Part shown: piece by piece, positions 1 to 46,653 of the stretch
Position numbering within the stretch: the first letter of the stretch is position 1
Layout of the letters: each line of letters begins with the position of its first letter
NCBI GenBank assembly: GCA_905480645.1
Contig: CAJQRC010000022.1
Coordinates: 1 to 46,653, forward strand
Source of the DNA: an uncultured Tateyamaria sp.
GTDB lineage: Bacteria; Pseudomonadota; Alphaproteobacteria; Rhodobacterales; Rhodobacteraceae
Reading direction: 5' to 3'
DNA: 46,653 nt
The notes under the pieces: generated by a model
The model's database searches: none
What the model was told of the DNA's origin: nothing
What the model saw: the letters and a program-made list of their open reading frames with translations, nothing else
Made by a program: the position numbers and the translations under genes

Positions 1-431
1 CCAATTAAGGCGAAACATTTTGACAATTTAAGATGTTAATGGAGCTATTTCAAATAGTGTAGAGCTCTGGCTTGATAGCTTTCGGACCTCGGCGCAAGTC
101 AGGGTTGGATTGGATACTCAAATCGGGTCGATGATGCCTGTACAGTGGGTCTTGTCGATGAATTTTTTAGAAAGGTTTGTATGTTTTATTGTAACTGGTG
201 TGGTACACTTTCGATGGCTTAAGCCACTGCTAGACGTCTAGTTTGTTATACCGAGGAGCACGTGAATGCCTGAGACTGTCTTGCAGGCCAGTGTATTGTC
301 CCTGAGGTTGGCGGGCGCGTTGAAAAAAATGCTGAAGATATGATTAAGAATAATGGTCGCGTAGTAATTTGAACAAAGATTGTTTTTGACAAATTACCTG
401 AAATTTCGCTGAAAGCTTTTGATCCAAAAAG
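1..431. other. Left-edge region, possible decayed coding relic
   Basis: No intact gene is visible before the ABC ATPase stop. On the plus strand one frame from about 241 to 435 reads as protein-like sequence, including EVGGRVEKNAEDMIKNNGRV, but it is interrupted by TGA codons near 271 and 370. A second frame is open from 32 to 229 with no plausible start. This could be the tail of a degraded gene whose body lies left of the window. I do not recognise the family, and chance open sequence is an equally fair reading. Confidence 0.25.
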
Positions 432-1505
432 TTAAGCTGTGGGCAGTAGAACGGGACCTTCTGGGGCAAAACCGACGGTAACATCAATTCCCACTTCAAG
501 AGGGTGATTAACATCATCTTTAACAGCAAACATAGTTCCAAAGCTGGCTTCTAACGTATATTCCATTCGAACTCCGACATATGTTGCCTTTGCAATTCTT
601 GCTTTAAAGCCTTGTTCTGCACCAATAACTAGTCGCGAGGGTCGGACAGCGAGCTTTGCCGGTCCCGCCGACAAGCCGCGGGAGGGTAGACTATGACGAT
701 ATTCTTCGATAGCTATGACTGCGATTTCATTATTAATGCTTTCTATTCTGCATTGCAGAATATTTGCCTCACCGATAAAATCCGCCACGAATTGATCAAT
801 TGGTGCATCGTAAAGGCTGCGTGGCGTTCCGATTTGGGCGATTGAGGCATTTCGCATCACCACAATTTCATCAGAAACAGCCAGCGCTTCTTCTTGATCA
901 TGGGTTACATAAACAACTGTTAAACCCAAATCTTTTTGGATCGCGCGAATGTCTTCTCGTACTTGCCTGCGCAGTTTTGCGTCCAAATTAGATAAAGGCT
1001 CATCAAATAATAACACTTGGGGCTCCAAAACTAATGCTCGAGCAACAGCCACACGCTGTTGCTGTCCTCCAGATAATTCGCTTGGTAGTCTTGCATCAAA
1101 ACCCCTTAAACCGACAAGATCCAATCCTGCTAACGCTTTTTCGCGAGCTTCCACCTTTGAGAAACCCGAAAAGGCCAAACCATAAGCGACGTTTTCAAGA
1201 ACGCTCATATGTGGAAACAAAGCATATGATTGGAACACCATTGACACATCTCTGTCTGTAGCAGGAAGCTTAGTAACGTCCTGATCCCCGATCATTATCA
1301 TCCCAGACGATGCCATTTCTAAACCTGCAATCATCCGCAGAGTTGTTGTTTTCCCGCATCCTGACGGCCCAAGTAGAGTGACTAATTTCCCCGCTTTGAC
1401 ACTTAGATTAATATTATCTACTGCAACGACATCACGGCCAAAACGCTTAGTGACATTCTCAAAACGGACTGGCGCTGCTTTTCCAACTATACTTGCTTCA
1501 CTCAT
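432..1505 (-). CDS. ABC transporter ATPase, Fe(3+)/phosphosugar-type (FbpC/AfuC family)
   Basis: Cytoplasmic ATPase that powers the importer encoded just upstream; 357 residues from the chosen start, normal for the CUT1/ferric family. Visible motifs are Walker A GPSGCGKTT (about residues 46-54), the Q-loop at about 92, the ABC signature LSGGQ (144-148), Walker B VLLFDEP (164-170) and the switch His at about 202. A TOBE-like C-terminal region follows from about 280. The longest frame begins 24 codons earlier, inside the permease gene. The ATG at 1505 is preferred because an AGGAG precedes it and it gives an 8-bp overlap with the permease stop, typical of translational coupling. Sequence alone does not settle whether the substrate is ferric iron or a phosphorylated sugar/organophosphate. 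Confidence 0.9.
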   Translation of the reverse strand: MSEASIVGKAAPVRFENVTKRFGRDVVAVDNINLSVKAGKLVTLLGPSGCGKTTTLRMIAGLEMASSGMIMIGDQDVTKLPATDRDVSMVFQSYALFPHMSVLENVAYGLAFSGFSKVEAREKALAGLDLVGLRGFDARLPSELSGGQQQRVAVARALVLEPQVLLFDEPLSNLDAKLRRQVREDIRAIQKDLGLTVVYVTHDQEEALAVSDEIVVMRNASIAQIGTPRSLYDAPIDQFVADFIGEANILQCRIESINNEIAVIAIEEYRHSLPSRGLSAGPAKLAVRPSRLVIGAEQGFKARIAKATYVGVRMEYTLEASFGTMFAVKDDVNHPLEVGIDVTVGFAPEGPVLLPTA

Positions 1506-3720
1506 GTTTTTCTCCTGCCGTGAATTGTGTACGCCGCCCAATTTTTGTGCGACCAACCAAAAATTGAAGGAGCCCAACAGCTGCTAACATCACAAAAATC
1601 AATGTCGTTGAGTAGGCGATTGCAAGTCCATAATCATTGTTTTCGACACGGCCAATAATATAGCTAGTTGCCATGTCATACTCGGCTGAAACAAGAAATA
1701 TTACTGCTGATATGGCTGTCATTGCTCGAACGAAGCTATAGACTAAAGCTGCAAGAATTGCGGGTTTTAGCAATGGTAAAATAATTTTATGGAAAGTTTG
1801 CCACGAGTTTGCACCGAGAGTAAGAGAGGACTCGTCCAGCGACTTATCCAATTGGCTCATTGATGCTATGCCTGCTCGTACTCCAACGGGCATATTTCTG
1901 AAAATAAAACTAACAATTAGAATAATACCGGTGCCGGTGATTTCGATTGGTGGTACATTGAACGCCAAAATATAGCTAACACCAATCACAGTGCCGGGGA
2001 TGGCGAAGCTCAGCATAGTGCCGAATTCGAAAGCATTTTTGCCTATAAAATTTTGTCTTGTGAGCAAATAAGCGGTAATCAATCCAACGATTGCTGTGAG
2101 CGGTGCCGCAGCTGCTGCAATGTAAATTGTTGTCCAAAAACTGTCCCAAGCCGAACCAGTCCACCGAATTCCGCTTTCTTCAAACCTCAATGAGAAAGCA
2201 GTGATGTAATGCTTAAAGGTTAGCGTATTATTCACGCCCCAAAGCTCGACAACACTCCCATATAAAATCATTCCGTAAACAACGATGGTGAAAAGGGCCC
2301 AAGCCCCTGCGGTGATAAAAACTGGTATTGCTAGCCCCTTGGGCATTAATGGGTGAACACCAGCATCGCCTTTTCCTGAGACTGTCGTGTAGCTCTTTTT
2401 TCCTAGCCACATACGTTGGGCATAAAATGCTGAAAGAGTGAAAAATAATAAGACTAGAGCTAGGACGGCAGCACGTCCTTGGTCGTATTGTGCGCCAACA
2501 ATTGCAAAAAATATTTCGGTTGATAACACGTCAAAATTACCACCTAAAACTAGGGGATTACCAAAATCTGCCATGCTTTCTATAAAACCTAGTAGAAAAG
2601 CGTTTGCTAATCCAGGCCGCATGAGAGGAAGAGAAATTGTACGAAATGTTTGCCAGCGGTTTGCTCTCAAGGTTTGTGCTGCCTCTTCCATTGAGGGTGA
2701 AACACCTTCAACAACACCAATCAGGACTAGAAAAGCAATCGGAGTGAAAGCGAGTGTCTGCGCAATCAAAATACCAGGTAAGCCGTAAAGCCACCGCGTT
2801 GGTTGGATGCCAAAAATATCAGCAATTATACGGGTAACTGAACCTGAGAGGCCAAAAAGAAGTATCAAAGCCAGGCCAATGACAAACGGTGGGGTGATAA
2901 TTGGAAGAACAGTTAAGGCGCGAAGAGCTCTATTGTATCGGAAGCCTGATCGTGTGACGACAAGTGCAAAAACAAGACCCAGCACTGTTGTTAGACTACC
3001 AACAAGTATTGCTAAGAAAAGAGAATTCCATGCGGCGCCACACCGCCCGCCTGTTAAGCAACCAAGTCCCCAAAGGCGGGAATCAAAGAACTTGGATGCA
3101 AACATAGATGCGGAGTAACTGCCAGTTTCCGTCACAAAAGCGGCTATGAGCATCTTTGCTATTGGGAAAAAGACAAATGTTGTGACTATTACGATTACAC
3201 CGCCGATTGCACTAACGACAAAAACATCGCCATTGACTGCACCGCGCGCAGCGATGCCTTGTGTTAAAAGGAAAAGAAAAGCTGATGCAACTATAAGTGC
3301 TCCAAACCCCATACCAAATTGTCGATCTTCAAGATCTCCAAAAAGTGTTGTTAGCCAGCTAAAATTAAATCCACGGATACCAATTCCAAAGCCTTGAGCA
3401 ATTAAATATGCAAAGCCAAATGCTCCAGATAAAATCAGAACTTTAGCATATGATGGGTCGCTTTTTTTCCGTCCCAGCGCAAAAAGCGATCCAATTAACG
3501 GAATTATAAGGGGTACTAACCAAAGCTTTTCTTTCTGCCCAACAAGGAAAATAGCAGGTGCATAATCTTTATCAGAAGGATATCCATCGAACAACCAATC
3601 TAGGCTAAGAAAGCCGTCTTCCAAACCGTACCAAGGCAGGATTAGGAACCCAATCCACCCGGCGACAATCCAAAATATCAATGCCGGGTGGGTAGTTTTG
3701 TTACTAAAATTATTTCGCAA
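1498..3720 (-). CDS. ABC transporter double permease (FbpB/AfuB family)
   Basis: Inner-membrane permease of 740 residues with two complete transport domains fused in one chain, as in FbpB-type ferric importers and AfuB. Hydrophobic segments run through the whole length. Two EAA loops that dock on the ATPase are visible: EEAAQTLRANRWQTF at about residue 345 and DESSLTLGANSWQTF at about residue 630, each ending in a LPL-x-(R/K)-P motif. It lies 3 bp downstream of the binding-protein gene and overlaps the ATPase gene by 8 bp, so the three genes form one operon. The N-terminal half carries an extra hydrophobic region before the first transport domain. The substrate is inferred only from the family. 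Confidence 0.9.
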   Translation of the reverse strand: MRNNFSNKTTHPALIFWIVAGWIGFLILPWYGLEDGFLSLDWLFDGYPSDKDYAPAIFLVGQKEKLWLVPLIIPLIGSLFALGRKKSDPSYAKVLILSGAFGFAYLIAQGFGIGIRGFNFSWLTTLFGDLEDRQFGMGFGALIVASAFLFLLTQGIAARGAVNGDVFVVSAIGGVIVIVTTFVFFPIAKMLIAAFVTETGSYSASMFASKFFDSRLWGLGCLTGGRCGAAWNSLFLAILVGSLTTVLGLVFALVVTRSGFRYNRALRALTVLPIITPPFVIGLALILLFGLSGSVTRIIADIFGIQPTRWLYGLPGILIAQTLAFTPIAFLVLIGVVEGVSPSMEEAAQTLRANRWQTFRTISLPLMRPGLANAFLLGFIESMADFGNPLVLGGNFDVLSTEIFFAIVGAQYDQGRAAVLALVLLFFTLSAFYAQRMWLGKKSYTTVSGKGDAGVHPLMPKGLAIPVFITAGAWALFTIVVYGMILYGSVVELWGVNNTLTFKHYITAFSLRFEESGIRWTGSAWDSFWTTIYIAAAAAPLTAIVGLITAYLLTRQNFIGKNAFEFGTMLSFAIPGTVIGVSYILAFNVPPIEITGTGIILIVSFIFRNMPVGVRAGIASMSQLDKSLDESSLTLGANSWQTFHKIILPLLKPAILAALVYSFVRAMTAISAVIFLVSAEYDMATSYIIGRVENNDYGLAIAYSTTLIFVMLAAVGLLQFLVGRTKIGRRTQFTAGEKHE

Positions 3721-3723
3721 GTT

Positions 3724-4749
3724 TTATTGCGGCAGTGTTGAGACGTCTTCGTCCCATTTCTTTAGTAAACGCTTGCGTTCAGCGGATGAGCCATAGGTTT
3801 TGAAGTCGTAATCAATAAGAGCGATTGTCGACATGTCTGGCGCAGACGGTGACGTATTGGCGCTTTTGTTAGACGGTACTTGAAAAGCATTTACCTCTAA
3901 CGCAAGGTTCTGTGCGTCGGTAGAAAGGGCCCAGTCGTAAAACTTCTTGGCCTCATCCATATTTCGCGCTCCATCAATTATTGACATGGACCCAATTTCA
4001 TAACCCGTACCTTCACATGGGGCTACCACTTTGACTGGGAAGCCGGAGACAGCCTGTTTTACCGCATCGTGCATGAAGACGATCCCAATTGTATTTTCGC
4101 CACGTCCAGCGGCCTTGATTGGAGCTGAACCGGATTTGGTATACTGGTTGATATTAGAATGAAGACCTTTCATGAATTCGAAGCCTTCGTCCTCACCAAA
4201 AAGTTGTACCATAGACGCTAGCGTTGTGTAGGCTGTTCCCGAAGAGTTTGGGTTAGCCATTTGAACATGGCCTTTGTACTCTGGTTTTAGCAGGTCTTTC
4301 CAACAAGAGGGTTCAGGCAGATTGTTCGCTGCAAGTAGATCTGTGTTGTAGCCGTACCCAAGAGCACCTGAATAAATTCCTATTGTTTTGTCTCCGGCAC
4401 TTGTTGCCTGGCTAATAGCCCAGTCATGCAGTTGGTCACGCATTGGTGAGACGTAAGCAGCTGTCAGATTCTCTTCTGCAGCTTGTAAGTGTGGGTCACC
4501 TGTGCCGCCCCACCAGACATCTCCCTTCGGGTTGGCAGACTCAGCTTTGATTTGTGCAAAAGTCTCACCTGAAGATTTACGTGTCATGTTTACATCAATG
4601 CCGGTTGCGTCTTCAAAGCTGCGGGCCATAAGTTGACACCAATCTTCTTGTGCTGAGCAATATAGTGTAAGCTTGTCAGCGCAGGCAGCTGAAACACCAG
4701 CTGACAGCGCAACAATCGAACCAATAGCTAGTTTACTAATTTTTTTCAT
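3724..4749 (-). CDS. Periplasmic substrate-binding protein (FbpA/AfuA family)
   Basis: Secreted binding protein of the importer, 341 residues. It starts with a classical Sec signal peptide (MKKISKLAIGSIVALSAGVSA, cleavage near residue 23) and the mature part begins ADKLTLYCSAQEDW. A GTGYEIGSMSII segment resembles AfuA-like and aminoethylphosphonate-type proteins, and I see no adjacent Tyr-Tyr pair like that of classical FbpA. AfuABC, long annotated as iron transporters, are known to import hexose phosphates, so a phosphorylated organic substrate is as likely as Fe(III). The start at 4749 is preferred over one 8 codons upstream because GGGAGG lies directly before it. First gene of the operon. 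Confidence 0.88.
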   Translation of the reverse strand: MKKISKLAIGSIVALSAGVSAACADKLTLYCSAQEDWCQLMARSFEDATGIDVNMTRKSSGETFAQIKAESANPKGDVWWGGTGDPHLQAAEENLTAAYVSPMRDQLHDWAISQATSAGDKTIGIYSGALGYGYNTDLLAANNLPEPSCWKDLLKPEYKGHVQMANPNSSGTAYTTLASMVQLFGEDEGFEFMKGLHSNINQYTKSGSAPIKAAGRGENTIGIVFMHDAVKQAVSGFPVKVVAPCEGTGYEIGSMSIIDGARNMDEAKKFYDWALSTDAQNLALEVNAFQVPSNKSANTSPSAPDMSTIALIDYDFKTYGSSAERKRLLKKWDEDVSTLPQ

Positions 4750-5284
4750 TCTGTTCCTCCCAGAAGTAACCAAATTGGGTCATTTTTGCCGTCGGTCCGC
4801 CGTTTTTTTCTTCAAGTCAAAAAAGAACCGATTATTTCAGACGGTTGCGACGATATAAGTTTAATTAGCTTAGACAAATCCTTAAATTTGAAAAGAGGCT
4901 TTTTTGTAAGTATAATTTGTGCCAATCTGGCAGAGTTCCGCCAGCCATCAAATCGCTAAAAATTGTACTTAAATGTGGTGGAGTTTATGGGCTCTATATA
5001 GGGTGAGATGACTTTACATTTTGACAGTGGGATCATTAACCAAGAAGATGTTGGGAAAGTGTGAATGCTTTGGCCTCATTGTAAGATGATTTGGCAGCCT
5101 ACTCGGTATTCACAAGGTGCAGATACAATACGAGGGTTAGTGTCTTTGCTTAATTTTTTTGTAGAGGGCCTCGATTTGGTCCATGCTCAACTTCGGCAGC
5201 GAAACACTGGTGATCATATATAGAAGAAAAATACTGCGACCATCCTTGGATGGTCGTAGAGATCTTTAGAAAGAATAAACTTAG
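4750..5284. other. Divergent intergenic region between two operons
   Basis: About 535 bp separating the minus-strand importer operon from the plus-strand ThDP-enzyme operon. It should hold both promoters. It is AT-rich, with several short T runs, and no convincing coding sequence or clean consensus promoter is visible. The only marked structure is the hairpin at 5237-5256, listed separately. Confidence 0.6.
5237..5256 (+). promoter_or_regulatory. Perfect 9-bp inverted repeat in the leader of the ThDP-enzyme operon
   Basis: CGACCATCC and GGATGGTCG are separated by only TT, and the repeat ends 28 bp before the ATG at 5285. There is no following T run, so it is not a standard terminator. As DNA it could be an operator; as RNA it could form a 5' leader hairpin. 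The ribosome-binding site of the downstream gene is weak (AGAAAG), so a leader structure could matter for translation. Function is inferred. Confidence 0.45.
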
Positions 5285-7003
5285 ATGAGCAAACCAAAAA
5301 AAATTAGAGGTGGTACTTTACTAGCCCGTGCACTCAAGAACAAAGGAGTTGAACATGTGTTTACTCTTGCTGGAGGGTTTTGCAACCCCGCGCTTGAGGG
5401 TTTCATGGAATGCCAAATGCCTGTTATTAACACGCCGCATGAACAAATTGCGGGACACCTCGCCGATGGTCATGCGCGGATTAATCGCAAGCCGACCGTC
5501 TGTCTGGTGGGGCCTGAAGGGTTTGCAAATGCGGTACCAGCTATGCTGGAAGCCGCCGGGGAACGCAGCCCGGTAATATTTGTAACTGGATCATCCACGT
5601 TAAAGCGACAAGGGGCAGGAGGTTTCAAGGAAATCGACGACGTGGCAATTGCAGCTCCTTTAGTGAAATATTCGATGCAGATCACAGATGGAGAACGCAT
5701 AAGTGAATTTGTCAATCGGGCATGGATGGCTGCGACAACGGGCTATCCGGGGCCGGTGCACATATCACTGCCAGTCGACATTATGTTTTCTTCTTTCGCG
5801 CCTGATGCAGGCCTTCATGAACGTCCATTTAATCGCACTGATCGTCTCATCCCGCGTGCATGGCCTGACCCTTTAGCGCTAAAATCTATTCTTGATTTAG
5901 TATGTAAAGCGGAGCGTCCTGTGATTATTGGGGGGCACGGCGTCTGGTGGTCAAAGTCTGAAGACAAACTGGAGGCTGTAGGTAAGCATCTACGCCTACC
6001 AATTTTTAACGTACCCTATCATTCCAAACTGCTGGGCGAAGAATGTGAGGCCTACATGGGACTTGCAGATTTCCATCAATATACACCTTCAAGGCTCGCC
6101 ATCCATGAAGCAGATTTGATTTTGGTAGTTGGTGGACGGCTAGATAACCAAATGAATTTTGGTAACCCTCCATTTTTTACTAAAGATCAGACATTGGTTT
6201 GTATCAACGGTAGCCATGAGGAACTGGAGAACAATCAGGCCGCTGATGAGGTGTTACTCTCAGACCCGGGTGCATTTTTGGAAGCTTTACTATGTGTTGG
6301 AAAATATTGGTCGGACTGGTTTGATTTGCAAAAGGAACGCAGAGCTACTTGGGTAAATGAATGGTATGATCATATTGCTGAAGAAACGGCGAAGCCAGGT
6401 AAGATGCATCCGCTACAACTATCGCTGGACGTACAAGAACAGATGGACGATGAAGATTGGCTGATTTTCGATGGTGGCAATACGCATTTTTGGTCTGAAA
6501 TTGCAGTGAACATGGCTGGCTGGCGCGGTCAAAAATTAGGTGGTATAATGCACCCTGGAAATTATTCCCTACTTGGGGTCGGTGTATCTTTTGGAGTGTC
6601 GGCTAAGTCTGTGCATCCTGATAGAAACGTCGTGGTAATTTCAGGGGATGGAGCATTTTTGTCAGGTGGGCTGTCAATTGAATCCGCTTTTCAAGATAAT
6701 CTACCAATCACAATTGTTATCGATAATAACGGCGGCCTCGATTGCATAAGTCAACAACAAGAACGCTTATTTGAAAACGGCAAACATTTTGCTACTGATT
6801 TTCGCGATATTCCGTTTCATAAAATGTGTGAAGGGTTAGGTGGACATGGTGAATTAGTCGAGGAACGTGATCAACTCGCACCTGCTCTTCAGCGTGCTAT
6901 GGCCAGTGGGAAAACGGCTATTGTGAATGTAAAATGTCGTGGAGTAATAAGCCCGATTGTAGCAGCCACATCGGACAAAAGAGACAAGGCTTCGATTGAA
7001 TAA
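5285..7003 (+). CDS. Thiamine-diphosphate-dependent enzyme, acetolactate-synthase/2-hydroxyacyl-lyase type
   Basis: A 572-residue member of the ThDP family with the PYR, central and PP domains in order. The catalytic Glu that activates the cofactor is present (E53 in PHEQIAGHLADGHAR), which argues against glyoxylate carboligase. The ThDP/Mg motif starts with GDG at residues 454-456 and ends in NN 24 residues later. A GFKEIDDVAIAAP segment near residue 115 matches the GAFQE-D-V region of ALS-like and 2-hydroxyacyl-CoA-lyase-like enzymes. It probably makes or breaks a carbon-carbon bond next to a keto group. It is not obviously housekeeping IlvB, because no small subunit follows. Its stop overlaps the next start (TAATG), so it leads a three-gene block. 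Substrate unknown. Confidence 0.85.
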   Translation: MSKPKKIRGGTLLARALKNKGVEHVFTLAGGFCNPALEGFMECQMPVINTPHEQIAGHLADGHARINRKPTVCLVGPEGFANAVPAMLEAAGERSPVIFVTGSSTLKRQGAGGFKEIDDVAIAAPLVKYSMQITDGERISEFVNRAWMAATTGYPGPVHISLPVDIMFSSFAPDAGLHERPFNRTDRLIPRAWPDPLALKSILDLVCKAERPVIIGGHGVWWSKSEDKLEAVGKHLRLPIFNVPYHSKLLGEECEAYMGLADFHQYTPSRLAIHEADLILVVGGRLDNQMNFGNPPFFTKDQTLVCINGSHEELENNQAADEVLLSDPGAFLEALLCVGKYWSDWFDLQKERRATWVNEWYDHIAEETAKPGKMHPLQLSLDVQEQMDDEDWLIFDGGNTHFWSEIAVNMAGWRGQKLGGIMHPGNYSLLGVGVSFGVSAKSVHPDRNVVVISGDGAFLSGGLSIESAFQDNLPITIVIDNNGGLDCISQQQERLFENGKHFATDFRDIPFHKMCEGLGGHGELVEERDQLAPALQRAMASGKTAIVNVKCRGVISPIVAATSDKRDKASIE

Positions 7004-7338
7004 TGGCGATACTTACCTCACATACTCTTAACGGTGCAGATGGCACCCACGCTGGGAATATTACCGTTACCTTGCGTAACCTAATAACGGGTGAAACTAT
7101 TCTAAAATCAAAAATGGATACGGGAGGCCGGCTGTCTGAACAGATTGACGCAAGTATAATAGATCAGAACGCTACATACGAACTGGTTTTCGATACTGCG
7201 TCTTACTGGGTAGAGCGCAACACGAAAGCAACCGTTGAACAAATAGCACTGCGTTTTGGTATGCCAGATCGAGAGGGTTCTTATCACATGCCGGTAATAC
7301 TTAATCCCAACTCTTATTCTATGTGGTGTTCTGCCTGA
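7003..7338 (+). CDS. 5-hydroxyisourate hydrolase-like (transthyretin-related) protein with altered C-terminal motif
   Basis: An 111-residue protein of the transthyretin-related family, about the usual HIUase length. N-terminal SHTLNGADG holds a candidate catalytic His (H7), TGGRL holds the Arg (R43), and SYHMPVILNP holds the second His (H95) in the family's YHVPLLLSP position. True HIU hydrolases end in the tetrapeptide YRGS, but this protein ends WCSA (residues 108-111), so the last three active-site positions are replaced. The ring-opening chemistry may be kept on a different cyclic substrate, or activity may be lost. No urate oxidase or OHCU decarboxylase gene lies nearby. It overlaps both neighbours by 1 bp, which suggests a role in the same pathway rather than in purine breakdown. 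Confidence 0.75.
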   Translation: MAILTSHTLNGADGTHAGNITVTLRNLITGETILKSKMDTGGRLSEQIDASIIDQNATYELVFDTASYWVERNTKATVEQIALRFGMPDREGSYHMPVILNPNSYSMWCSA

Positions 7339-8447
7339 TGGATGGTTTGAACATGTCACGACGCTTAAGGCGCACGCCCTATACAGACCGAGTTGAGCAA
7401 TCAGGAGTGCGCGGTTTCTCTGTGGTTAATCACATGCTTTTGCCTAAGGCTTTCGGCTCAACAGTTGAGGAGGATTACTGGCATTTACGCAAACATGTAC
7501 AGATTTGGGACGTTTCTTGCCAACGTCAGGTACTGATCAATGGTCTTGATGCTGCTGCTCTTTTGCAATGGATGACGCCGCGCGATATCTCAAAAGCAAA
7601 GGTTGGTGACTGCTTCTATATCCCCATAATCGATCCGAAAGCAGGATTGATTAATGATCCAGTTATGCTGAAATTAGATGAGGATCGTTTTTGGTTGTCC
7701 ATCGCAGACAGTGATGTGTTACTTTATGCGATGGGACTTGCGTTAGGTCGTGGACTTGATATCGAATTATCAGAGCCTGACGTTTCGCCTTTGGCAATAC
7801 AAGGGCCAAAAGCTGAGGCTCTATTGGTTGATTTATTTGGTGAACAGGTTCGTGAAATTGGTTTCTTTAAATTTGGCTGGATTGATTTTGAGGGAACAAA
7901 ACAACTAATCGCTCGGTCCGGATACTCCCGTCAGGGTGGCTATGAAATTTATCTCGAAGGTGGGCATCTGGGTTCAGCACTCTGGGATGCTATTTGGGAT
8001 GCAGGACAAGCATATGGTATTAAACCTGGTTATCCAAACCTCATTGAGCGGATTGAAGGCGGACTACTTTCTCTTGGTAACGAAATGACTCGAGACAATA
8101 ACCCATTAGAAATCGGATTGGGTAAGTTTTGTACTTTGGATGGGTCAATAGATTATATCGGATGCGATGAACTTCAAAAGATTGCTGGACAGGGGGTTCA
8201 GCGAGAAATTCGTGGTATTGTTTTTGATGGTGACCGATGTCCTGTCTGCTCAAAACTCTGGCCGGTAATGGTGGGTAGCAAACAAATCGGAGGAGTGACA
8301 TCTGCCGTTTGGTCACCAAGACTTAAGCGTAATATTGGTTTATCTATGATTGATCGAGACTATTGGAAAGCGGGACAAGTCGTCACCGTACATTCTGAGG
8401 ATGGCGAGGTTCGACCCGGAGAAGTTTCAATGTTGCCATTCTCTTAG
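7338..8447 (+). CDS. GcvT-family aminomethyltransferase, DmdA-like
   Basis: 369 residues with the GcvT fold that moves a methyl or aminomethyl group to tetrahydrofolate. The N-terminus SRRLRRTPYTDRVEQSGVRG, then NHMLLPKAF, YWHLRKHVQIWDVSCQRQV, FWLSIADSD, VSPLAIQGPKA, ARSGYSRQGGYEIY and GNEMTRDNNPLEIGLGKF, closely follow the layout of DMSP demethylase (DmdA) and its non-DMSP relatives. The start at 7338 overlaps the preceding stop as TGATG; an ATG at 7353 is also possible. The ThDP enzyme and HIUase-like neighbours are not part of known DMSP demethylation. The substrate may therefore be another methylated sulfonium or amine. Family confidence is high, substrate confidence low. Confidence 0.85.
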   Translation: MDGLNMSRRLRRTPYTDRVEQSGVRGFSVVNHMLLPKAFGSTVEEDYWHLRKHVQIWDVSCQRQVLINGLDAAALLQWMTPRDISKAKVGDCFYIPIIDPKAGLINDPVMLKLDEDRFWLSIADSDVLLYAMGLALGRGLDIELSEPDVSPLAIQGPKAEALLVDLFGEQVREIGFFKFGWIDFEGTKQLIARSGYSRQGGYEIYLEGGHLGSALWDAIWDAGQAYGIKPGYPNLIERIEGGLLSLGNEMTRDNNPLEIGLGKFCTLDGSIDYIGCDELQKIAGQGVQREIRGIVFDGDRCPVCSKLWPVMVGSKQIGGVTSAVWSPRLKRNIGLSMIDRDYWKAGQVVTVHSEDGEVRPGEVSMLPFS

Positions 8448-8759
8448 TTAGCTGCCGCCTGGTAGTGTATTTCGAGTACACTTCTATCAGACTAGAGCGC
8501 TAGGCTCTGCGCTTAACTTTGCCATACGTTTGATAAATTTTGATCACACCGATGTAACGCAAGATAGCATATATACAACAATAATAGATACTTAGCGCTT
8601 TTGATAAAACCACTTATCCTTAATAAAGGCACAGACTAAACAGGCTGTAAAAGGTGCGTTGCAAACCGTAGAATTCATTTTAAGCATAAATTAAGATACA
8701 TTACTTGTCCAAGGAGTTAGACGCTTAGATTATGTTTTTATTGGATGCGGAAAGCCAGA
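8448..8759. other. Gap between the two catabolic gene blocks
   Basis: About 310 bp without a recognisable gene. Just after the GcvT-like stop there is a weak hairpin (AGTGTA at 8464-8469 with TACACT at 8477-8482) and a second short one (AGAGC near 8495 with GCTCT). Neither has a good T tract. A promoter for the MttB block probably lies here, but no clean consensus stands out. The two blocks could still be cotranscribed. Confidence 0.5.
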
Positions 8760-10313
8760 ATGGTAAATATAAACAAAAACCCACCCAAACGTTCTCGTTT
8801 TGGTAATAGGCGTCAAAGAATTGAGCGGAGCCAAGATGAGTCAAAAACTCGCATCTTACCTATGTCAGGTAGGTTGAACCCGCTAACAGAAGACAATCTT
8901 TCTCGCATTCATGAAACATCCTTAGAAATTCTTGAACGTGTCGGGTTAAGTGATGCACCAGCAAGCATGATCAAGTTGGTCACATCCAACGGTGGTTCAT
9001 TAAACGATGAAGGGCGTCTTTGCTTTCCAGCACTGCTGGTTGAAAAGATGCTCGCTGAATTGAGGCGCAACTTCACTTTGTTTGGACGCGGCGGTGATAA
9101 TGATCTTTATTTAACCGGTGCTAAAGTACACGTAGGAACGGGTGGTGCGTCGCCCAAAATTATGGACTTTCAGGATGGGAGCTATCGCACTGCTGTGCTT
9201 GCTGATCTTTATGATGCTGCACGCTTGGTGGACTCACTCAATCATATTCACTTTTTTTCACGTTCGATGATTGCCAGTGATTTAGAAAACTTGCGTGATC
9301 TCGACATTAATACTGTATTTGCATCTCTGGCGGGGACACAAAAACACGTTATGGTCAGTGCAAGCCATCCGGCACACGTTCGCGACATAGCCGATATGTG
9401 TTATTTAGTTGCAGGTTCTGAAGGCGCCTTTCGTACCAAGCCCTTCTTGTCTCTCAACATCAATCATGTGGTGCCGCCGCTGCGGTTTGACCCGGATGCC
9501 TGCGAAGTAATAGCTGAAGCCGTAAAAGTCGGTATTCCTGTGATGGTAAATACATTTGGTCAAATGGGAGCTTCCAGCCCTGTAACGATTGCTGGTTGTT
9601 TGGCGCAAACCAATGCGGAAACTTTAGCTGGGATGGTATTCGTCTGGGCCTTGAATGCAAACGCGCCTGCTATTTATGGCGCACGCCCTATGGTAACTGA
9701 TTTGCGCTCTGGCGGAATGGCTGGTGGAGGAGGCGAGCAAGCGATGCTTACAGCAGCGGCTGCACAAATTGCTCGTTACTATGGTTTGCCGAATTCTACC
9801 ATTGCTGGAGCTACTGATAGCAAGTTAGCTGATGCTCAATCAGGGTTTGAAAAGGCGCTGACAGTCACAACTGCAGCGCAGGCGGGTGCAAATCTGATTA
9901 CACAAGCCGCTGGCACACAAGCTGGTCTACTAGCAACTTCTTTTGAAGCTTATGTGATCGACAATGATATGTTAGGAGCCATTTTGAAATCATGTGGTGA
10001 AATTGAGGTTGGTGATGAGACCCTTTCGGTTGAAACTGTTGCTCAGGTCGTCCGAGGTGAAGGCCACTTTTTGGGGCATCCAGAAACTTATGCGCGAATG
10101 AAATCTGATTTTATTTATCCCGTGCATGCAGATCGACAGGCACCGGAGGCTTGGTTGGCAAGCGGTGCCCAATCGATCAACGTCTCAGCGAGAAAAACTG
10201 TCGAGCAAACACTTGCCAATCATTATCCAAAATATTTTTCCAATCAAACAGATAAAGAGATCCGTTCGAAGTTTGATATTTACTTGCCTAAATCAAGGAT
10301 GCAATCCAAATGA
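8760..10313 (+). CDS. Trimethylamine methyltransferase family (MttB superfamily, non-pyrrolysine) protein
   Basis: 517 residues from the chosen ATG, which has GGAAAG before it; an ATG 15 bp upstream lacks a site. The family transfers a methyl group from a quaternary or tertiary amine to a corrinoid protein. The sequence has the typical basic N-terminus, then LNPLTEDNLSRIHETSLEILERVGL, a GTGGASPKI segment near residue 125, and a GGMAGGGGEQAMLTAAAAQIARYYGLP segment. No in-frame TAG occurs, so it is of the non-pyrrolysine type, as in glycine-betaine methyltransferase MtgB. No corrinoid-binding MttC-like gene or reactivating enzyme is found in the window. Its TGA overlaps the next ATG by 4 bp. 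The exact methyl donor is unknown. Confidence 0.85.
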   Translation: MVNINKNPPKRSRFGNRRQRIERSQDESKTRILPMSGRLNPLTEDNLSRIHETSLEILERVGLSDAPASMIKLVTSNGGSLNDEGRLCFPALLVEKMLAELRRNFTLFGRGGDNDLYLTGAKVHVGTGGASPKIMDFQDGSYRTAVLADLYDAARLVDSLNHIHFFSRSMIASDLENLRDLDINTVFASLAGTQKHVMVSASHPAHVRDIADMCYLVAGSEGAFRTKPFLSLNINHVVPPLRFDPDACEVIAEAVKVGIPVMVNTFGQMGASSPVTIAGCLAQTNAETLAGMVFVWALNANAPAIYGARPMVTDLRSGGMAGGGGEQAMLTAAAAQIARYYGLPNSTIAGATDSKLADAQSGFEKALTVTTAAQAGANLITQAAGTQAGLLATSFEAYVIDNDMLGAILKSCGEIEVGDETLSVETVAQVVRGEGHFLGHPETYARMKSDFIYPVHADRQAPEAWLASGAQSINVSARKTVEQTLANHYPKYFSNQTDKEIRSKFDIYLPKSRMQSK

Positions 10314-11242
10314 AAATTGCAGTTATTGGCGTTGGTGCGATGGGATCTATCTATGCTGCCCTATTAGCAGACGCAGGTCATGAAGTATGGGCTGTGGATA
10401 CGTGGGATGCTCATGTCGCTTCAATTAATAACACTGGTTTACGTGTGCAAGGAGCTAGTGGGGATCGTATTGTTAGGACGATCAGAGCAACTACACAGAT
10501 TTCGGACATTGGTGTGTGCGATCTTTGTTTGATTGCTACTAAGGCTGCAGGAGTTGGTACTGCTGCTCGGGATGCAGCAGGGGTCATTGGTCAAGATTCG
10601 ATTGTCCTGACAATTCAAAACGGTCTTGGTTCAGGTGAGCGTATTGCCGAGTATATTCCAACTGAAAACGTCTTGCTTGGTGTAGCTGATGGCTTTGGAG
10701 CTTCCATGATAGCGCCGGGTCATGCGCATCACAATAATATGAAACTCATCCGTATTGGTGAGATTGGGGGCGGCATGACTGACCGTTTACGTGGTTTAGA
10801 GAATGTGTGGCAGGAAGCTGGTTTTAATGCCAAAGCTTATGCAAATATTACTCAACTAATCTGGGAAAAGTTTCTTTGTAATGTGACGTTCAGCGCGCCT
10901 TGTACCGTATTTAACGAGGCCGTGGGTGCATTAATGAATGAACCGGACCATTGGAAGATTGCACTCGGTGCTATGTGCGAGGCATATACGATCGCGCAAG
11001 TTAAAGGAGTTGAATTGTCGTTTGAGGATCCTGTTGCTTACGTTACGGCCTTTGGTGCAAGCATGCCAGAGGCTCGACCTTCAATGTTGTTGGATCATAT
11101 GGCAGGTCGTATTTCAGAATTGGATGCTATCAATGGGGTAGTCCCAAAAATGGGTCGTGAAATGGCTCTCCCCACTCCTTATAATGATATGTTGACTGCG
11201 ATTCTGAAGCAGCGCGAAGCTTTTTTTAGAGATCAAGTATGA
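10310..11242 (+). CDS. 2-dehydropantoate 2-reductase-like NAD(P) dehydrogenase (PanE/ApbA family)
   Basis: 310 residues with an N-terminal Rossmann fold, IAVIGVGAMGSIYAALLADAG (GxGxxG at residues 7-12), the QNGLGSGE segment of the family near residue 105, and the conserved catalytic Lys in WEKFLCNVTFS (K187). Classical PanE reduces ketopantoate to pantoate. Here the gene is locked between the MttB-like and FAH-fold genes by 4-bp overlaps on both sides. It more likely reduces or oxidises a 2-keto/2-hydroxy acid of the catabolic pathway. No other pantothenate gene is in the window. Confidence 0.85.
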   Translation: MKIAVIGVGAMGSIYAALLADAGHEVWAVDTWDAHVASINNTGLRVQGASGDRIVRTIRATTQISDIGVCDLCLIATKAAGVGTAARDAAGVIGQDSIVLTIQNGLGSGERIAEYIPTENVLLGVADGFGASMIAPGHAHHNNMKLIRIGEIGGGMTDRLRGLENVWQEAGFNAKAYANITQLIWEKFLCNVTFSAPCTVFNEAVGALMNEPDHWKIALGAMCEAYTIAQVKGVELSFEDPVAYVTAFGASMPEARPSMLLDHMAGRISELDAINGVVPKMGREMALPTPYNDMLTAILKQREAFFRDQV

Positions 11243-12084
11243 ATATTGGATCGTTTTTATATGATTTCAAATCTCTTTATGGCGTATTCGCGAATGGAAT
11301 GGTTCGACCGGCTTCTCCAAAGCTCATTGCGCAATATTCCACGCTGTACGATCTTATTTTTGCAGGTGACGTCGATTACTTGCGCGATAAAACACTTTTG
11401 TCGGCCCCAATTCCCATTGAGAACATTAAGTTCCTCGAACCAATCCTTAATTCTGGCAAAGTTATATGCATTGGTTTGAACTATTCCAAATTGCACCCTG
11501 TTGATGGTGTTGTGCCTCCCAATCCAGAAAATATGATTTTGTTTGGAAAAGAGCGTGACACTCTCGTTGCCCATAAAGACGTTTTGAAAATTCCATGTGA
11601 TGAGCCTGCTCTGAGTTTCGACTATGAAGGTGAAATTGCAGCTGTTATCGGAAAACCTGCACGAAATGTTACACGTAAAGAGGCATTGGATTATGTGCTG
11701 GGCTATACTGCTTTCAACGATGGTTCGGTCCGAGAATGGCAAAAACACTCAATCTATGCGGGAAAAAACTTTGCAAATTCGAGTGCTTGGGGCCCATGGA
11801 TTACAACGACAGATGCGCTGCGTTCAATTGAGGAGTTACACTTGAGCGTTGCATTGAATGGCAATGTCGTCCAATCGGCATACGGCAGTGAGATGATTTT
11901 TTCAGTAGCAGAGCAAATTTCCTATATATCCTCACTCTTTTGCCTGCAGCCGGGTGATATCATTGCTACTGGGTCGCCCGATGGGACTGGGGCCAGTAAA
12001 ACGCCAAAGCGATTCCTTAAAATCGGTGATTGCCTATCAATAACCGTTTCAGGCATCGGTACGCTAGAGAATGCTTGCACTTGA
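11239..12084 (+). CDS. Fumarylacetoacetate hydrolase-fold protein
   Basis: 281 residues. The C-terminal FAH domain shows the metal ligands E130 and E132 (DYEGEIAAVIG) and D161 (FNDGSVREWQKH). The SPDGTGASKTPKRFLKIGD stretch corresponds to the TPGGVG...P...LKPGD region of the family. These enzymes hydrolyse or decarboxylate beta-keto or acylpyruvate-type intermediates with Mg2+. The usual NYxxH lid motif is shifted here to NYSKLH (N81, H86), with one extra residue before the His. It overlaps the preceding gene by 4 bp and ends the second block. Role in the pathway inferred: a late C-C bond cleavage or decarboxylation. Confidence 0.85.
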   Translation: MNIGSFLYDFKSLYGVFANGMVRPASPKLIAQYSTLYDLIFAGDVDYLRDKTLLSAPIPIENIKFLEPILNSGKVICIGLNYSKLHPVDGVVPPNPENMILFGKERDTLVAHKDVLKIPCDEPALSFDYEGEIAAVIGKPARNVTRKEALDYVLGYTAFNDGSVREWQKHSIYAGKNFANSSAWGPWITTTDALRSIEELHLSVALNGNVVQSAYGSEMIFSVAEQISYISSLFCLQPGDIIATGSPDGTGASKTPKRFLKIGDCLSITVSGIGTLENACT

Positions 12085-12183
12085 TCTAAAGTTTAACTGT
12101 AGCGTATTTTATCTGTAAATTTTTGCTGATGTATATTGCAGGATAAATTACGGTTTACTCTCGATGACATACAGCAGATTTTT

Positions 12184-12258
12184 TGGCTGGGATGGTAGGA
12201 TTCGAACCTACGGTACACTGTACCAAAAACAGTTGCCTTACCACTTGGCCACATCCCA
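12184..12258 (-). tRNA. tRNA-Gln (anticodon TTG)
   Basis: Read on the minus strand, the gene folds into a full cloverleaf: acceptor TGGGATG with CATCCCA, D arm GGCCAAGTGGTAAGGC, anticodon stem ACTGT/ACAGT around the loop TTTTGGT (anticodon TTG), and the T arm with GGTTCGAATCC. CCA is encoded. The anticodon reads CAA and CAG by wobble. It lies convergent with the FAH gene, about 100 bp past its stop. Confidence 0.95.
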
Positions 12259-12269
12259 ACGTGATGGAT

Positions 12270-12298
12270 TAATTAGAGGGAGAGCGTGACGCGTGCAA
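12270..12298 (-). promoter_or_regulatory. Predicted promoter of tRNA-Gln
   Basis: On the minus strand TTGCAC and TAATTA are separated by exactly 17 bp, with the -10 ending 12 bp before the mature tRNA 5' end. This gives a start point a few bases upstream of the tRNA, as is usual. Seen by inspection only. Confidence 0.5.
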
Positions 12299-12483
12299 GC
12301 CCCTATTCTGGAAAAAGTGCATACGTGCTCCTGTATGAGATGGCATTATGAGTATTTTCTGATACACTCTCTACCTTGGTGGTAGCGTTGGCTCTTCTTG
12401 CTGCTTGCCAGTGGACTTTTGATTTGCCTCTCATAAATTTTCGCGTTCGAATTGTCTCAAGTTTATTTATAGACGATAGCTAT

Positions 12484-13476
12484 CTATGTCTGTAAGTCTA
12501 ATAGAATTGCTCCGTCCCGGCCTGCTGCTTCGACAGCCTCATGTGCTTCCACGCATCTATCCAAGGAATAGATGGCTGCGGTTGGGCATTTAATTGCACC
12601 TTGATTTAGAGCATCATGCAACCTTTCTATCGCTATATTTCGTTGGAGGTTGGGTAGGAGGTATATTAGAAGAACATCAATAGTTACTGCTTTAAAGAGC
12701 AAGGGCCCAAAATTCAGCTTGGGTGTCATTGATTGAGCAGATCCGTAAGCGGCAATTGTTCCGTTAGGTTCAACAACCTCAGAATCAACTTTCACATTTA
12801 AGCCGAATTCCACTTCAATTATTCGGTTTATTAGTTTGCCACCATTTGCATCAATAATTTGTTCGGATAAGTCTTCCGCTTGATAGTCTAGCACAACGTC
12901 TGCACCAGCTGTCTGGGCTGCCCGCATTCTGTTGTTGCTGGTGGTTGCAATTACATGTGCACCGCCCCATTTTGCTAATTGAACTGCTAGAAGTCCGACA
13001 GTTCCTGCGCCCCCTTGGATTAATAGAGTTTGTCCATCAATTGCATCCCCACCAAATACTGCATGACAAGCAGTAAGACCCGGAATCCCAAGATTTGCAC
13101 CCGTGTTGAATGAAATGTTGTCTGGCAATGTGACTGCCTGTTCACTTGGTAAGCAAATATGTGTGGATGCAGTACCAAGAGCGCGCTGCCATTGTCCGTT
13201 CCAAATCCATACACGCGAGCCAATACGCTCACGAGGAACTCCGTCTCCTACAGCGACAACTATTCCTGCGCCGTCACTGTGTGGAACAATTTGTGCGAAA
13301 GCTGGTTTTGTTATGCCAGGGCGTGATCCTGATCTTGCTTTTACATCGGATGGGTTAACTCCTGAGACAGCTAACTCAACTAGCACTTCGCCTGATTGTG
13401 GTGTGGGAGTATGGAGCGTCACTTTTTTCAGTACATCTGCTGCTGGGCCAAAGCGTGTATAGGACATTGCTTGCAT
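12484..13476 (-). CDS. Quinone oxidoreductase-like zinc-independent MDR dehydrogenase
   Basis: 330 residues of the medium-chain dehydrogenase/reductase superfamily, zeta-crystallin/QOR branch. It has a GroES-like N-terminal domain (SGVNPSDVKARSG, VPHSDGAGIVVAVG) and a Rossmann domain with QGGAGTVGLLAVQLAKWGGA near residue 155. It lacks the structural-zinc cysteine cluster of alcohol dehydrogenases. Likely reaction: NADPH-dependent reduction of a quinone or an alpha,beta-unsaturated carbonyl. The start is supported by AGGAA nine bases upstream. It is a single gene, with an inverted repeat at 13555-13571 upstream. Physiological substrate unknown. Confidence 0.85.
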   Translation of the reverse strand: MQAMSYTRFGPAADVLKKVTLHTPTPQSGEVLVELAVSGVNPSDVKARSGSRPGITKPAFAQIVPHSDGAGIVVAVGDGVPRERIGSRVWIWNGQWQRALGTASTHICLPSEQAVTLPDNISFNTGANLGIPGLTACHAVFGGDAIDGQTLLIQGGAGTVGLLAVQLAKWGGAHVIATTSNNRMRAAQTAGADVVLDYQAEDLSEQIIDANGGKLINRIIEVEFGLNVKVDSEVVEPNGTIAAYGSAQSMTPKLNFGPLLFKAVTIDVLLIYLLPNLQRNIAIERLHDALNQGAIKCPTAAIYSLDRCVEAHEAVEAAGRDGAILLDLQT

Positions 13477-13554
13477 TAAACTATTCCTGTCTGACTGGAA
13501 TACGCCGCAGGGTGCGATGTATTTTTTCTTGTTACTTATCCATAACTAAAAGAG

Positions 13555-13571
13555 TGACTGCATTACAGTCA
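13555..13571. promoter_or_regulatory. Operator-like inverted repeat upstream of the MDR gene
   Basis: TGACTG-CATTA-CAGTCA, a perfect 6-bp inverted repeat with a 5-bp spacer, centred about 87 bp upstream of the MDR start at 13476. Size and symmetry suit a dimeric regulator such as a GntR- or MarR-type protein. No such regulator gene is adjacent, so the role is inferred. Confidence 0.35.
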
Positions 13572-13658
13572 TAGGTGCAATCAAAGCGCCGTTTGTATTT
13601 TAGTCACTGTTTAATGGTGGTCTTGCCGGTTTTTAATAAAATGAAGGGACCGGTTGGG

Positions 13659-13685
13659 AGGTTACTTTATGTTTTAAAGTAACCT
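13659..13685. repeat. Perfect 11-bp hairpin (AGGTTACTTTA)
   Basis: AGGTTACTTTA and TAAAGTAACCT flank a 5-base loop, forming a strong stem downstream of the SH3-protein gene on the minus strand. No T tract follows on either strand, so a simple intrinsic terminator is unlikely. It may be an mRNA 3'-end structure or a small dispersed repeat. Confidence 0.5.
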
Positions 13686-13815
13686 AAATCGGATATGAGG
13701 AAGTTAAATTAAAAATATCAACTGAAACCATTTATTTTTACCAACAATATTACACATTTTAATATAAGAATTCATTATAGCTTTTTGTCTCTATTATATA
13801 AACTTAACTGGATCA

Positions 13816-14313
13816 CTATTCTCGTAATTCGTCAGCAGCGACACCCCAAACGCGATTTTTAGGCGCCCAACCTTTGTAACCTCCCGAATTAAGTTTGCAC
13901 CACTCAGGCCCACATTCGCCGAGCCTGGCGATCACACCAGCCTCAAGCACAGCGATACTTGAGGCGGCTATCTCTGGTTGCGATCGCAAGGTCAACGTAT
14001 GTTTTTCAACAACTACTGTGCGAGTGCCTGATAGCAAAGAGTAGTGGATCCAACCACCCATTCCATCGCGGTCTTCGACACGGCGCCAATGACCATGTTC
14101 AGCCGTGACCTTGAGCGGCATATCTCGTCGCTGAAAGACCCAATCGATCCGATGTGTTAGTGATGGACCGCGGCGAACATTACCCTCGCTGGCTTTTAGG
14201 GAAACAAATCGCGGTAATGGTAGGTTTGTTATTGGACCAATATCGCTCGCGGACGCTGGCACGGTCAGCACAATGATAAGGAAAAAGTGTAAAATTTGAC
14301 AAAATCTTCGCAT
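13816..14313 (-). CDS. Secreted bacterial SH3-domain protein
   Basis: 165 residues with an N-terminal Sec signal peptide (residues 1-22, ending VPASA). Two tandem SH3-like repeats follow. The first is SLKASEGNVRRGPSLTHRIDWVF...WRRVEDRDGMGGWIH (about 35-95); the second is KHTLTLRSQPEIAASSIAVLEAGV...EWCKLNSGGYKGWAP (about 105-155). Such periplasmic SH3 proteins are thought to bind cell-wall material; no catalytic domain is present. It is divergent from the D-2-hydroxyacid dehydrogenase gene, 120 bp away, an arrangement I recall from other alphaproteobacteria. Confidence 0.8.
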   Translation of the reverse strand: MRRFCQILHFFLIIVLTVPASASDIGPITNLPLPRFVSLKASEGNVRRGPSLTHRIDWVFQRRDMPLKVTAEHGHWRRVEDRDGMGGWIHYSLLSGTRTVVVEKHTLTLRSQPEIAASSIAVLEAGVIARLGECGPEWCKLNSGGYKGWAPKNRVWGVAADELRE

Positions 14314-14433
14314 CTTCAGAAAAACTTTCGTTTATTTCGTACCTTTTGATATGACTGAGGTTGTTGTGCCTCGCGCCCACATCGGCCACCATGTATCTAA
14401 ACGGTGAATAGGCCAAGCGCTGGGAGGTTATAA

Positions 14434-15420
14434 ATGGTAAAGGAACGTTTGAGTGTTGTCGTAACGCGACGGTTGCCAACCGAGGTAGAAACTCGACTGA
14501 GTGAACTGTTTGATGTCCGGTTGCGAGAAGATGATACCCCTATGGACCGTGCCGAGTTGGTGGAAGCTACTAAAACCGCTGATGTGCTTGTCCCGACAAT
14601 CACGGATATAGTTGACGCATCGGTCATTGGGCAGGCTGGTGATCGTCTTAAGCTTATTTCAAACTATGGCGCCGGTGTTGATAATATTGATGTATCCACA
14701 GCGCGTCAGCGTGGTATTCTTGTATCCAATACTCCCGGTGTTTTGACTGATGATACTGCAGATATGACTATGGCGCTCATTCTGGCAGTATCGCGGCGTA
14801 TTCCTGAAGGCATGCGAGAAATGCAGGCCGGGCATTGGAATGGATGGGCACCCACTGCATTTCTTGGTGGACGCGTTGGTGGAAGACGTTTGGGGATACT
14901 CGGAATGGGTCGAATTGGACAGGCGGTGGCGCGCCGAGCCAAAGCATTTGGTATGCAGGTACACTATCATAACCGTAGACGATTGCGCACTGAAACAGAG
15001 CAGGAGTTGGAAGCTTCATATTGGGATAGTTTAGATCAAATGGTATCACGAGTGGATATCTTGAGCATAAACTGTCCACATACGCCCTCCACGTTTCATT
15101 TGATGAATGCGCGCCGGCTTAAGTTGATGAAGTCGGATTCTGTTATTGTGAATACTTCACGTGGTGAAGTTATTGATGAAAACGCATTGACCCGAATGTT
15201 GCGGGCTGGTGAACTTGCGGGCGCAGGACTGGATGTTTACGAGCAGGGAACCAAAGTGAACCCGCGTTTGCGTGAGCTAAAAAATGTAGTTCTGCTCCCA
15301 CATATGGGTTCGGCTACGAGAGAAAGTCGCGTGGAAATGGGTGAGAAGGTTATCATCAACATTAAAACATTCGATGATGGTCACCGCCCACCAGATCAGG
15401 TTGTGCCATCAATGTTATAA
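14434..15420 (+). CDS. D-isomer-specific 2-hydroxyacid dehydrogenase (glyoxylate/hydroxypyruvate reductase type)
   Basis: 328 residues, full length for the family. The NAD(P) Rossmann motif is GILGMGRIGQAVARRAKAFG (glycines at 157, 159, 162). The catalytic triad is visible as R243 (VNTSRGEVIDE), E270 (GLDVYE) and H290 (LLPHMGSAT). It likely reduces glyoxylate or hydroxypyruvate in the cytoplasm, which would fit glycine/serine metabolism downstream of methylamine oxidation. GGGAGG lies 7 bases before the ATG. No partner gene is coupled; the gamma-glutamyltransferase follows 89 bp later. Confidence 0.9.
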   Translation: MVKERLSVVVTRRLPTEVETRLSELFDVRLREDDTPMDRAELVEATKTADVLVPTITDIVDASVIGQAGDRLKLISNYGAGVDNIDVSTARQRGILVSNTPGVLTDDTADMTMALILAVSRRIPEGMREMQAGHWNGWAPTAFLGGRVGGRRLGILGMGRIGQAVARRAKAFGMQVHYHNRRRLRTETEQELEASYWDSLDQMVSRVDILSINCPHTPSTFHLMNARRLKLMKSDSVIVNTSRGEVIDENALTRMLRAGELAGAGLDVYEQGTKVNPRLRELKNVVLLPHMGSATRESRVEMGEKVIINIKTFDDGHRPPDQVVPSML

Positions 15421-15509
15421 AGGCGACCTGTAGGATTGAATTAAACCAAATTAATAGTTTTGGTAAGAGACTTATTTTTGCTAAAATTTTTTATATAGTG
15501 GAGGCATCA

Positions 15510-17291
15510 ATGCGGTTTTATTTAATAATCATATGTTTCCTAATTACTGGTGCAGCTCTGGGACAGCAAATTACGGATGCAATAGAACCAGAGGGGGGGA
15601 GCGTAAGTCAGGTTGTGACTGGGTCCGATGAAGTTGTTGCAGGACTTTTTGCTAAAAAGGCTGGTCGACCCGTACGGGCGGAGAAATTCATGGTTGTTGC
15701 TGCCAACCCTTTGGCGGTTGAAGCTGGAGTGAATATCCTCGCCAAGGGAGGCTCCGCAGCCGATGCAATGGTTGCAGTTCAAGCTGTACTCGGCTTGGTT
15801 GAGCCGCAATCATCTGGTTTGGGTGGGGGCGCTTTTTTAGTTTGGTATGATGAAGCTACATCCTCTATTACGACGTTGGATGGGCGTGAAACCGCTCCCT
15901 TATCTGTCACGCCAAAACTTTTCCTAGATAAGCATGGAGAACCGATTGGTTTTTATGATGCCGTTGTCGGTGGTCTTTCTGTTGGAACGCCGGGAACTCC
16001 TGCTTTGTTAGATGACATGCATAAGCGCTGGGGGCGGATGAGCTGGTCAGATCTATTTGTGGACGCTACTATGTTGGCCAGAAGCGGATTTGCGGTATCT
16101 CCCCGGCTTGCCAATTTAATCGAGCGCGATGCAGAGCGTTTAATGCGCTATACTGTCACTGCTGACTATTTTCTGCCTGGTGGTGTGCCGTTATCAGTAG
16201 GCACTATACTCAAAAATTCTGAATATGCCGAAACATTGCAGATTATTGCAGAGGAGGGCAGTAGGACTTTTTATTCTGGGCGCATTGCACAGGAAATAGA
16301 AAAAACTGTGCAATATTCAAATGATAATCCAGGAGTTTTATCGCAACGTGATCTGGCCGCCTATCAGGTAAAACAACGTGACCCAGTTTGTGTTAAATAT
16401 AGAAAGTATGATGTTTGTGGAATGGGGCCACCTTCGTCGGGAGGCCTAACGATTGGACAAATTCTAGGTCAATTAAATCAATATGATTTAGCAGCTCTCG
16501 GACCAGATAGCCCTGAAAGTTGGAGATTGATTGGAGACGCTTCCAGATTGGCATTTGCTGATCGTGGGCGGTACATGGCTGATAGTGATTTTGTTCCAAT
16601 GCCAACGAAAGGTTTGTTAGATCCCGCTTACTTGTTTGCTCGTTCAAGTTTACTTAACACTGATCTGGCTTTGAAAGAAGTAGTTCCAGGTAATCCAGAC
16701 TTTGATCATGCGTTAATTTGGAGTGATGATGAAAGTTTTGAACTGCCATCAACGTCGCATATTTCAATAGTTGATAGCTTTGGCAACGTTGCTTCTATGA
16801 CAACAACAATCGAAAACGCATTTGGATCACGATTAATGGTAAATGGATTTCTTTTGAACAACGAACTTACGGATTTCAGTTTTCGAACTCATCGTGATGG
16901 CGTACCCGTTGCAAATGCAATAGCTCCAGGAAAACGTCCTAGATCTTCTATGTCACCGACTATAATCCTGAGAGATGGAGAGCCAGTTTTAGCGATTGGC
17001 AGCCCTGGTGGTAGTCGGATTATAGGATATACTGCAAAGACCATAATAAGCTATATTGATTGGGGGATGAATATCCAGGAGGCTATAAGCTCTCCGCATG
17101 TGATAAATCGCTTTGGGGTATTTGATATCGAGCAAGATACCTTAGCTGAAAATTTAACTCCTGCTTTGGAGGCAATGGGGTTCCAAGTTAAAGCACGGGA
17201 ATTGAATTCGGGTTTGCATGCCATTGCGATTGGAGATGGGTTGCAAGGCGGTGCTGATCCACGCCGTGAGGGAATTGCGATGGGGCACTGA
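15510..17291 (+). CDS. ggt: Gamma-glutamyltransferase
   Basis: 593-residue periplasmic N-terminal-nucleophile enzyme that cleaves glutathione and other gamma-glutamyl amides. A short signal peptide (MRFYLIIICFLITGAALG) is followed by the family core: ANPLAVEAGVNILAKGGSAADA, EPQSSGLGGGAFLV and the active-site arginine region LDGRETAP. The self-processing Thr is T415 in STSHISIVD, so the precursor should split into large and small subunits there. The LDGRE, PSSGG and GSPGGSRI motifs of the family are present. The ATG at 15510 is chosen for its GGAGG; a GTG 12 bp upstream is less likely. It could supply glutamate and cysteinylglycine from external glutathione. Confidence 0.92.
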   Translation: MRFYLIIICFLITGAALGQQITDAIEPEGGSVSQVVTGSDEVVAGLFAKKAGRPVRAEKFMVVAANPLAVEAGVNILAKGGSAADAMVAVQAVLGLVEPQSSGLGGGAFLVWYDEATSSITTLDGRETAPLSVTPKLFLDKHGEPIGFYDAVVGGLSVGTPGTPALLDDMHKRWGRMSWSDLFVDATMLARSGFAVSPRLANLIERDAERLMRYTVTADYFLPGGVPLSVGTILKNSEYAETLQIIAEEGSRTFYSGRIAQEIEKTVQYSNDNPGVLSQRDLAAYQVKQRDPVCVKYRKYDVCGMGPPSSGGLTIGQILGQLNQYDLAALGPDSPESWRLIGDASRLAFADRGRYMADSDFVPMPTKGLLDPAYLFARSSLLNTDLALKEVVPGNPDFDHALIWSDDESFELPSTSHISIVDSFGNVASMTTTIENAFGSRLMVNGFLLNNELTDFSFRTHRDGVPVANAIAPGKRPRSSMSPTIILRDGEPVLAIGSPGGSRIIGYTAKTIISYIDWGMNIQEAISSPHVINRFGVFDIEQDTLAENLTPALEAMGFQVKARELNSGLHAIAIGDGLQGGADPRREGIAMGH

Positions 17292-17317
17292 CAACAGTGT
17301 TGATGAAGGGAAAACTT

Positions 17318-18721
17318 ATGGTGCAATCAATAGACTTGCCGCGTAATGAAAGTGGCATTGCCACGGCGTTGGGCGTGCTGAAGCAGAAATTTGGTGACCG
17401 TTTTCATACTGGATATGCTATTCGGGAACAGCATGCACATTCGACAACATGGATTAAAGCTCAAATTCCAGACGCTGTTGTTTTCCCGCGGTCAACTGCT
17501 GAAGTGTCGGACATAGTTAAGGTATGCTCTACGCACAATGTTCCTATTATTCCATTTGGGACGGGGACTTCGCTAGAGGGCCATGTGAATGCGCCTGCCG
17601 GGGGCATCTCAGTTGATTTGACACAAATGGATGCTGTTCTGGCTGTGCACGCTGAAGATCTTGATTGTATTGTTCAACCAGGAGTGACTCGCGAGCAACT
17701 AAACAAACATTTAAAGGATTTGGGTTTGTTTTTTCCAATAGACCCTGGCGCTAATGCTTCGTTAGGCGGAATGGCATCCACCCGCGCATCTGGGACTAAC
17801 GCTGTGCGATATGGCACTATGAAAGACAATGTTATTGCGCTTGAGGCAGTAATGGCGGACGGCCGTGTTATTCGCACAGCACAGAGAGCCAAGAAAACTT
17901 CAGCCGGTTATAACATGACACAGCTTTTGGTGGGTTCCGAAGGAACCTTGGGACTTATTACAGAGATCACATTAAAGTTGCAGGGTATTCCTGAGGCAAT
18001 CATGGCCGCCCGTATGTCATTTCCATCAATTGACGCTGCTTGTCAGGCTGTGATGACCACTATTCAATATGGAATTCCTGTTGCCCGTATAGAGTTGATG
18101 GATGAACTAAATATACGAGCAGCCAATGCTTACTCCGGCCTCGTTTTGCCTGAGGTTCCATTGCTGCTGGTTGAATTTCATGGTTCGACGCAAAGCGTAA
18201 ACGAGCAGACTGAGTTGTTTGCATCAATTGCTGAAGATGTAGGCGGCACAGACTTTGAGGCTACGTCTACCACTGAGGAACGCAATAAACTGTGGCAGGC
18301 GCGGCATGATCTTTACTGGGCAACGCTCCAACTGCGTCCCGGGGCGCAAGGGATATCTACCGATGTTTGTGTCCCGATTTCACGTCTGGCCAAGGCGGTT
18401 ACCGGAGCACAGAATAAAGCTGCTGAGCTAGACCTTTTGTCGCCAATTGTCGGTCACGTTGGAGATGGTAATTTTCACTGTTTAGTCTTGATCGACATGG
18501 AAGATGCTGACGAAGTAGCGCGTGCGGAGGCATTTGTAGCGTGGCTGGCTGATGAGGCAATCGCAGCGGACGGCACTTGTACAGGTGAGCATGGAATTGG
18601 TCAGGGTAAAGTACCATATTTGGTAAAAGAATTGGGTACGACAACTGAATTCATGGCTGCTATTAAAGGAGCGCTGGATCCACAGAACATAATGAACCCA
18701 GGAAAAATATTCAGCCGTTAG
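17318..18721 (+). CDS. FAD-linked oxidase, GlcD/D-lactate dehydrogenase type
   Basis: 467 residues: an FAD_binding_4 domain with PFGTGTSLEGHVNAPAGGISVDL near residue 85 and PGANASLGGMASTRASGTNAVRYG near residue 145, then an FAD-oxidase C domain with GHVGDGNFHCLVL and CTGEHGIGQGK near the C-terminus, whose histidines are active-site residues of the family. It resembles LDHD-type D-2-hydroxyacid dehydrogenases that oxidise D-lactate or glycolate and pass electrons to cytochrome c or quinone. The start at 17318 has AAGGG upstream; an ATG at 17303 is possible. It begins 27 bp after the gamma-glutamyltransferase stop, so the two are probably cotranscribed. Confidence 0.88.
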   Translation: MVQSIDLPRNESGIATALGVLKQKFGDRFHTGYAIREQHAHSTTWIKAQIPDAVVFPRSTAEVSDIVKVCSTHNVPIIPFGTGTSLEGHVNAPAGGISVDLTQMDAVLAVHAEDLDCIVQPGVTREQLNKHLKDLGLFFPIDPGANASLGGMASTRASGTNAVRYGTMKDNVIALEAVMADGRVIRTAQRAKKTSAGYNMTQLLVGSEGTLGLITEITLKLQGIPEAIMAARMSFPSIDAACQAVMTTIQYGIPVARIELMDELNIRAANAYSGLVLPEVPLLLVEFHGSTQSVNEQTELFASIAEDVGGTDFEATSTTEERNKLWQARHDLYWATLQLRPGAQGISTDVCVPISRLAKAVTGAQNKAAELDLLSPIVGHVGDGNFHCLVLIDMEDADEVARAEAFVAWLADEAIAADGTCTGEHGIGQGKVPYLVKELGTTTEFMAAIKGALDPQNIMNPGKIFSR

Positions 18722-18864
18722 CTTAGAAAAAGCATGCAGGTAATTTAGTATAACGCATATCTGAGGGAAGGTCGTTTTTCTACTGCGACGGGTCGGGTGT
18801 CTTACGCGATTAAATTCTTTGGACTATTAGAAATAGGCCAAGTCTTGGTGAAGGGAATCGCGCT

Positions 18865-21366
18865 ATGAAGACGCAAGTCAAAGCATTGGTTGTTGGTGGG
18901 GGTGCTGTTGGTACTTCTATTGCATATCATCTCGCACGAGCGGGTTGGGATGATGTTATGTTGTTGGAACGCGACGAACTTACGTCTGGGTCTACCTGGC
19001 ATGCTGCTGGGTTGTTGCCATATTTTAATATGTCTTATGCGACTACACATATACATGATTATTCAATTAAATTTTATAAAAAATTAGAGGAAGAAACTGG
19101 CCTGAACGCAGGATTTGCAGTCGTAGGTAACTTACGCATGGCGCAGACAAGTGAGCGTATGGAAGAGTATATGCTTTATGCTTCGACGGCGGAGACTTGC
19201 GGGATTTCATATGAGTTGATGACCCCTGATGAAATTAAAGCAAAGTGGCCACTTATTCGGACTGATGATTTAAAGGGCGCACTTTATCACCAGACTGATG
19301 GTTACATAAATCCTGCAGATGTTACCATGGCGATGGCAAAGGGTGCGCGACAGCGAGGCGTCACCATCGAGCGTAAATGGCAGGCTGACGCATTTCATTG
19401 GAATGGAAAGGCGTGGGAAGTAACAGCGACAAAAATGCTTGAAAAAGGTGGTAATCTTGTGCCGTCTGGCGAGCAAGTAACGATCACAGCTGAACATGTT
19501 GTGACTGCTTCTGGCAATCATGCGCAACGTACGGCAAAGATGCTAGGTATTAAAATGCCGGCTATCCCAGTTGAGCATCAATTCATAGTAATGGATCAAG
19601 ATCTTGAATTGGTGAAGTTTCGCGCTGAGGGTAATGCTGAGCATCCTGTAGTGCGTGATGCTGATTCACAGTCTTATGTTCGTGAAGAACGTGGTGGCTG
19701 GATTTTGGGGGTCTATGAAAAAGGTGCACCTGCTTGCTTCGAATATGGGGTCCCAGACAGTTTCCGAGCGGATCTTTTTCAGTTGGATCTAGAGCGTATA
19801 GAAGAACAGTATCTGGCGATGATTCATCGTTTGCCTTCGTGCGAGCCCTGTGGTCTTAAAGACGATTTTAACGGACCAATTTGTTATACACCAGATGGAA
19901 ACCCTTTGGTTGGTCCGGCGCCAGGTTTGCGTAACATGTGGCTTGCTGAAGGGTTTTCTTTTGGAATCACAGCAGCAGGTGGTACGGGCTACTATTTAGC
20001 TCAGTTAATGGTTGAGGGAGAGGCTGAGATTGATATGGCGCCGCTTGACCCCAAACGCTATGGCGATTGGATAACGACCGAGTTTGCGGCCCGTAAAAAC
20101 GAGGAATGCTACGAACATGTCTATATTTTGCACCATCCAGATGAGGAACGACCGGCGTGTAGGCCTTTGCGCACCTCACCGGCATATGATCGTCAAGTAA
20201 AAAAAGGGGCGCAGTTCGGATTTGTGAATGGATGGGAGCGCCCAAACTATTATGGCCCGCTAGATGCATCAGAAAATTTTGATTATGAATCGCGATCTTT
20301 CCGTCGTGGTGGCTGGTGGAAATATGCCTTTGAGGAAGCAAAAGCTGTTCGCGAAAATGTTGGCTTGATCGATGCAACTGCTTTTACAAAACACGTTGTA
20401 CGTGGCCCAGGCGCTACTCAATTCTTAGATTGGTTTACTTGTAATAAATTACCGTCCGTGGGTCGTATTAATCTGACTTATGCTTTGACAGGAGCAGGAA
20501 CTACTCGAACAGAGTACACTATAGTGAGGATACGGCAGGATGAGTATTATCTTGTTTCAGCTGGTGCTTGGACAGCTTACGACAGTGATTTTTTAAGAAA
20601 AACTATAGAAGATAAGGCGCCTGAGTTTGGTTATATCGAATGTCATGACGTTACGACCCAGTGGGGCGTTTTTGCTATTGCTGGACCAAAGTCACGAGAT
20701 TTATTGAACGAAATTATAAAGGACGCTGATCCATCGACAGTCCTTTCGAATAAGCGGTTTCCTTGGTTAACTATGCGTAATATCGAATTGGGTATGTGTC
20801 CAGTGCGTGCCATCCGAGTTGCATATACAGGTGAGTTGGGTTGGGAGCTTCATCACCCAATAGAGATGCAGAACTACTTATGGGATCAACTGTTGGCAGC
20901 TGGTAAAAATTATGGCCTTAAATTAGTTGGTGCACGAGCACAAAACTGGTTGCGACAGGAGAAATCCTATCGCGCATTTGGAACGGAATTGGGCCGAGAC
21001 GCTACGCCGTTAGAGGCTGATTTGCCCCGATTTGTTGACTTGTCAAAAGATTTCAATGGCAAAGCTGCTATGATGGATAAAGGTGTGCGCTCGAAATGTG
21101 TCACCTTATTGATTGATGGACCAGCAGATGCTGACCCTTGGGGAAGGGAGGTCTTATACAGCGGCGAAGCTCGTGTTGGCCGTTTAACATCGGGTGGCTA
21201 TTCTGTCGCTTTTGGAAAATCAATTGGGATGGGCTATGTGCCGCCGCAATTAGCCGTTTCAGGGACAAAGCTAAAAGTCAAAATGTTTAATAGGTTTTGG
21301 GATGCAGAAATAGTACAAGATAGCCCCTATGACCCAAAGAACGCAGTAATTCGTAACGACGGTTAG
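18865..21366 (+). CDS. Dimethylglycine/sarcosine dehydrogenase-type fusion (DAO + GcvT domains)
   Basis: 833-residue flavoprotein. Its N-terminal DAO half has the FAD motif GGGAVG (11-16) and SGSTWHAAG with H46, the position that carries covalent FAD in dimethylglycine and sarcosine dehydrogenases. The C-terminal half from about residue 430 is a GcvT-like folate-binding domain plus GcvT C-domain (IAGPKSRDLL, AYTGELGWELHHP, LTSGGYSVAFGKSIGMGYV). It oxidatively demethylates an N-methyl amino acid and loads the released formaldehyde on tetrahydrofolate. The exact substrate (dimethylglycine, sarcosine or another) cannot be told. It lies 143 bp after the GlcD-type gene and ends 4 bp from the convergent DUF938 gene. 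Confidence 0.9.
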   Translation: MKTQVKALVVGGGAVGTSIAYHLARAGWDDVMLLERDELTSGSTWHAAGLLPYFNMSYATTHIHDYSIKFYKKLEEETGLNAGFAVVGNLRMAQTSERMEEYMLYASTAETCGISYELMTPDEIKAKWPLIRTDDLKGALYHQTDGYINPADVTMAMAKGARQRGVTIERKWQADAFHWNGKAWEVTATKMLEKGGNLVPSGEQVTITAEHVVTASGNHAQRTAKMLGIKMPAIPVEHQFIVMDQDLELVKFRAEGNAEHPVVRDADSQSYVREERGGWILGVYEKGAPACFEYGVPDSFRADLFQLDLERIEEQYLAMIHRLPSCEPCGLKDDFNGPICYTPDGNPLVGPAPGLRNMWLAEGFSFGITAAGGTGYYLAQLMVEGEAEIDMAPLDPKRYGDWITTEFAARKNEECYEHVYILHHPDEERPACRPLRTSPAYDRQVKKGAQFGFVNGWERPNYYGPLDASENFDYESRSFRRGGWWKYAFEEAKAVRENVGLIDATAFTKHVVRGPGATQFLDWFTCNKLPSVGRINLTYALTGAGTTRTEYTIVRIRQDEYYLVSAGAWTAYDSDFLRKTIEDKAPEFGYIECHDVTTQWGVFAIAGPKSRDLLNEIIKDADPSTVLSNKRFPWLTMRNIELGMCPVRAIRVAYTGELGWELHHPIEMQNYLWDQLLAAGKNYGLKLVGARAQNWLRQEKSYRAFGTELGRDATPLEADLPRFVDLSKDFNGKAAMMDKGVRSKCVTLLIDGPADADPWGREVLYSGEARVGRLTSGGYSVAFGKSIGMGYVPPQLAVSGTKLKVKMFNRFWDAEIVQDSPYDPKNAVIRNDG

Positions 21367-21370
21367 CGCA

Positions 21371-22039
21371 CTAATGCATGTTATAATCTTTTGAAGTTGT
21401 AAATATCAGAGCCAAGTTATTGGCGGGCATGTTGACTACCTCAAAGGTTGTCAAGCCTGCTAGGCGCGCCCATGCGATTACGTCATCACGATCTTTATAG
21501 CCAATCTGTCTGTTTGCATTCTGCAATTCAGCGTGGAATACGGCATCGCCATTACTTATGGTTTTACCTTCCCTTAAAAACGGCCCATAAATTATAAATG
21601 TCCCATTTACAGTGAGTGCTTTCGCAGTTTCGGATAAAAGCACCCTCGTGGCTTTCTTCGAGATTAGGTGCAAAAGGTTTATTGTTATTATAAAATCATA
21701 AGTCTTAGATTTTTGAGCCCACCCTTGAGCACAGGCATCAAGTAGGATTGGAATGGTAAGATTATTTAATGACGCTTCCGCACAATAGGCATCGATACTT
21801 ACGAGACGCTCACTTGATATTTCAGAAGGGGTCCAAAGCAGATCTGGAATGGCTTTAGCAAACTCTACAATATGCTGGCCTGTTCCACTCGCTATCTCGA
21901 GTATTTGACCTTTTTCTGGGGCAATGCGTACCAGTAGTTTGGTTAATGCACCTACGTTTTTTGCCGCGGACGGTGCATAAAGCTTGTCACCGGCTGATTT
22001 GTTTACGATTGAGGCTGATGTTGGCAATCTTGATGTCAT
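21371..22039 (-). CDS. DUF938 SAM-dependent methyltransferase
   Basis: 222 residues with a class I methyltransferase fold. The SAM-binding motif is ILEIASGTGQHIVEFAKAIPDL near residues 62-83, followed by the family-typical WTPSE, and by FIITINLLHLISKKAT near residue 125. The proteins of this family are uncharacterised; methyl acceptor unknown. It overlaps the preceding oxidase gene by 4 bp (ATGA), so the two form an operon that converges on the dehydrogenase gene with only 4 bp between stops. Confidence 0.85.
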   Translation of the reverse strand: MTSRLPTSASIVNKSAGDKLYAPSAAKNVGALTKLLVRIAPEKGQILEIASGTGQHIVEFAKAIPDLLWTPSEISSERLVSIDAYCAEASLNNLTIPILLDACAQGWAQKSKTYDFIITINLLHLISKKATRVLLSETAKALTVNGTFIIYGPFLREGKTISNGDAVFHAELQNANRQIGYKDRDDVIAWARLAGLTTFEVVNMPANNLALIFTTSKDYNMH

Positions 22040-23094
22040 GAAAACCGCTTTGGTGAAAGTGATGAGATTATTTTTGCATCAAGATTAGATTTCTGTCCCA
22101 AAGTTAAACTAGACACTAATTGACTGGCCGCAGGGGCTGTTTGGAAGCCGTATCCGCCTTGCCCTGCGCACCAAATAAATCTATGGTTGTTTGCATCTGG
22201 TCCCAGTACCAATGTTCGGTCTGGAGCAAAGCTACGAAGCCCTGCCCAAGTTGTTTCGACCTTTGTGACGGGTGTCGTTACATGTTGAGAGTATCGATCT
22301 ATACCTTGCGCCAACACCATATCATCAGCCCAAACATCGTGAGCAATAACTGGATCTTCGTCAGCTGGTGAAATAAGCAATTTGCCTGCGTCTGGTTTTG
22401 CATACCAAGACTCGCCAACACCAAAAAAGATTGGCCACTTAGAAATATCGTGCCCATCCGGAGTTGGGACACGGGCTATTGAGCGACGGTATGGCGTGAT
22501 TCCTATTGGCTTTATACCCGCCAACAAAGCAATTTGATCCGCCCAAGCTCCGGCAGCGTTTATGATTATCTCAGCAGAGAAGATGTCACTGTCACTGCGT
22601 ACTTTCCAAACGTTACCCGCTTCAATACCCGTAATACGGGAACCTGTAATGACCTTGCCCCCTCTCCCACGCAGTATTTTCACCAAATCCTGAATCATTC
22701 GATCGGTGTCGATATCCATGGCGCTGTTGTGATAGGCAGCTCGCGTAATTTTATCATTCAAAATGGGAACATAGTCATAGGCCTCTTCGATAGAAATTTC
22801 AGTTGATGCTAGATCAGCTAGGTCAGTATCAAAGGCCTTATCCTCGCCTTTACGACCTAGTAAGAGCAATCCTCTTGGTGAGAGATAAGGTTGGTGATAA
22901 TCGACACTAGCACGATTGAGAGCAACAACAGACGCAGACCCATAATTTTCTTCAAATAAAGCAGCAGACCGACCTGATGAGTGGTAGCCTAAGTTATTTT
23001 CAGCTTCAATTAAAATGACTTTAGCTGAGGCTGACAGTTGGGCGGCAGCAGAAATACCAGCAATACCACCCCCGATGACAATAATATCTGTCAT
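22036..23094 (-). CDS. FAD-dependent amine/amino-acid oxidase (DAO family)
   Basis: 352 residues. N-terminal FAD motif IIVIGGGIAGISAAAQLS (residues 4-21), then NLGYHSSGRSAALFEENYG near 42-60, typical of DadA/glycine-oxidase-like proteins, and a C-terminal GYGFQTAPAASQL segment that closes the FAD site. It likely oxidises an imino or amino acid, or a 2-hydroxy acid, in the cytoplasm. It is a single-domain relative of the DAO half of the 833-residue fusion. First gene of a two-gene operon with the DUF938 methyltransferase. Confidence 0.85.
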   Translation of the reverse strand: MTDIIVIGGGIAGISAAAQLSASAKVILIEAENNLGYHSSGRSAALFEENYGSASVVALNRASVDYHQPYLSPRGLLLLGRKGEDKAFDTDLADLASTEISIEEAYDYVPILNDKITRAAYHNSAMDIDTDRMIQDLVKILRGRGGKVITGSRITGIEAGNVWKVRSDSDIFSAEIIINAAGAWADQIALLAGIKPIGITPYRRSIARVPTPDGHDISKWPIFFGVGESWYAKPDAGKLLISPADEDPVIAHDVWADDMVLAQGIDRYSQHVTTPVTKVETTWAGLRSFAPDRTLVLGPDANNHRFIWCAGQGGYGFQTAPAASQLVSSLTLGQKSNLDAKIISSLSPKRFS

Positions 23095-23222
23095 TTTCCC
23101 AATCCAAAATTTGGCAAATTTTTATTGCTAAGCCAAGTGATTTTTAAACTTCTCTGTAAATTAGGCTGATGATTATAAAGTTAATATGAGGAACGTAGCC
23201 TTATTAGGCATCTTATTTAAAT

Positions 23223-23253
23223 AAAAAAGCCCCGCAAAGAGCGGAGCTTTTTT
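23223..23253 (-). terminator. Strong intrinsic terminator, usable in both directions
   Basis: AAAAAAGCCCCGC and GCGGAGCTTTTTT flank the loop AAAGA, with one C-A mismatch. A T run on the right strand and an A run on the left make it work on both strands. It lies 21 bp beyond the stop of the BMP binding-protein gene and so ends the nucleoside-importer operon. Confidence 0.9.
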
Positions 23254-23273
23254 AAAATTTTTAACTGATAAAT

Positions 23274-24353
23274 TTATTGTGGAATATCGCCCTCTATGCC
23301 TTCAACGTAAAAGCTCATGCCTGCAAGTGTGCCATCATCAGCGGTTTCGCCATCTGCCAACCAATCTGATCCGTCTTGCTTTTTCAGTGGGCCGGTAAAG
23401 GCATGGTATGATCCATCAGCAATTGCAGCCTTCAGAGCTAATGCTTCTGCCTTAACATCTGCAGGTACTGCGTCAGAAATTTCTCCAATACCAACCATGC
23501 CTGCACCAATACCATCCCAGGTGTCTATACTCTCCCATGTTCCATCCATAACTGCTTTTGTACGAGCTATGTAGTATGGTGCCCAATCATCAATAATTGA
23601 TGATACGCGCGGAAATGGGGCGTACTGGCCCATATCTGAAGCCTGACCAAATGTGACGACGTTTCCTGCTTCCTGTGCTGCAGCTTGAGGTGCCGTAGAA
23701 TCAGTATGCTGTAATATTACATCTGCGCCTTGTTCGATTAGAACTTTTGCTGCATCGGCTTCTTTCGCAGGATCAAACCATGTATAGGCCCAGATTATTT
23801 TGAACTCGACATCAGGGTTCACTTTAGCTGCGTGTATGTAAGCTGAATTGATGCCACGAATAACTTCTGGGATTGGGTAAGAACCAATGTAACCGACAAT
23901 ATTGGATTTTGTCATGTTACCGGCAATATGGCCTTGGATGGCACGACCCTCGTAGAAACGAGCCGAATATGTGGACACATTGTCGGCTCGTTTGTAACCC
24001 GTCGCGTGCTCAAATTTTACATCTGGAAACTTAGAGGCAACATTTATGGTTGGGTTCATGTATCCAAACGATGTGGTGAAAATAAGGTCAGCACCACCTA
24101 ACGCCATTTGTGTCATCACTCGTTCGCTGTCGGGGCCTTCTGGAACACTTTCCACAAAAACGGTTTCCACAGAATCGCCAAACTCTTTTTCGACAGCTAG
24201 TCGACCCTTGTCGTGTTCATAGGTCCAGCCGCCGTCCCCAACTGGGCCGACGTAGACAAAGCCAACTTTTGTTTTTCCGTGACCGTCCGCGATAGCAGCG
24301 CCTGCAAAGCTGGCAGCAAGAGCAGCAGCGGCTAGTAGATGAGACAATTTCAT
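23274..24353 (-). CDS. BMP-family ABC transporter substrate-binding protein (nucleoside/purine type)
   Basis: 359 residues. Sec signal peptide of about 22 residues (ending GAAIA) with no lipobox Cys, so the mature protein is a free periplasmic one rather than a lipoprotein. The BMP/PnrA fold is seen in KVGFVYVGPVGDGGWTYEHDKGRLAVEKEFG, DLIFTTSFGYMNPTINVASKFP, FEHATGYK and FYEGRAIQGHIAGNMTKSN. BMP proteins bind purine nucleosides or related bases. This one belongs to the branch with HATGYK found in rhizobia and roseobacters, whose ligand is not firmly known. It is the last gene of its operon, 45 bp after the second permease gene; that gap contains a short hairpin. Confidence 0.9.
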   Translation of the reverse strand: MKLSHLLAAAALAASFAGAAIADGHGKTKVGFVYVGPVGDGGWTYEHDKGRLAVEKEFGDSVETVFVESVPEGPDSERVMTQMALGGADLIFTTSFGYMNPTINVASKFPDVKFEHATGYKRADNVSTYSARFYEGRAIQGHIAGNMTKSNIVGYIGSYPIPEVIRGINSAYIHAAKVNPDVEFKIIWAYTWFDPAKEADAAKVLIEQGADVILQHTDSTAPQAAAQEAGNVVTFGQASDMGQYAPFPRVSSIIDDWAPYYIARTKAVMDGTWESIDTWDGIGAGMVGIGEISDAVPADVKAEALALKAAIADGSYHAFTGPLKKQDGSDWLADGETADDGTLAGMSFYVEGIEGDIPQ

Positions 24354-24375
24354 ATTAAGGTTCCCCCGTTTGTTG

Positions 24376-24391
24376 ATCCTTTGGAAAGGAT
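24376..24391 (-). repeat. Short hairpin between permease and binding-protein genes
   Basis: ATCCTTT and AAAGGAT flank GG, a 7-bp perfect stem in the 45-bp gap upstream of the binding-protein start at 24353. It could stabilise the 3' part of the operon message and raise binding-protein output. Inferred from position only. Confidence 0.35.
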
Positions 24392-24398
24392 AATGCCT

Positions 24399-25487
24399 TT
24401 ATTGTGAGGCGTGAAAAGCGCGCCCAAGAGAACCAGGGGCGCGTGATTTATCTGCGGACAATATCACCAAAACAATGATTGTCATCAAGTAGGGTGACAT
24501 TGCTAAGTATTCTACCTTGAATGGAACGGTAGCGCCCTGAAAAAAGATCGTAAAGAAAACACCAGCAATTGAAAGAAATAAAAGCCAAAAATAATACTGT
24601 CTGCTCTTTTTCTTGGCAAATATAAGGTTCCAACTTGCAATAATTACGCAAATTATAATTATAGTGATTCCTATGCTAGAAACCGGAAACACAACTCCAG
24701 CTGCTTGGAGGTTTAGTTGCACTTGCGTTATGCCACCGAAAAGATATGCCCCTAACAAGACACGCCATGGCTTCCATGACGCAAAAACAACTAGGGCCAG
24801 CGCAATCCATCCCACCCCAGCTGTCATTCCTTCGGTCCATTGCGGTACCCGAATAAGAGAAATATATGCGCCACCAAGTCCTGCACAAGCCCCACCAAAC
24901 AATATTGCCAACGTACGAATGCGCTTAACCTTATACCCGAGCGCGTGAGCAGCATCGTGGTTTTCCCCCACTGCTCGTAAAACGAGACCCGCACGAGTAA
25001 ATTTCAGAGTTGCCCAAGTTCCAGCGACGATAAGCAGGCCAAGATAGATTATTATGTTATGCCCAAAAATAATTGGGCCAAATATTGGAATATCACTTAA
25101 AAAACCCATCTGAGTATCAACCATTTGGGGTGGCTTGATACCGACATAACTTTGTCCCATCAAAGCGGAAAGCCCAAGGCCGAAAAGAGTTAATGCAAGT
25201 CCAGAGGCAACTTGGTTGGCTAAAGTAACCTGAGTTAGAAAAGCAAATAGAAAACTAAGTAAAGCACCACCTAAAGCTGCTGCAATAAAGCCAACCAACG
25301 GCGAGCCAGTGTTTACTGCAATGATGAAGCCACAGACCGCGCCTGTTATCATCATTCCTTCTACACCAAGATTTAATACCCCAGCCCTCTCTACGACTAA
25401 CTCTCCGATTGCAGCCAATAAAATCGGAGTCGAGGCTGCAATCATAGCAGCAATTAGTAAAATTGGATTAATAGCGGAAAGGTCCAT
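24399..25487 (-). CDS. ABC transporter permease (NupC/YufQ type)
   Basis: 362 residues of the BPD_transp_2 family, with about eight to nine hydrophobic segments along its length. AIGELVVERAGVLNLGVEGMMITGAVCGF near residues 25-55 is the hallmark of this branch of nucleoside permeases, and AVGENHDAAHALGYKV near 190 is the cytoplasmic coupling region. Its start overlaps the stop of the first permease by 1 bp. It pairs with that permease as a heterodimer. Confidence 0.92.
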   Translation of the reverse strand: MDLSAINPILLIAAMIAASTPILLAAIGELVVERAGVLNLGVEGMMITGAVCGFIIAVNTGSPLVGFIAAALGGALLSFLFAFLTQVTLANQVASGLALTLFGLGLSALMGQSYVGIKPPQMVDTQMGFLSDIPIFGPIIFGHNIIIYLGLLIVAGTWATLKFTRAGLVLRAVGENHDAAHALGYKVKRIRTLAILFGGACAGLGGAYISLIRVPQWTEGMTAGVGWIALALVVFASWKPWRVLLGAYLFGGITQVQLNLQAAGVVFPVSSIGITIIIICVIIASWNLIFAKKKSRQYYFWLLFLSIAGVFFTIFFQGATVPFKVEYLAMSPYLMTIIVLVILSADKSRAPGSLGRAFHASQ

Positions 25488-26572
25488 TATGACTTTCGCT
25501 CCACGTTGCTAATGCGTAGGCGGTAGTTAGTGAGCAAATCAAGTGCAAGAAGAAAAAACAGCAGCATGCCCTGAAAGACTTGTATCGCTGCTGCTGGCAG
25601 CCCCAATTGTGATTGGGCGATGTCGCCGCCAATATAGGTTAATGCCATCAACAGGCTGGCAAACACTATTCCGATCGGATTAAGTCGTCCAAGAAAAGCA
25701 ACGATTATTGCTGTGAAACCATAACCAACATTAAAATCGATGCTGATTTGCCCAGCGGGTCCAGCGACCTCAAACATGCCCGCAAGACCTGCTAAAACGC
25801 CAGACATTCCTAAGCAAAACAAGATTATTTGGCTAGGATTCACTCCTCCAAAACGGGCGGCACGTGGTGCCTCACCGGTAACGCGGATAGCAAAGCCAAG
25901 TCGGTGTCGAGTAAAAAGTACATGAGAAAAAATTACTGCGATTAATGCCGCTACTACACCCCAGTGCATGCCTGTATTAGCTATGATCTCGGTGTTATGA
26001 GCCGAAGCATATTGCTGCAGATTGCGGGAACCTGGAAATCCAAAACCCTCAGGGTTTTTCAATAATCCTAATGACACGGATGCTAAAAGTTGTTCAGCAA
26101 CATAAACTAGCATTAGACTGACAAGAATTTCATTAGTACCGAATTTCACTTTCAATACACCAGGAATCATGGCCCAGACAAGACCACCGAATGCACCAGC
26201 TAACACCATTAATGGAAAGATAAAGATGCTTTCCGTTGGATAAAATGCTAGGCCCATTGCAGCAGCGCAAATGGCGCCTACAATGTATTGGCCTTCAGCG
26301 CCAATATTCCAGATACCAGCTTTAAATCCAACAGCAAGTCCAACGGCGATCAAAACTAATGGAGCACCTTTAACCAGCAATTGTGGGCGATAATAAAACG
26401 AATGTTCTCCAAAAATGGGTTCCCAGAAAATGGTAATAATGGCTTGCAACGGGTCTTTTCCCAACAGAGCGAATAACAAGCCTCCGAAGATCATTGTAAG
26501 CACAACTGCAAGGATTGGTGTAGCGTAAGCCATAGTAGCAGATGGTTGAGGACGCAGTTCGAGCTGAATCAT
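25487..26572 (-). CDS. ABC transporter permease (NupB/YufP type)
   Basis: 361 residues of the BPD_transp_2 family with multiple membrane segments. KGAPLVLIAVGLAVGFKAGIWNIGAEGQYIVGAI near residue 68 and RVTGEAPRAARFGGVN near 230 (the ATPase-contact loop) are typical of the first permease in BMP-type importers. It lies 87 bp after the ATPase gene and is coupled to the second permease. Confidence 0.92.
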   Translation of the reverse strand: MIQLELRPQPSATMAYATPILAVVLTMIFGGLLFALLGKDPLQAIITIFWEPIFGEHSFYYRPQLLVKGAPLVLIAVGLAVGFKAGIWNIGAEGQYIVGAICAAAMGLAFYPTESIFIFPLMVLAGAFGGLVWAMIPGVLKVKFGTNEILVSLMLVYVAEQLLASVSLGLLKNPEGFGFPGSRNLQQYASAHNTEIIANTGMHWGVVAALIAVIFSHVLFTRHRLGFAIRVTGEAPRAARFGGVNPSQIILFCLGMSGVLAGLAGMFEVAGPAGQISIDFNVGYGFTAIIVAFLGRLNPIGIVFASLLMALTYIGGDIAQSQLGLPAAAIQVFQGMLLFFLLALDLLTNYRLRISNVERKS

Positions 26573-26659
26573 GGCTATAACTCACCCAATTTAACAATCG
26601 TATTGGTTATGCCCTTTTGAGGCATACTATGAAAAACTGTGGGATTGATTGAATAAGTA

Positions 26660-28177
26660 TTAAACATTCGCCATTTCCGTGCTGTGGGCTCCACCCAACA
26701 TCAGTCCAATTTTCTCAACATCCAAGCCTTGGGTTGCCACTGGGGTTGATAAGCGCCCTTCATTGAGTGCAGCGAAATTATCTGAAATCTCCATTAATTC
26801 GTCTAGGTCTTGGCTAATGACAACTAAAGCGGATCCGCTTGCGGTAAGATCTAGTAAAGCTTGCCGAATATCAGCTGCCGCAGCTGCATCGACACCCCAA
26901 GTTGGTTGATTAACGACAAGAACTTCTGGTTTTTGTAATACTTCGCGACCTATGACGAACTTTTGCAAATTTCCCCCAGAAAGCGAACGAGCTGCATTCT
27001 CTGGACCTGGAGTACGTACGTCAAAATCTTTGATAATCCGCTCAGCAAAGGCACGGGTTTTGTGCCAGTTAAGTATACCGCGATTAGACAATTTTTCACG
27101 TGTAGCGCCCGTAAGCATTGCATTTTCAGTGAGTGACATTCCTGGCACAGAGGCATGACCTAATCTTTCTTCTGGCGCTGCAAGAATCCCAATTTGGCGA
27201 CGAGCCTCTGGCCCAAGTTTAGTCACATCTACATTTTTAAAATTTACCATTGAAGATCTACACATTAATTCACCGGATAATACTGCCAGCAATTCGTCTT
27301 GCCCATTACCAGCCACGCCCCCTATTCCCAGCACTTCGCCAGCTCGCACCTCGAATGTGATATCTTTTAACTCCATACCAAAAGGCGAGGATGATCTGAC
27401 CGAGAGGCTTGTAACCGATAAAATGACGGTACCAGTTGGGCTTGTATTACCTTTAGGTATTGCCAGCTTATCACCCACCATCAGTTCCGCCATATCTCGG
27501 GCCGATGTAATTTTGGGCACACAAGTGCCAACAACCTTACCTCTGCGCAGGATGGTTGCTGCACTGCAAAGGGAGCGAATTTCTTCTAGCTTGTGCGATA
27601 TATATAAAATTGCAGTACCTTCTGCACTAATTTTTCGCAAAGTTTTAAAAAGTATTTTAACCTCTTGTGGTGTTAAAACTGAGGTTGGTTCATCCATGAT
27701 TAACAATTTTGGTTCCTGTAAAAGGCAACGGATGATCTCTACCCTTTGTTGTTCTCCTGCGGAAAGGTCGCCTACTATACGGTCTGGAGATAGTGGTAAC
27801 CCGTAACTTTTGGACACCTCTCGAATACGCGTAGTCAATGTCCGCATGGGTGGGGGGTTTTCCATTCCAAGTGCAATATTTTCTGCCACTGTCAAAGCAT
27901 TGAAGAGTGAAAAATGCTGAAAAACCATGCCAACCCCTGCCGCGCGGGCAGTACGCGGATCGGACGGAGCGAATTCATCACCAAACATCTGCATTGTGCC
28001 AGCATCAGGTTTGATTAGACCATAAATCATTTTAACTAAAGTTGACTTGCCCGCACCGTTTTCGCCTAAAATAGCGTGGATTTCACCGAAACTTATTGAA
28101 ACGCATACTGCGTCATTCGCAACCACACCAGGATAGACTTTGGTTAAATTGGAAAGTTCAAGTAATGTTGAGGTCAT
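26660..28177 (-). CDS. Sugar/nucleoside-type ABC transporter ATPase with two nucleotide-binding domains
   Basis: 505 residues made of two fused ABC domains, as in RbsA and NupA. The first has Walker A GENGAGKST (38-46), signature LSAGEQQR and Walker B LLIMDEPTS. The second has the degenerate Walker A region VAGNGQDEL and signature LSGGNLQKFVIGREV with VNQPTWG in place of a DEPT-type Walker B, as is normal for the inactive half of this class. First gene of the BMP importer operon. The region 28178-28416 between it and dnaE should hold divergent promoters. Confidence 0.92.
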   Translation of the reverse strand: MTSTLLELSNLTKVYPGVVANDAVCVSISFGEIHAILGENGAGKSTLVKMIYGLIKPDAGTMQMFGDEFAPSDPRTARAAGVGMVFQHFSLFNALTVAENIALGMENPPPMRTLTTRIREVSKSYGLPLSPDRIVGDLSAGEQQRVEIIRCLLQEPKLLIMDEPTSVLTPQEVKILFKTLRKISAEGTAILYISHKLEEIRSLCSAATILRRGKVVGTCVPKITSARDMAELMVGDKLAIPKGNTSPTGTVILSVTSLSVRSSSPFGMELKDITFEVRAGEVLGIGGVAGNGQDELLAVLSGELMCRSSMVNFKNVDVTKLGPEARRQIGILAAPEERLGHASVPGMSLTENAMLTGATREKLSNRGILNWHKTRAFAERIIKDFDVRTPGPENAARSLSGGNLQKFVIGREVLQKPEVLVVNQPTWGVDAAAAADIRQALLDLTASGSALVVISQDLDELMEISDNFAALNEGRLSTPVATQGLDVEKIGLMLGGAHSTEMANV

Positions 28178-28416
28178 ATTAGTGCTTTCATGGGTCTTTC
28201 TTTGTAATCGCCCTCTTTAGTAACCGTGTCAAAGGTCTCACGGCAATAGCTTGAAATTATTTCTCTAAAAATTAAATTTTGTCATTTAAATAGTGATGTT
28301 ATTTATCTTAAAATGTCATTTTTAAATTGGGCTGTACAAATAAGATACAAAAGAATTTAAGAATAATTTGTCGGTTACACTGGATATGGACGCTGGCTAA
28401 GCTTAGTCTCCCAAGT

Positions 28417-31400
28417 ATGACAAATACTCCCCAATTCATTCATTTGCGCACCCATTCTGAATATTCGTTATTGGAAGGCGCTATGCGCCTTAAAAAGTTA
28501 CCTGAATTGGTACGTGCAGCTGGTATGCCTGCTATTGCGCTGACTGATACAAATAATATGTTTGCTGCGTTGGAGTTTTCGGTAGGTATGGCGGAATCGG
28601 GATTGCAGCCGATAATAGGTTGTCAAATTGACTTGCAATATGTGCCTCCTCGTCTGGGAGAACGGTTGGCAAATCATGCGTCCATTGTACTTCTTGCACA
28701 ATCTGAAGCTGGTTATCAAAACTTAATGAAATTGAATTCGTGTCTGTATCTGCGGGAAGGCTCTGAACTGCCCCACATAATAATGGATGAATTGGTGGCG
28801 CATTCTGATGATTTGATTTGTTTGACTGGAGGGCCGGAAGGACCTTTGGGTAAGTTGTTGCAAAGTGCGCAACGCCCCTTGGCAGAGGCTATTCTGGACC
28901 AGTTGGTTGGCGCGTTTTCGGATCGTCTTTATGTGGAGCTTCAGCGTCATCCTAGTGAGGCTGGTCAGCCAGAGGCTGAGCGGTTGACCGAGCGAGGATT
29001 TATCGAAATGGCATATGCAAGAGACTTGCCTCTTGTAGCAACCAACGACGTGTATTTTCCAAATTTGAAAATGTACGAAAGTCATGATGCATTGATTTGC
29101 ATTTCTGATGGAGCGTATGTCGATCAACAAGAGCCCCGCCGTCGTCTGACAGAACAACATTACTTTAAATCTCAAAAGGAGATGATTGCTCTTTTTGCAG
29201 ATCTACCGGAGGCGATTGCTAATACCATTGAAGTTGCTCAGCGGTGTGCCTTCATGGCCTACCGTCGAGATCCCATCTTACCAAAATTTGCGGATGATGA
29301 GGTGGAAGAACTTCGTCGCCAAGCTAATGAGGGACTAGCTGAGCGGCTCAAGGTTATACCTCTAGCTGCGACCTTGGAAGAGTATCAGCAGCGCCTTGAT
29401 TTTGAATTAGAAATAATCGTGGGAATGGGTTTTCCAGGTTACTTTCTGATTGTGGCAGATTTTATCAAATGGGCTAAGGACGAAAATATTCCAGTAGGTC
29501 CGGGTCGAGGATCAGGTGCAGGCTCTCTTGTGGCTTACGCTCTTACGGTGACGGATCTTGATCCTTTGCGTTATGCCTTGCTATTTGAGCGTTTTCTGAA
29601 TCCAGAACGAGTTAGTATGCCAGACTTTGATATCGATTTTTGTATGGATCGACGTGAAGAAGTTATCCGTTATGTTCAGCAAAAATATGGGCGAGATAAA
29701 GTTGGTCAGATTATTACGTTTGGTGCCTTACTATCCAAAGCAGCTGTGCGTGATATTGGACGCGTTTTGCAAATGCCATACGGTCAAGTTGATAGACTCT
29801 CTAAATTGATCCCTGTTGAAGGTGTCAAACCAGTTTCGATTGAAAAAGCTCTAGCTGATGAGCCGCGGCTTCGTGAAGAAGCGCGTAATGAAGAAGTGGT
29901 TAAACGCCTTTTAGACTATGGTCAGCAAGTTGAAGGTTTACTGCGAAATGCCTCAACACACGCTGCTGGTGTTGTGATTGGTGATCGACCTCTTGATACA
30001 TTAGTGCCGCTATATCAAGACCCGAGATCAGATATGCCCGCCACTCAATTTAATATGAAATGGGTGGAACAGGCTGGGCTGGTCAAGTTTGATTTTTTAG
30101 GCTTGAAAACATTGACTGTAATTCAAAATGCGGTTGACCAGATATTAGATGCAGGTAGAAATTTACATGTAGCGGCTGACGGGACCGAACTCTATCAGCC
30201 TGCTGAAGGTATGAAGAATGATATCGGCGGCATTCCACTAGATGATGAAGCAAGTTACCGGTTATACTCTGCTGCAAAAACGGTTGCTGTTTTTCAAGTT
30301 GAAAGTTCGGGAATGATGGATGCGCTTAAGCGTATGAAACCGACATGCATTGAGGATATTGTTGCCCTTGTTGCGCTTTACCGTCCTGGTCCAATGGAAA
30401 ATATTCCAAAGTATTGCGAAGTGAAAAATGGGCTGAGTAAGCGCGCATTGTTGCACCCCACTGTTGATCATATTTTGGACGAAACCCAAGGCATTATAGT
30501 TTATCAAGAACAGGTGATGCAGATTGCTCAGGAAATGGCTGGTTATTCTTTAGGTGGTGCTGATTTATTACGACGTGCTATGGGGAAAAAAATTCAGGAA
30601 GCCATGGATGCAGAACGCCCCAAATTTTTAAGTGGTTCTGCGGAAAATGGGGTGGATGAAGCCAAAGCTACTGAAGTTTGGAATTTACTCGACAAGTTTG
30701 CCAATTATGGTTTTAACAAGTCTCACGCGGCAGCCTACGCTGTGGTCAGCTACCAAACTGCGTGGCTGAAGGCTAATCATCCGTTAGAGTTTATGGCTGG
30801 TGTGATGAACTGTGATATGCATTTGACAGATAAATTAGCTGTTTATTTTGAGGAAGTACGAAAATCGCTGGCGTTACCTCATGTACCGCCCTGTGTGAAT
30901 CGGTCTGACGCCACATTTCGGGTTCTGGACGGGGCACTAGTTTATGCCATGGGCGCGCTAAAAAACGTTGGTGTTGAGGCTATGCGATTGGTTGTCGAAG
31001 GACGCAAAGAAACGCCTTTTGTGACACTTTATGATTTTGCACGAAGGGTAGATTTAAAGAAAATAGGCAAGCGACCACTTGAAATGTTGGCGCGTGCCGG
31101 AGCTTTTGATCAGCTTGATCAAAATAGACGTCGTGTCTTCGATGGACTGGATGTACTCAGCGCATATTCAGCAGCTATTCACGAACAAAAATCAAGCACG
31201 CAAGTGTCTTTATTTGGCGAAGCAGGTGAGGATCTGCCTGAGCCTCGGATGATGTCGGTAGATGACTGGCTACCTGCAGAGCGTTTAGGTGAGGAGTTCA
31301 AAGCTATTGGTTTTTATCTCTCGGGTCATCCTCTTGATGACTATATGAACGCGCTTAAGCGGAAGGGTATTATCACTCTTGATGACGTACGCATTAAAGC

Positions 31401-31917
31401 TGAGGGGCAACCTCTTTTGGCCAAGCTTGCTGGTGTTATTGCTGGCCTGCAAATTCGAAAATCGGCAAGGGGAAATAGGTTTGCATTTTGTCAGATGTCA
31501 GACACGACTGGTGCTTTTGAAGTTACTCTATTTTCGGATGTTTTGGAAAAAGTACAGGATCTGTTAGTCGCTGGAAAACAGGTGATTGTCACCGTTGAAG
31601 CTACTCTGGAATCTGATCAATTAAAACTTTTAGGCCGGTCTGTTGCAGCAATTGATACTGTTGTTGCTGATGTTGACGGTATGGGATTGCGAATTTTTGT
31701 CAATGAGCCGGAAGTATTGGAGTCTGTAGCCTCGGTATTGTCAGGTTCAAAACAATCTTCCACAGTGGCTGGTCGCGGGCCAATTACAATTTGTCTATTG
31801 GATGAAAATCTACCTGGTGAGGTGGAGATGGATTTGGGCGTTGAATTTTCCATCACTCCTCAAATTAAAGGTGCAATCAAGTCACTTGCAGGTGTGGTTG
31901 AGGTTCAGGATATTTAA
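28417..31917 (+). CDS. dnaE: DNA polymerase III alpha subunit
   Basis: 1166 residues from the chosen ATG; the longer frame adds 30 unlikely residues (KIQKNLRIICRLHW). N-terminal PHP domain (FIHLRTHSEYSLLEGAMRL), polymerase core with VGPGRGSGAGSLVAYAL, and catalytic aspartates D403 and D405 in PDFDIDFC. Next come FNKSHAAAYAVVSYQTAWLKANHPLEF, an HhH region, the sliding-clamp-binding motif QVSLFGE near residue 929, and the OB domain (GVIAGLQIRKSARGNRFAFCQMSDTTG). This is the replicative DnaE1, not the error-prone ImuC: the clamp motif is intact, and there is no imuA/imuB neighbour. Confidence 0.95.
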   Translation: MTNTPQFIHLRTHSEYSLLEGAMRLKKLPELVRAAGMPAIALTDTNNMFAALEFSVGMAESGLQPIIGCQIDLQYVPPRLGERLANHASIVLLAQSEAGYQNLMKLNSCLYLREGSELPHIIMDELVAHSDDLICLTGGPEGPLGKLLQSAQRPLAEAILDQLVGAFSDRLYVELQRHPSEAGQPEAERLTERGFIEMAYARDLPLVATNDVYFPNLKMYESHDALICISDGAYVDQQEPRRRLTEQHYFKSQKEMIALFADLPEAIANTIEVAQRCAFMAYRRDPILPKFADDEVEELRRQANEGLAERLKVIPLAATLEEYQQRLDFELEIIVGMGFPGYFLIVADFIKWAKDENIPVGPGRGSGAGSLVAYALTVTDLDPLRYALLFERFLNPERVSMPDFDIDFCMDRREEVIRYVQQKYGRDKVGQIITFGALLSKAAVRDIGRVLQMPYGQVDRLSKLIPVEGVKPVSIEKALADEPRLREEARNEEVVKRLLDYGQQVEGLLRNASTHAAGVVIGDRPLDTLVPLYQDPRSDMPATQFNMKWVEQAGLVKFDFLGLKTLTVIQNAVDQILDAGRNLHVAADGTELYQPAEGMKNDIGGIPLDDEASYRLYSAAKTVAVFQVESSGMMDALKRMKPTCIEDIVALVALYRPGPMENIPKYCEVKNGLSKRALLHPTVDHILDETQGIIVYQEQVMQIAQEMAGYSLGGADLLRRAMGKKIQEAMDAERPKFLSGSAENGVDEAKATEVWNLLDKFANYGFNKSHAAAYAVVSYQTAWLKANHPLEFMAGVMNCDMHLTDKLAVYFEEVRKSLALPHVPPCVNRSDATFRVLDGALVYAMGALKNVGVEAMRLVVEGRKETPFVTLYDFARRVDLKKIGKRPLEMLARAGAFDQLDQNRRRVFDGLDVLSAYSAAIHEQKSSTQVSLFGEAGEDLPEPRMMSVDDWLPAERLGEEFKAIGFYLSGHPLDDYMNALKRKGIITLDDVRIKAEGQPLLAKLAGVIAGLQIRKSARGNRFAFCQMSDTTGAFEVTLFSDVLEKVQDLLVAGKQVIVTVEATLESDQLKLLGRSVAAIDTVVADVDGMGLRIFVNEPEVLESVASVLSGSKQSSTVAGRGPITICLLDENLPGEVEMDLGVEFSITPQIKGAIKSLAGVVEVQDI

Positions 31918-31997
31918 CAAAATTAAATTGTCAGTAAGACATAAAATGTGGTGAATATAATATTTAGCTTTGCCCGTATTTTATAGGAAAATCTTAA

Positions 31998-32744
31998 ATG
32001 CGTAAGCATCTAGAAATTCTTGTGCTCTTTTTTGTGCTGCCAAGTTGTGGGGATTCGACCACTGGTATTGAGAAAATTTCTTAGAGTAAAAAAATTCAAA
32101 TATCTGTCGCAAAAAATGCTGAACCTGTTGAGGAAAACCTGCATGATAAAAACCAGTACTTTCTAGTTTGTTTCGCAACAGTGGTAGAGAGGTTTTTGTC
32201 AAAAATATTGACAAAGGTGAGTTGGCGAAGCCAACCAAAATTAATCGACAGTTTGGAAACTGTGAACCTGCCAAAGTAAGTAAAATATTAAGAAGCAGAA
32301 CGGATGCTGACGATGTTACTTTTGGCGCTATCCTACCATTTAGCCAAGTAGCGCGGGTATGTGATGCAAAAAGCAAAACGCTTGGAAATATTGTGTAGTG
32401 GGCAGCGCGTAAGGGCGCAAGTTATCGGCTTTATGATTTAGCTCTTAGTAGCGCTTTACCCAGTACTTTTGCATAAGGGGTTTTAGCGATAATTGCCCAC
32501 GCCAATTCAAAGTGTCTCTTGCACTCTTTGGATTATTTAAAATGCGTGAGTGAATAGGTTATGGAAAAGCAACAAAAAAAATCCATAATCAAAAATTTAC
32601 AAAGCTTATGAAGAATTTAAACAGAAGTTTGCGGTGTTGCGTGATCTAGACCTTGTGACCGACGGGTTCCACGATTGGAAAAAACTACTATTTTTACAAG
32701 CCTATGAAAAATTCTTTGAGAACGCACGCTGGCTGGATTTTTAA
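31998..32744 (+). pseudogene. Decayed lipoprotein gene (several frameshifts and stops)
   Basis: The ATG at 31998 opens a lipoprotein signal peptide MRKHLEILVLFFVLPSC with lipobox LPSC, but TAG follows at 32082. Protein-like sequence then goes on in other frames in collinear order. A frame from about 32150 to 32476 reads NRQFGNCEPAKVSKI, DDVTFGAILPFSQVARVCD and GASYRLYDLALSSALPSTF, with a TAG at 32396. A third frame from 32479 to 32553 reads GFSDNCPRQFKVSLALFG. Another from 32589 to 32744 reads KIYKAYEEFKQKF and ends FENARWLDF. Joined, these would make one lipoprotein of about 220-245 residues, similar to an uncharacterised alphaproteobacterial family I only recall loosely. At least three frameshifts and two stops make it non-functional. 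Confidence 0.7.
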
Positions 32745-32834
32745 ATTCATAAAAGTAATATTATTGCGGTTTTTTATAAAAAAAACCATAAGGGTTTTCC
32801 AGATTAATCAAAAGAGTACTGCGCTTAGCTGCTA

Positions 32835-33029
32835 TTAATAATGAGGTGGTCTTTCATCGCCTACGACAACACCGCCGCCGCCTTGCATTTCGCGAGCCCC
32901 CTCCCGTTCCATCAATAACTGCACTCTACGGGTTAGAATGGCAATTTCGCCTTCTTGACGAGCAACTATATCTGATAAGTCATCAACTGTGCGGTTTAGA
33001 TAGGCGATCTGTTCTTCAATTTTTTGCAT
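32835..33029 (-). CDS. slyX: SlyX family protein
   Basis: 64 residues, the normal size. The first 42 residues form a heptad-patterned coiled coil (IEEQIAYLNRTVDDLSDIVARQEGEIAILTRRVQLL), and the C-terminus ends DERPPHY, the conserved SlyX tail. Function is not established. AAGGAG sits 7 bases before the ATG. Divergent from hisS across 117 bp that should hold both promoters. Confidence 0.85.
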   Translation of the reverse strand: MQKIEEQIAYLNRTVDDLSDIVARQEGEIAILTRRVQLLMEREGAREMQGGGGVVVGDERPPHY

Positions 33030-33146
33030 AGTAGTCTCCTTATTGTCATTTGAACCTTCATCTTGTGTATGGCAAGACTGACGTGTGTCTTGCCCCGCTT
33101 AGCAGCGTAGGCTATCCCGCCCGCGAACAAAGAACGGAGTGGCACT

Positions 33147-34634
33147 ATGGCCAAGCCCAAGAAGACACCCCGCCCCAAGGCCCAAGCGCCGAGAGGTTTT
33201 ACAGATTATTTCGGCAAGGACGTGACAGAACGTATAGAAATGTTGCGTGCCATAGCTGGGGTGTACCATCGATATGGGTTTGACGCACTAGAAACTAGCG
33301 CTGTTGAAACTGTTGACGCTTTGGGAAAGTTTTTACCGGATGTCGACCGTCCAAATGAAGGTGTGTTTGCTTGGCAAGAGGAAGATGGAGACTGGTTAGC
33401 TCTGCGTTATGACATGACTGCGCCATTGGCACGATTGTATGCGCAATACAGAGACGATTTACCAAGTCCCTATCGTCGCTATACTATGGGTCCTGTCTGG
33501 CGCAACGAAAAGTCTGGCCCAGGTAGATTTCGACAATTTTATCAGTGCGATGCAGACACGGTCGGCACCGCGACTATGGCTGCTGATGCAGAAATCTGTG
33601 CCATGCTGGCTGATACGCTTGAAGCGGTAGGGATCAAACGTGGTGATTATGTGATCCGCTTGAACAACCGTAAAGTCTTGAATGGGGTAATGCAGGTTGC
33701 AGGACTTCTCGATCCGTCTGAGCCTGAAAAATTTTCGCAAGAACGGGGTATTGTTCTGCGGGCTATAGATAAGCTGGACAGACTTGGCCCAAAAGGTGTT
33801 CGTGCTTTATTGGGTTTAGGCCGCAAGGATGATAGTGGAGATTTTACTGATGGCGCAAGTCTCAGCGAAACTCAGGTTGAGATAGTAATGGGATTTGTAA
33901 GTGCTAAGCGTGATTTAGTTTCTGAAACGATCGAAAAACTTCGCACTTTGGTTGCCGGTTCTGCTGTAGGTGAAAAAGGTGTAGACGAGCTTGAAGAGAT
34001 TGCGGAACTTTTAAGTGGAGGAGGGTATGACGCTGATCGCATTGTTGTTGATCCTTCCGTTGTTCGCGGTTTGGGATACTACACTGGCCCAGTTTATGAG
34101 GCCGAACTTACGTTTGAGATTTTAGATGATAAAGGGCGCTCGCGTAATTTTGGTTCTGTTGCTGGTGGAGGGCGCTATGATGACTTAGTCAAACGCTTTA
34201 CTGGGCAAGAAGTTCCGGCAACAGGCATTTCTATTGGTGTAGATCGCCTTTTGGCGGCCTTGCGGGCTAAAGGCCACTCAAATACTGAAGTGACCGGTCC
34301 AGTTGTAGTAACGGTTATGGATCGTGACCGAATGGGGCAATATCAAGAAATGGTCGCGGAATTACGGAATGCAGGCATACGGGCTGAGGTGTATCTTGGT
34401 AATCCTAAGAATTTTGGAAACCAACTTAAATATGCTGATAAACGGGGAAGTCCAATTGCAATCATTGAGGGTGATGAAGAAAGGGATCGAGGTGTTATTC
34501 AGATTAAAGATTTGATCCTTGGTGCTAAAATAGCAAAGACCGCTACCCATGAGGAGTGGAAAGAAATGCCTAGTCAATATGAAGTGCCGCGCAACGAAAT
34601 GGTTGCCAAAATTAGGGAGATTTTGGGCAGATGA
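33147..34634 (+). CDS. hisS: Histidyl-tRNA synthetase
   Basis: 495-residue class II aminoacyl-tRNA synthetase. It begins [11 protein letters not shown], with motif 2 around [27 protein letters not shown]. The histidine-binding signature [12 protein letters not shown] lies near residues 306-317 and motif 3 in [15 protein letters not shown]. The C-terminal anticodon domain follows from about 385. The sequence is of the alphaproteobacterial type, with a lysine/proline-rich extension at the N-terminus. It overlaps hisZ by 4 bp, so charging of tRNA-His and histidine synthesis are co-expressed. Confidence 0.95.
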
Positions 34635-35701
34635 CTGACGCGCGGCTCAGAGCAGTTGCATTGCGTGATAGTTTTGTAGCTGAAGGGGCTATTGCTATTG
34701 AGACGCCAATATTACAGCCTGCTGGTCTGTTATTGGATCTTTATGGCGAAGACATACGCGCCCGTGCTTACATGACAAGTGACGCGCTCCACGGTGAGCA
34801 AATGTTACGCCCCGATTTTACGGTTCCCGTTGTACAAATGCATATGTCGAATAGCATAGAGCAGGCTCGTTATACATATGTAGGCGAGGTGTTTCGGCGG
34901 CAGGAAGATGACCCCAACCGTCCTAATGAATTTTTACAAACAGGGTACGAGATTTTTGATCGTACAAACCCAGCTGAGACCGATGCAGAGGTTTTTGCAC
35001 TTTTAGAGCGATCTGTGTCACACCTGAAACTGAGCGCTATTATCGGTGATATCGGAATTTTGATGGCGGCTGTGGATGGCTTGCACACTACTGAGCGCCG
35101 GAAAATGGCGCTGCGAAGGCATATCTGGCGTCCAAACCGGTTCCGTATGCTGTTGGATAGATTTTCAGGCCGTACGGCCATCCCAAATAGCAGACAAGCC
35201 CTATTGAATGATCATATTTCAAGAGATGTGCCGCTGATCGGGTTGCGTAGTCATTCTGAAATTCAAGATAGGGTTAATGCTTTGAAAGCAGATTCTGCTG
35301 AACCTCCTATTACCTCTGTTGAAATTGATGGACTGGACGCGCTGCTGAAAGTTTGTGGCAAACTTCCTTTTGCTTTGAAATGTTTACGTGATTTAGCAAA
35401 AACTATCCCTAGTATATCGTCTGCTGTGCTGAACCTTGACGCGCGTATAGAAGCCCTTATTTCTCGAGGCATTGATGTTGAAGATTTAGAATTTGATATG
35501 AACTTTGGCAGAACCTCCATGGAATACTATGATGGTTTTGTATTTGGTTTTTATTCCAAAATCCGTCCAGAATTACCTGCAATTGCTAGCGGTGGTCGTT
35601 ATGACGCTCTCACACAGCGCTTAGGGAACGGTGAAGAAATACCAGCCGTTGGCGGAGTTCTTCGTCCGAGTTTAATGGTCGATTTGGAAAGGTCCTTATG
35701 A
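34631..35701 (+). CDS. hisZ: ATP phosphoribosyltransferase regulatory subunit
   Basis: 356-residue HisS-like protein without tRNA-charging function that joins short-form HisG in an octamer and gives it histidine feedback. The N-terminal part keeps remnants of synthetase motifs ([38 protein letters not shown]). The C-terminal part reads [34 protein letters not shown]. The synthetase anticodon domain is absent. It overlaps hisS and hisG by 4 bp each. Confidence 0.93.
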
Positions 35702-36387
35702 CAATTAAATTGGGTGTTCCGTCTAAAGGCCGGTTGATGGATGAAACTTTTGAATGGTTTGCTCAAAGAGGTATGAGCCTTAGCCGTACCGGGTCAGATC
35801 GTGAGTATGCAGGAGTAGTCGACGGCATAGATAATGTCGCTCTGGTTCTTTTATCGGCAGGTGAAATTCCGCGTGAATTGGCCGCTGGACGTATTCATTT
35901 AGGAGTAACTGGAACAGATCTCATTTGTGAAAAACTGCCATTATGGAGCAAACAGGTTGAATTGATCAAAAAGATGGGATTTGGTCACGCTGACCTCGTA
36001 CTGGCTGTGCCGCGAGGTTGGATTGATGTGGACCTTACTGACGATTTAGACGCTGTGGCAGCTATGTTTAGGGCGCGTCACGGTTTTCGTTTAAGAATTG
36101 CTACAAAGTATCATAGGCTTGTTCGCGAATTTCTTCGTGAGGCTGGAGTTGCTGATTATGCATTGGTCGACAGTCAAGGTGCAACTGAGGGGACTGTTGC
36201 TAACCAAACAGCAGAAGCGATTGCTGACATTACTTCGAGTGGAACGACCTTGCATGCCAATCACTTAAAAGTACTTTCTGATGGATTAATTCTTGCGAGC
36301 CAAGCGACTTTATGGAGAAGTAACAAAGCTAGCTTTAACGAAGTCGAGTATGCTGTTTTACTGCGTTTAATAGAACGATTGGTTTGA
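35698..36387 (+). CDS. hisG: ATP phosphoribosyltransferase catalytic subunit, short form
   Basis: 229 residues, the short form that lacks the C-terminal ACT-like regulatory domain and therefore depends on HisZ. It catalyses the first step of histidine synthesis from ATP and PRPP. Recognisable segments are LGVPSKGRLMDET, AAGRIHLGVTGTDLICE and the PRPP-binding QGATEGTVANQTAEAIADITSSGTTL. The last gene of the hisSZG operon; the rest of the his pathway is elsewhere. Confidence 0.94.
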   Translation: MTIKLGVPSKGRLMDETFEWFAQRGMSLSRTGSDREYAGVVDGIDNVALVLLSAGEIPRELAAGRIHLGVTGTDLICEKLPLWSKQVELIKKMGFGHADLVLAVPRGWIDVDLTDDLDAVAAMFRARHGFRLRIATKYHRLVREFLREAGVADYALVDSQGATEGTVANQTAEAIADITSSGTTLHANHLKVLSDGLILASQATLWRSNKASFNEVEYAVLLRLIERLV

Positions 36388-36478
36388 TCGGCCCTGAAGA
36401 ATAAAAAATCATTTTTGAAATTTTATCACCTGAAAATAAAGCGTCAAACAACGAAATATAAACAATAACGCCTATAGC

Positions 36479-36910
36479 TTATAAAACGCCTATCTCAGCT
36501 AGTGCACGATTCAATTCTGCTGGAAGTGGGTCTTCACTAGGGCGGCTTTTGGGTAAATCTGGCGGTGTGTCCTCAGGTTTGAGATAACGCCAGCCTTGAA
36601 ATGGCTTCTTTATTGCGGTTTGAACACGAATTATTTCAGGGTGCAGTACTATGGCGCAGCGGCGAATGCCGTCTTGTCCAATATGTTCATTGAGATGCAT
36701 AATAAGTTGACGACAGGTCACTACGCCTTTTATTACCCAAAAGATGGAACCGCCGGCTAGAATTTCGGTTTCACGCTTTGGCCACATGCGGGTGACGTGC
36801 CGAGGCAGCCCGTTTGGTGTTTGTGCGCGTTTCGTCGCCTGCCATGCTGCCAAATCGTCAATCGTTTCTGTGCCGACAGAGAGCTTTATTAAATTGATAT
36901 AATTATCCAT
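36479..36910 (-). CDS. DUF1489 family protein
   Basis: 143 residues, full length for this alphaproteobacterial family of unknown function. Family landmarks are INLIKLSVGTETIDDLAAWQ, RMWPKRETEILAGGSIFWVIKGV, RQLIMHLNE, DGIRRCAIVLHPE, FQGWRYLKPEDTPPDL and a PLPAELNRALAEIGVL tail. It is a soluble protein without signal peptide or membrane segment. Convergent with hisG across 91 bp in which I see no clear terminator. Confidence 0.9.
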   Translation of the reverse strand: MDNYINLIKLSVGTETIDDLAAWQATKRAQTPNGLPRHVTRMWPKRETEILAGGSIFWVIKGVVTCRQLIMHLNEHIGQDGIRRCAIVLHPEIIRVQTAIKKPFQGWRYLKPEDTPPDLPKSRPSEDPLPAELNRALAEIGVL

Positions 36911-37109
36911 AGAGACTCACTCACAGAAAGAGCCTAACTTAGCCAAAAATGCTATGAGCACAACCGTTTCTACAAGTATGAAGTTTCTATTTTGGGTTAT
37001 CTAAGTGCATTTTGTCTAAAAATATTTTTCAGGTTGTGTTCAGTGTAATTAGACTGTCTTGCTCTCCGGTCAGGCAGCCAGTAGGATTTTAGAATAAGGG
37101 GATTAAGTG

Positions 37110-39389
37110 ATGACAAGCTTTGCTGCGCCGATTGCTGAACAAATTTGGGATATGAAATATCGGTTTAAGGAGGCCGATGGAACACCTATTGATTTGAGTG
37201 TTGAGGACAGCTGGCGCCGGATCGCTACAGACTTAGCCCGCGTTGAAAATGAACCAAGCCAATGGGAGGGTAAGTTTTATGACGCCCTTGAGGATTTTAA
37301 ATTTCTACCTGCTGGACGAATAACTGCTGGTTCAGGAACGGCGCGATCCGTTACTTTATTTAACTGCTTTGTTATGGGAACTGTTCCTGACGATATGGGT
37401 GGTATCTTTGAAATGTTGAAAGAGGCCGCTCTTACGATGCAGCAGGGCGGTGGCATTGGTTATGATTTTTCCACTATTCGTCCTCAGGGGGCTGACGTTA
37501 AAGGCGTCGCAGCCGATGCTTCTGGTCCGCTTTCGTTTATGGATGTGTGGGATGCAATGTGTCGTACGATTATGTCAGCTGGTTCGCGCCGTGGTGCAAT
37601 GATGGCCACGATGCGTTGTGATCACCCAGACATTGAGGGTTTCATCGCCGCCAAGTCTGATTCAGCGCGTTTACGTATGTTCAACGTTTCAGTCCTTATA
37701 ACCGATCCATTTATGGAAGCTGTGAAAACCGATAAGAGTTGGGACTTAGTCTTTGACGGTAAAGTTTACAAAACAGTGCAGGCTCGTACGCTTTGGGACA
37801 GTATAATGCAGGCAACTTATGAATATGCTGAGCCTGGTGTGATTTTTATTGATCGGATTAACGCTGCTAATAACCTGAATTATTGTGAAACAATTGCAGC
37901 GACGAACCCGTGTGGAGAGCAGCCCTTACCGCCTTACGGAGCCTGTCTGCTTGGTTCCATTAATCTTGCGCGTTTGGTGACTGATCCTTTTGAGGGCGTT
38001 GCAGAGCTCAATGAGGCAGTACTAACTGATTTGGTTTCAACTGCTGTAAGGATGATGGATAATGTCGTTGACGCCTCTAAGTTCCCGCTTGAAGCGCAAG
38101 CGCGTGAGGCAGCTGCTAAGCGGCGTATTGGTTTAGGCGTTACCGGACTGGCTGATGCACTTTTGATGTTGGGTCTACGGTATGGGTCTGATGAGGCGGC
38201 ACAGCAAACTGAAGATTGGCTCCATAAAATCGCTCGCGCCGCATATCTGGCGTCTATTGAATTAGCTAGGGAAAAAGGACCTTTTCCTCTTTTCGAGGCT
38301 GAGGGTTATTTAGCAAGTGGTTCAATGCAGAACATGGACGAAGATGTGCGTGGTGCAATCGCGAAACACGGAATTCGCAACGCGTTACTTACTTCGATTG
38401 CACCAACTGGTACAATCTCCCTGTATGCGGGTAATGTTTCGAGTGGGATTGAACCAGTATTTGCCTATGCTTACACGCGCAAAGTTTTGCAAAAAGATGG
38501 GTCGCGCACTGAGGAAGAAGTTGTTGATTACGCAGTACAAATGTGGCGCGACCTCAAAGGAGACGAACCGTTGCCAGAGTATTTTGTCAACGCACAAAGC
38601 CTTGCCCCTGTTGAACACGTTAAGATGCAGGCTGCTGCGCAAAGGTGGGTTGATTCGTCCATCTCTAAAACTATCAATTGCCCAGAAGATATATCGTTTA
38701 ACGATTTCAAAAATATTTACATGGCTGCTTGGGATCAGGGCTGTAAGGGATGTACTTCGTACCGACCAAATGACGTAACTGGCTCTGTTTTGAGCGTTTC
38801 TGAAAACCAGCCTGAAGTTGTGGCAAATGTTGATAAAGGGCCCACACAACCGCTTGGTGATATAATTTATATGTCGGAGCCTTTAGACCGTCCAAATGCG
38901 TTAGAAGGAAATACTTACAAAGTTAAGTGGCCCGATAGTGAGCACGCTCTTTATATTACTATCAACGATGTCATAATTGGGGGGCATCGTCGTCCATTCG
39001 AAATTTTTATAAATTCAAAAAATATGGAACATTTTGCTTGGACGGTTGCTTTGACACGAATGATTTCGGCAGTCTTCCGGCGTGGTGGCGATGTGTCATT
39101 TGTTGTTGAAGAGTTGAAAGCTGTTTTTGACCCGCGCGGTGGCGCATGGATGGGTGGGAAATACATACCATCAATTCTTGCGGCTATTGGCGGAGTGGTA
39201 GAACAGCATATGATTGCCACAGGGTTTATCAAAGGCGAGGGTATGGGACTTAAAGGTGATCCCAAAGCTAATATTGTTGGCGTAGGTGCCCCAAAAGGAA
39301 AATCATGTCCTAGCTGTGGTAGTTATGAGCTTCGGATGATCGAGGGCTGTATGACCTGTGCATCCTGTGGCCTTTCTAAATGTGGCTGA
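37110..39389 (+). CDS. nrdJ: Adenosylcobalamin-dependent (class II) ribonucleotide reductase
   Basis: 759 residues. It reduces ribonucleotides to deoxyribonucleotides with a radical generated from coenzyme B12, independent of oxygen. The substrate-reducing cysteine C86 (FNCFVMGT), the thiyl-radical region NPCGE (C268, E270) followed by QPLPPYGACLLGSINLARLV, and APTGTISLYAGNVSSGIEP are present. The C-terminal zinc-ribbon (CPSC at 733-736, then CMTCASCGLSKCG) carries the redox cysteines. The ATG at 37110 is preferred over the GTG at 37107. No class I nrdAB genes and no clear NrdR box or B12 riboswitch are visible nearby. Confidence 0.95.
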   Translation: MTSFAAPIAEQIWDMKYRFKEADGTPIDLSVEDSWRRIATDLARVENEPSQWEGKFYDALEDFKFLPAGRITAGSGTARSVTLFNCFVMGTVPDDMGGIFEMLKEAALTMQQGGGIGYDFSTIRPQGADVKGVAADASGPLSFMDVWDAMCRTIMSAGSRRGAMMATMRCDHPDIEGFIAAKSDSARLRMFNVSVLITDPFMEAVKTDKSWDLVFDGKVYKTVQARTLWDSIMQATYEYAEPGVIFIDRINAANNLNYCETIAATNPCGEQPLPPYGACLLGSINLARLVTDPFEGVAELNEAVLTDLVSTAVRMMDNVVDASKFPLEAQAREAAAKRRIGLGVTGLADALLMLGLRYGSDEAAQQTEDWLHKIARAAYLASIELAREKGPFPLFEAEGYLASGSMQNMDEDVRGAIAKHGIRNALLTSIAPTGTISLYAGNVSSGIEPVFAYAYTRKVLQKDGSRTEEEVVDYAVQMWRDLKGDEPLPEYFVNAQSLAPVEHVKMQAAAQRWVDSSISKTINCPEDISFNDFKNIYMAAWDQGCKGCTSYRPNDVTGSVLSVSENQPEVVANVDKGPTQPLGDIIYMSEPLDRPNALEGNTYKVKWPDSEHALYITINDVIIGGHRRPFEIFINSKNMEHFAWTVALTRMISAVFRRGGDVSFVVEELKAVFDPRGGAWMGGKYIPSILAAIGGVVEQHMIATGFIKGEGMGLKGDPKANIVGVGAPKGKSCPSCGSYELRMIEGCMTCASCGLSKCG

Positions 39390-39405
39390 TTAAGCAGACT
39401 AAAAC

Positions 39406-39421
39406 ATATCATTAATGATAT
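39406..39421. repeat. 16-bp perfect AT-rich palindrome
   Basis: ATATCATTAATGATAT begins 16 bp after the nrdJ stop. It could fold as a weak hairpin or be a protein-binding site. There is no good T tract for termination, so the role is open. Confidence 0.35.
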
Positions 39422-39707
39422 ATAGTAAACTTCTGTTTGACTCTTTTGTACTTTTTGATGCTCACGTTGGCTTAATATGGCCTAGATATAACAATGCACT
39501 GGAATAAACAGTGTGAGCTTTGAGTGATTAAGCCTATTTGTGCTCTAATCGCTTTGCTATGATTATTGACCAAAGCAATTTATGGTGATCAGGGGCACAG
39601 ATCCTGTTGTGGTACATAAAATTGGTTCGACTGGTATATGTCATATTTTAGTGTGTGATACCGCCACAATTTTTATCTAGGCAGGGTATGCTGTTTTATT
39701 GTCACTC

Positions 39708-39738
39708 TTGACCTTCCCGTAACTGGAACCCTTATATT
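39708..39738 (+). promoter_or_regulatory. MerR-type (CueR-like) copper promoter of copA
   Basis: TTGACC and TATATT are separated by exactly 19 bp, the long spacer that MerR-family activators need. The spacer holds the dyad ACCTTCC-CGTAACT-GGAACC, close to the ACCTTCC/GGAAGG half-sites of CueR/HmrR operators. The CueR-like gene lies just after copA. The -10 ends only 7 bp before the copA ATG, so transcription should begin at or next to the start codon. Confidence 0.8.
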
Positions 39739-39745
39739 TGTATTT

Positions 39746-42118
39746 ATGAAGGATAAAGTTCTCTCTTTTGGTATTTTAGGTCTGAATTGTGCTTCTTGTG
39801 TTAGCCGCGCGGAAGCCGCGCTTTCAGCAATTTCTGGTGCTCAGGATGCACGGGTAAATTTGGCTACTCAAAGTGGTCAGGTCAAAGGCATTGCACCTAT
39901 TATTGTGGTACAAGAACTGGCGAAAGCGGGTTATCCTGTTGATATCATACAAGCCAAGTTCAAAATATCGTCTATGCTTAGCAAAGTTCAAATTGAACAG
40001 ATCGCCGAGGCTGTTCCTGGTGTGTTAAGTGCTAAGGCTAATTTGTCTGAATCGTGTTTAGAAATCAAAACTGTTGGATCAATTGATGATTTGCGTGAAG
40101 CGCTGCTATTGGCGGGTTGCCCTGCAAGTCGCGTTGATGGGGGAGTGTCATCTAAAAATCCTGTTAGCGAAAATTTTTTTAGGTTCATGTGGTCAGCGGC
40201 GCTTACGACACCAGTATTTTTGATTGAGATGGGTGGGCATCTTTTACCCGCTATGCACCACTGGATAATTGAAAACGTTGGCCTACAAAACATTCATATC
40301 TTGCAATTAATCCTCACCACTCTGGTGTTGGTGGGACCGGGGGCAGACTTTTTTAGAAGAGGTGTGCCCGCACTAATTAATTTGCGTCCCAACATGGATG
40401 CGCTGGTTGTACTTGGCGCCGGATCAGCCTTTGTATTTTCGACGGTAGCTGTAATCACACCAAAAATTTTACCGCCCTCCGGAGTTTATTTTGAAGCCGC
40501 TGCAGTTATTGTGACATTAATTCTTTTAGGTCGTTGGCTTGAGGAGAGGGCTAAGGGTAAAACGGGGGATGCCGTTCGACGAATCATTGGCTTACGACCT
40601 GATACTGTAGAAATAGTTGATGGAAACATAACTAAAGTCGTGCCATTGGATCAGGCCGTGGTGGATGATATCCTAATGATTAGGCCTGGCGAGCGGGTTG
40701 CAGTCGATGGTATCGTTGTTGATGGCCAGACTTATATAGACGAGTCCATGCTTACAGGTGAGCCAGTTCCGGTTTTCAAGTCCGCTGGTGATATCGTAAA
40801 TGCTGGAACTCTGGGGACAACAGGTTCACTAAAATACAAGGCAACCCACGTGGGTTTAAATACAGTTTTAGCACGTATTGCTATTCTTACTGAGCAAGCT
40901 CAGGCAGCGAGGCTGCCAGTTCAGGAATTAGTCAACAAGATTATTGCTTGGTTTGTACCCGCTGTTCTAGTCATTGCTGCTATAACATTTATAATTTGGT
41001 TATTCATTAGCGGCCTTGGTCCCGCTGTCGTAGCGGGCGTTTCTGTTTTGATTATTGCGTGTCCCTGTGCGATGGGTTTGGCAACTCCAATGTCAATTAT
41101 GGTGGGTACGGGTCGTGCTGCAGAGCTAGGAGTATTGTTTCATAAAGGGACTGCCCTGCAACGCTTGCAGGATGTAAAGGTTGTTGCCTTTGACAAAACT
41201 GGAACATTGACATGTGGCGCACCCTACCTCACGGAAATTCATTGTAATGGGGATACAGAATATATTTTACGATTAGCTGGAGGAGTTGAAAGCAGATCTG
41301 AACACCCCATTGCATATGCCATAGTTGATACTTTAACGAACCTTCCAAAAGATGTGCAGGATTTTAATATTACATTGGGTGAAGGTGCTACTGCTCAGGT
41401 TGAAGGACACAGCGTTTATGTAGGAAATATCAATCTGCTTCGCCGCTTTGATGTGAAGATTATTCAAGATATGAATAATATTGGTAATGCTTGGGCTAAG
41501 TCGGGCATCACAGCAGTTCATGTGGCTATTGATGGCGTCCATGTTGGCGTTCTTGGGGTCAGCGACCCTATTCGAGATCACGCTGCAGAGGCTATAAGCG
41601 CTATTTTCAAAACTGGACGCCAAGTTGTTATTATTTCTGGTGATGCACAAGCTACAACTGATTACGTAGCCTCACAATTGGGGATTAATGTAGCGATTGG
41701 TAGCTCTAGGCCAGAGGGGAAAGTAAATGCGATTAATGCATTACGAGCAAAATACGGTGCTATTGCTTTCGTTGGAGATGGAATTAATGACGCACCAGCT
41801 CTAGCTGCTGCTGATGTCGGATTGGCAGTGAATAACGCTAGTGATGTGGCAATCGAGGCGGCGGACATATTATTGTTGTCGCCTGATCCAAATACAGTTC
41901 TTAGAGCTTTATCCATCAGTCAGGCAACCTTACGAAATATTTGGCAAAATTTAGTTTGGGCGTTTGGCTATAATATTCTTTTAATTCCAGTGGCCGCTGG
42001 CGCTCTGGTGCCGTTTGGCGGACCACAGTTGTCACCAGCGCTTGCTGCACTTGCTATGGCACTTTCCTCAGTGTTTGTAGTTAGTAATGCGTTACGATTG
42101 CGCAGAAAGGTAACGTGA
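39746..42118 (+). CDS. copA: Copper-exporting P1B-type ATPase
   Basis: 790 residues. It pumps Cu(I) out of the cytoplasm. The first heavy-metal domain has CASC (C15, C18). A second domain-like stretch (about 70-130, EAVPGVLSAKANL) has lost its CxxC. The transmembrane metal site CPC is C439/C441 (IIACPCAMGLATP). Also seen are TGEPVP in the actuator domain, the phosphorylated Asp D483 (FDKTGTLT), SEHPIAYAI with the P1B HP motif, and GDGINDAPAL. No Shine-Dalgarno lies before the ATG, consistent with a leaderless message. It overlaps the CueR-like gene by 1 bp. Confidence 0.93.
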   Translation: MKDKVLSFGILGLNCASCVSRAEAALSAISGAQDARVNLATQSGQVKGIAPIIVVQELAKAGYPVDIIQAKFKISSMLSKVQIEQIAEAVPGVLSAKANLSESCLEIKTVGSIDDLREALLLAGCPASRVDGGVSSKNPVSENFFRFMWSAALTTPVFLIEMGGHLLPAMHHWIIENVGLQNIHILQLILTTLVLVGPGADFFRRGVPALINLRPNMDALVVLGAGSAFVFSTVAVITPKILPPSGVYFEAAAVIVTLILLGRWLEERAKGKTGDAVRRIIGLRPDTVEIVDGNITKVVPLDQAVVDDILMIRPGERVAVDGIVVDGQTYIDESMLTGEPVPVFKSAGDIVNAGTLGTTGSLKYKATHVGLNTVLARIAILTEQAQAARLPVQELVNKIIAWFVPAVLVIAAITFIIWLFISGLGPAVVAGVSVLIIACPCAMGLATPMSIMVGTGRAAELGVLFHKGTALQRLQDVKVVAFDKTGTLTCGAPYLTEIHCNGDTEYILRLAGGVESRSEHPIAYAIVDTLTNLPKDVQDFNITLGEGATAQVEGHSVYVGNINLLRRFDVKIIQDMNNIGNAWAKSGITAVHVAIDGVHVGVLGVSDPIRDHAAEAISAIFKTGRQVVIISGDAQATTDYVASQLGINVAIGSSRPEGKVNAINALRAKYGAIAFVGDGINDAPALAAADVGLAVNNASDVAIEAADILLLSPDPNTVLRALSISQATLRNIWQNLVWAFGYNILLIPVAAGALVPFGGPQLSPALAALAMALSSVFVVSNALRLRRKVT

Positions 42119-42501
42119 TGAATATTTCAGAAGTTGCTAAGGTAACAGACCTATCGGTTAAAACAATCCGCTACTATGAAGAAATAGGATTAGTTACACC
42201 GCATCGAAGCTCAAATGGTTATCGAAGCTTTGACAAAAGAGAAACGCATAAACTGCAATTTTTAGCTAGCGCTCGCGCATTAGGTTTTTCAATTGAGAAC
42301 TGTAGGTCATTGCTTGCTCTTTGGGTTGATAGAAGCCGTGCAAGCGCCGATGTGAAGCAAATTGCTCAAGACCACCTGACAGAAATTGAAGAGAAAATAA
42401 TCTCACTAAGGGACATGCAAATTACATTACAAAATCTTGTGCGTGCCTGTGCAGGAGATGCGAGGCCTGATTGTCCTATTCTTCAGGGCTTGTCTAAATA
42501 A
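42118..42501 (+). CDS. cueR: MerR-family copper-responsive regulator, CueR type
   Basis: 127 residues. N-terminal winged HTH (MNISEVAKVTDLSVKTIRYYEEIGLVTPHRSSNGYR), then a dimerisation helix and the metal loop CAGDARPDC with C111 and C119 spaced as in E. coli CueR. A Ser (S76) stands in the position that marks monovalent-metal sensors; a Cys would mark divalent ones. This predicts sensing of Cu(I), Ag(I) or Au(I). It should activate the 19-bp-spacer promoter in front of copA and thereby its own transcription. The start overlaps the copA stop as TGATG. Confidence 0.92.
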   Translation: MNISEVAKVTDLSVKTIRYYEEIGLVTPHRSSNGYRSFDKRETHKLQFLASARALGFSIENCRSLLALWVDRSRASADVKQIAQDHLTEIEEKIISLRDMQITLQNLVRACAGDARPDCPILQGLSK

Positions 42502-42675
42502 TCTATCTCCATCATCACAAACCAAGGTAGTTAGATAATTACAGATTACGTTGTTTACGACCTAACTTCGAGTAACAAGCAATTAGCAGAACTTTTTTCC
42601 ACTAATACTTGCCGTTAAAAGGTAGAATGTTGAGGGATACAGGCCCAATTATATTTTTATTTATAGGTAGTTGGA

Positions 42676-43254
42676 TTAACGTCGCCGGTCTCGACGAGAT
42701 GACATCGGTTGGAATGCCACACCAACGTGGGCCTCGCAGTATGGTTTGCCTTGCTGCACAGGTAAACCACAGAACCAGAAGTCTTCAGTCGCTGGATCAC
42801 CCACAGGCCATTTGCATGTCCGCTCAGTTAGCTCCATCAGCCCAATTTTTTTGGCTTTTTTCTCAACCTCATTAACTTTAGCAAGCGCCTCGGGACTAAT
42901 CTCGTTTGCAGACGGCTGGGGTGGTAAAGGTTGACCAGCTGGAATAATTTGCCTGCGTGCTGGGAAGTTAGGTTTGCCCTCAGATGCCGGTCGTGGCTTG
43001 ATTGCAGGTTCTGTCTTAGGTTCAACCTTTGTTTTAGGAGCAGATGCTGTCTTTGAAGTTGCCTTTGGCTTTGCTTCTTTCTTAGCCGTAGCTGCTGAAC
43101 TACTACCTGCACGGTTTGATAAACCAAGGCGGTGCACTTTGCCAATCACAGCGTTACGGGTAACGCCGCCGAGTTCCTTTGCTATCTGGCTAGCGGACTG
43201 GCCTTCGCCCCACATCTTCTTCAACACTTCTACACGATCGTCTGTCCAGGACAT
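42676..43254 (-). CDS. gcrA: Cell-cycle regulator GcrA
   Basis: 192 residues. N-terminal HTH SWTDDRVEVLKKMWGEGQSASQIAKELGG, then VTRNAVIGKVHRLGLSNRAG, the GcrA DNA-binding region that works with sigma-70 at CcrM-methylated GANTC sites. The middle (about 55-125) is a low-complexity Ala/Lys/Pro linker. The C-terminus keeps RTCKWPVGDP, FWFCG and KPYCEAH, the conserved sigma-contact region with its cysteines. A diagnostic alphaproteobacterial gene. It faces cueR across about 175 bp without an obvious terminator. Confidence 0.94.
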   Translation of the reverse strand: MSWTDDRVEVLKKMWGEGQSASQIAKELGGVTRNAVIGKVHRLGLSNRAGSSSAATAKKEAKPKATSKTASAPKTKVEPKTEPAIKPRPASEGKPNFPARRQIIPAGQPLPPQPSANEISPEALAKVNEVEKKAKKIGLMELTERTCKWPVGDPATEDFWFCGLPVQQGKPYCEAHVGVAFQPMSSRRDRRR

Positions 43255-43271
43255 GAGAGGCTTTCTGAGTT

Positions 43272-43299
43272 AAAAAGCGGCCACTCGAAGGGCCGCTTT
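43272..43299 (-). terminator. Intrinsic terminator after the DMT transporter gene
   Basis: On the minus strand AAAGCGGCC and GGCCGCTTT form a 9-bp stem around CTTCGAGT, followed by a T run. It lies 47 bp after the stop of the DMT gene and just upstream of gcrA, which it insulates from readthrough. Confidence 0.9.
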
Positions 43300-43345
43300 G
43301 GTTCTAATAATTTATTGAAGCCCATTTTACTAGGGTACACCAAAG

Positions 43346-44251
43346 TTACAAGTCTTGTTCGCCGGATAATGAAATTCTGCGGCGACCTTCTCGCCAAGCA
43401 AGTAACAAAGCACCATTAATTATAACACAAGCTCCAATGATGGTAATAAAATCAGGAACCACATCATAAAAAATTACATCGTAGATTGCTGCAAAGATCA
43501 GGGTGCCGTAGCTGAAAGGGGCGACAAAGCTTGCATCTGCTCGCGCCATTGCGTTTACAAAACAGGTTTGTGCCACAGCCATGGCGCAGCCAATTGCTGC
43601 CATTAGTCCCCATTGCGCTACAGTCGGCGGCTCCCAGACAAATATAACAGCTAATCCGCCAATACATAATCCAATCGTATTATTGACAAACAAAATTGAA
43701 AACGGGCTTTCACGCTGAGTTAATTTTTTGATTATGTTGAGCTCAAAGCCAAGTATAAAGGCTGCTCCCAGTGCGAGTAAAGCAGCTGGTTGAAAACTTG
43801 TTGGCGTTGGGCGTAATAAGATCATGGCTCCGGTTAAGGCGATGCCTGCTGCTAGCCAACGCCATTTTCCCACACGCTCTCCTAATAGTGGAATGGCGAA
43901 AATCATACCGAAGACCGGATTTAAAAAGGAGATGGCAGTTGCATCGGCTAAGGGAATGTATGCGACAGAAGCAAACATTAGTACTAGTCCTGCCCACCCG
44001 CCCAATGTTCGGATCAAATGCAAACCAAAATGTGGACGCTGTAATTGTGGTTGTAAAATTATAACAGCGATTGAAAACGATAAAAATGCAAATAAAAACC
44101 TGCCAAAAACGATTTGAATTGGATGCATAACTGGTCCAAATTGATCAGTCCCTAAAGCTTTTGCAAATAATGTAGTTGCAGCTATAAAAGCGGTTGCTAT
44201 CCCAATTAATAAAGCAGCTAGTGTGGGATTATTTGGTTTAGCTTGATACAT
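43346..44251 (-). CDS. EamA/DMT-family membrane transporter
   Basis: 301 residues with about ten hydrophobic segments in two EamA repeats (residues about 10-145 and 155-290), including LADATAISFLNPVFGMIFAIPLLGERVGKWRW and DASFVAPFSYGTLIFAAIYDVIFYDVVPD, the usual repeat ends. Members export or import small metabolites such as amino acids, S-adenosylmethionine or purines; the substrate here cannot be read. AGGA precedes the start. A lone gene with its own terminator. Confidence 0.88.
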   Translation of the reverse strand: MYQAKPNNPTLAALLIGIATAFIAATTLFAKALGTDQFGPVMHPIQIVFGRFLFAFLSFSIAVIILQPQLQRPHFGLHLIRTLGGWAGLVLMFASVAYIPLADATAISFLNPVFGMIFAIPLLGERVGKWRWLAAGIALTGAMILLRPTPTSFQPAALLALGAAFILGFELNIIKKLTQRESPFSILFVNNTIGLCIGGLAVIFVWEPPTVAQWGLMAAIGCAMAVAQTCFVNAMARADASFVAPFSYGTLIFAAIYDVIFYDVVPDFITIIGACVIINGALLLAWREGRRRISLSGEQDL

Positions 44252-44497
44252 AGTTACAATCCTGCGCCTCTAATCTGTTAGGAACAAGCATATTTTTATG
44301 GCATAGATGGGGCGGATGGTTTAGCAAATACGAATGACTATTGTGGTGCACTTTCGACGAAACCCCTAACCCATCATTTTGAGGGATAATTTTGTATGCT
44401 TGTTGCATATGAAAGTCTCGAAACTGTAAACCGCACTATGTGTCAAATTCATCAACAATAGTATACTCTTCCAATATCTTATCGAAGGATAATCCAG

Positions 44498-45676
44498 ATG
44501 ATAGCTTCTGTTATGCCCACCTACTCACGCGCTCCATTGACCTTTGTAAAAGGTGAAGGTTCTTGGCTGATTGAAGCAGATGGGCGACGGTTTTTAGATT
44601 TAGGTGCTGGAATTGCGGTAAATGTACTCGGGCATGCACATCCTGCCTTGACCAAAGCCTTAACTGATCAGGCGAGTGTGCTGTGGCATACGTCAAACTT
44701 ATACAATATCCCGCAGCAGCAAGCTTTGGCTGATACACTGGTGGATTTGACTTTTGCTGACACGATTTTTTTCACTAACTCTGGTACAGAAAGTTGTGAA
44801 TTGGCAGTTAAGATGGCACGTAAGTATTGGTATGAAAAAGGGCACCCAGAAAAAATTGATATAATCACATTTTCGGGCAGTTTTCATGGACGTTCTTCTG
44901 CAGGAATTGCAGCGACAGGATCTGAAAAAATGACTAAGGGGTTTGGGCCATTACTATCTGGTTTTACTCAATTAGAATTTGGCGATCATGATGCTATTGC
45001 TACGTCGATCACGGATAAGACTTGTGCTATTATGATTGAACCTATTCAGGGGGAGGGCGGTATTCGCCCGCTGCCTGACGCCTGTCTCAAGGGACTGCGG
45101 GATTTGTGTGATAATCATGGACTGTTGTTGATCTTGGATGAGGTGCAATGTGGTGTTGGTCGGACCGGTAAGCTTTTTTCCCACGAATGGGCAGGGATTG
45201 ATCCTGATATAATGATGATTGCTAAAGGTATTGGGGGTGGTTTCCCCTTAGGTGCCGTTCTTGCAACAGAGAACGCAGCGGGTGGTATGACGGCTGGGAC
45301 GCATGGCTCAACCTACGGTGGAAATCCGTTGGGCTGTGCAGTGGGTAGTGCAGTCATCGCGATAGTGGGTGATCCTGTATTTTTAAATGATGTAAATCAA
45401 AAAGCTGCTCTTTTACGTCAAAACCTGGAGGGACTTGTGTCTTCTCACCAGGATATTTTTGAAACTGTAAGAGGTGCTGGTTTGATGATTGGAATTAAAT
45501 GCAAGGCCACAAACCTTGAGGTCGTAAATGCAGCTTATGATCATGGCTTGATTACAGTCCCCGCTGCCGACAACACAATTCGACTTTTGCCTCCTCTTAA
45601 CATCTCAGATGAAGAAATTGGTCATGCAGTTAATCGTCTTGATAAAGCAGCAGCACAACTTACCAACAATACTTAG
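44498..45676 (+). CDS. argD: Acetylornithine aminotransferase
   Basis: 392-residue PLP-dependent class III aminotransferase that makes N-acetylornithine (and may act on succinyl-diaminopimelate). [19 protein letters not shown] near residue 90 binds PLP phosphate, [17 protein letters not shown] near 210-226 includes the Asp that contacts the PLP ring, and the Schiff-base Lys is K243 ([15 protein letters not shown]). The closing [17 protein letters not shown] segment is intact. AAGGA lies 9 bases before the ATG. It is followed by argF, the usual alphaproteobacterial pair. Confidence 0.94.
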
Positions 45677-45746
45677 CAACATATTACACAGAGATATTTT
45701 GAAGTTAAAACGCTGTAATTTCTCTCAATTAAAAAGTAACAACATT

Positions 45747-46649
45747 ATGCATTTTCTCGATATAGATATGACGCCGCAAAAGGATTTGCGCAAAATAGTT
45801 GATGAAGCTCATGCTATGAAAAAGGCGCGTTTGGGTCGATCAAAGGGTGCCCTCGATGACGAGCAGCCATTGGCTGGTCAAATGGTGGCGCTCATATTCG
45901 AAAAACCCTCGACGCGGACTCGCGTGTCTTTTGATGTGGGCGTACGTCAAATGGGTGGCCAAACCATGCTTCTGACCGGCAGTGAAATGCAACTGGGCCA
46001 TGGCGAAACTATTGCTGACACCGCTCGCGTACTTAGCCGTTATGTCGATTTAATAATGATCCGTACATTTGAAGAAGCGACACTGCTAGAGATGGCCGAA
46101 CACGCTTCCGTTCCTGTGATAAATGGCCTAACTAATCGTACTCATCCTTGTCAAATTATGGCTGATATCATGACATTCGAAGAGCATCGTGGGCCAATAA
46201 AAGGCAAAAAGGTTGTTTGGTGTGGTGACGGTAATAATGTTTTTGCAAGCTTTGCCCATGCTGCAAAACAGTTTGATTTTGAGCTTATTTTCACAGGGCC
46301 GGAACCGCTAGATCCTCAAGCTGATTTGAAGGGTCTTTATTCCATTGAACGTAATCCCAGCACTGCTGTTATGAATGCTGATTTGGTGGTGGCGGATACG
46401 TGGGTATCAATGCACGACCCGCAATCAGCTCGTGAACGGCGACACAATCAACTGCGGGGATATCAGGTAAACGCTGAGTTGCTTAGTAAGGCTAAAGATG
46501 AAAGCCTGTTCATGCATTGCCTTCCAGCACATCGGGATGATGAAGCAACATCCGAAGTTATGGATGGCCCTCATTCGGTAATTTTTGATGAGGCCGAAAA
46601 TCGTTTACACGCGCAAAAAGCAGTTATGCGTTGGTGCCTTGGTGTTTAA
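45747..46649 (+). CDS. argF: Ornithine carbamoyltransferase
   Basis: 300 residues, complete within the window with 4 bp to spare. Carbamoyl-phosphate motif STRTR (from S55), HPCQ (133-136), and the ornithine/catalytic HCLPAHR loop from about residue 257. It turns ornithine and carbamoyl phosphate into citrulline. The frame is open upstream into argD, but the ATG at 45747 (MHFLDIDMT) matches the family start; no strong Shine-Dalgarno precedes it. It lies 70 bp after argD and is probably cotranscribed. Confidence 0.94.
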
Positions 46650-46653
46650 AAAA

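Follow-up and report, generated by a model that had tools for sequence, protein, structure and literature searches.

The DMSP demethylation pathway proceeds through DmdA, DmdB, DmdC, DmdD/AcuH and a methanethiol oxidase, and the DMSP made by algae derives from the precursor 4-dimethylsulfonio-2-hydroxybutyrate (DMSHB). PMC11306096, which deals with DsyGD and DMSHB metabolism in DMSP synthesis, describes the DMSHB decarboxylase step as a persisting gap in knowledge, with the enzymes of L. aggregata and Rhizobium unidentified, and reports that R. pomeroyi is unable to make DMSP from DMSHB. It also places a ureide-type fold, that of the ureidoglycolate-lyase-like DsyD, in sulfonium chemistry.

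In this work we analyze a six-gene locus from an uncultured Tateyamaria sp., contained in a 46,653-nucleotide stretch of DNA (contig CAJQRC010000022.1; hereafter, the window). The cluster has a DmdA-family demethylase in common with the DMSP demethylation pathway, and acyl-CoA dehydrogenase, hydratase and methanethiol-oxidase-family genes also occur at several cluster loci, but the cluster adds a 2-hydroxyacid dehydrogenase, a ThDP enzyme and an HIUase-like protein, and its DmdA-like proteins form a separate clade. With the DsyGD system it would share DMSHB as a proposed common metabolite and the use of a ureide-type fold, whereas the direction we propose for the cluster is mainly breakdown. 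Our results reveal a conserved three-gene core and a separable second module, and they tentatively point, with a likelihood that we place just short of even, to a catabolic role, the substrate being a 2-hydroxy acid of the dimethylsulfonio (or methylthio) type and most probably DMSHB or else MTHB, the product of its demethylation. An earlier note on the window had named no described pathway with this gene set, and none matching it was found in the literature searches made.

Data and methods

A contig scan retained the best 80 of 505 relatives, so that the frequencies reported here describe loci whose ThDP gene is close to that of the window (73-92% identity in that scan). After removal of duplicates (L078, L080, L088 and L099), 85 non-redundant loci of 89 were retained; the count is of loci rather than genomes, and one strain contributes both L107 and L109. 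Neighbor families were counted with tblastn, at identity cut-offs of our choosing, and absence counts are affected by contigs too short to display neighbors. In the class-wide search, at most three candidates were scored per genome.

Results

Organization of the locus

The window contains the following features of interest:

432..4773, minus strand: ABC importer (ATPase, fused permease and binding protein) of the AEP/iron type, divergent from the cluster
5285..7003, plus strand: ThDP-dependent enzyme, 572 aa (Pfam TPP_N/M/C), of the ALS/oxalyl-CoA decarboxylase/benzaldehyde lyase superfamily
7003..7338, plus strand: HIUase-like protein, 111 aa, with HIUase fold
7338..8447, plus strand: DmdA-like demethylase, with ATG at 7338 (the mechanical ORF begins at GTG 7323)
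8745..10313, plus strand: MttB-family methyltransferase (Pfam), a divergent paralog
10310..11242, plus strand: PanE/ApbA-family 2-oxoacid/2-hydroxyacid oxidoreductase (Pfam and NCBIfam scores)
11239..12084, plus strand: FAH-family hydrolase/decarboxylase of 2-oxo acids (Pfam and NCBIfam)
17297..18721, plus strand: GlcD-type FAD-linked D-2-hydroxyacid oxidase, with 49% identity to genes that L081 and L085 carry close to their ThDP clusters
18865-21366: DAO+GCV_T demethylating dehydrogenase

Read from the sequence, the junctions of the first block are TAATG and TGATG (1-bp overlaps), those of the second are two 4-bp ATGA overlaps, and 297 bp separate the blocks. The layout given in the earlier note (six genes within 5285-12084, in two blocks with 1-4 bp overlaps) was verified, all six ORFs lying on the plus strand, and its six family names agree with the Pfam matches. 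Promoter-like and terminator-like sites fell under the shuffle means. Judged by its position, the ABC importer is possibly the uptake system of the cluster. The GlcD-type oxidase may replace the FMN dehydrogenase found next to the ThDP gene in other loci.

Conservation of the core and of the second module

The conserved unit is the ThDP/HIUase-like/DmdA-like core, usually accompanied by a 2-hydroxyacid dehydrogenase. Its three genes are adjacent, co-directional and in the same order in 62 of the 78 loci that have 1.7 kb or more of sequence after the ThDP gene, and carriers include alpha- and gammaproteobacteria, which upholds the proposal of a conserved, catabolic-looking cluster with methyl-transfer enzymes in marine bacteria. 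The HIUase-like gene adjoins the ThDP gene in 76 of the 84 loci with 600 bp available, and a DmdA-like gene is present in 67/85. In 16/78 loci the ThDP gene is not followed by a DmdA-like gene (L110 has one, but divergent), which means that methylation of the ThDP substrate is not a requirement. Labrenzia sp. DG1229 (L093) has a pair of ThDP/HIUase-like copies and, within 21.7 kb, no DmdA-like gene. 2-Hydroxyacid dehydrogenases of three unrelated families occur at 61/85 loci, with the FMN type directly upstream of the ThDP gene in 56/77; in the window, no FMN dehydrogenase adjoins the ThDP gene, and the best homolog in its own genome (49%) lies on contig C38. A plasmid search with the ThDP protein gave no match at E<=1e-120.

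MttB, PanE and FAH constitute a separable second module, enriched in core-bearing genomes. At core loci their genes are found in 13/85 (MttB), 10/85 (PanE) and 7/85 (FAH) cases, and MttB also adjoins the core in L168 and L170, both outside the window's family. The three genes occur without the core, in the stretch examined, in L156, as do MttB and PanE in L157, L158 and L160, and MttB and FAH in L159. Close MttB homologs (>=52% identity) are present in five of ten cluster-bearing genomes and in 5/188 others (p=2e-5; p=2e-4 leaving out the window's own genome), lying on a different contig from the cluster in G024 and G186. All six families come together, in varying orders and orientations and within spans of 6.5-10.1 kb, in seven of the 85 loci besides the window, whose exact gene order recurs in L116 and L119. 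The adjacency is hence not peculiar to this genome, nor did each gene match a characterized enzyme of a separate known pathway; the earlier view of all six as one unit is refined, the second module being separable from the core.

Properties of the core proteins

The ThDP protein stays under the cut-off of each of the 25 NCBIfam families shown (of 51; best 264 vs 587), missing the equivalog cut-offs of acetolactate synthase and other named ThDP enzymes. Its orthologs are 64-92% identical, and no other protein reached E<=1e-150 in the class search. Like the superfamily of acetolactate synthase, oxalyl-CoA decarboxylase, 2-hydroxyacyl-CoA lyase and benzaldehyde lyase, it has three ThDP domains and, at residues 52-53, an invariant His-Glu, but it is only ~22-27% identical to the nearest solved structures of that superfamily in a Foldseek search that was weak (model pLDDT 73.8, TM ~0.5) and used only to list nearest members. 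On sequence criteria, it is a subfamily of its own within this superfamily, and it would act as a 2-oxoacid decarboxylase or lyase.

The HIUase-like protein shares with 5-hydroxyisourate hydrolase (HIUase, PF00576) its fold, its size and the residues His7, Arg43 and His95, which we take to be the HIUase catalytic His/Arg/His and which are invariant (79/79) in the family. The predicted model (pLDDT 96.6) has HIUase-type proteins as its top PDB matches (TM ~0.86). It differs in gene context, in scoring 61 bits against the TIGR02962 equivalog cut-off of 87.45, in an additional invariant residue, His16, and in its tail: the YRGS of HIUase occurs in 0/79 members, all 79 of which carry W-x-S after the HxP motif (W108 and S110 in the alignment). 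An ordinary YRGS HIUase is also encoded on contig C2 of the same genome. Its residues and score indicate that the protein is not an HIUase, and it likely hydrolyses a new substrate. The earlier suggestion of a cyclic substrate loses its footing, because it depended on an HIUase-like protein whose tail is missing in 79/79 members; hydrolysis is still likely.

The DmdA-like protein passes the NCBIfam DMSP demethylase cut-off of 410 with 546 bits (680 for the genome's ordinary copy, which it matches at 48% identity, against 47% for P. ubique DmdA). The cluster copies, 24 of them together with L196, which is likewise one, group in a clade of their own (UFBoot 100) inside the DmdA family of a tree whose deep order is weak (48-87) and whose root is a single long-branch outgroup. 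The nearest relatives of the clade are lower-scoring homologs, not the P. ubique or Roseobacter clades; this grouping (79) is weak, and it counts against the DMSHB reading. The tree thus places the protein in a separate clade of the DMSP-demethylase family, membership of which suggests that it moves a methyl group to tetrahydrofolate. The DMSP-binding Trp position (W197 of the P. ubique chain, which we equate by our own mapping with W171 of the alignment in PMC7487153) is Tyr in both the window copy and the ordinary DmdA and does not discriminate between them. An additional DmdA-family gene is found in eight of ten cluster-bearing genomes and in 74/188 others (p=0.014), and the window's genome has an ordinary dmdA-acuI locus elsewhere.

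Second-module proteins and neighboring genes

The window MttB matches PF06253 over almost its full length, in common with the superfamily of trimethylamine and glycine betaine methyltransferases. Unlike pyrrolysine-type MttB, its open frame has no in-frame TAG, and with 348 bits it falls under the TIGR02369 (TMA-methyltransferase) cut-off of 525; set beside the C41 copy of the same genome, it scores 395 bits against 765. No B12-binding domain (PF02310) was matched on the window's contig. The PanE/ApbA protein passes the TIGR00745 subfamily cut-off (226 vs 141 bits). MttB, PanE and FAH would be no less fitting for a 2-oxo acid of another kind, such as a quaternary-ammonium one, than for a sulfur compound.

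SBP56 genes (methanethiol-oxidase family) neighbor the core on varying sides and strands in 10/85 loci (9/55 of those of at least 15 kb), lying ~240 bp upstream and divergent in L116 and L119; they are absent from 75/85 loci, some on short contigs. Nine of these ten were tested: GWNACS and HTVHC were present in 9/9 and GGDCT in 8/9, the incomplete frame of L107 carrying two of the three; these are cysteine motifs of tested Rhodobacteraceae methanethiol oxidases (Cluster-1) according to PMC10936201. The copies scanned score far under the MtoX equivalog cut-off of 650 (157.8 for L073, 152.7 for the C26 copy of the window's genome). Next to the window's own cluster no sulfur gene was recognized; the genome has two SBP56 genes on other contigs, each with all three motifs. 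A DMSP-lyase-family cupin lies beside the DmdA-like gene in L042, L043 and L045 (3/85; Pfam scan on the L042 copy), and acyl-CoA dehydrogenase, enoyl-CoA hydratase and rhodanese genes occur in 8/85, 6/85 and 6/85 loci. Where the earlier note had left nitrogen and sulfur undecided, sulfur is favored because the DmdA-like protein belongs to the DMSP-demethylase family and SBP56 and DMSP-lyase-family genes are neighbors.

Discussion

The lead comes from the neighbors, namely the 2-hydroxyacid dehydrogenases, the methanethiol-oxidase-family genes and the DMSP-lyase-family cupin. From them we infer what compound is degraded, in which order, and what each enzyme does; the proposed route is as follows. 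The compound would be imported by the ABC importer in the window, or by TRAP, Tct or peptide-type ABC systems in other loci, and a 2-hydroxyacid dehydrogenase (FMN-, FAD- or NAD-type by species) would convert the hydroxy acid to a 2-oxo acid, which the ThDP enzyme would decarboxylate. The DmdA-like enzyme would pass one S-methyl group to tetrahydrofolate, and the re-tooled HIUase-like protein would hydrolyse some intermediate, for which no place can be named in DMSHB chemistry. Acyl-CoA dehydrogenase and hydratase steps would then take the methylthio acid to methanethiol, dealt with by the SBP56 oxidase and rhodanese. The companion module might contribute corrinoid demethylation by MttB, followed by redox and cleavage of the same or a related methylated 2-oxo acid by PanE and FAH.

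Several other readings must be weighed. It is rather unlikely, though compatible with a sulfonium substrate for the core, that the two blocks are unrelated neighboring pathways: L156-L160 have MttB together with PanE, FAH or both and, in the stretch examined, no core, most core loci lack all three genes, and 297 bp part the blocks in the window, but the six families gather within 6.5-10.1 kb in 7/85 loci in differing arrangements, MttB lies beside the core in L168 and L170, and close MttB homologs are concentrated in cluster-bearing genomes (5/10 vs 5/188) even where, as in G024 and G186, they sit on another contig. We regard as unlikely a nitrogen betaine pathway, in which MttB would take N-methyls from a quaternary ammonium 2-hydroxy acid, the DmdA-like enzyme would pass another methyl to tetrahydrofolate, and ThDP, PanE and FAH enzymes would break the chain. 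MttB-family proteins of known substrate act on methylated amines, which speaks for such a pathway, as do the MttB genes in 13/85 loci and in L168 and L170 and the DAO+GCV_T dehydrogenase of the window. PMC12478193 gives glycine betaine as one such substrate. Against it stand the DmdA-like protein, which passes the DMSP-demethylase cut-off and sits in that tree, the methanethiol-oxidase-family, rhodanese and DMSP-lyase-family neighbors, and the absence of MttB from 72/85 loci, 67/85 having the DmdA-like gene.

That the cluster instead converts DMSHB to DMSP by oxidation and ThDP decarboxylation, supplying the missing DMSHB decarboxylase step for synthesis or ahead of ordinary DMSP breakdown, strikes us as quite unlikely. 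The gap reported in PMC11306096 for L. aggregata and Rhizobium, together with the failure of R. pomeroyi to make DMSP from DMSHB, would fit, as would the two Labrenzia copies without a DmdA-like gene in 21.7 kb and the cupin adjoining the core in three loci, but 67/85 loci do have the DmdA-like gene, and no aldehyde dehydrogenase turned up among the selected neighbor families that were scanned. Breakdown of a methylated purine or ureide, with the HIUase-like protein opening the ring, would account for the fold and the retained His/Arg/His; we reject it as very unlikely because the HIUase tail is lost (YRGS in 0/79, with invariant W-x-S and His16 in its stead), the genome keeps an ordinary YRGS HIUase on C2, and urate oxidase, OHCU decarboxylase and allantoinase were not among the neighbors scanned, a selection of recurrent families.

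If catabolism of DMSHB or MTHB is correct, marine bacteria would feed on a second algal sulfonium, or on its methylthio form, along a path that differs from both the demethylation and the cleavage of DMSP and that yields methanethiol. It would also add two new subfamilies of enzymes, the ThDP and the HIUase-like one, recognizable by easy marker residues, together with candidate genes for the turnover of DMSHB, and the flux could matter in surface water, because Planktomarina, SAR116, Nioella, Planktotalea and Sulfitobacter records have the ThDP gene. A bolder proposal, which we hold to be improbable, is that the W-x-S proteins are new hydrolases which sulfonium metabolism has taken over from purine catabolism, forming with the 2-hydroxyacid dehydrogenase and the ThDP enzyme the missing bacterial machinery that dismantles DMSHB, that opens the algal pool of DMSP precursor to marine bacteria while bypassing DMSP, and that makes DMSP where the DmdA-like gene is absent, as in Labrenzia.

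For homarine, a paper search gave no lead and the neighbors scanned included no ring-opening enzyme. A ThDP step in Streptomyces DMSP synthesis is not borne out by PMC12542666, which names an S-methylmethionine decarboxylase, an aminotransferase and an aldehyde dehydrogenase.

Genes of the cluster

The cluster is real and conserved. It is assembled from re-tooled paralogs and is probably a so far undescribed catabolic cluster of the sulfonium type, for which a candidate substrate can be put forward. The ORF map of the window confirms all six ORFs placed here by the earlier note, and its gene overlaps of 1-4 bp are borne out by direct reading of the junctions (1, 1, 4 and 4 bp).

Genes, Pfam domains and junctions, in order
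5285-7003, +, ThDP enzyme (TPP_enzyme N/M/C)
7001-7005, junction ThDP/HIUase-like, TAATG, 1-bp overlap
7003-7338, +, HIUase-like protein (Transthyretin/HIUase)
7336-7340, junction HIUase-like/DmdA-like, TGATG, 1-bp overlap
7338-8447, +, DmdA-like enzyme (GCV_T)
8745-10313, +, MttB (MTTB)
10310-10313, junction MttB/PanE, ATGA, 4-bp overlap
10310-11242, +, PanE (ApbA)
11239-11242, junction PanE/FAH, ATGA, 4-bp overlap
11239-12084, +, FAH (FAA_hydrolase)

A 297-bp spacer separates the two gene blocks; upstream of them, in divergent orientation, an ABC importer is encoded on the opposite strand. The ThDP enzyme falls below the cut-off in all of the 25 NCBIfam families listed of 51. Beyond the cluster, the same strand (14434-21366) carries a D-isomer 2-hydroxyacid dehydrogenase, a gamma-glutamyltransferase, a GlcD-type oxidase and a DAO+GCV_T enzyme resembling dimethylglycine/sarcosine dehydrogenase; the minus strand (22036-28177) encodes a DAO oxidoreductase together with components of ABC transporters, one of them similar to a putative vitamin B6 permease.

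Conservation of the core

Named genome contigs were searched with the ThDP alignment and the best 80 of 505 relatives kept as loci; these include Sulfitobacter, Planktotalea, Planktomarina, Nioella, Labrenzia, SAR116, Kiloniella and Rhizobiaceae records, together with gammaproteobacterial loci from Granulosicoccaceae, Oceanospirillaceae and a Chromatiales symbiont of Bugula (L065). Combining the contig-scan loci with nine first loci and removing four duplicates gave 85 loci for comparison. Six of 385 genomes of the class encode the enzyme, the window's own included (the other five 70-73% identical), and beyond these six no match was obtained at E 1e-150 with up to three candidates scored in each of the 385 genomes. 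The cluster-type HIUase-like protein occurs in 10/198 genomes of the window's family, window included, a count that takes in two weaker matches (G090 and G172) confirmed by neighbourhood.

The HIUase-like gene directly follows the ThDP gene in 76 of the 84 loci with 600 bp downstream, and an FMN-dependent 2-hydroxyacid dehydrogenase directly precedes the ThDP gene in 56 of the 77 with 1.3 kb upstream. The earlier note had looked to co-occurrence of all six families within 10 kb; what is conserved is the ThDP/HIUase-like/DmdA-like core, complete and in order in 62 of the 78 loci with 1.7 kb downstream, and the full six are found together in 7/85, spanning 6.5-10.1 kb with varying order and orientation (the window's exact order in L116 and L119).

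Genes near the ThDP gene (loci of 85)
HIUase-like, 78
DmdA-like, 67
FMN dehydrogenase, 58
LysR regulator, 42
Peptide-type ABC binding protein, 18
S51 peptidase, 15
TRAP, 14
MttB, 13
Tct, 12
PanE, 10
SBP56, 10
Acyl-CoA dehydrogenase, 8
FAH, 7
Ldh2-type dehydrogenase, 7
Enoyl-CoA hydratase, 6
Rhodanese, 6
Cys/Met PLP enzyme, 4
GlcD-type D-2-hydroxyacid dehydrogenase, 4

The DmdA-like gene is missing after the ThDP gene in 16/78 loci, and five loci (L065, L091, L095, L097, L113) carry the ThDP gene with Tct importers and neither HIUase-like nor DmdA-like genes. Labrenzia sp. DG1229 (L093) has two ThDP/HIUase-like copies at a single locus; GlcD, TauD and Tct genes accompany the first and the FMN dehydrogenase the second, and the stretch examined contains no DmdA-like gene. 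SAR116 single cells (L071, L074) show PhyH oxygenases, ThDP and HIUase-like genes, then Nuo51-type and molybdopterin oxidoreductase genes (L071 copies scanned).

A separable second module

Away from the core, MttB, PanE and FAH genes occur together in L156, MttB with PanE in L157, L158 and L160, and MttB with FAH in L159; in L168 and L170, outside the window's family, MttB and S51 lie beside the core. Close homologs of MttB (at least 52% identical) are present in 5/10 cluster-bearing genomes of the family versus 5/188 others (p=2e-5; p=2e-4 without the window's genome), lying in G024 and G186 on a different contig from the core. Because the MttB-PanE-FAH genes are found both with and apart from the core, and MttB is enriched with it, the arrangement is best described as a core plus a linked, separable module. 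An S51 peptidase recurs with MttB (L033, L066 and L115 among others; 8/13 MttB loci), often alongside a peptide-type ABC importer, and this may point to a substrate that is conjugated or resembles a peptide.

Altered paralogs

The window's genome holds counterparts of three cluster proteins on other contigs: an ordinary HIUase with the YRGS motif (C2), an ordinary dmdA adjoining acuI (C18; 680 bits), and an MttB (C41) outscoring that of the cluster (765 vs 395 bits). All 79 HIUase-like proteins retain His7, Arg43 and His95, have His at position 16 (Pro in two HIUases compared) and replace the Tyr of YRGS with Trp, Ser closing the motif; intact YRGS occurs in 0/79. The predicted structure is confident and best matches HIUase-type proteins, which, with the residue pattern, suggests that the protein is still an active hydrolase but acts on a different substrate.

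Cluster DmdA-like copies form a single clade (UFBoot 100) within the DMSP-demethylase family, standing apart from both the Roseobacter and the Pelagibacter clades in a family tree that has weak deep order and an uncertain root and includes 24/75 members of the ORF group. Nearest, weakly (79), are lower-scoring homologs of no assigned function, including the genome's third copy. The DmdA-like protein is 47% identical to Pelagibacter ubique DmdA; its identity to the ordinary copy in the genome is 48%, and those two reference proteins share 44%.

2-Hydroxy acid neighbours and candidate substrate

FMN-, FAD- (GlcD) and NAD- (Ldh2) type 2-hydroxyacid dehydrogenases substitute for or join one another beside the ThDP enzyme, at least one kind being present in 61/85 loci, and carboxylate importers of the TRAP or Tct type are repeatedly found near the core. 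In the window the FMN dehydrogenase is absent from its usual place; a GlcD-type gene at 17297-18721 shares 49% identity with core-neighbouring genes of L081 and L085, and the closest FMN dehydrogenase homolog of the genome (49%) lies on C38. Algae are known to contain one such acid with a dimethylsulfonio group, DMSHB (4-dimethylsulfonio-2-hydroxybutyrate; PMC5395565). Taken with the neighbours described below, which favour a sulfur compound, this makes DMSHB, or its demethylated form MTHB, the leading candidate substrate. The earlier note knew of no pathway with this gene set, and the literature searched, mostly non-subscription (including PMC5395565, PMC11306096, PMC13360808, PMC9135737, PMC12542666, PMC11464771, PMC7487153, PMC5739008 and PMC12478193), likewise yielded no description of it or of DMSHB breakdown.

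Sulfur-related neighbours

Genes of the SBP56 (methanethiol oxidase) family lie near the core on varying sides and strands in Planktotalea, Silicimonas, Pelagibius, Nitratireductor, Rhodospirillales, Rhodobacteraceae and unplaced alphaproteobacterial records, often with ferredoxin, CoA-binding protein, rhodanese, acyl-CoA dehydrogenase, hydratase or thiolase genes; any SBP56 is found in 24/61 genomes of the window's family. Nine of the sequences near the core were compared with the three cysteine motifs of cluster-1 methanethiol oxidases; the first two motifs are present in all nine and the third in eight, yet the SBP56 proteins scanned score far under the MtoX equivalog cut-off. Two cluster-1 oxidases consume methanethiol and yield sulfane sulfur, as PMC10936201 reports.

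The same SBP56 type occurs on C26 of the window's genome with ferredoxin, CoA-binding protein, rhodanese and the third DmdA homolog, in a row within 37000-56900 (L181). SBP56 also lies near a DmdA homolog of this third type in L183 and L187, with hydratase and acyl-CoA ligase, and these gene sets possibly belong to another sulfonium pathway. No DmdA homolog was seen near SBP56 in stretches L184-L186, L188 and L189; the oxidase module thus often, not always, accompanies DmdA-type demethylases. A further DmdA-family gene is present in 8/10 cluster-bearing genomes versus 74/188 others (p=0.014), marine habitat being a possible confounder. One small gene family adjoins DmdA in L042, L043 and L045; no NCBIfam model matched its L042 and L045 copies, and that of L042 scores 52.7 bits (cut-off 27) against PF16867 (DMSP_lyase).
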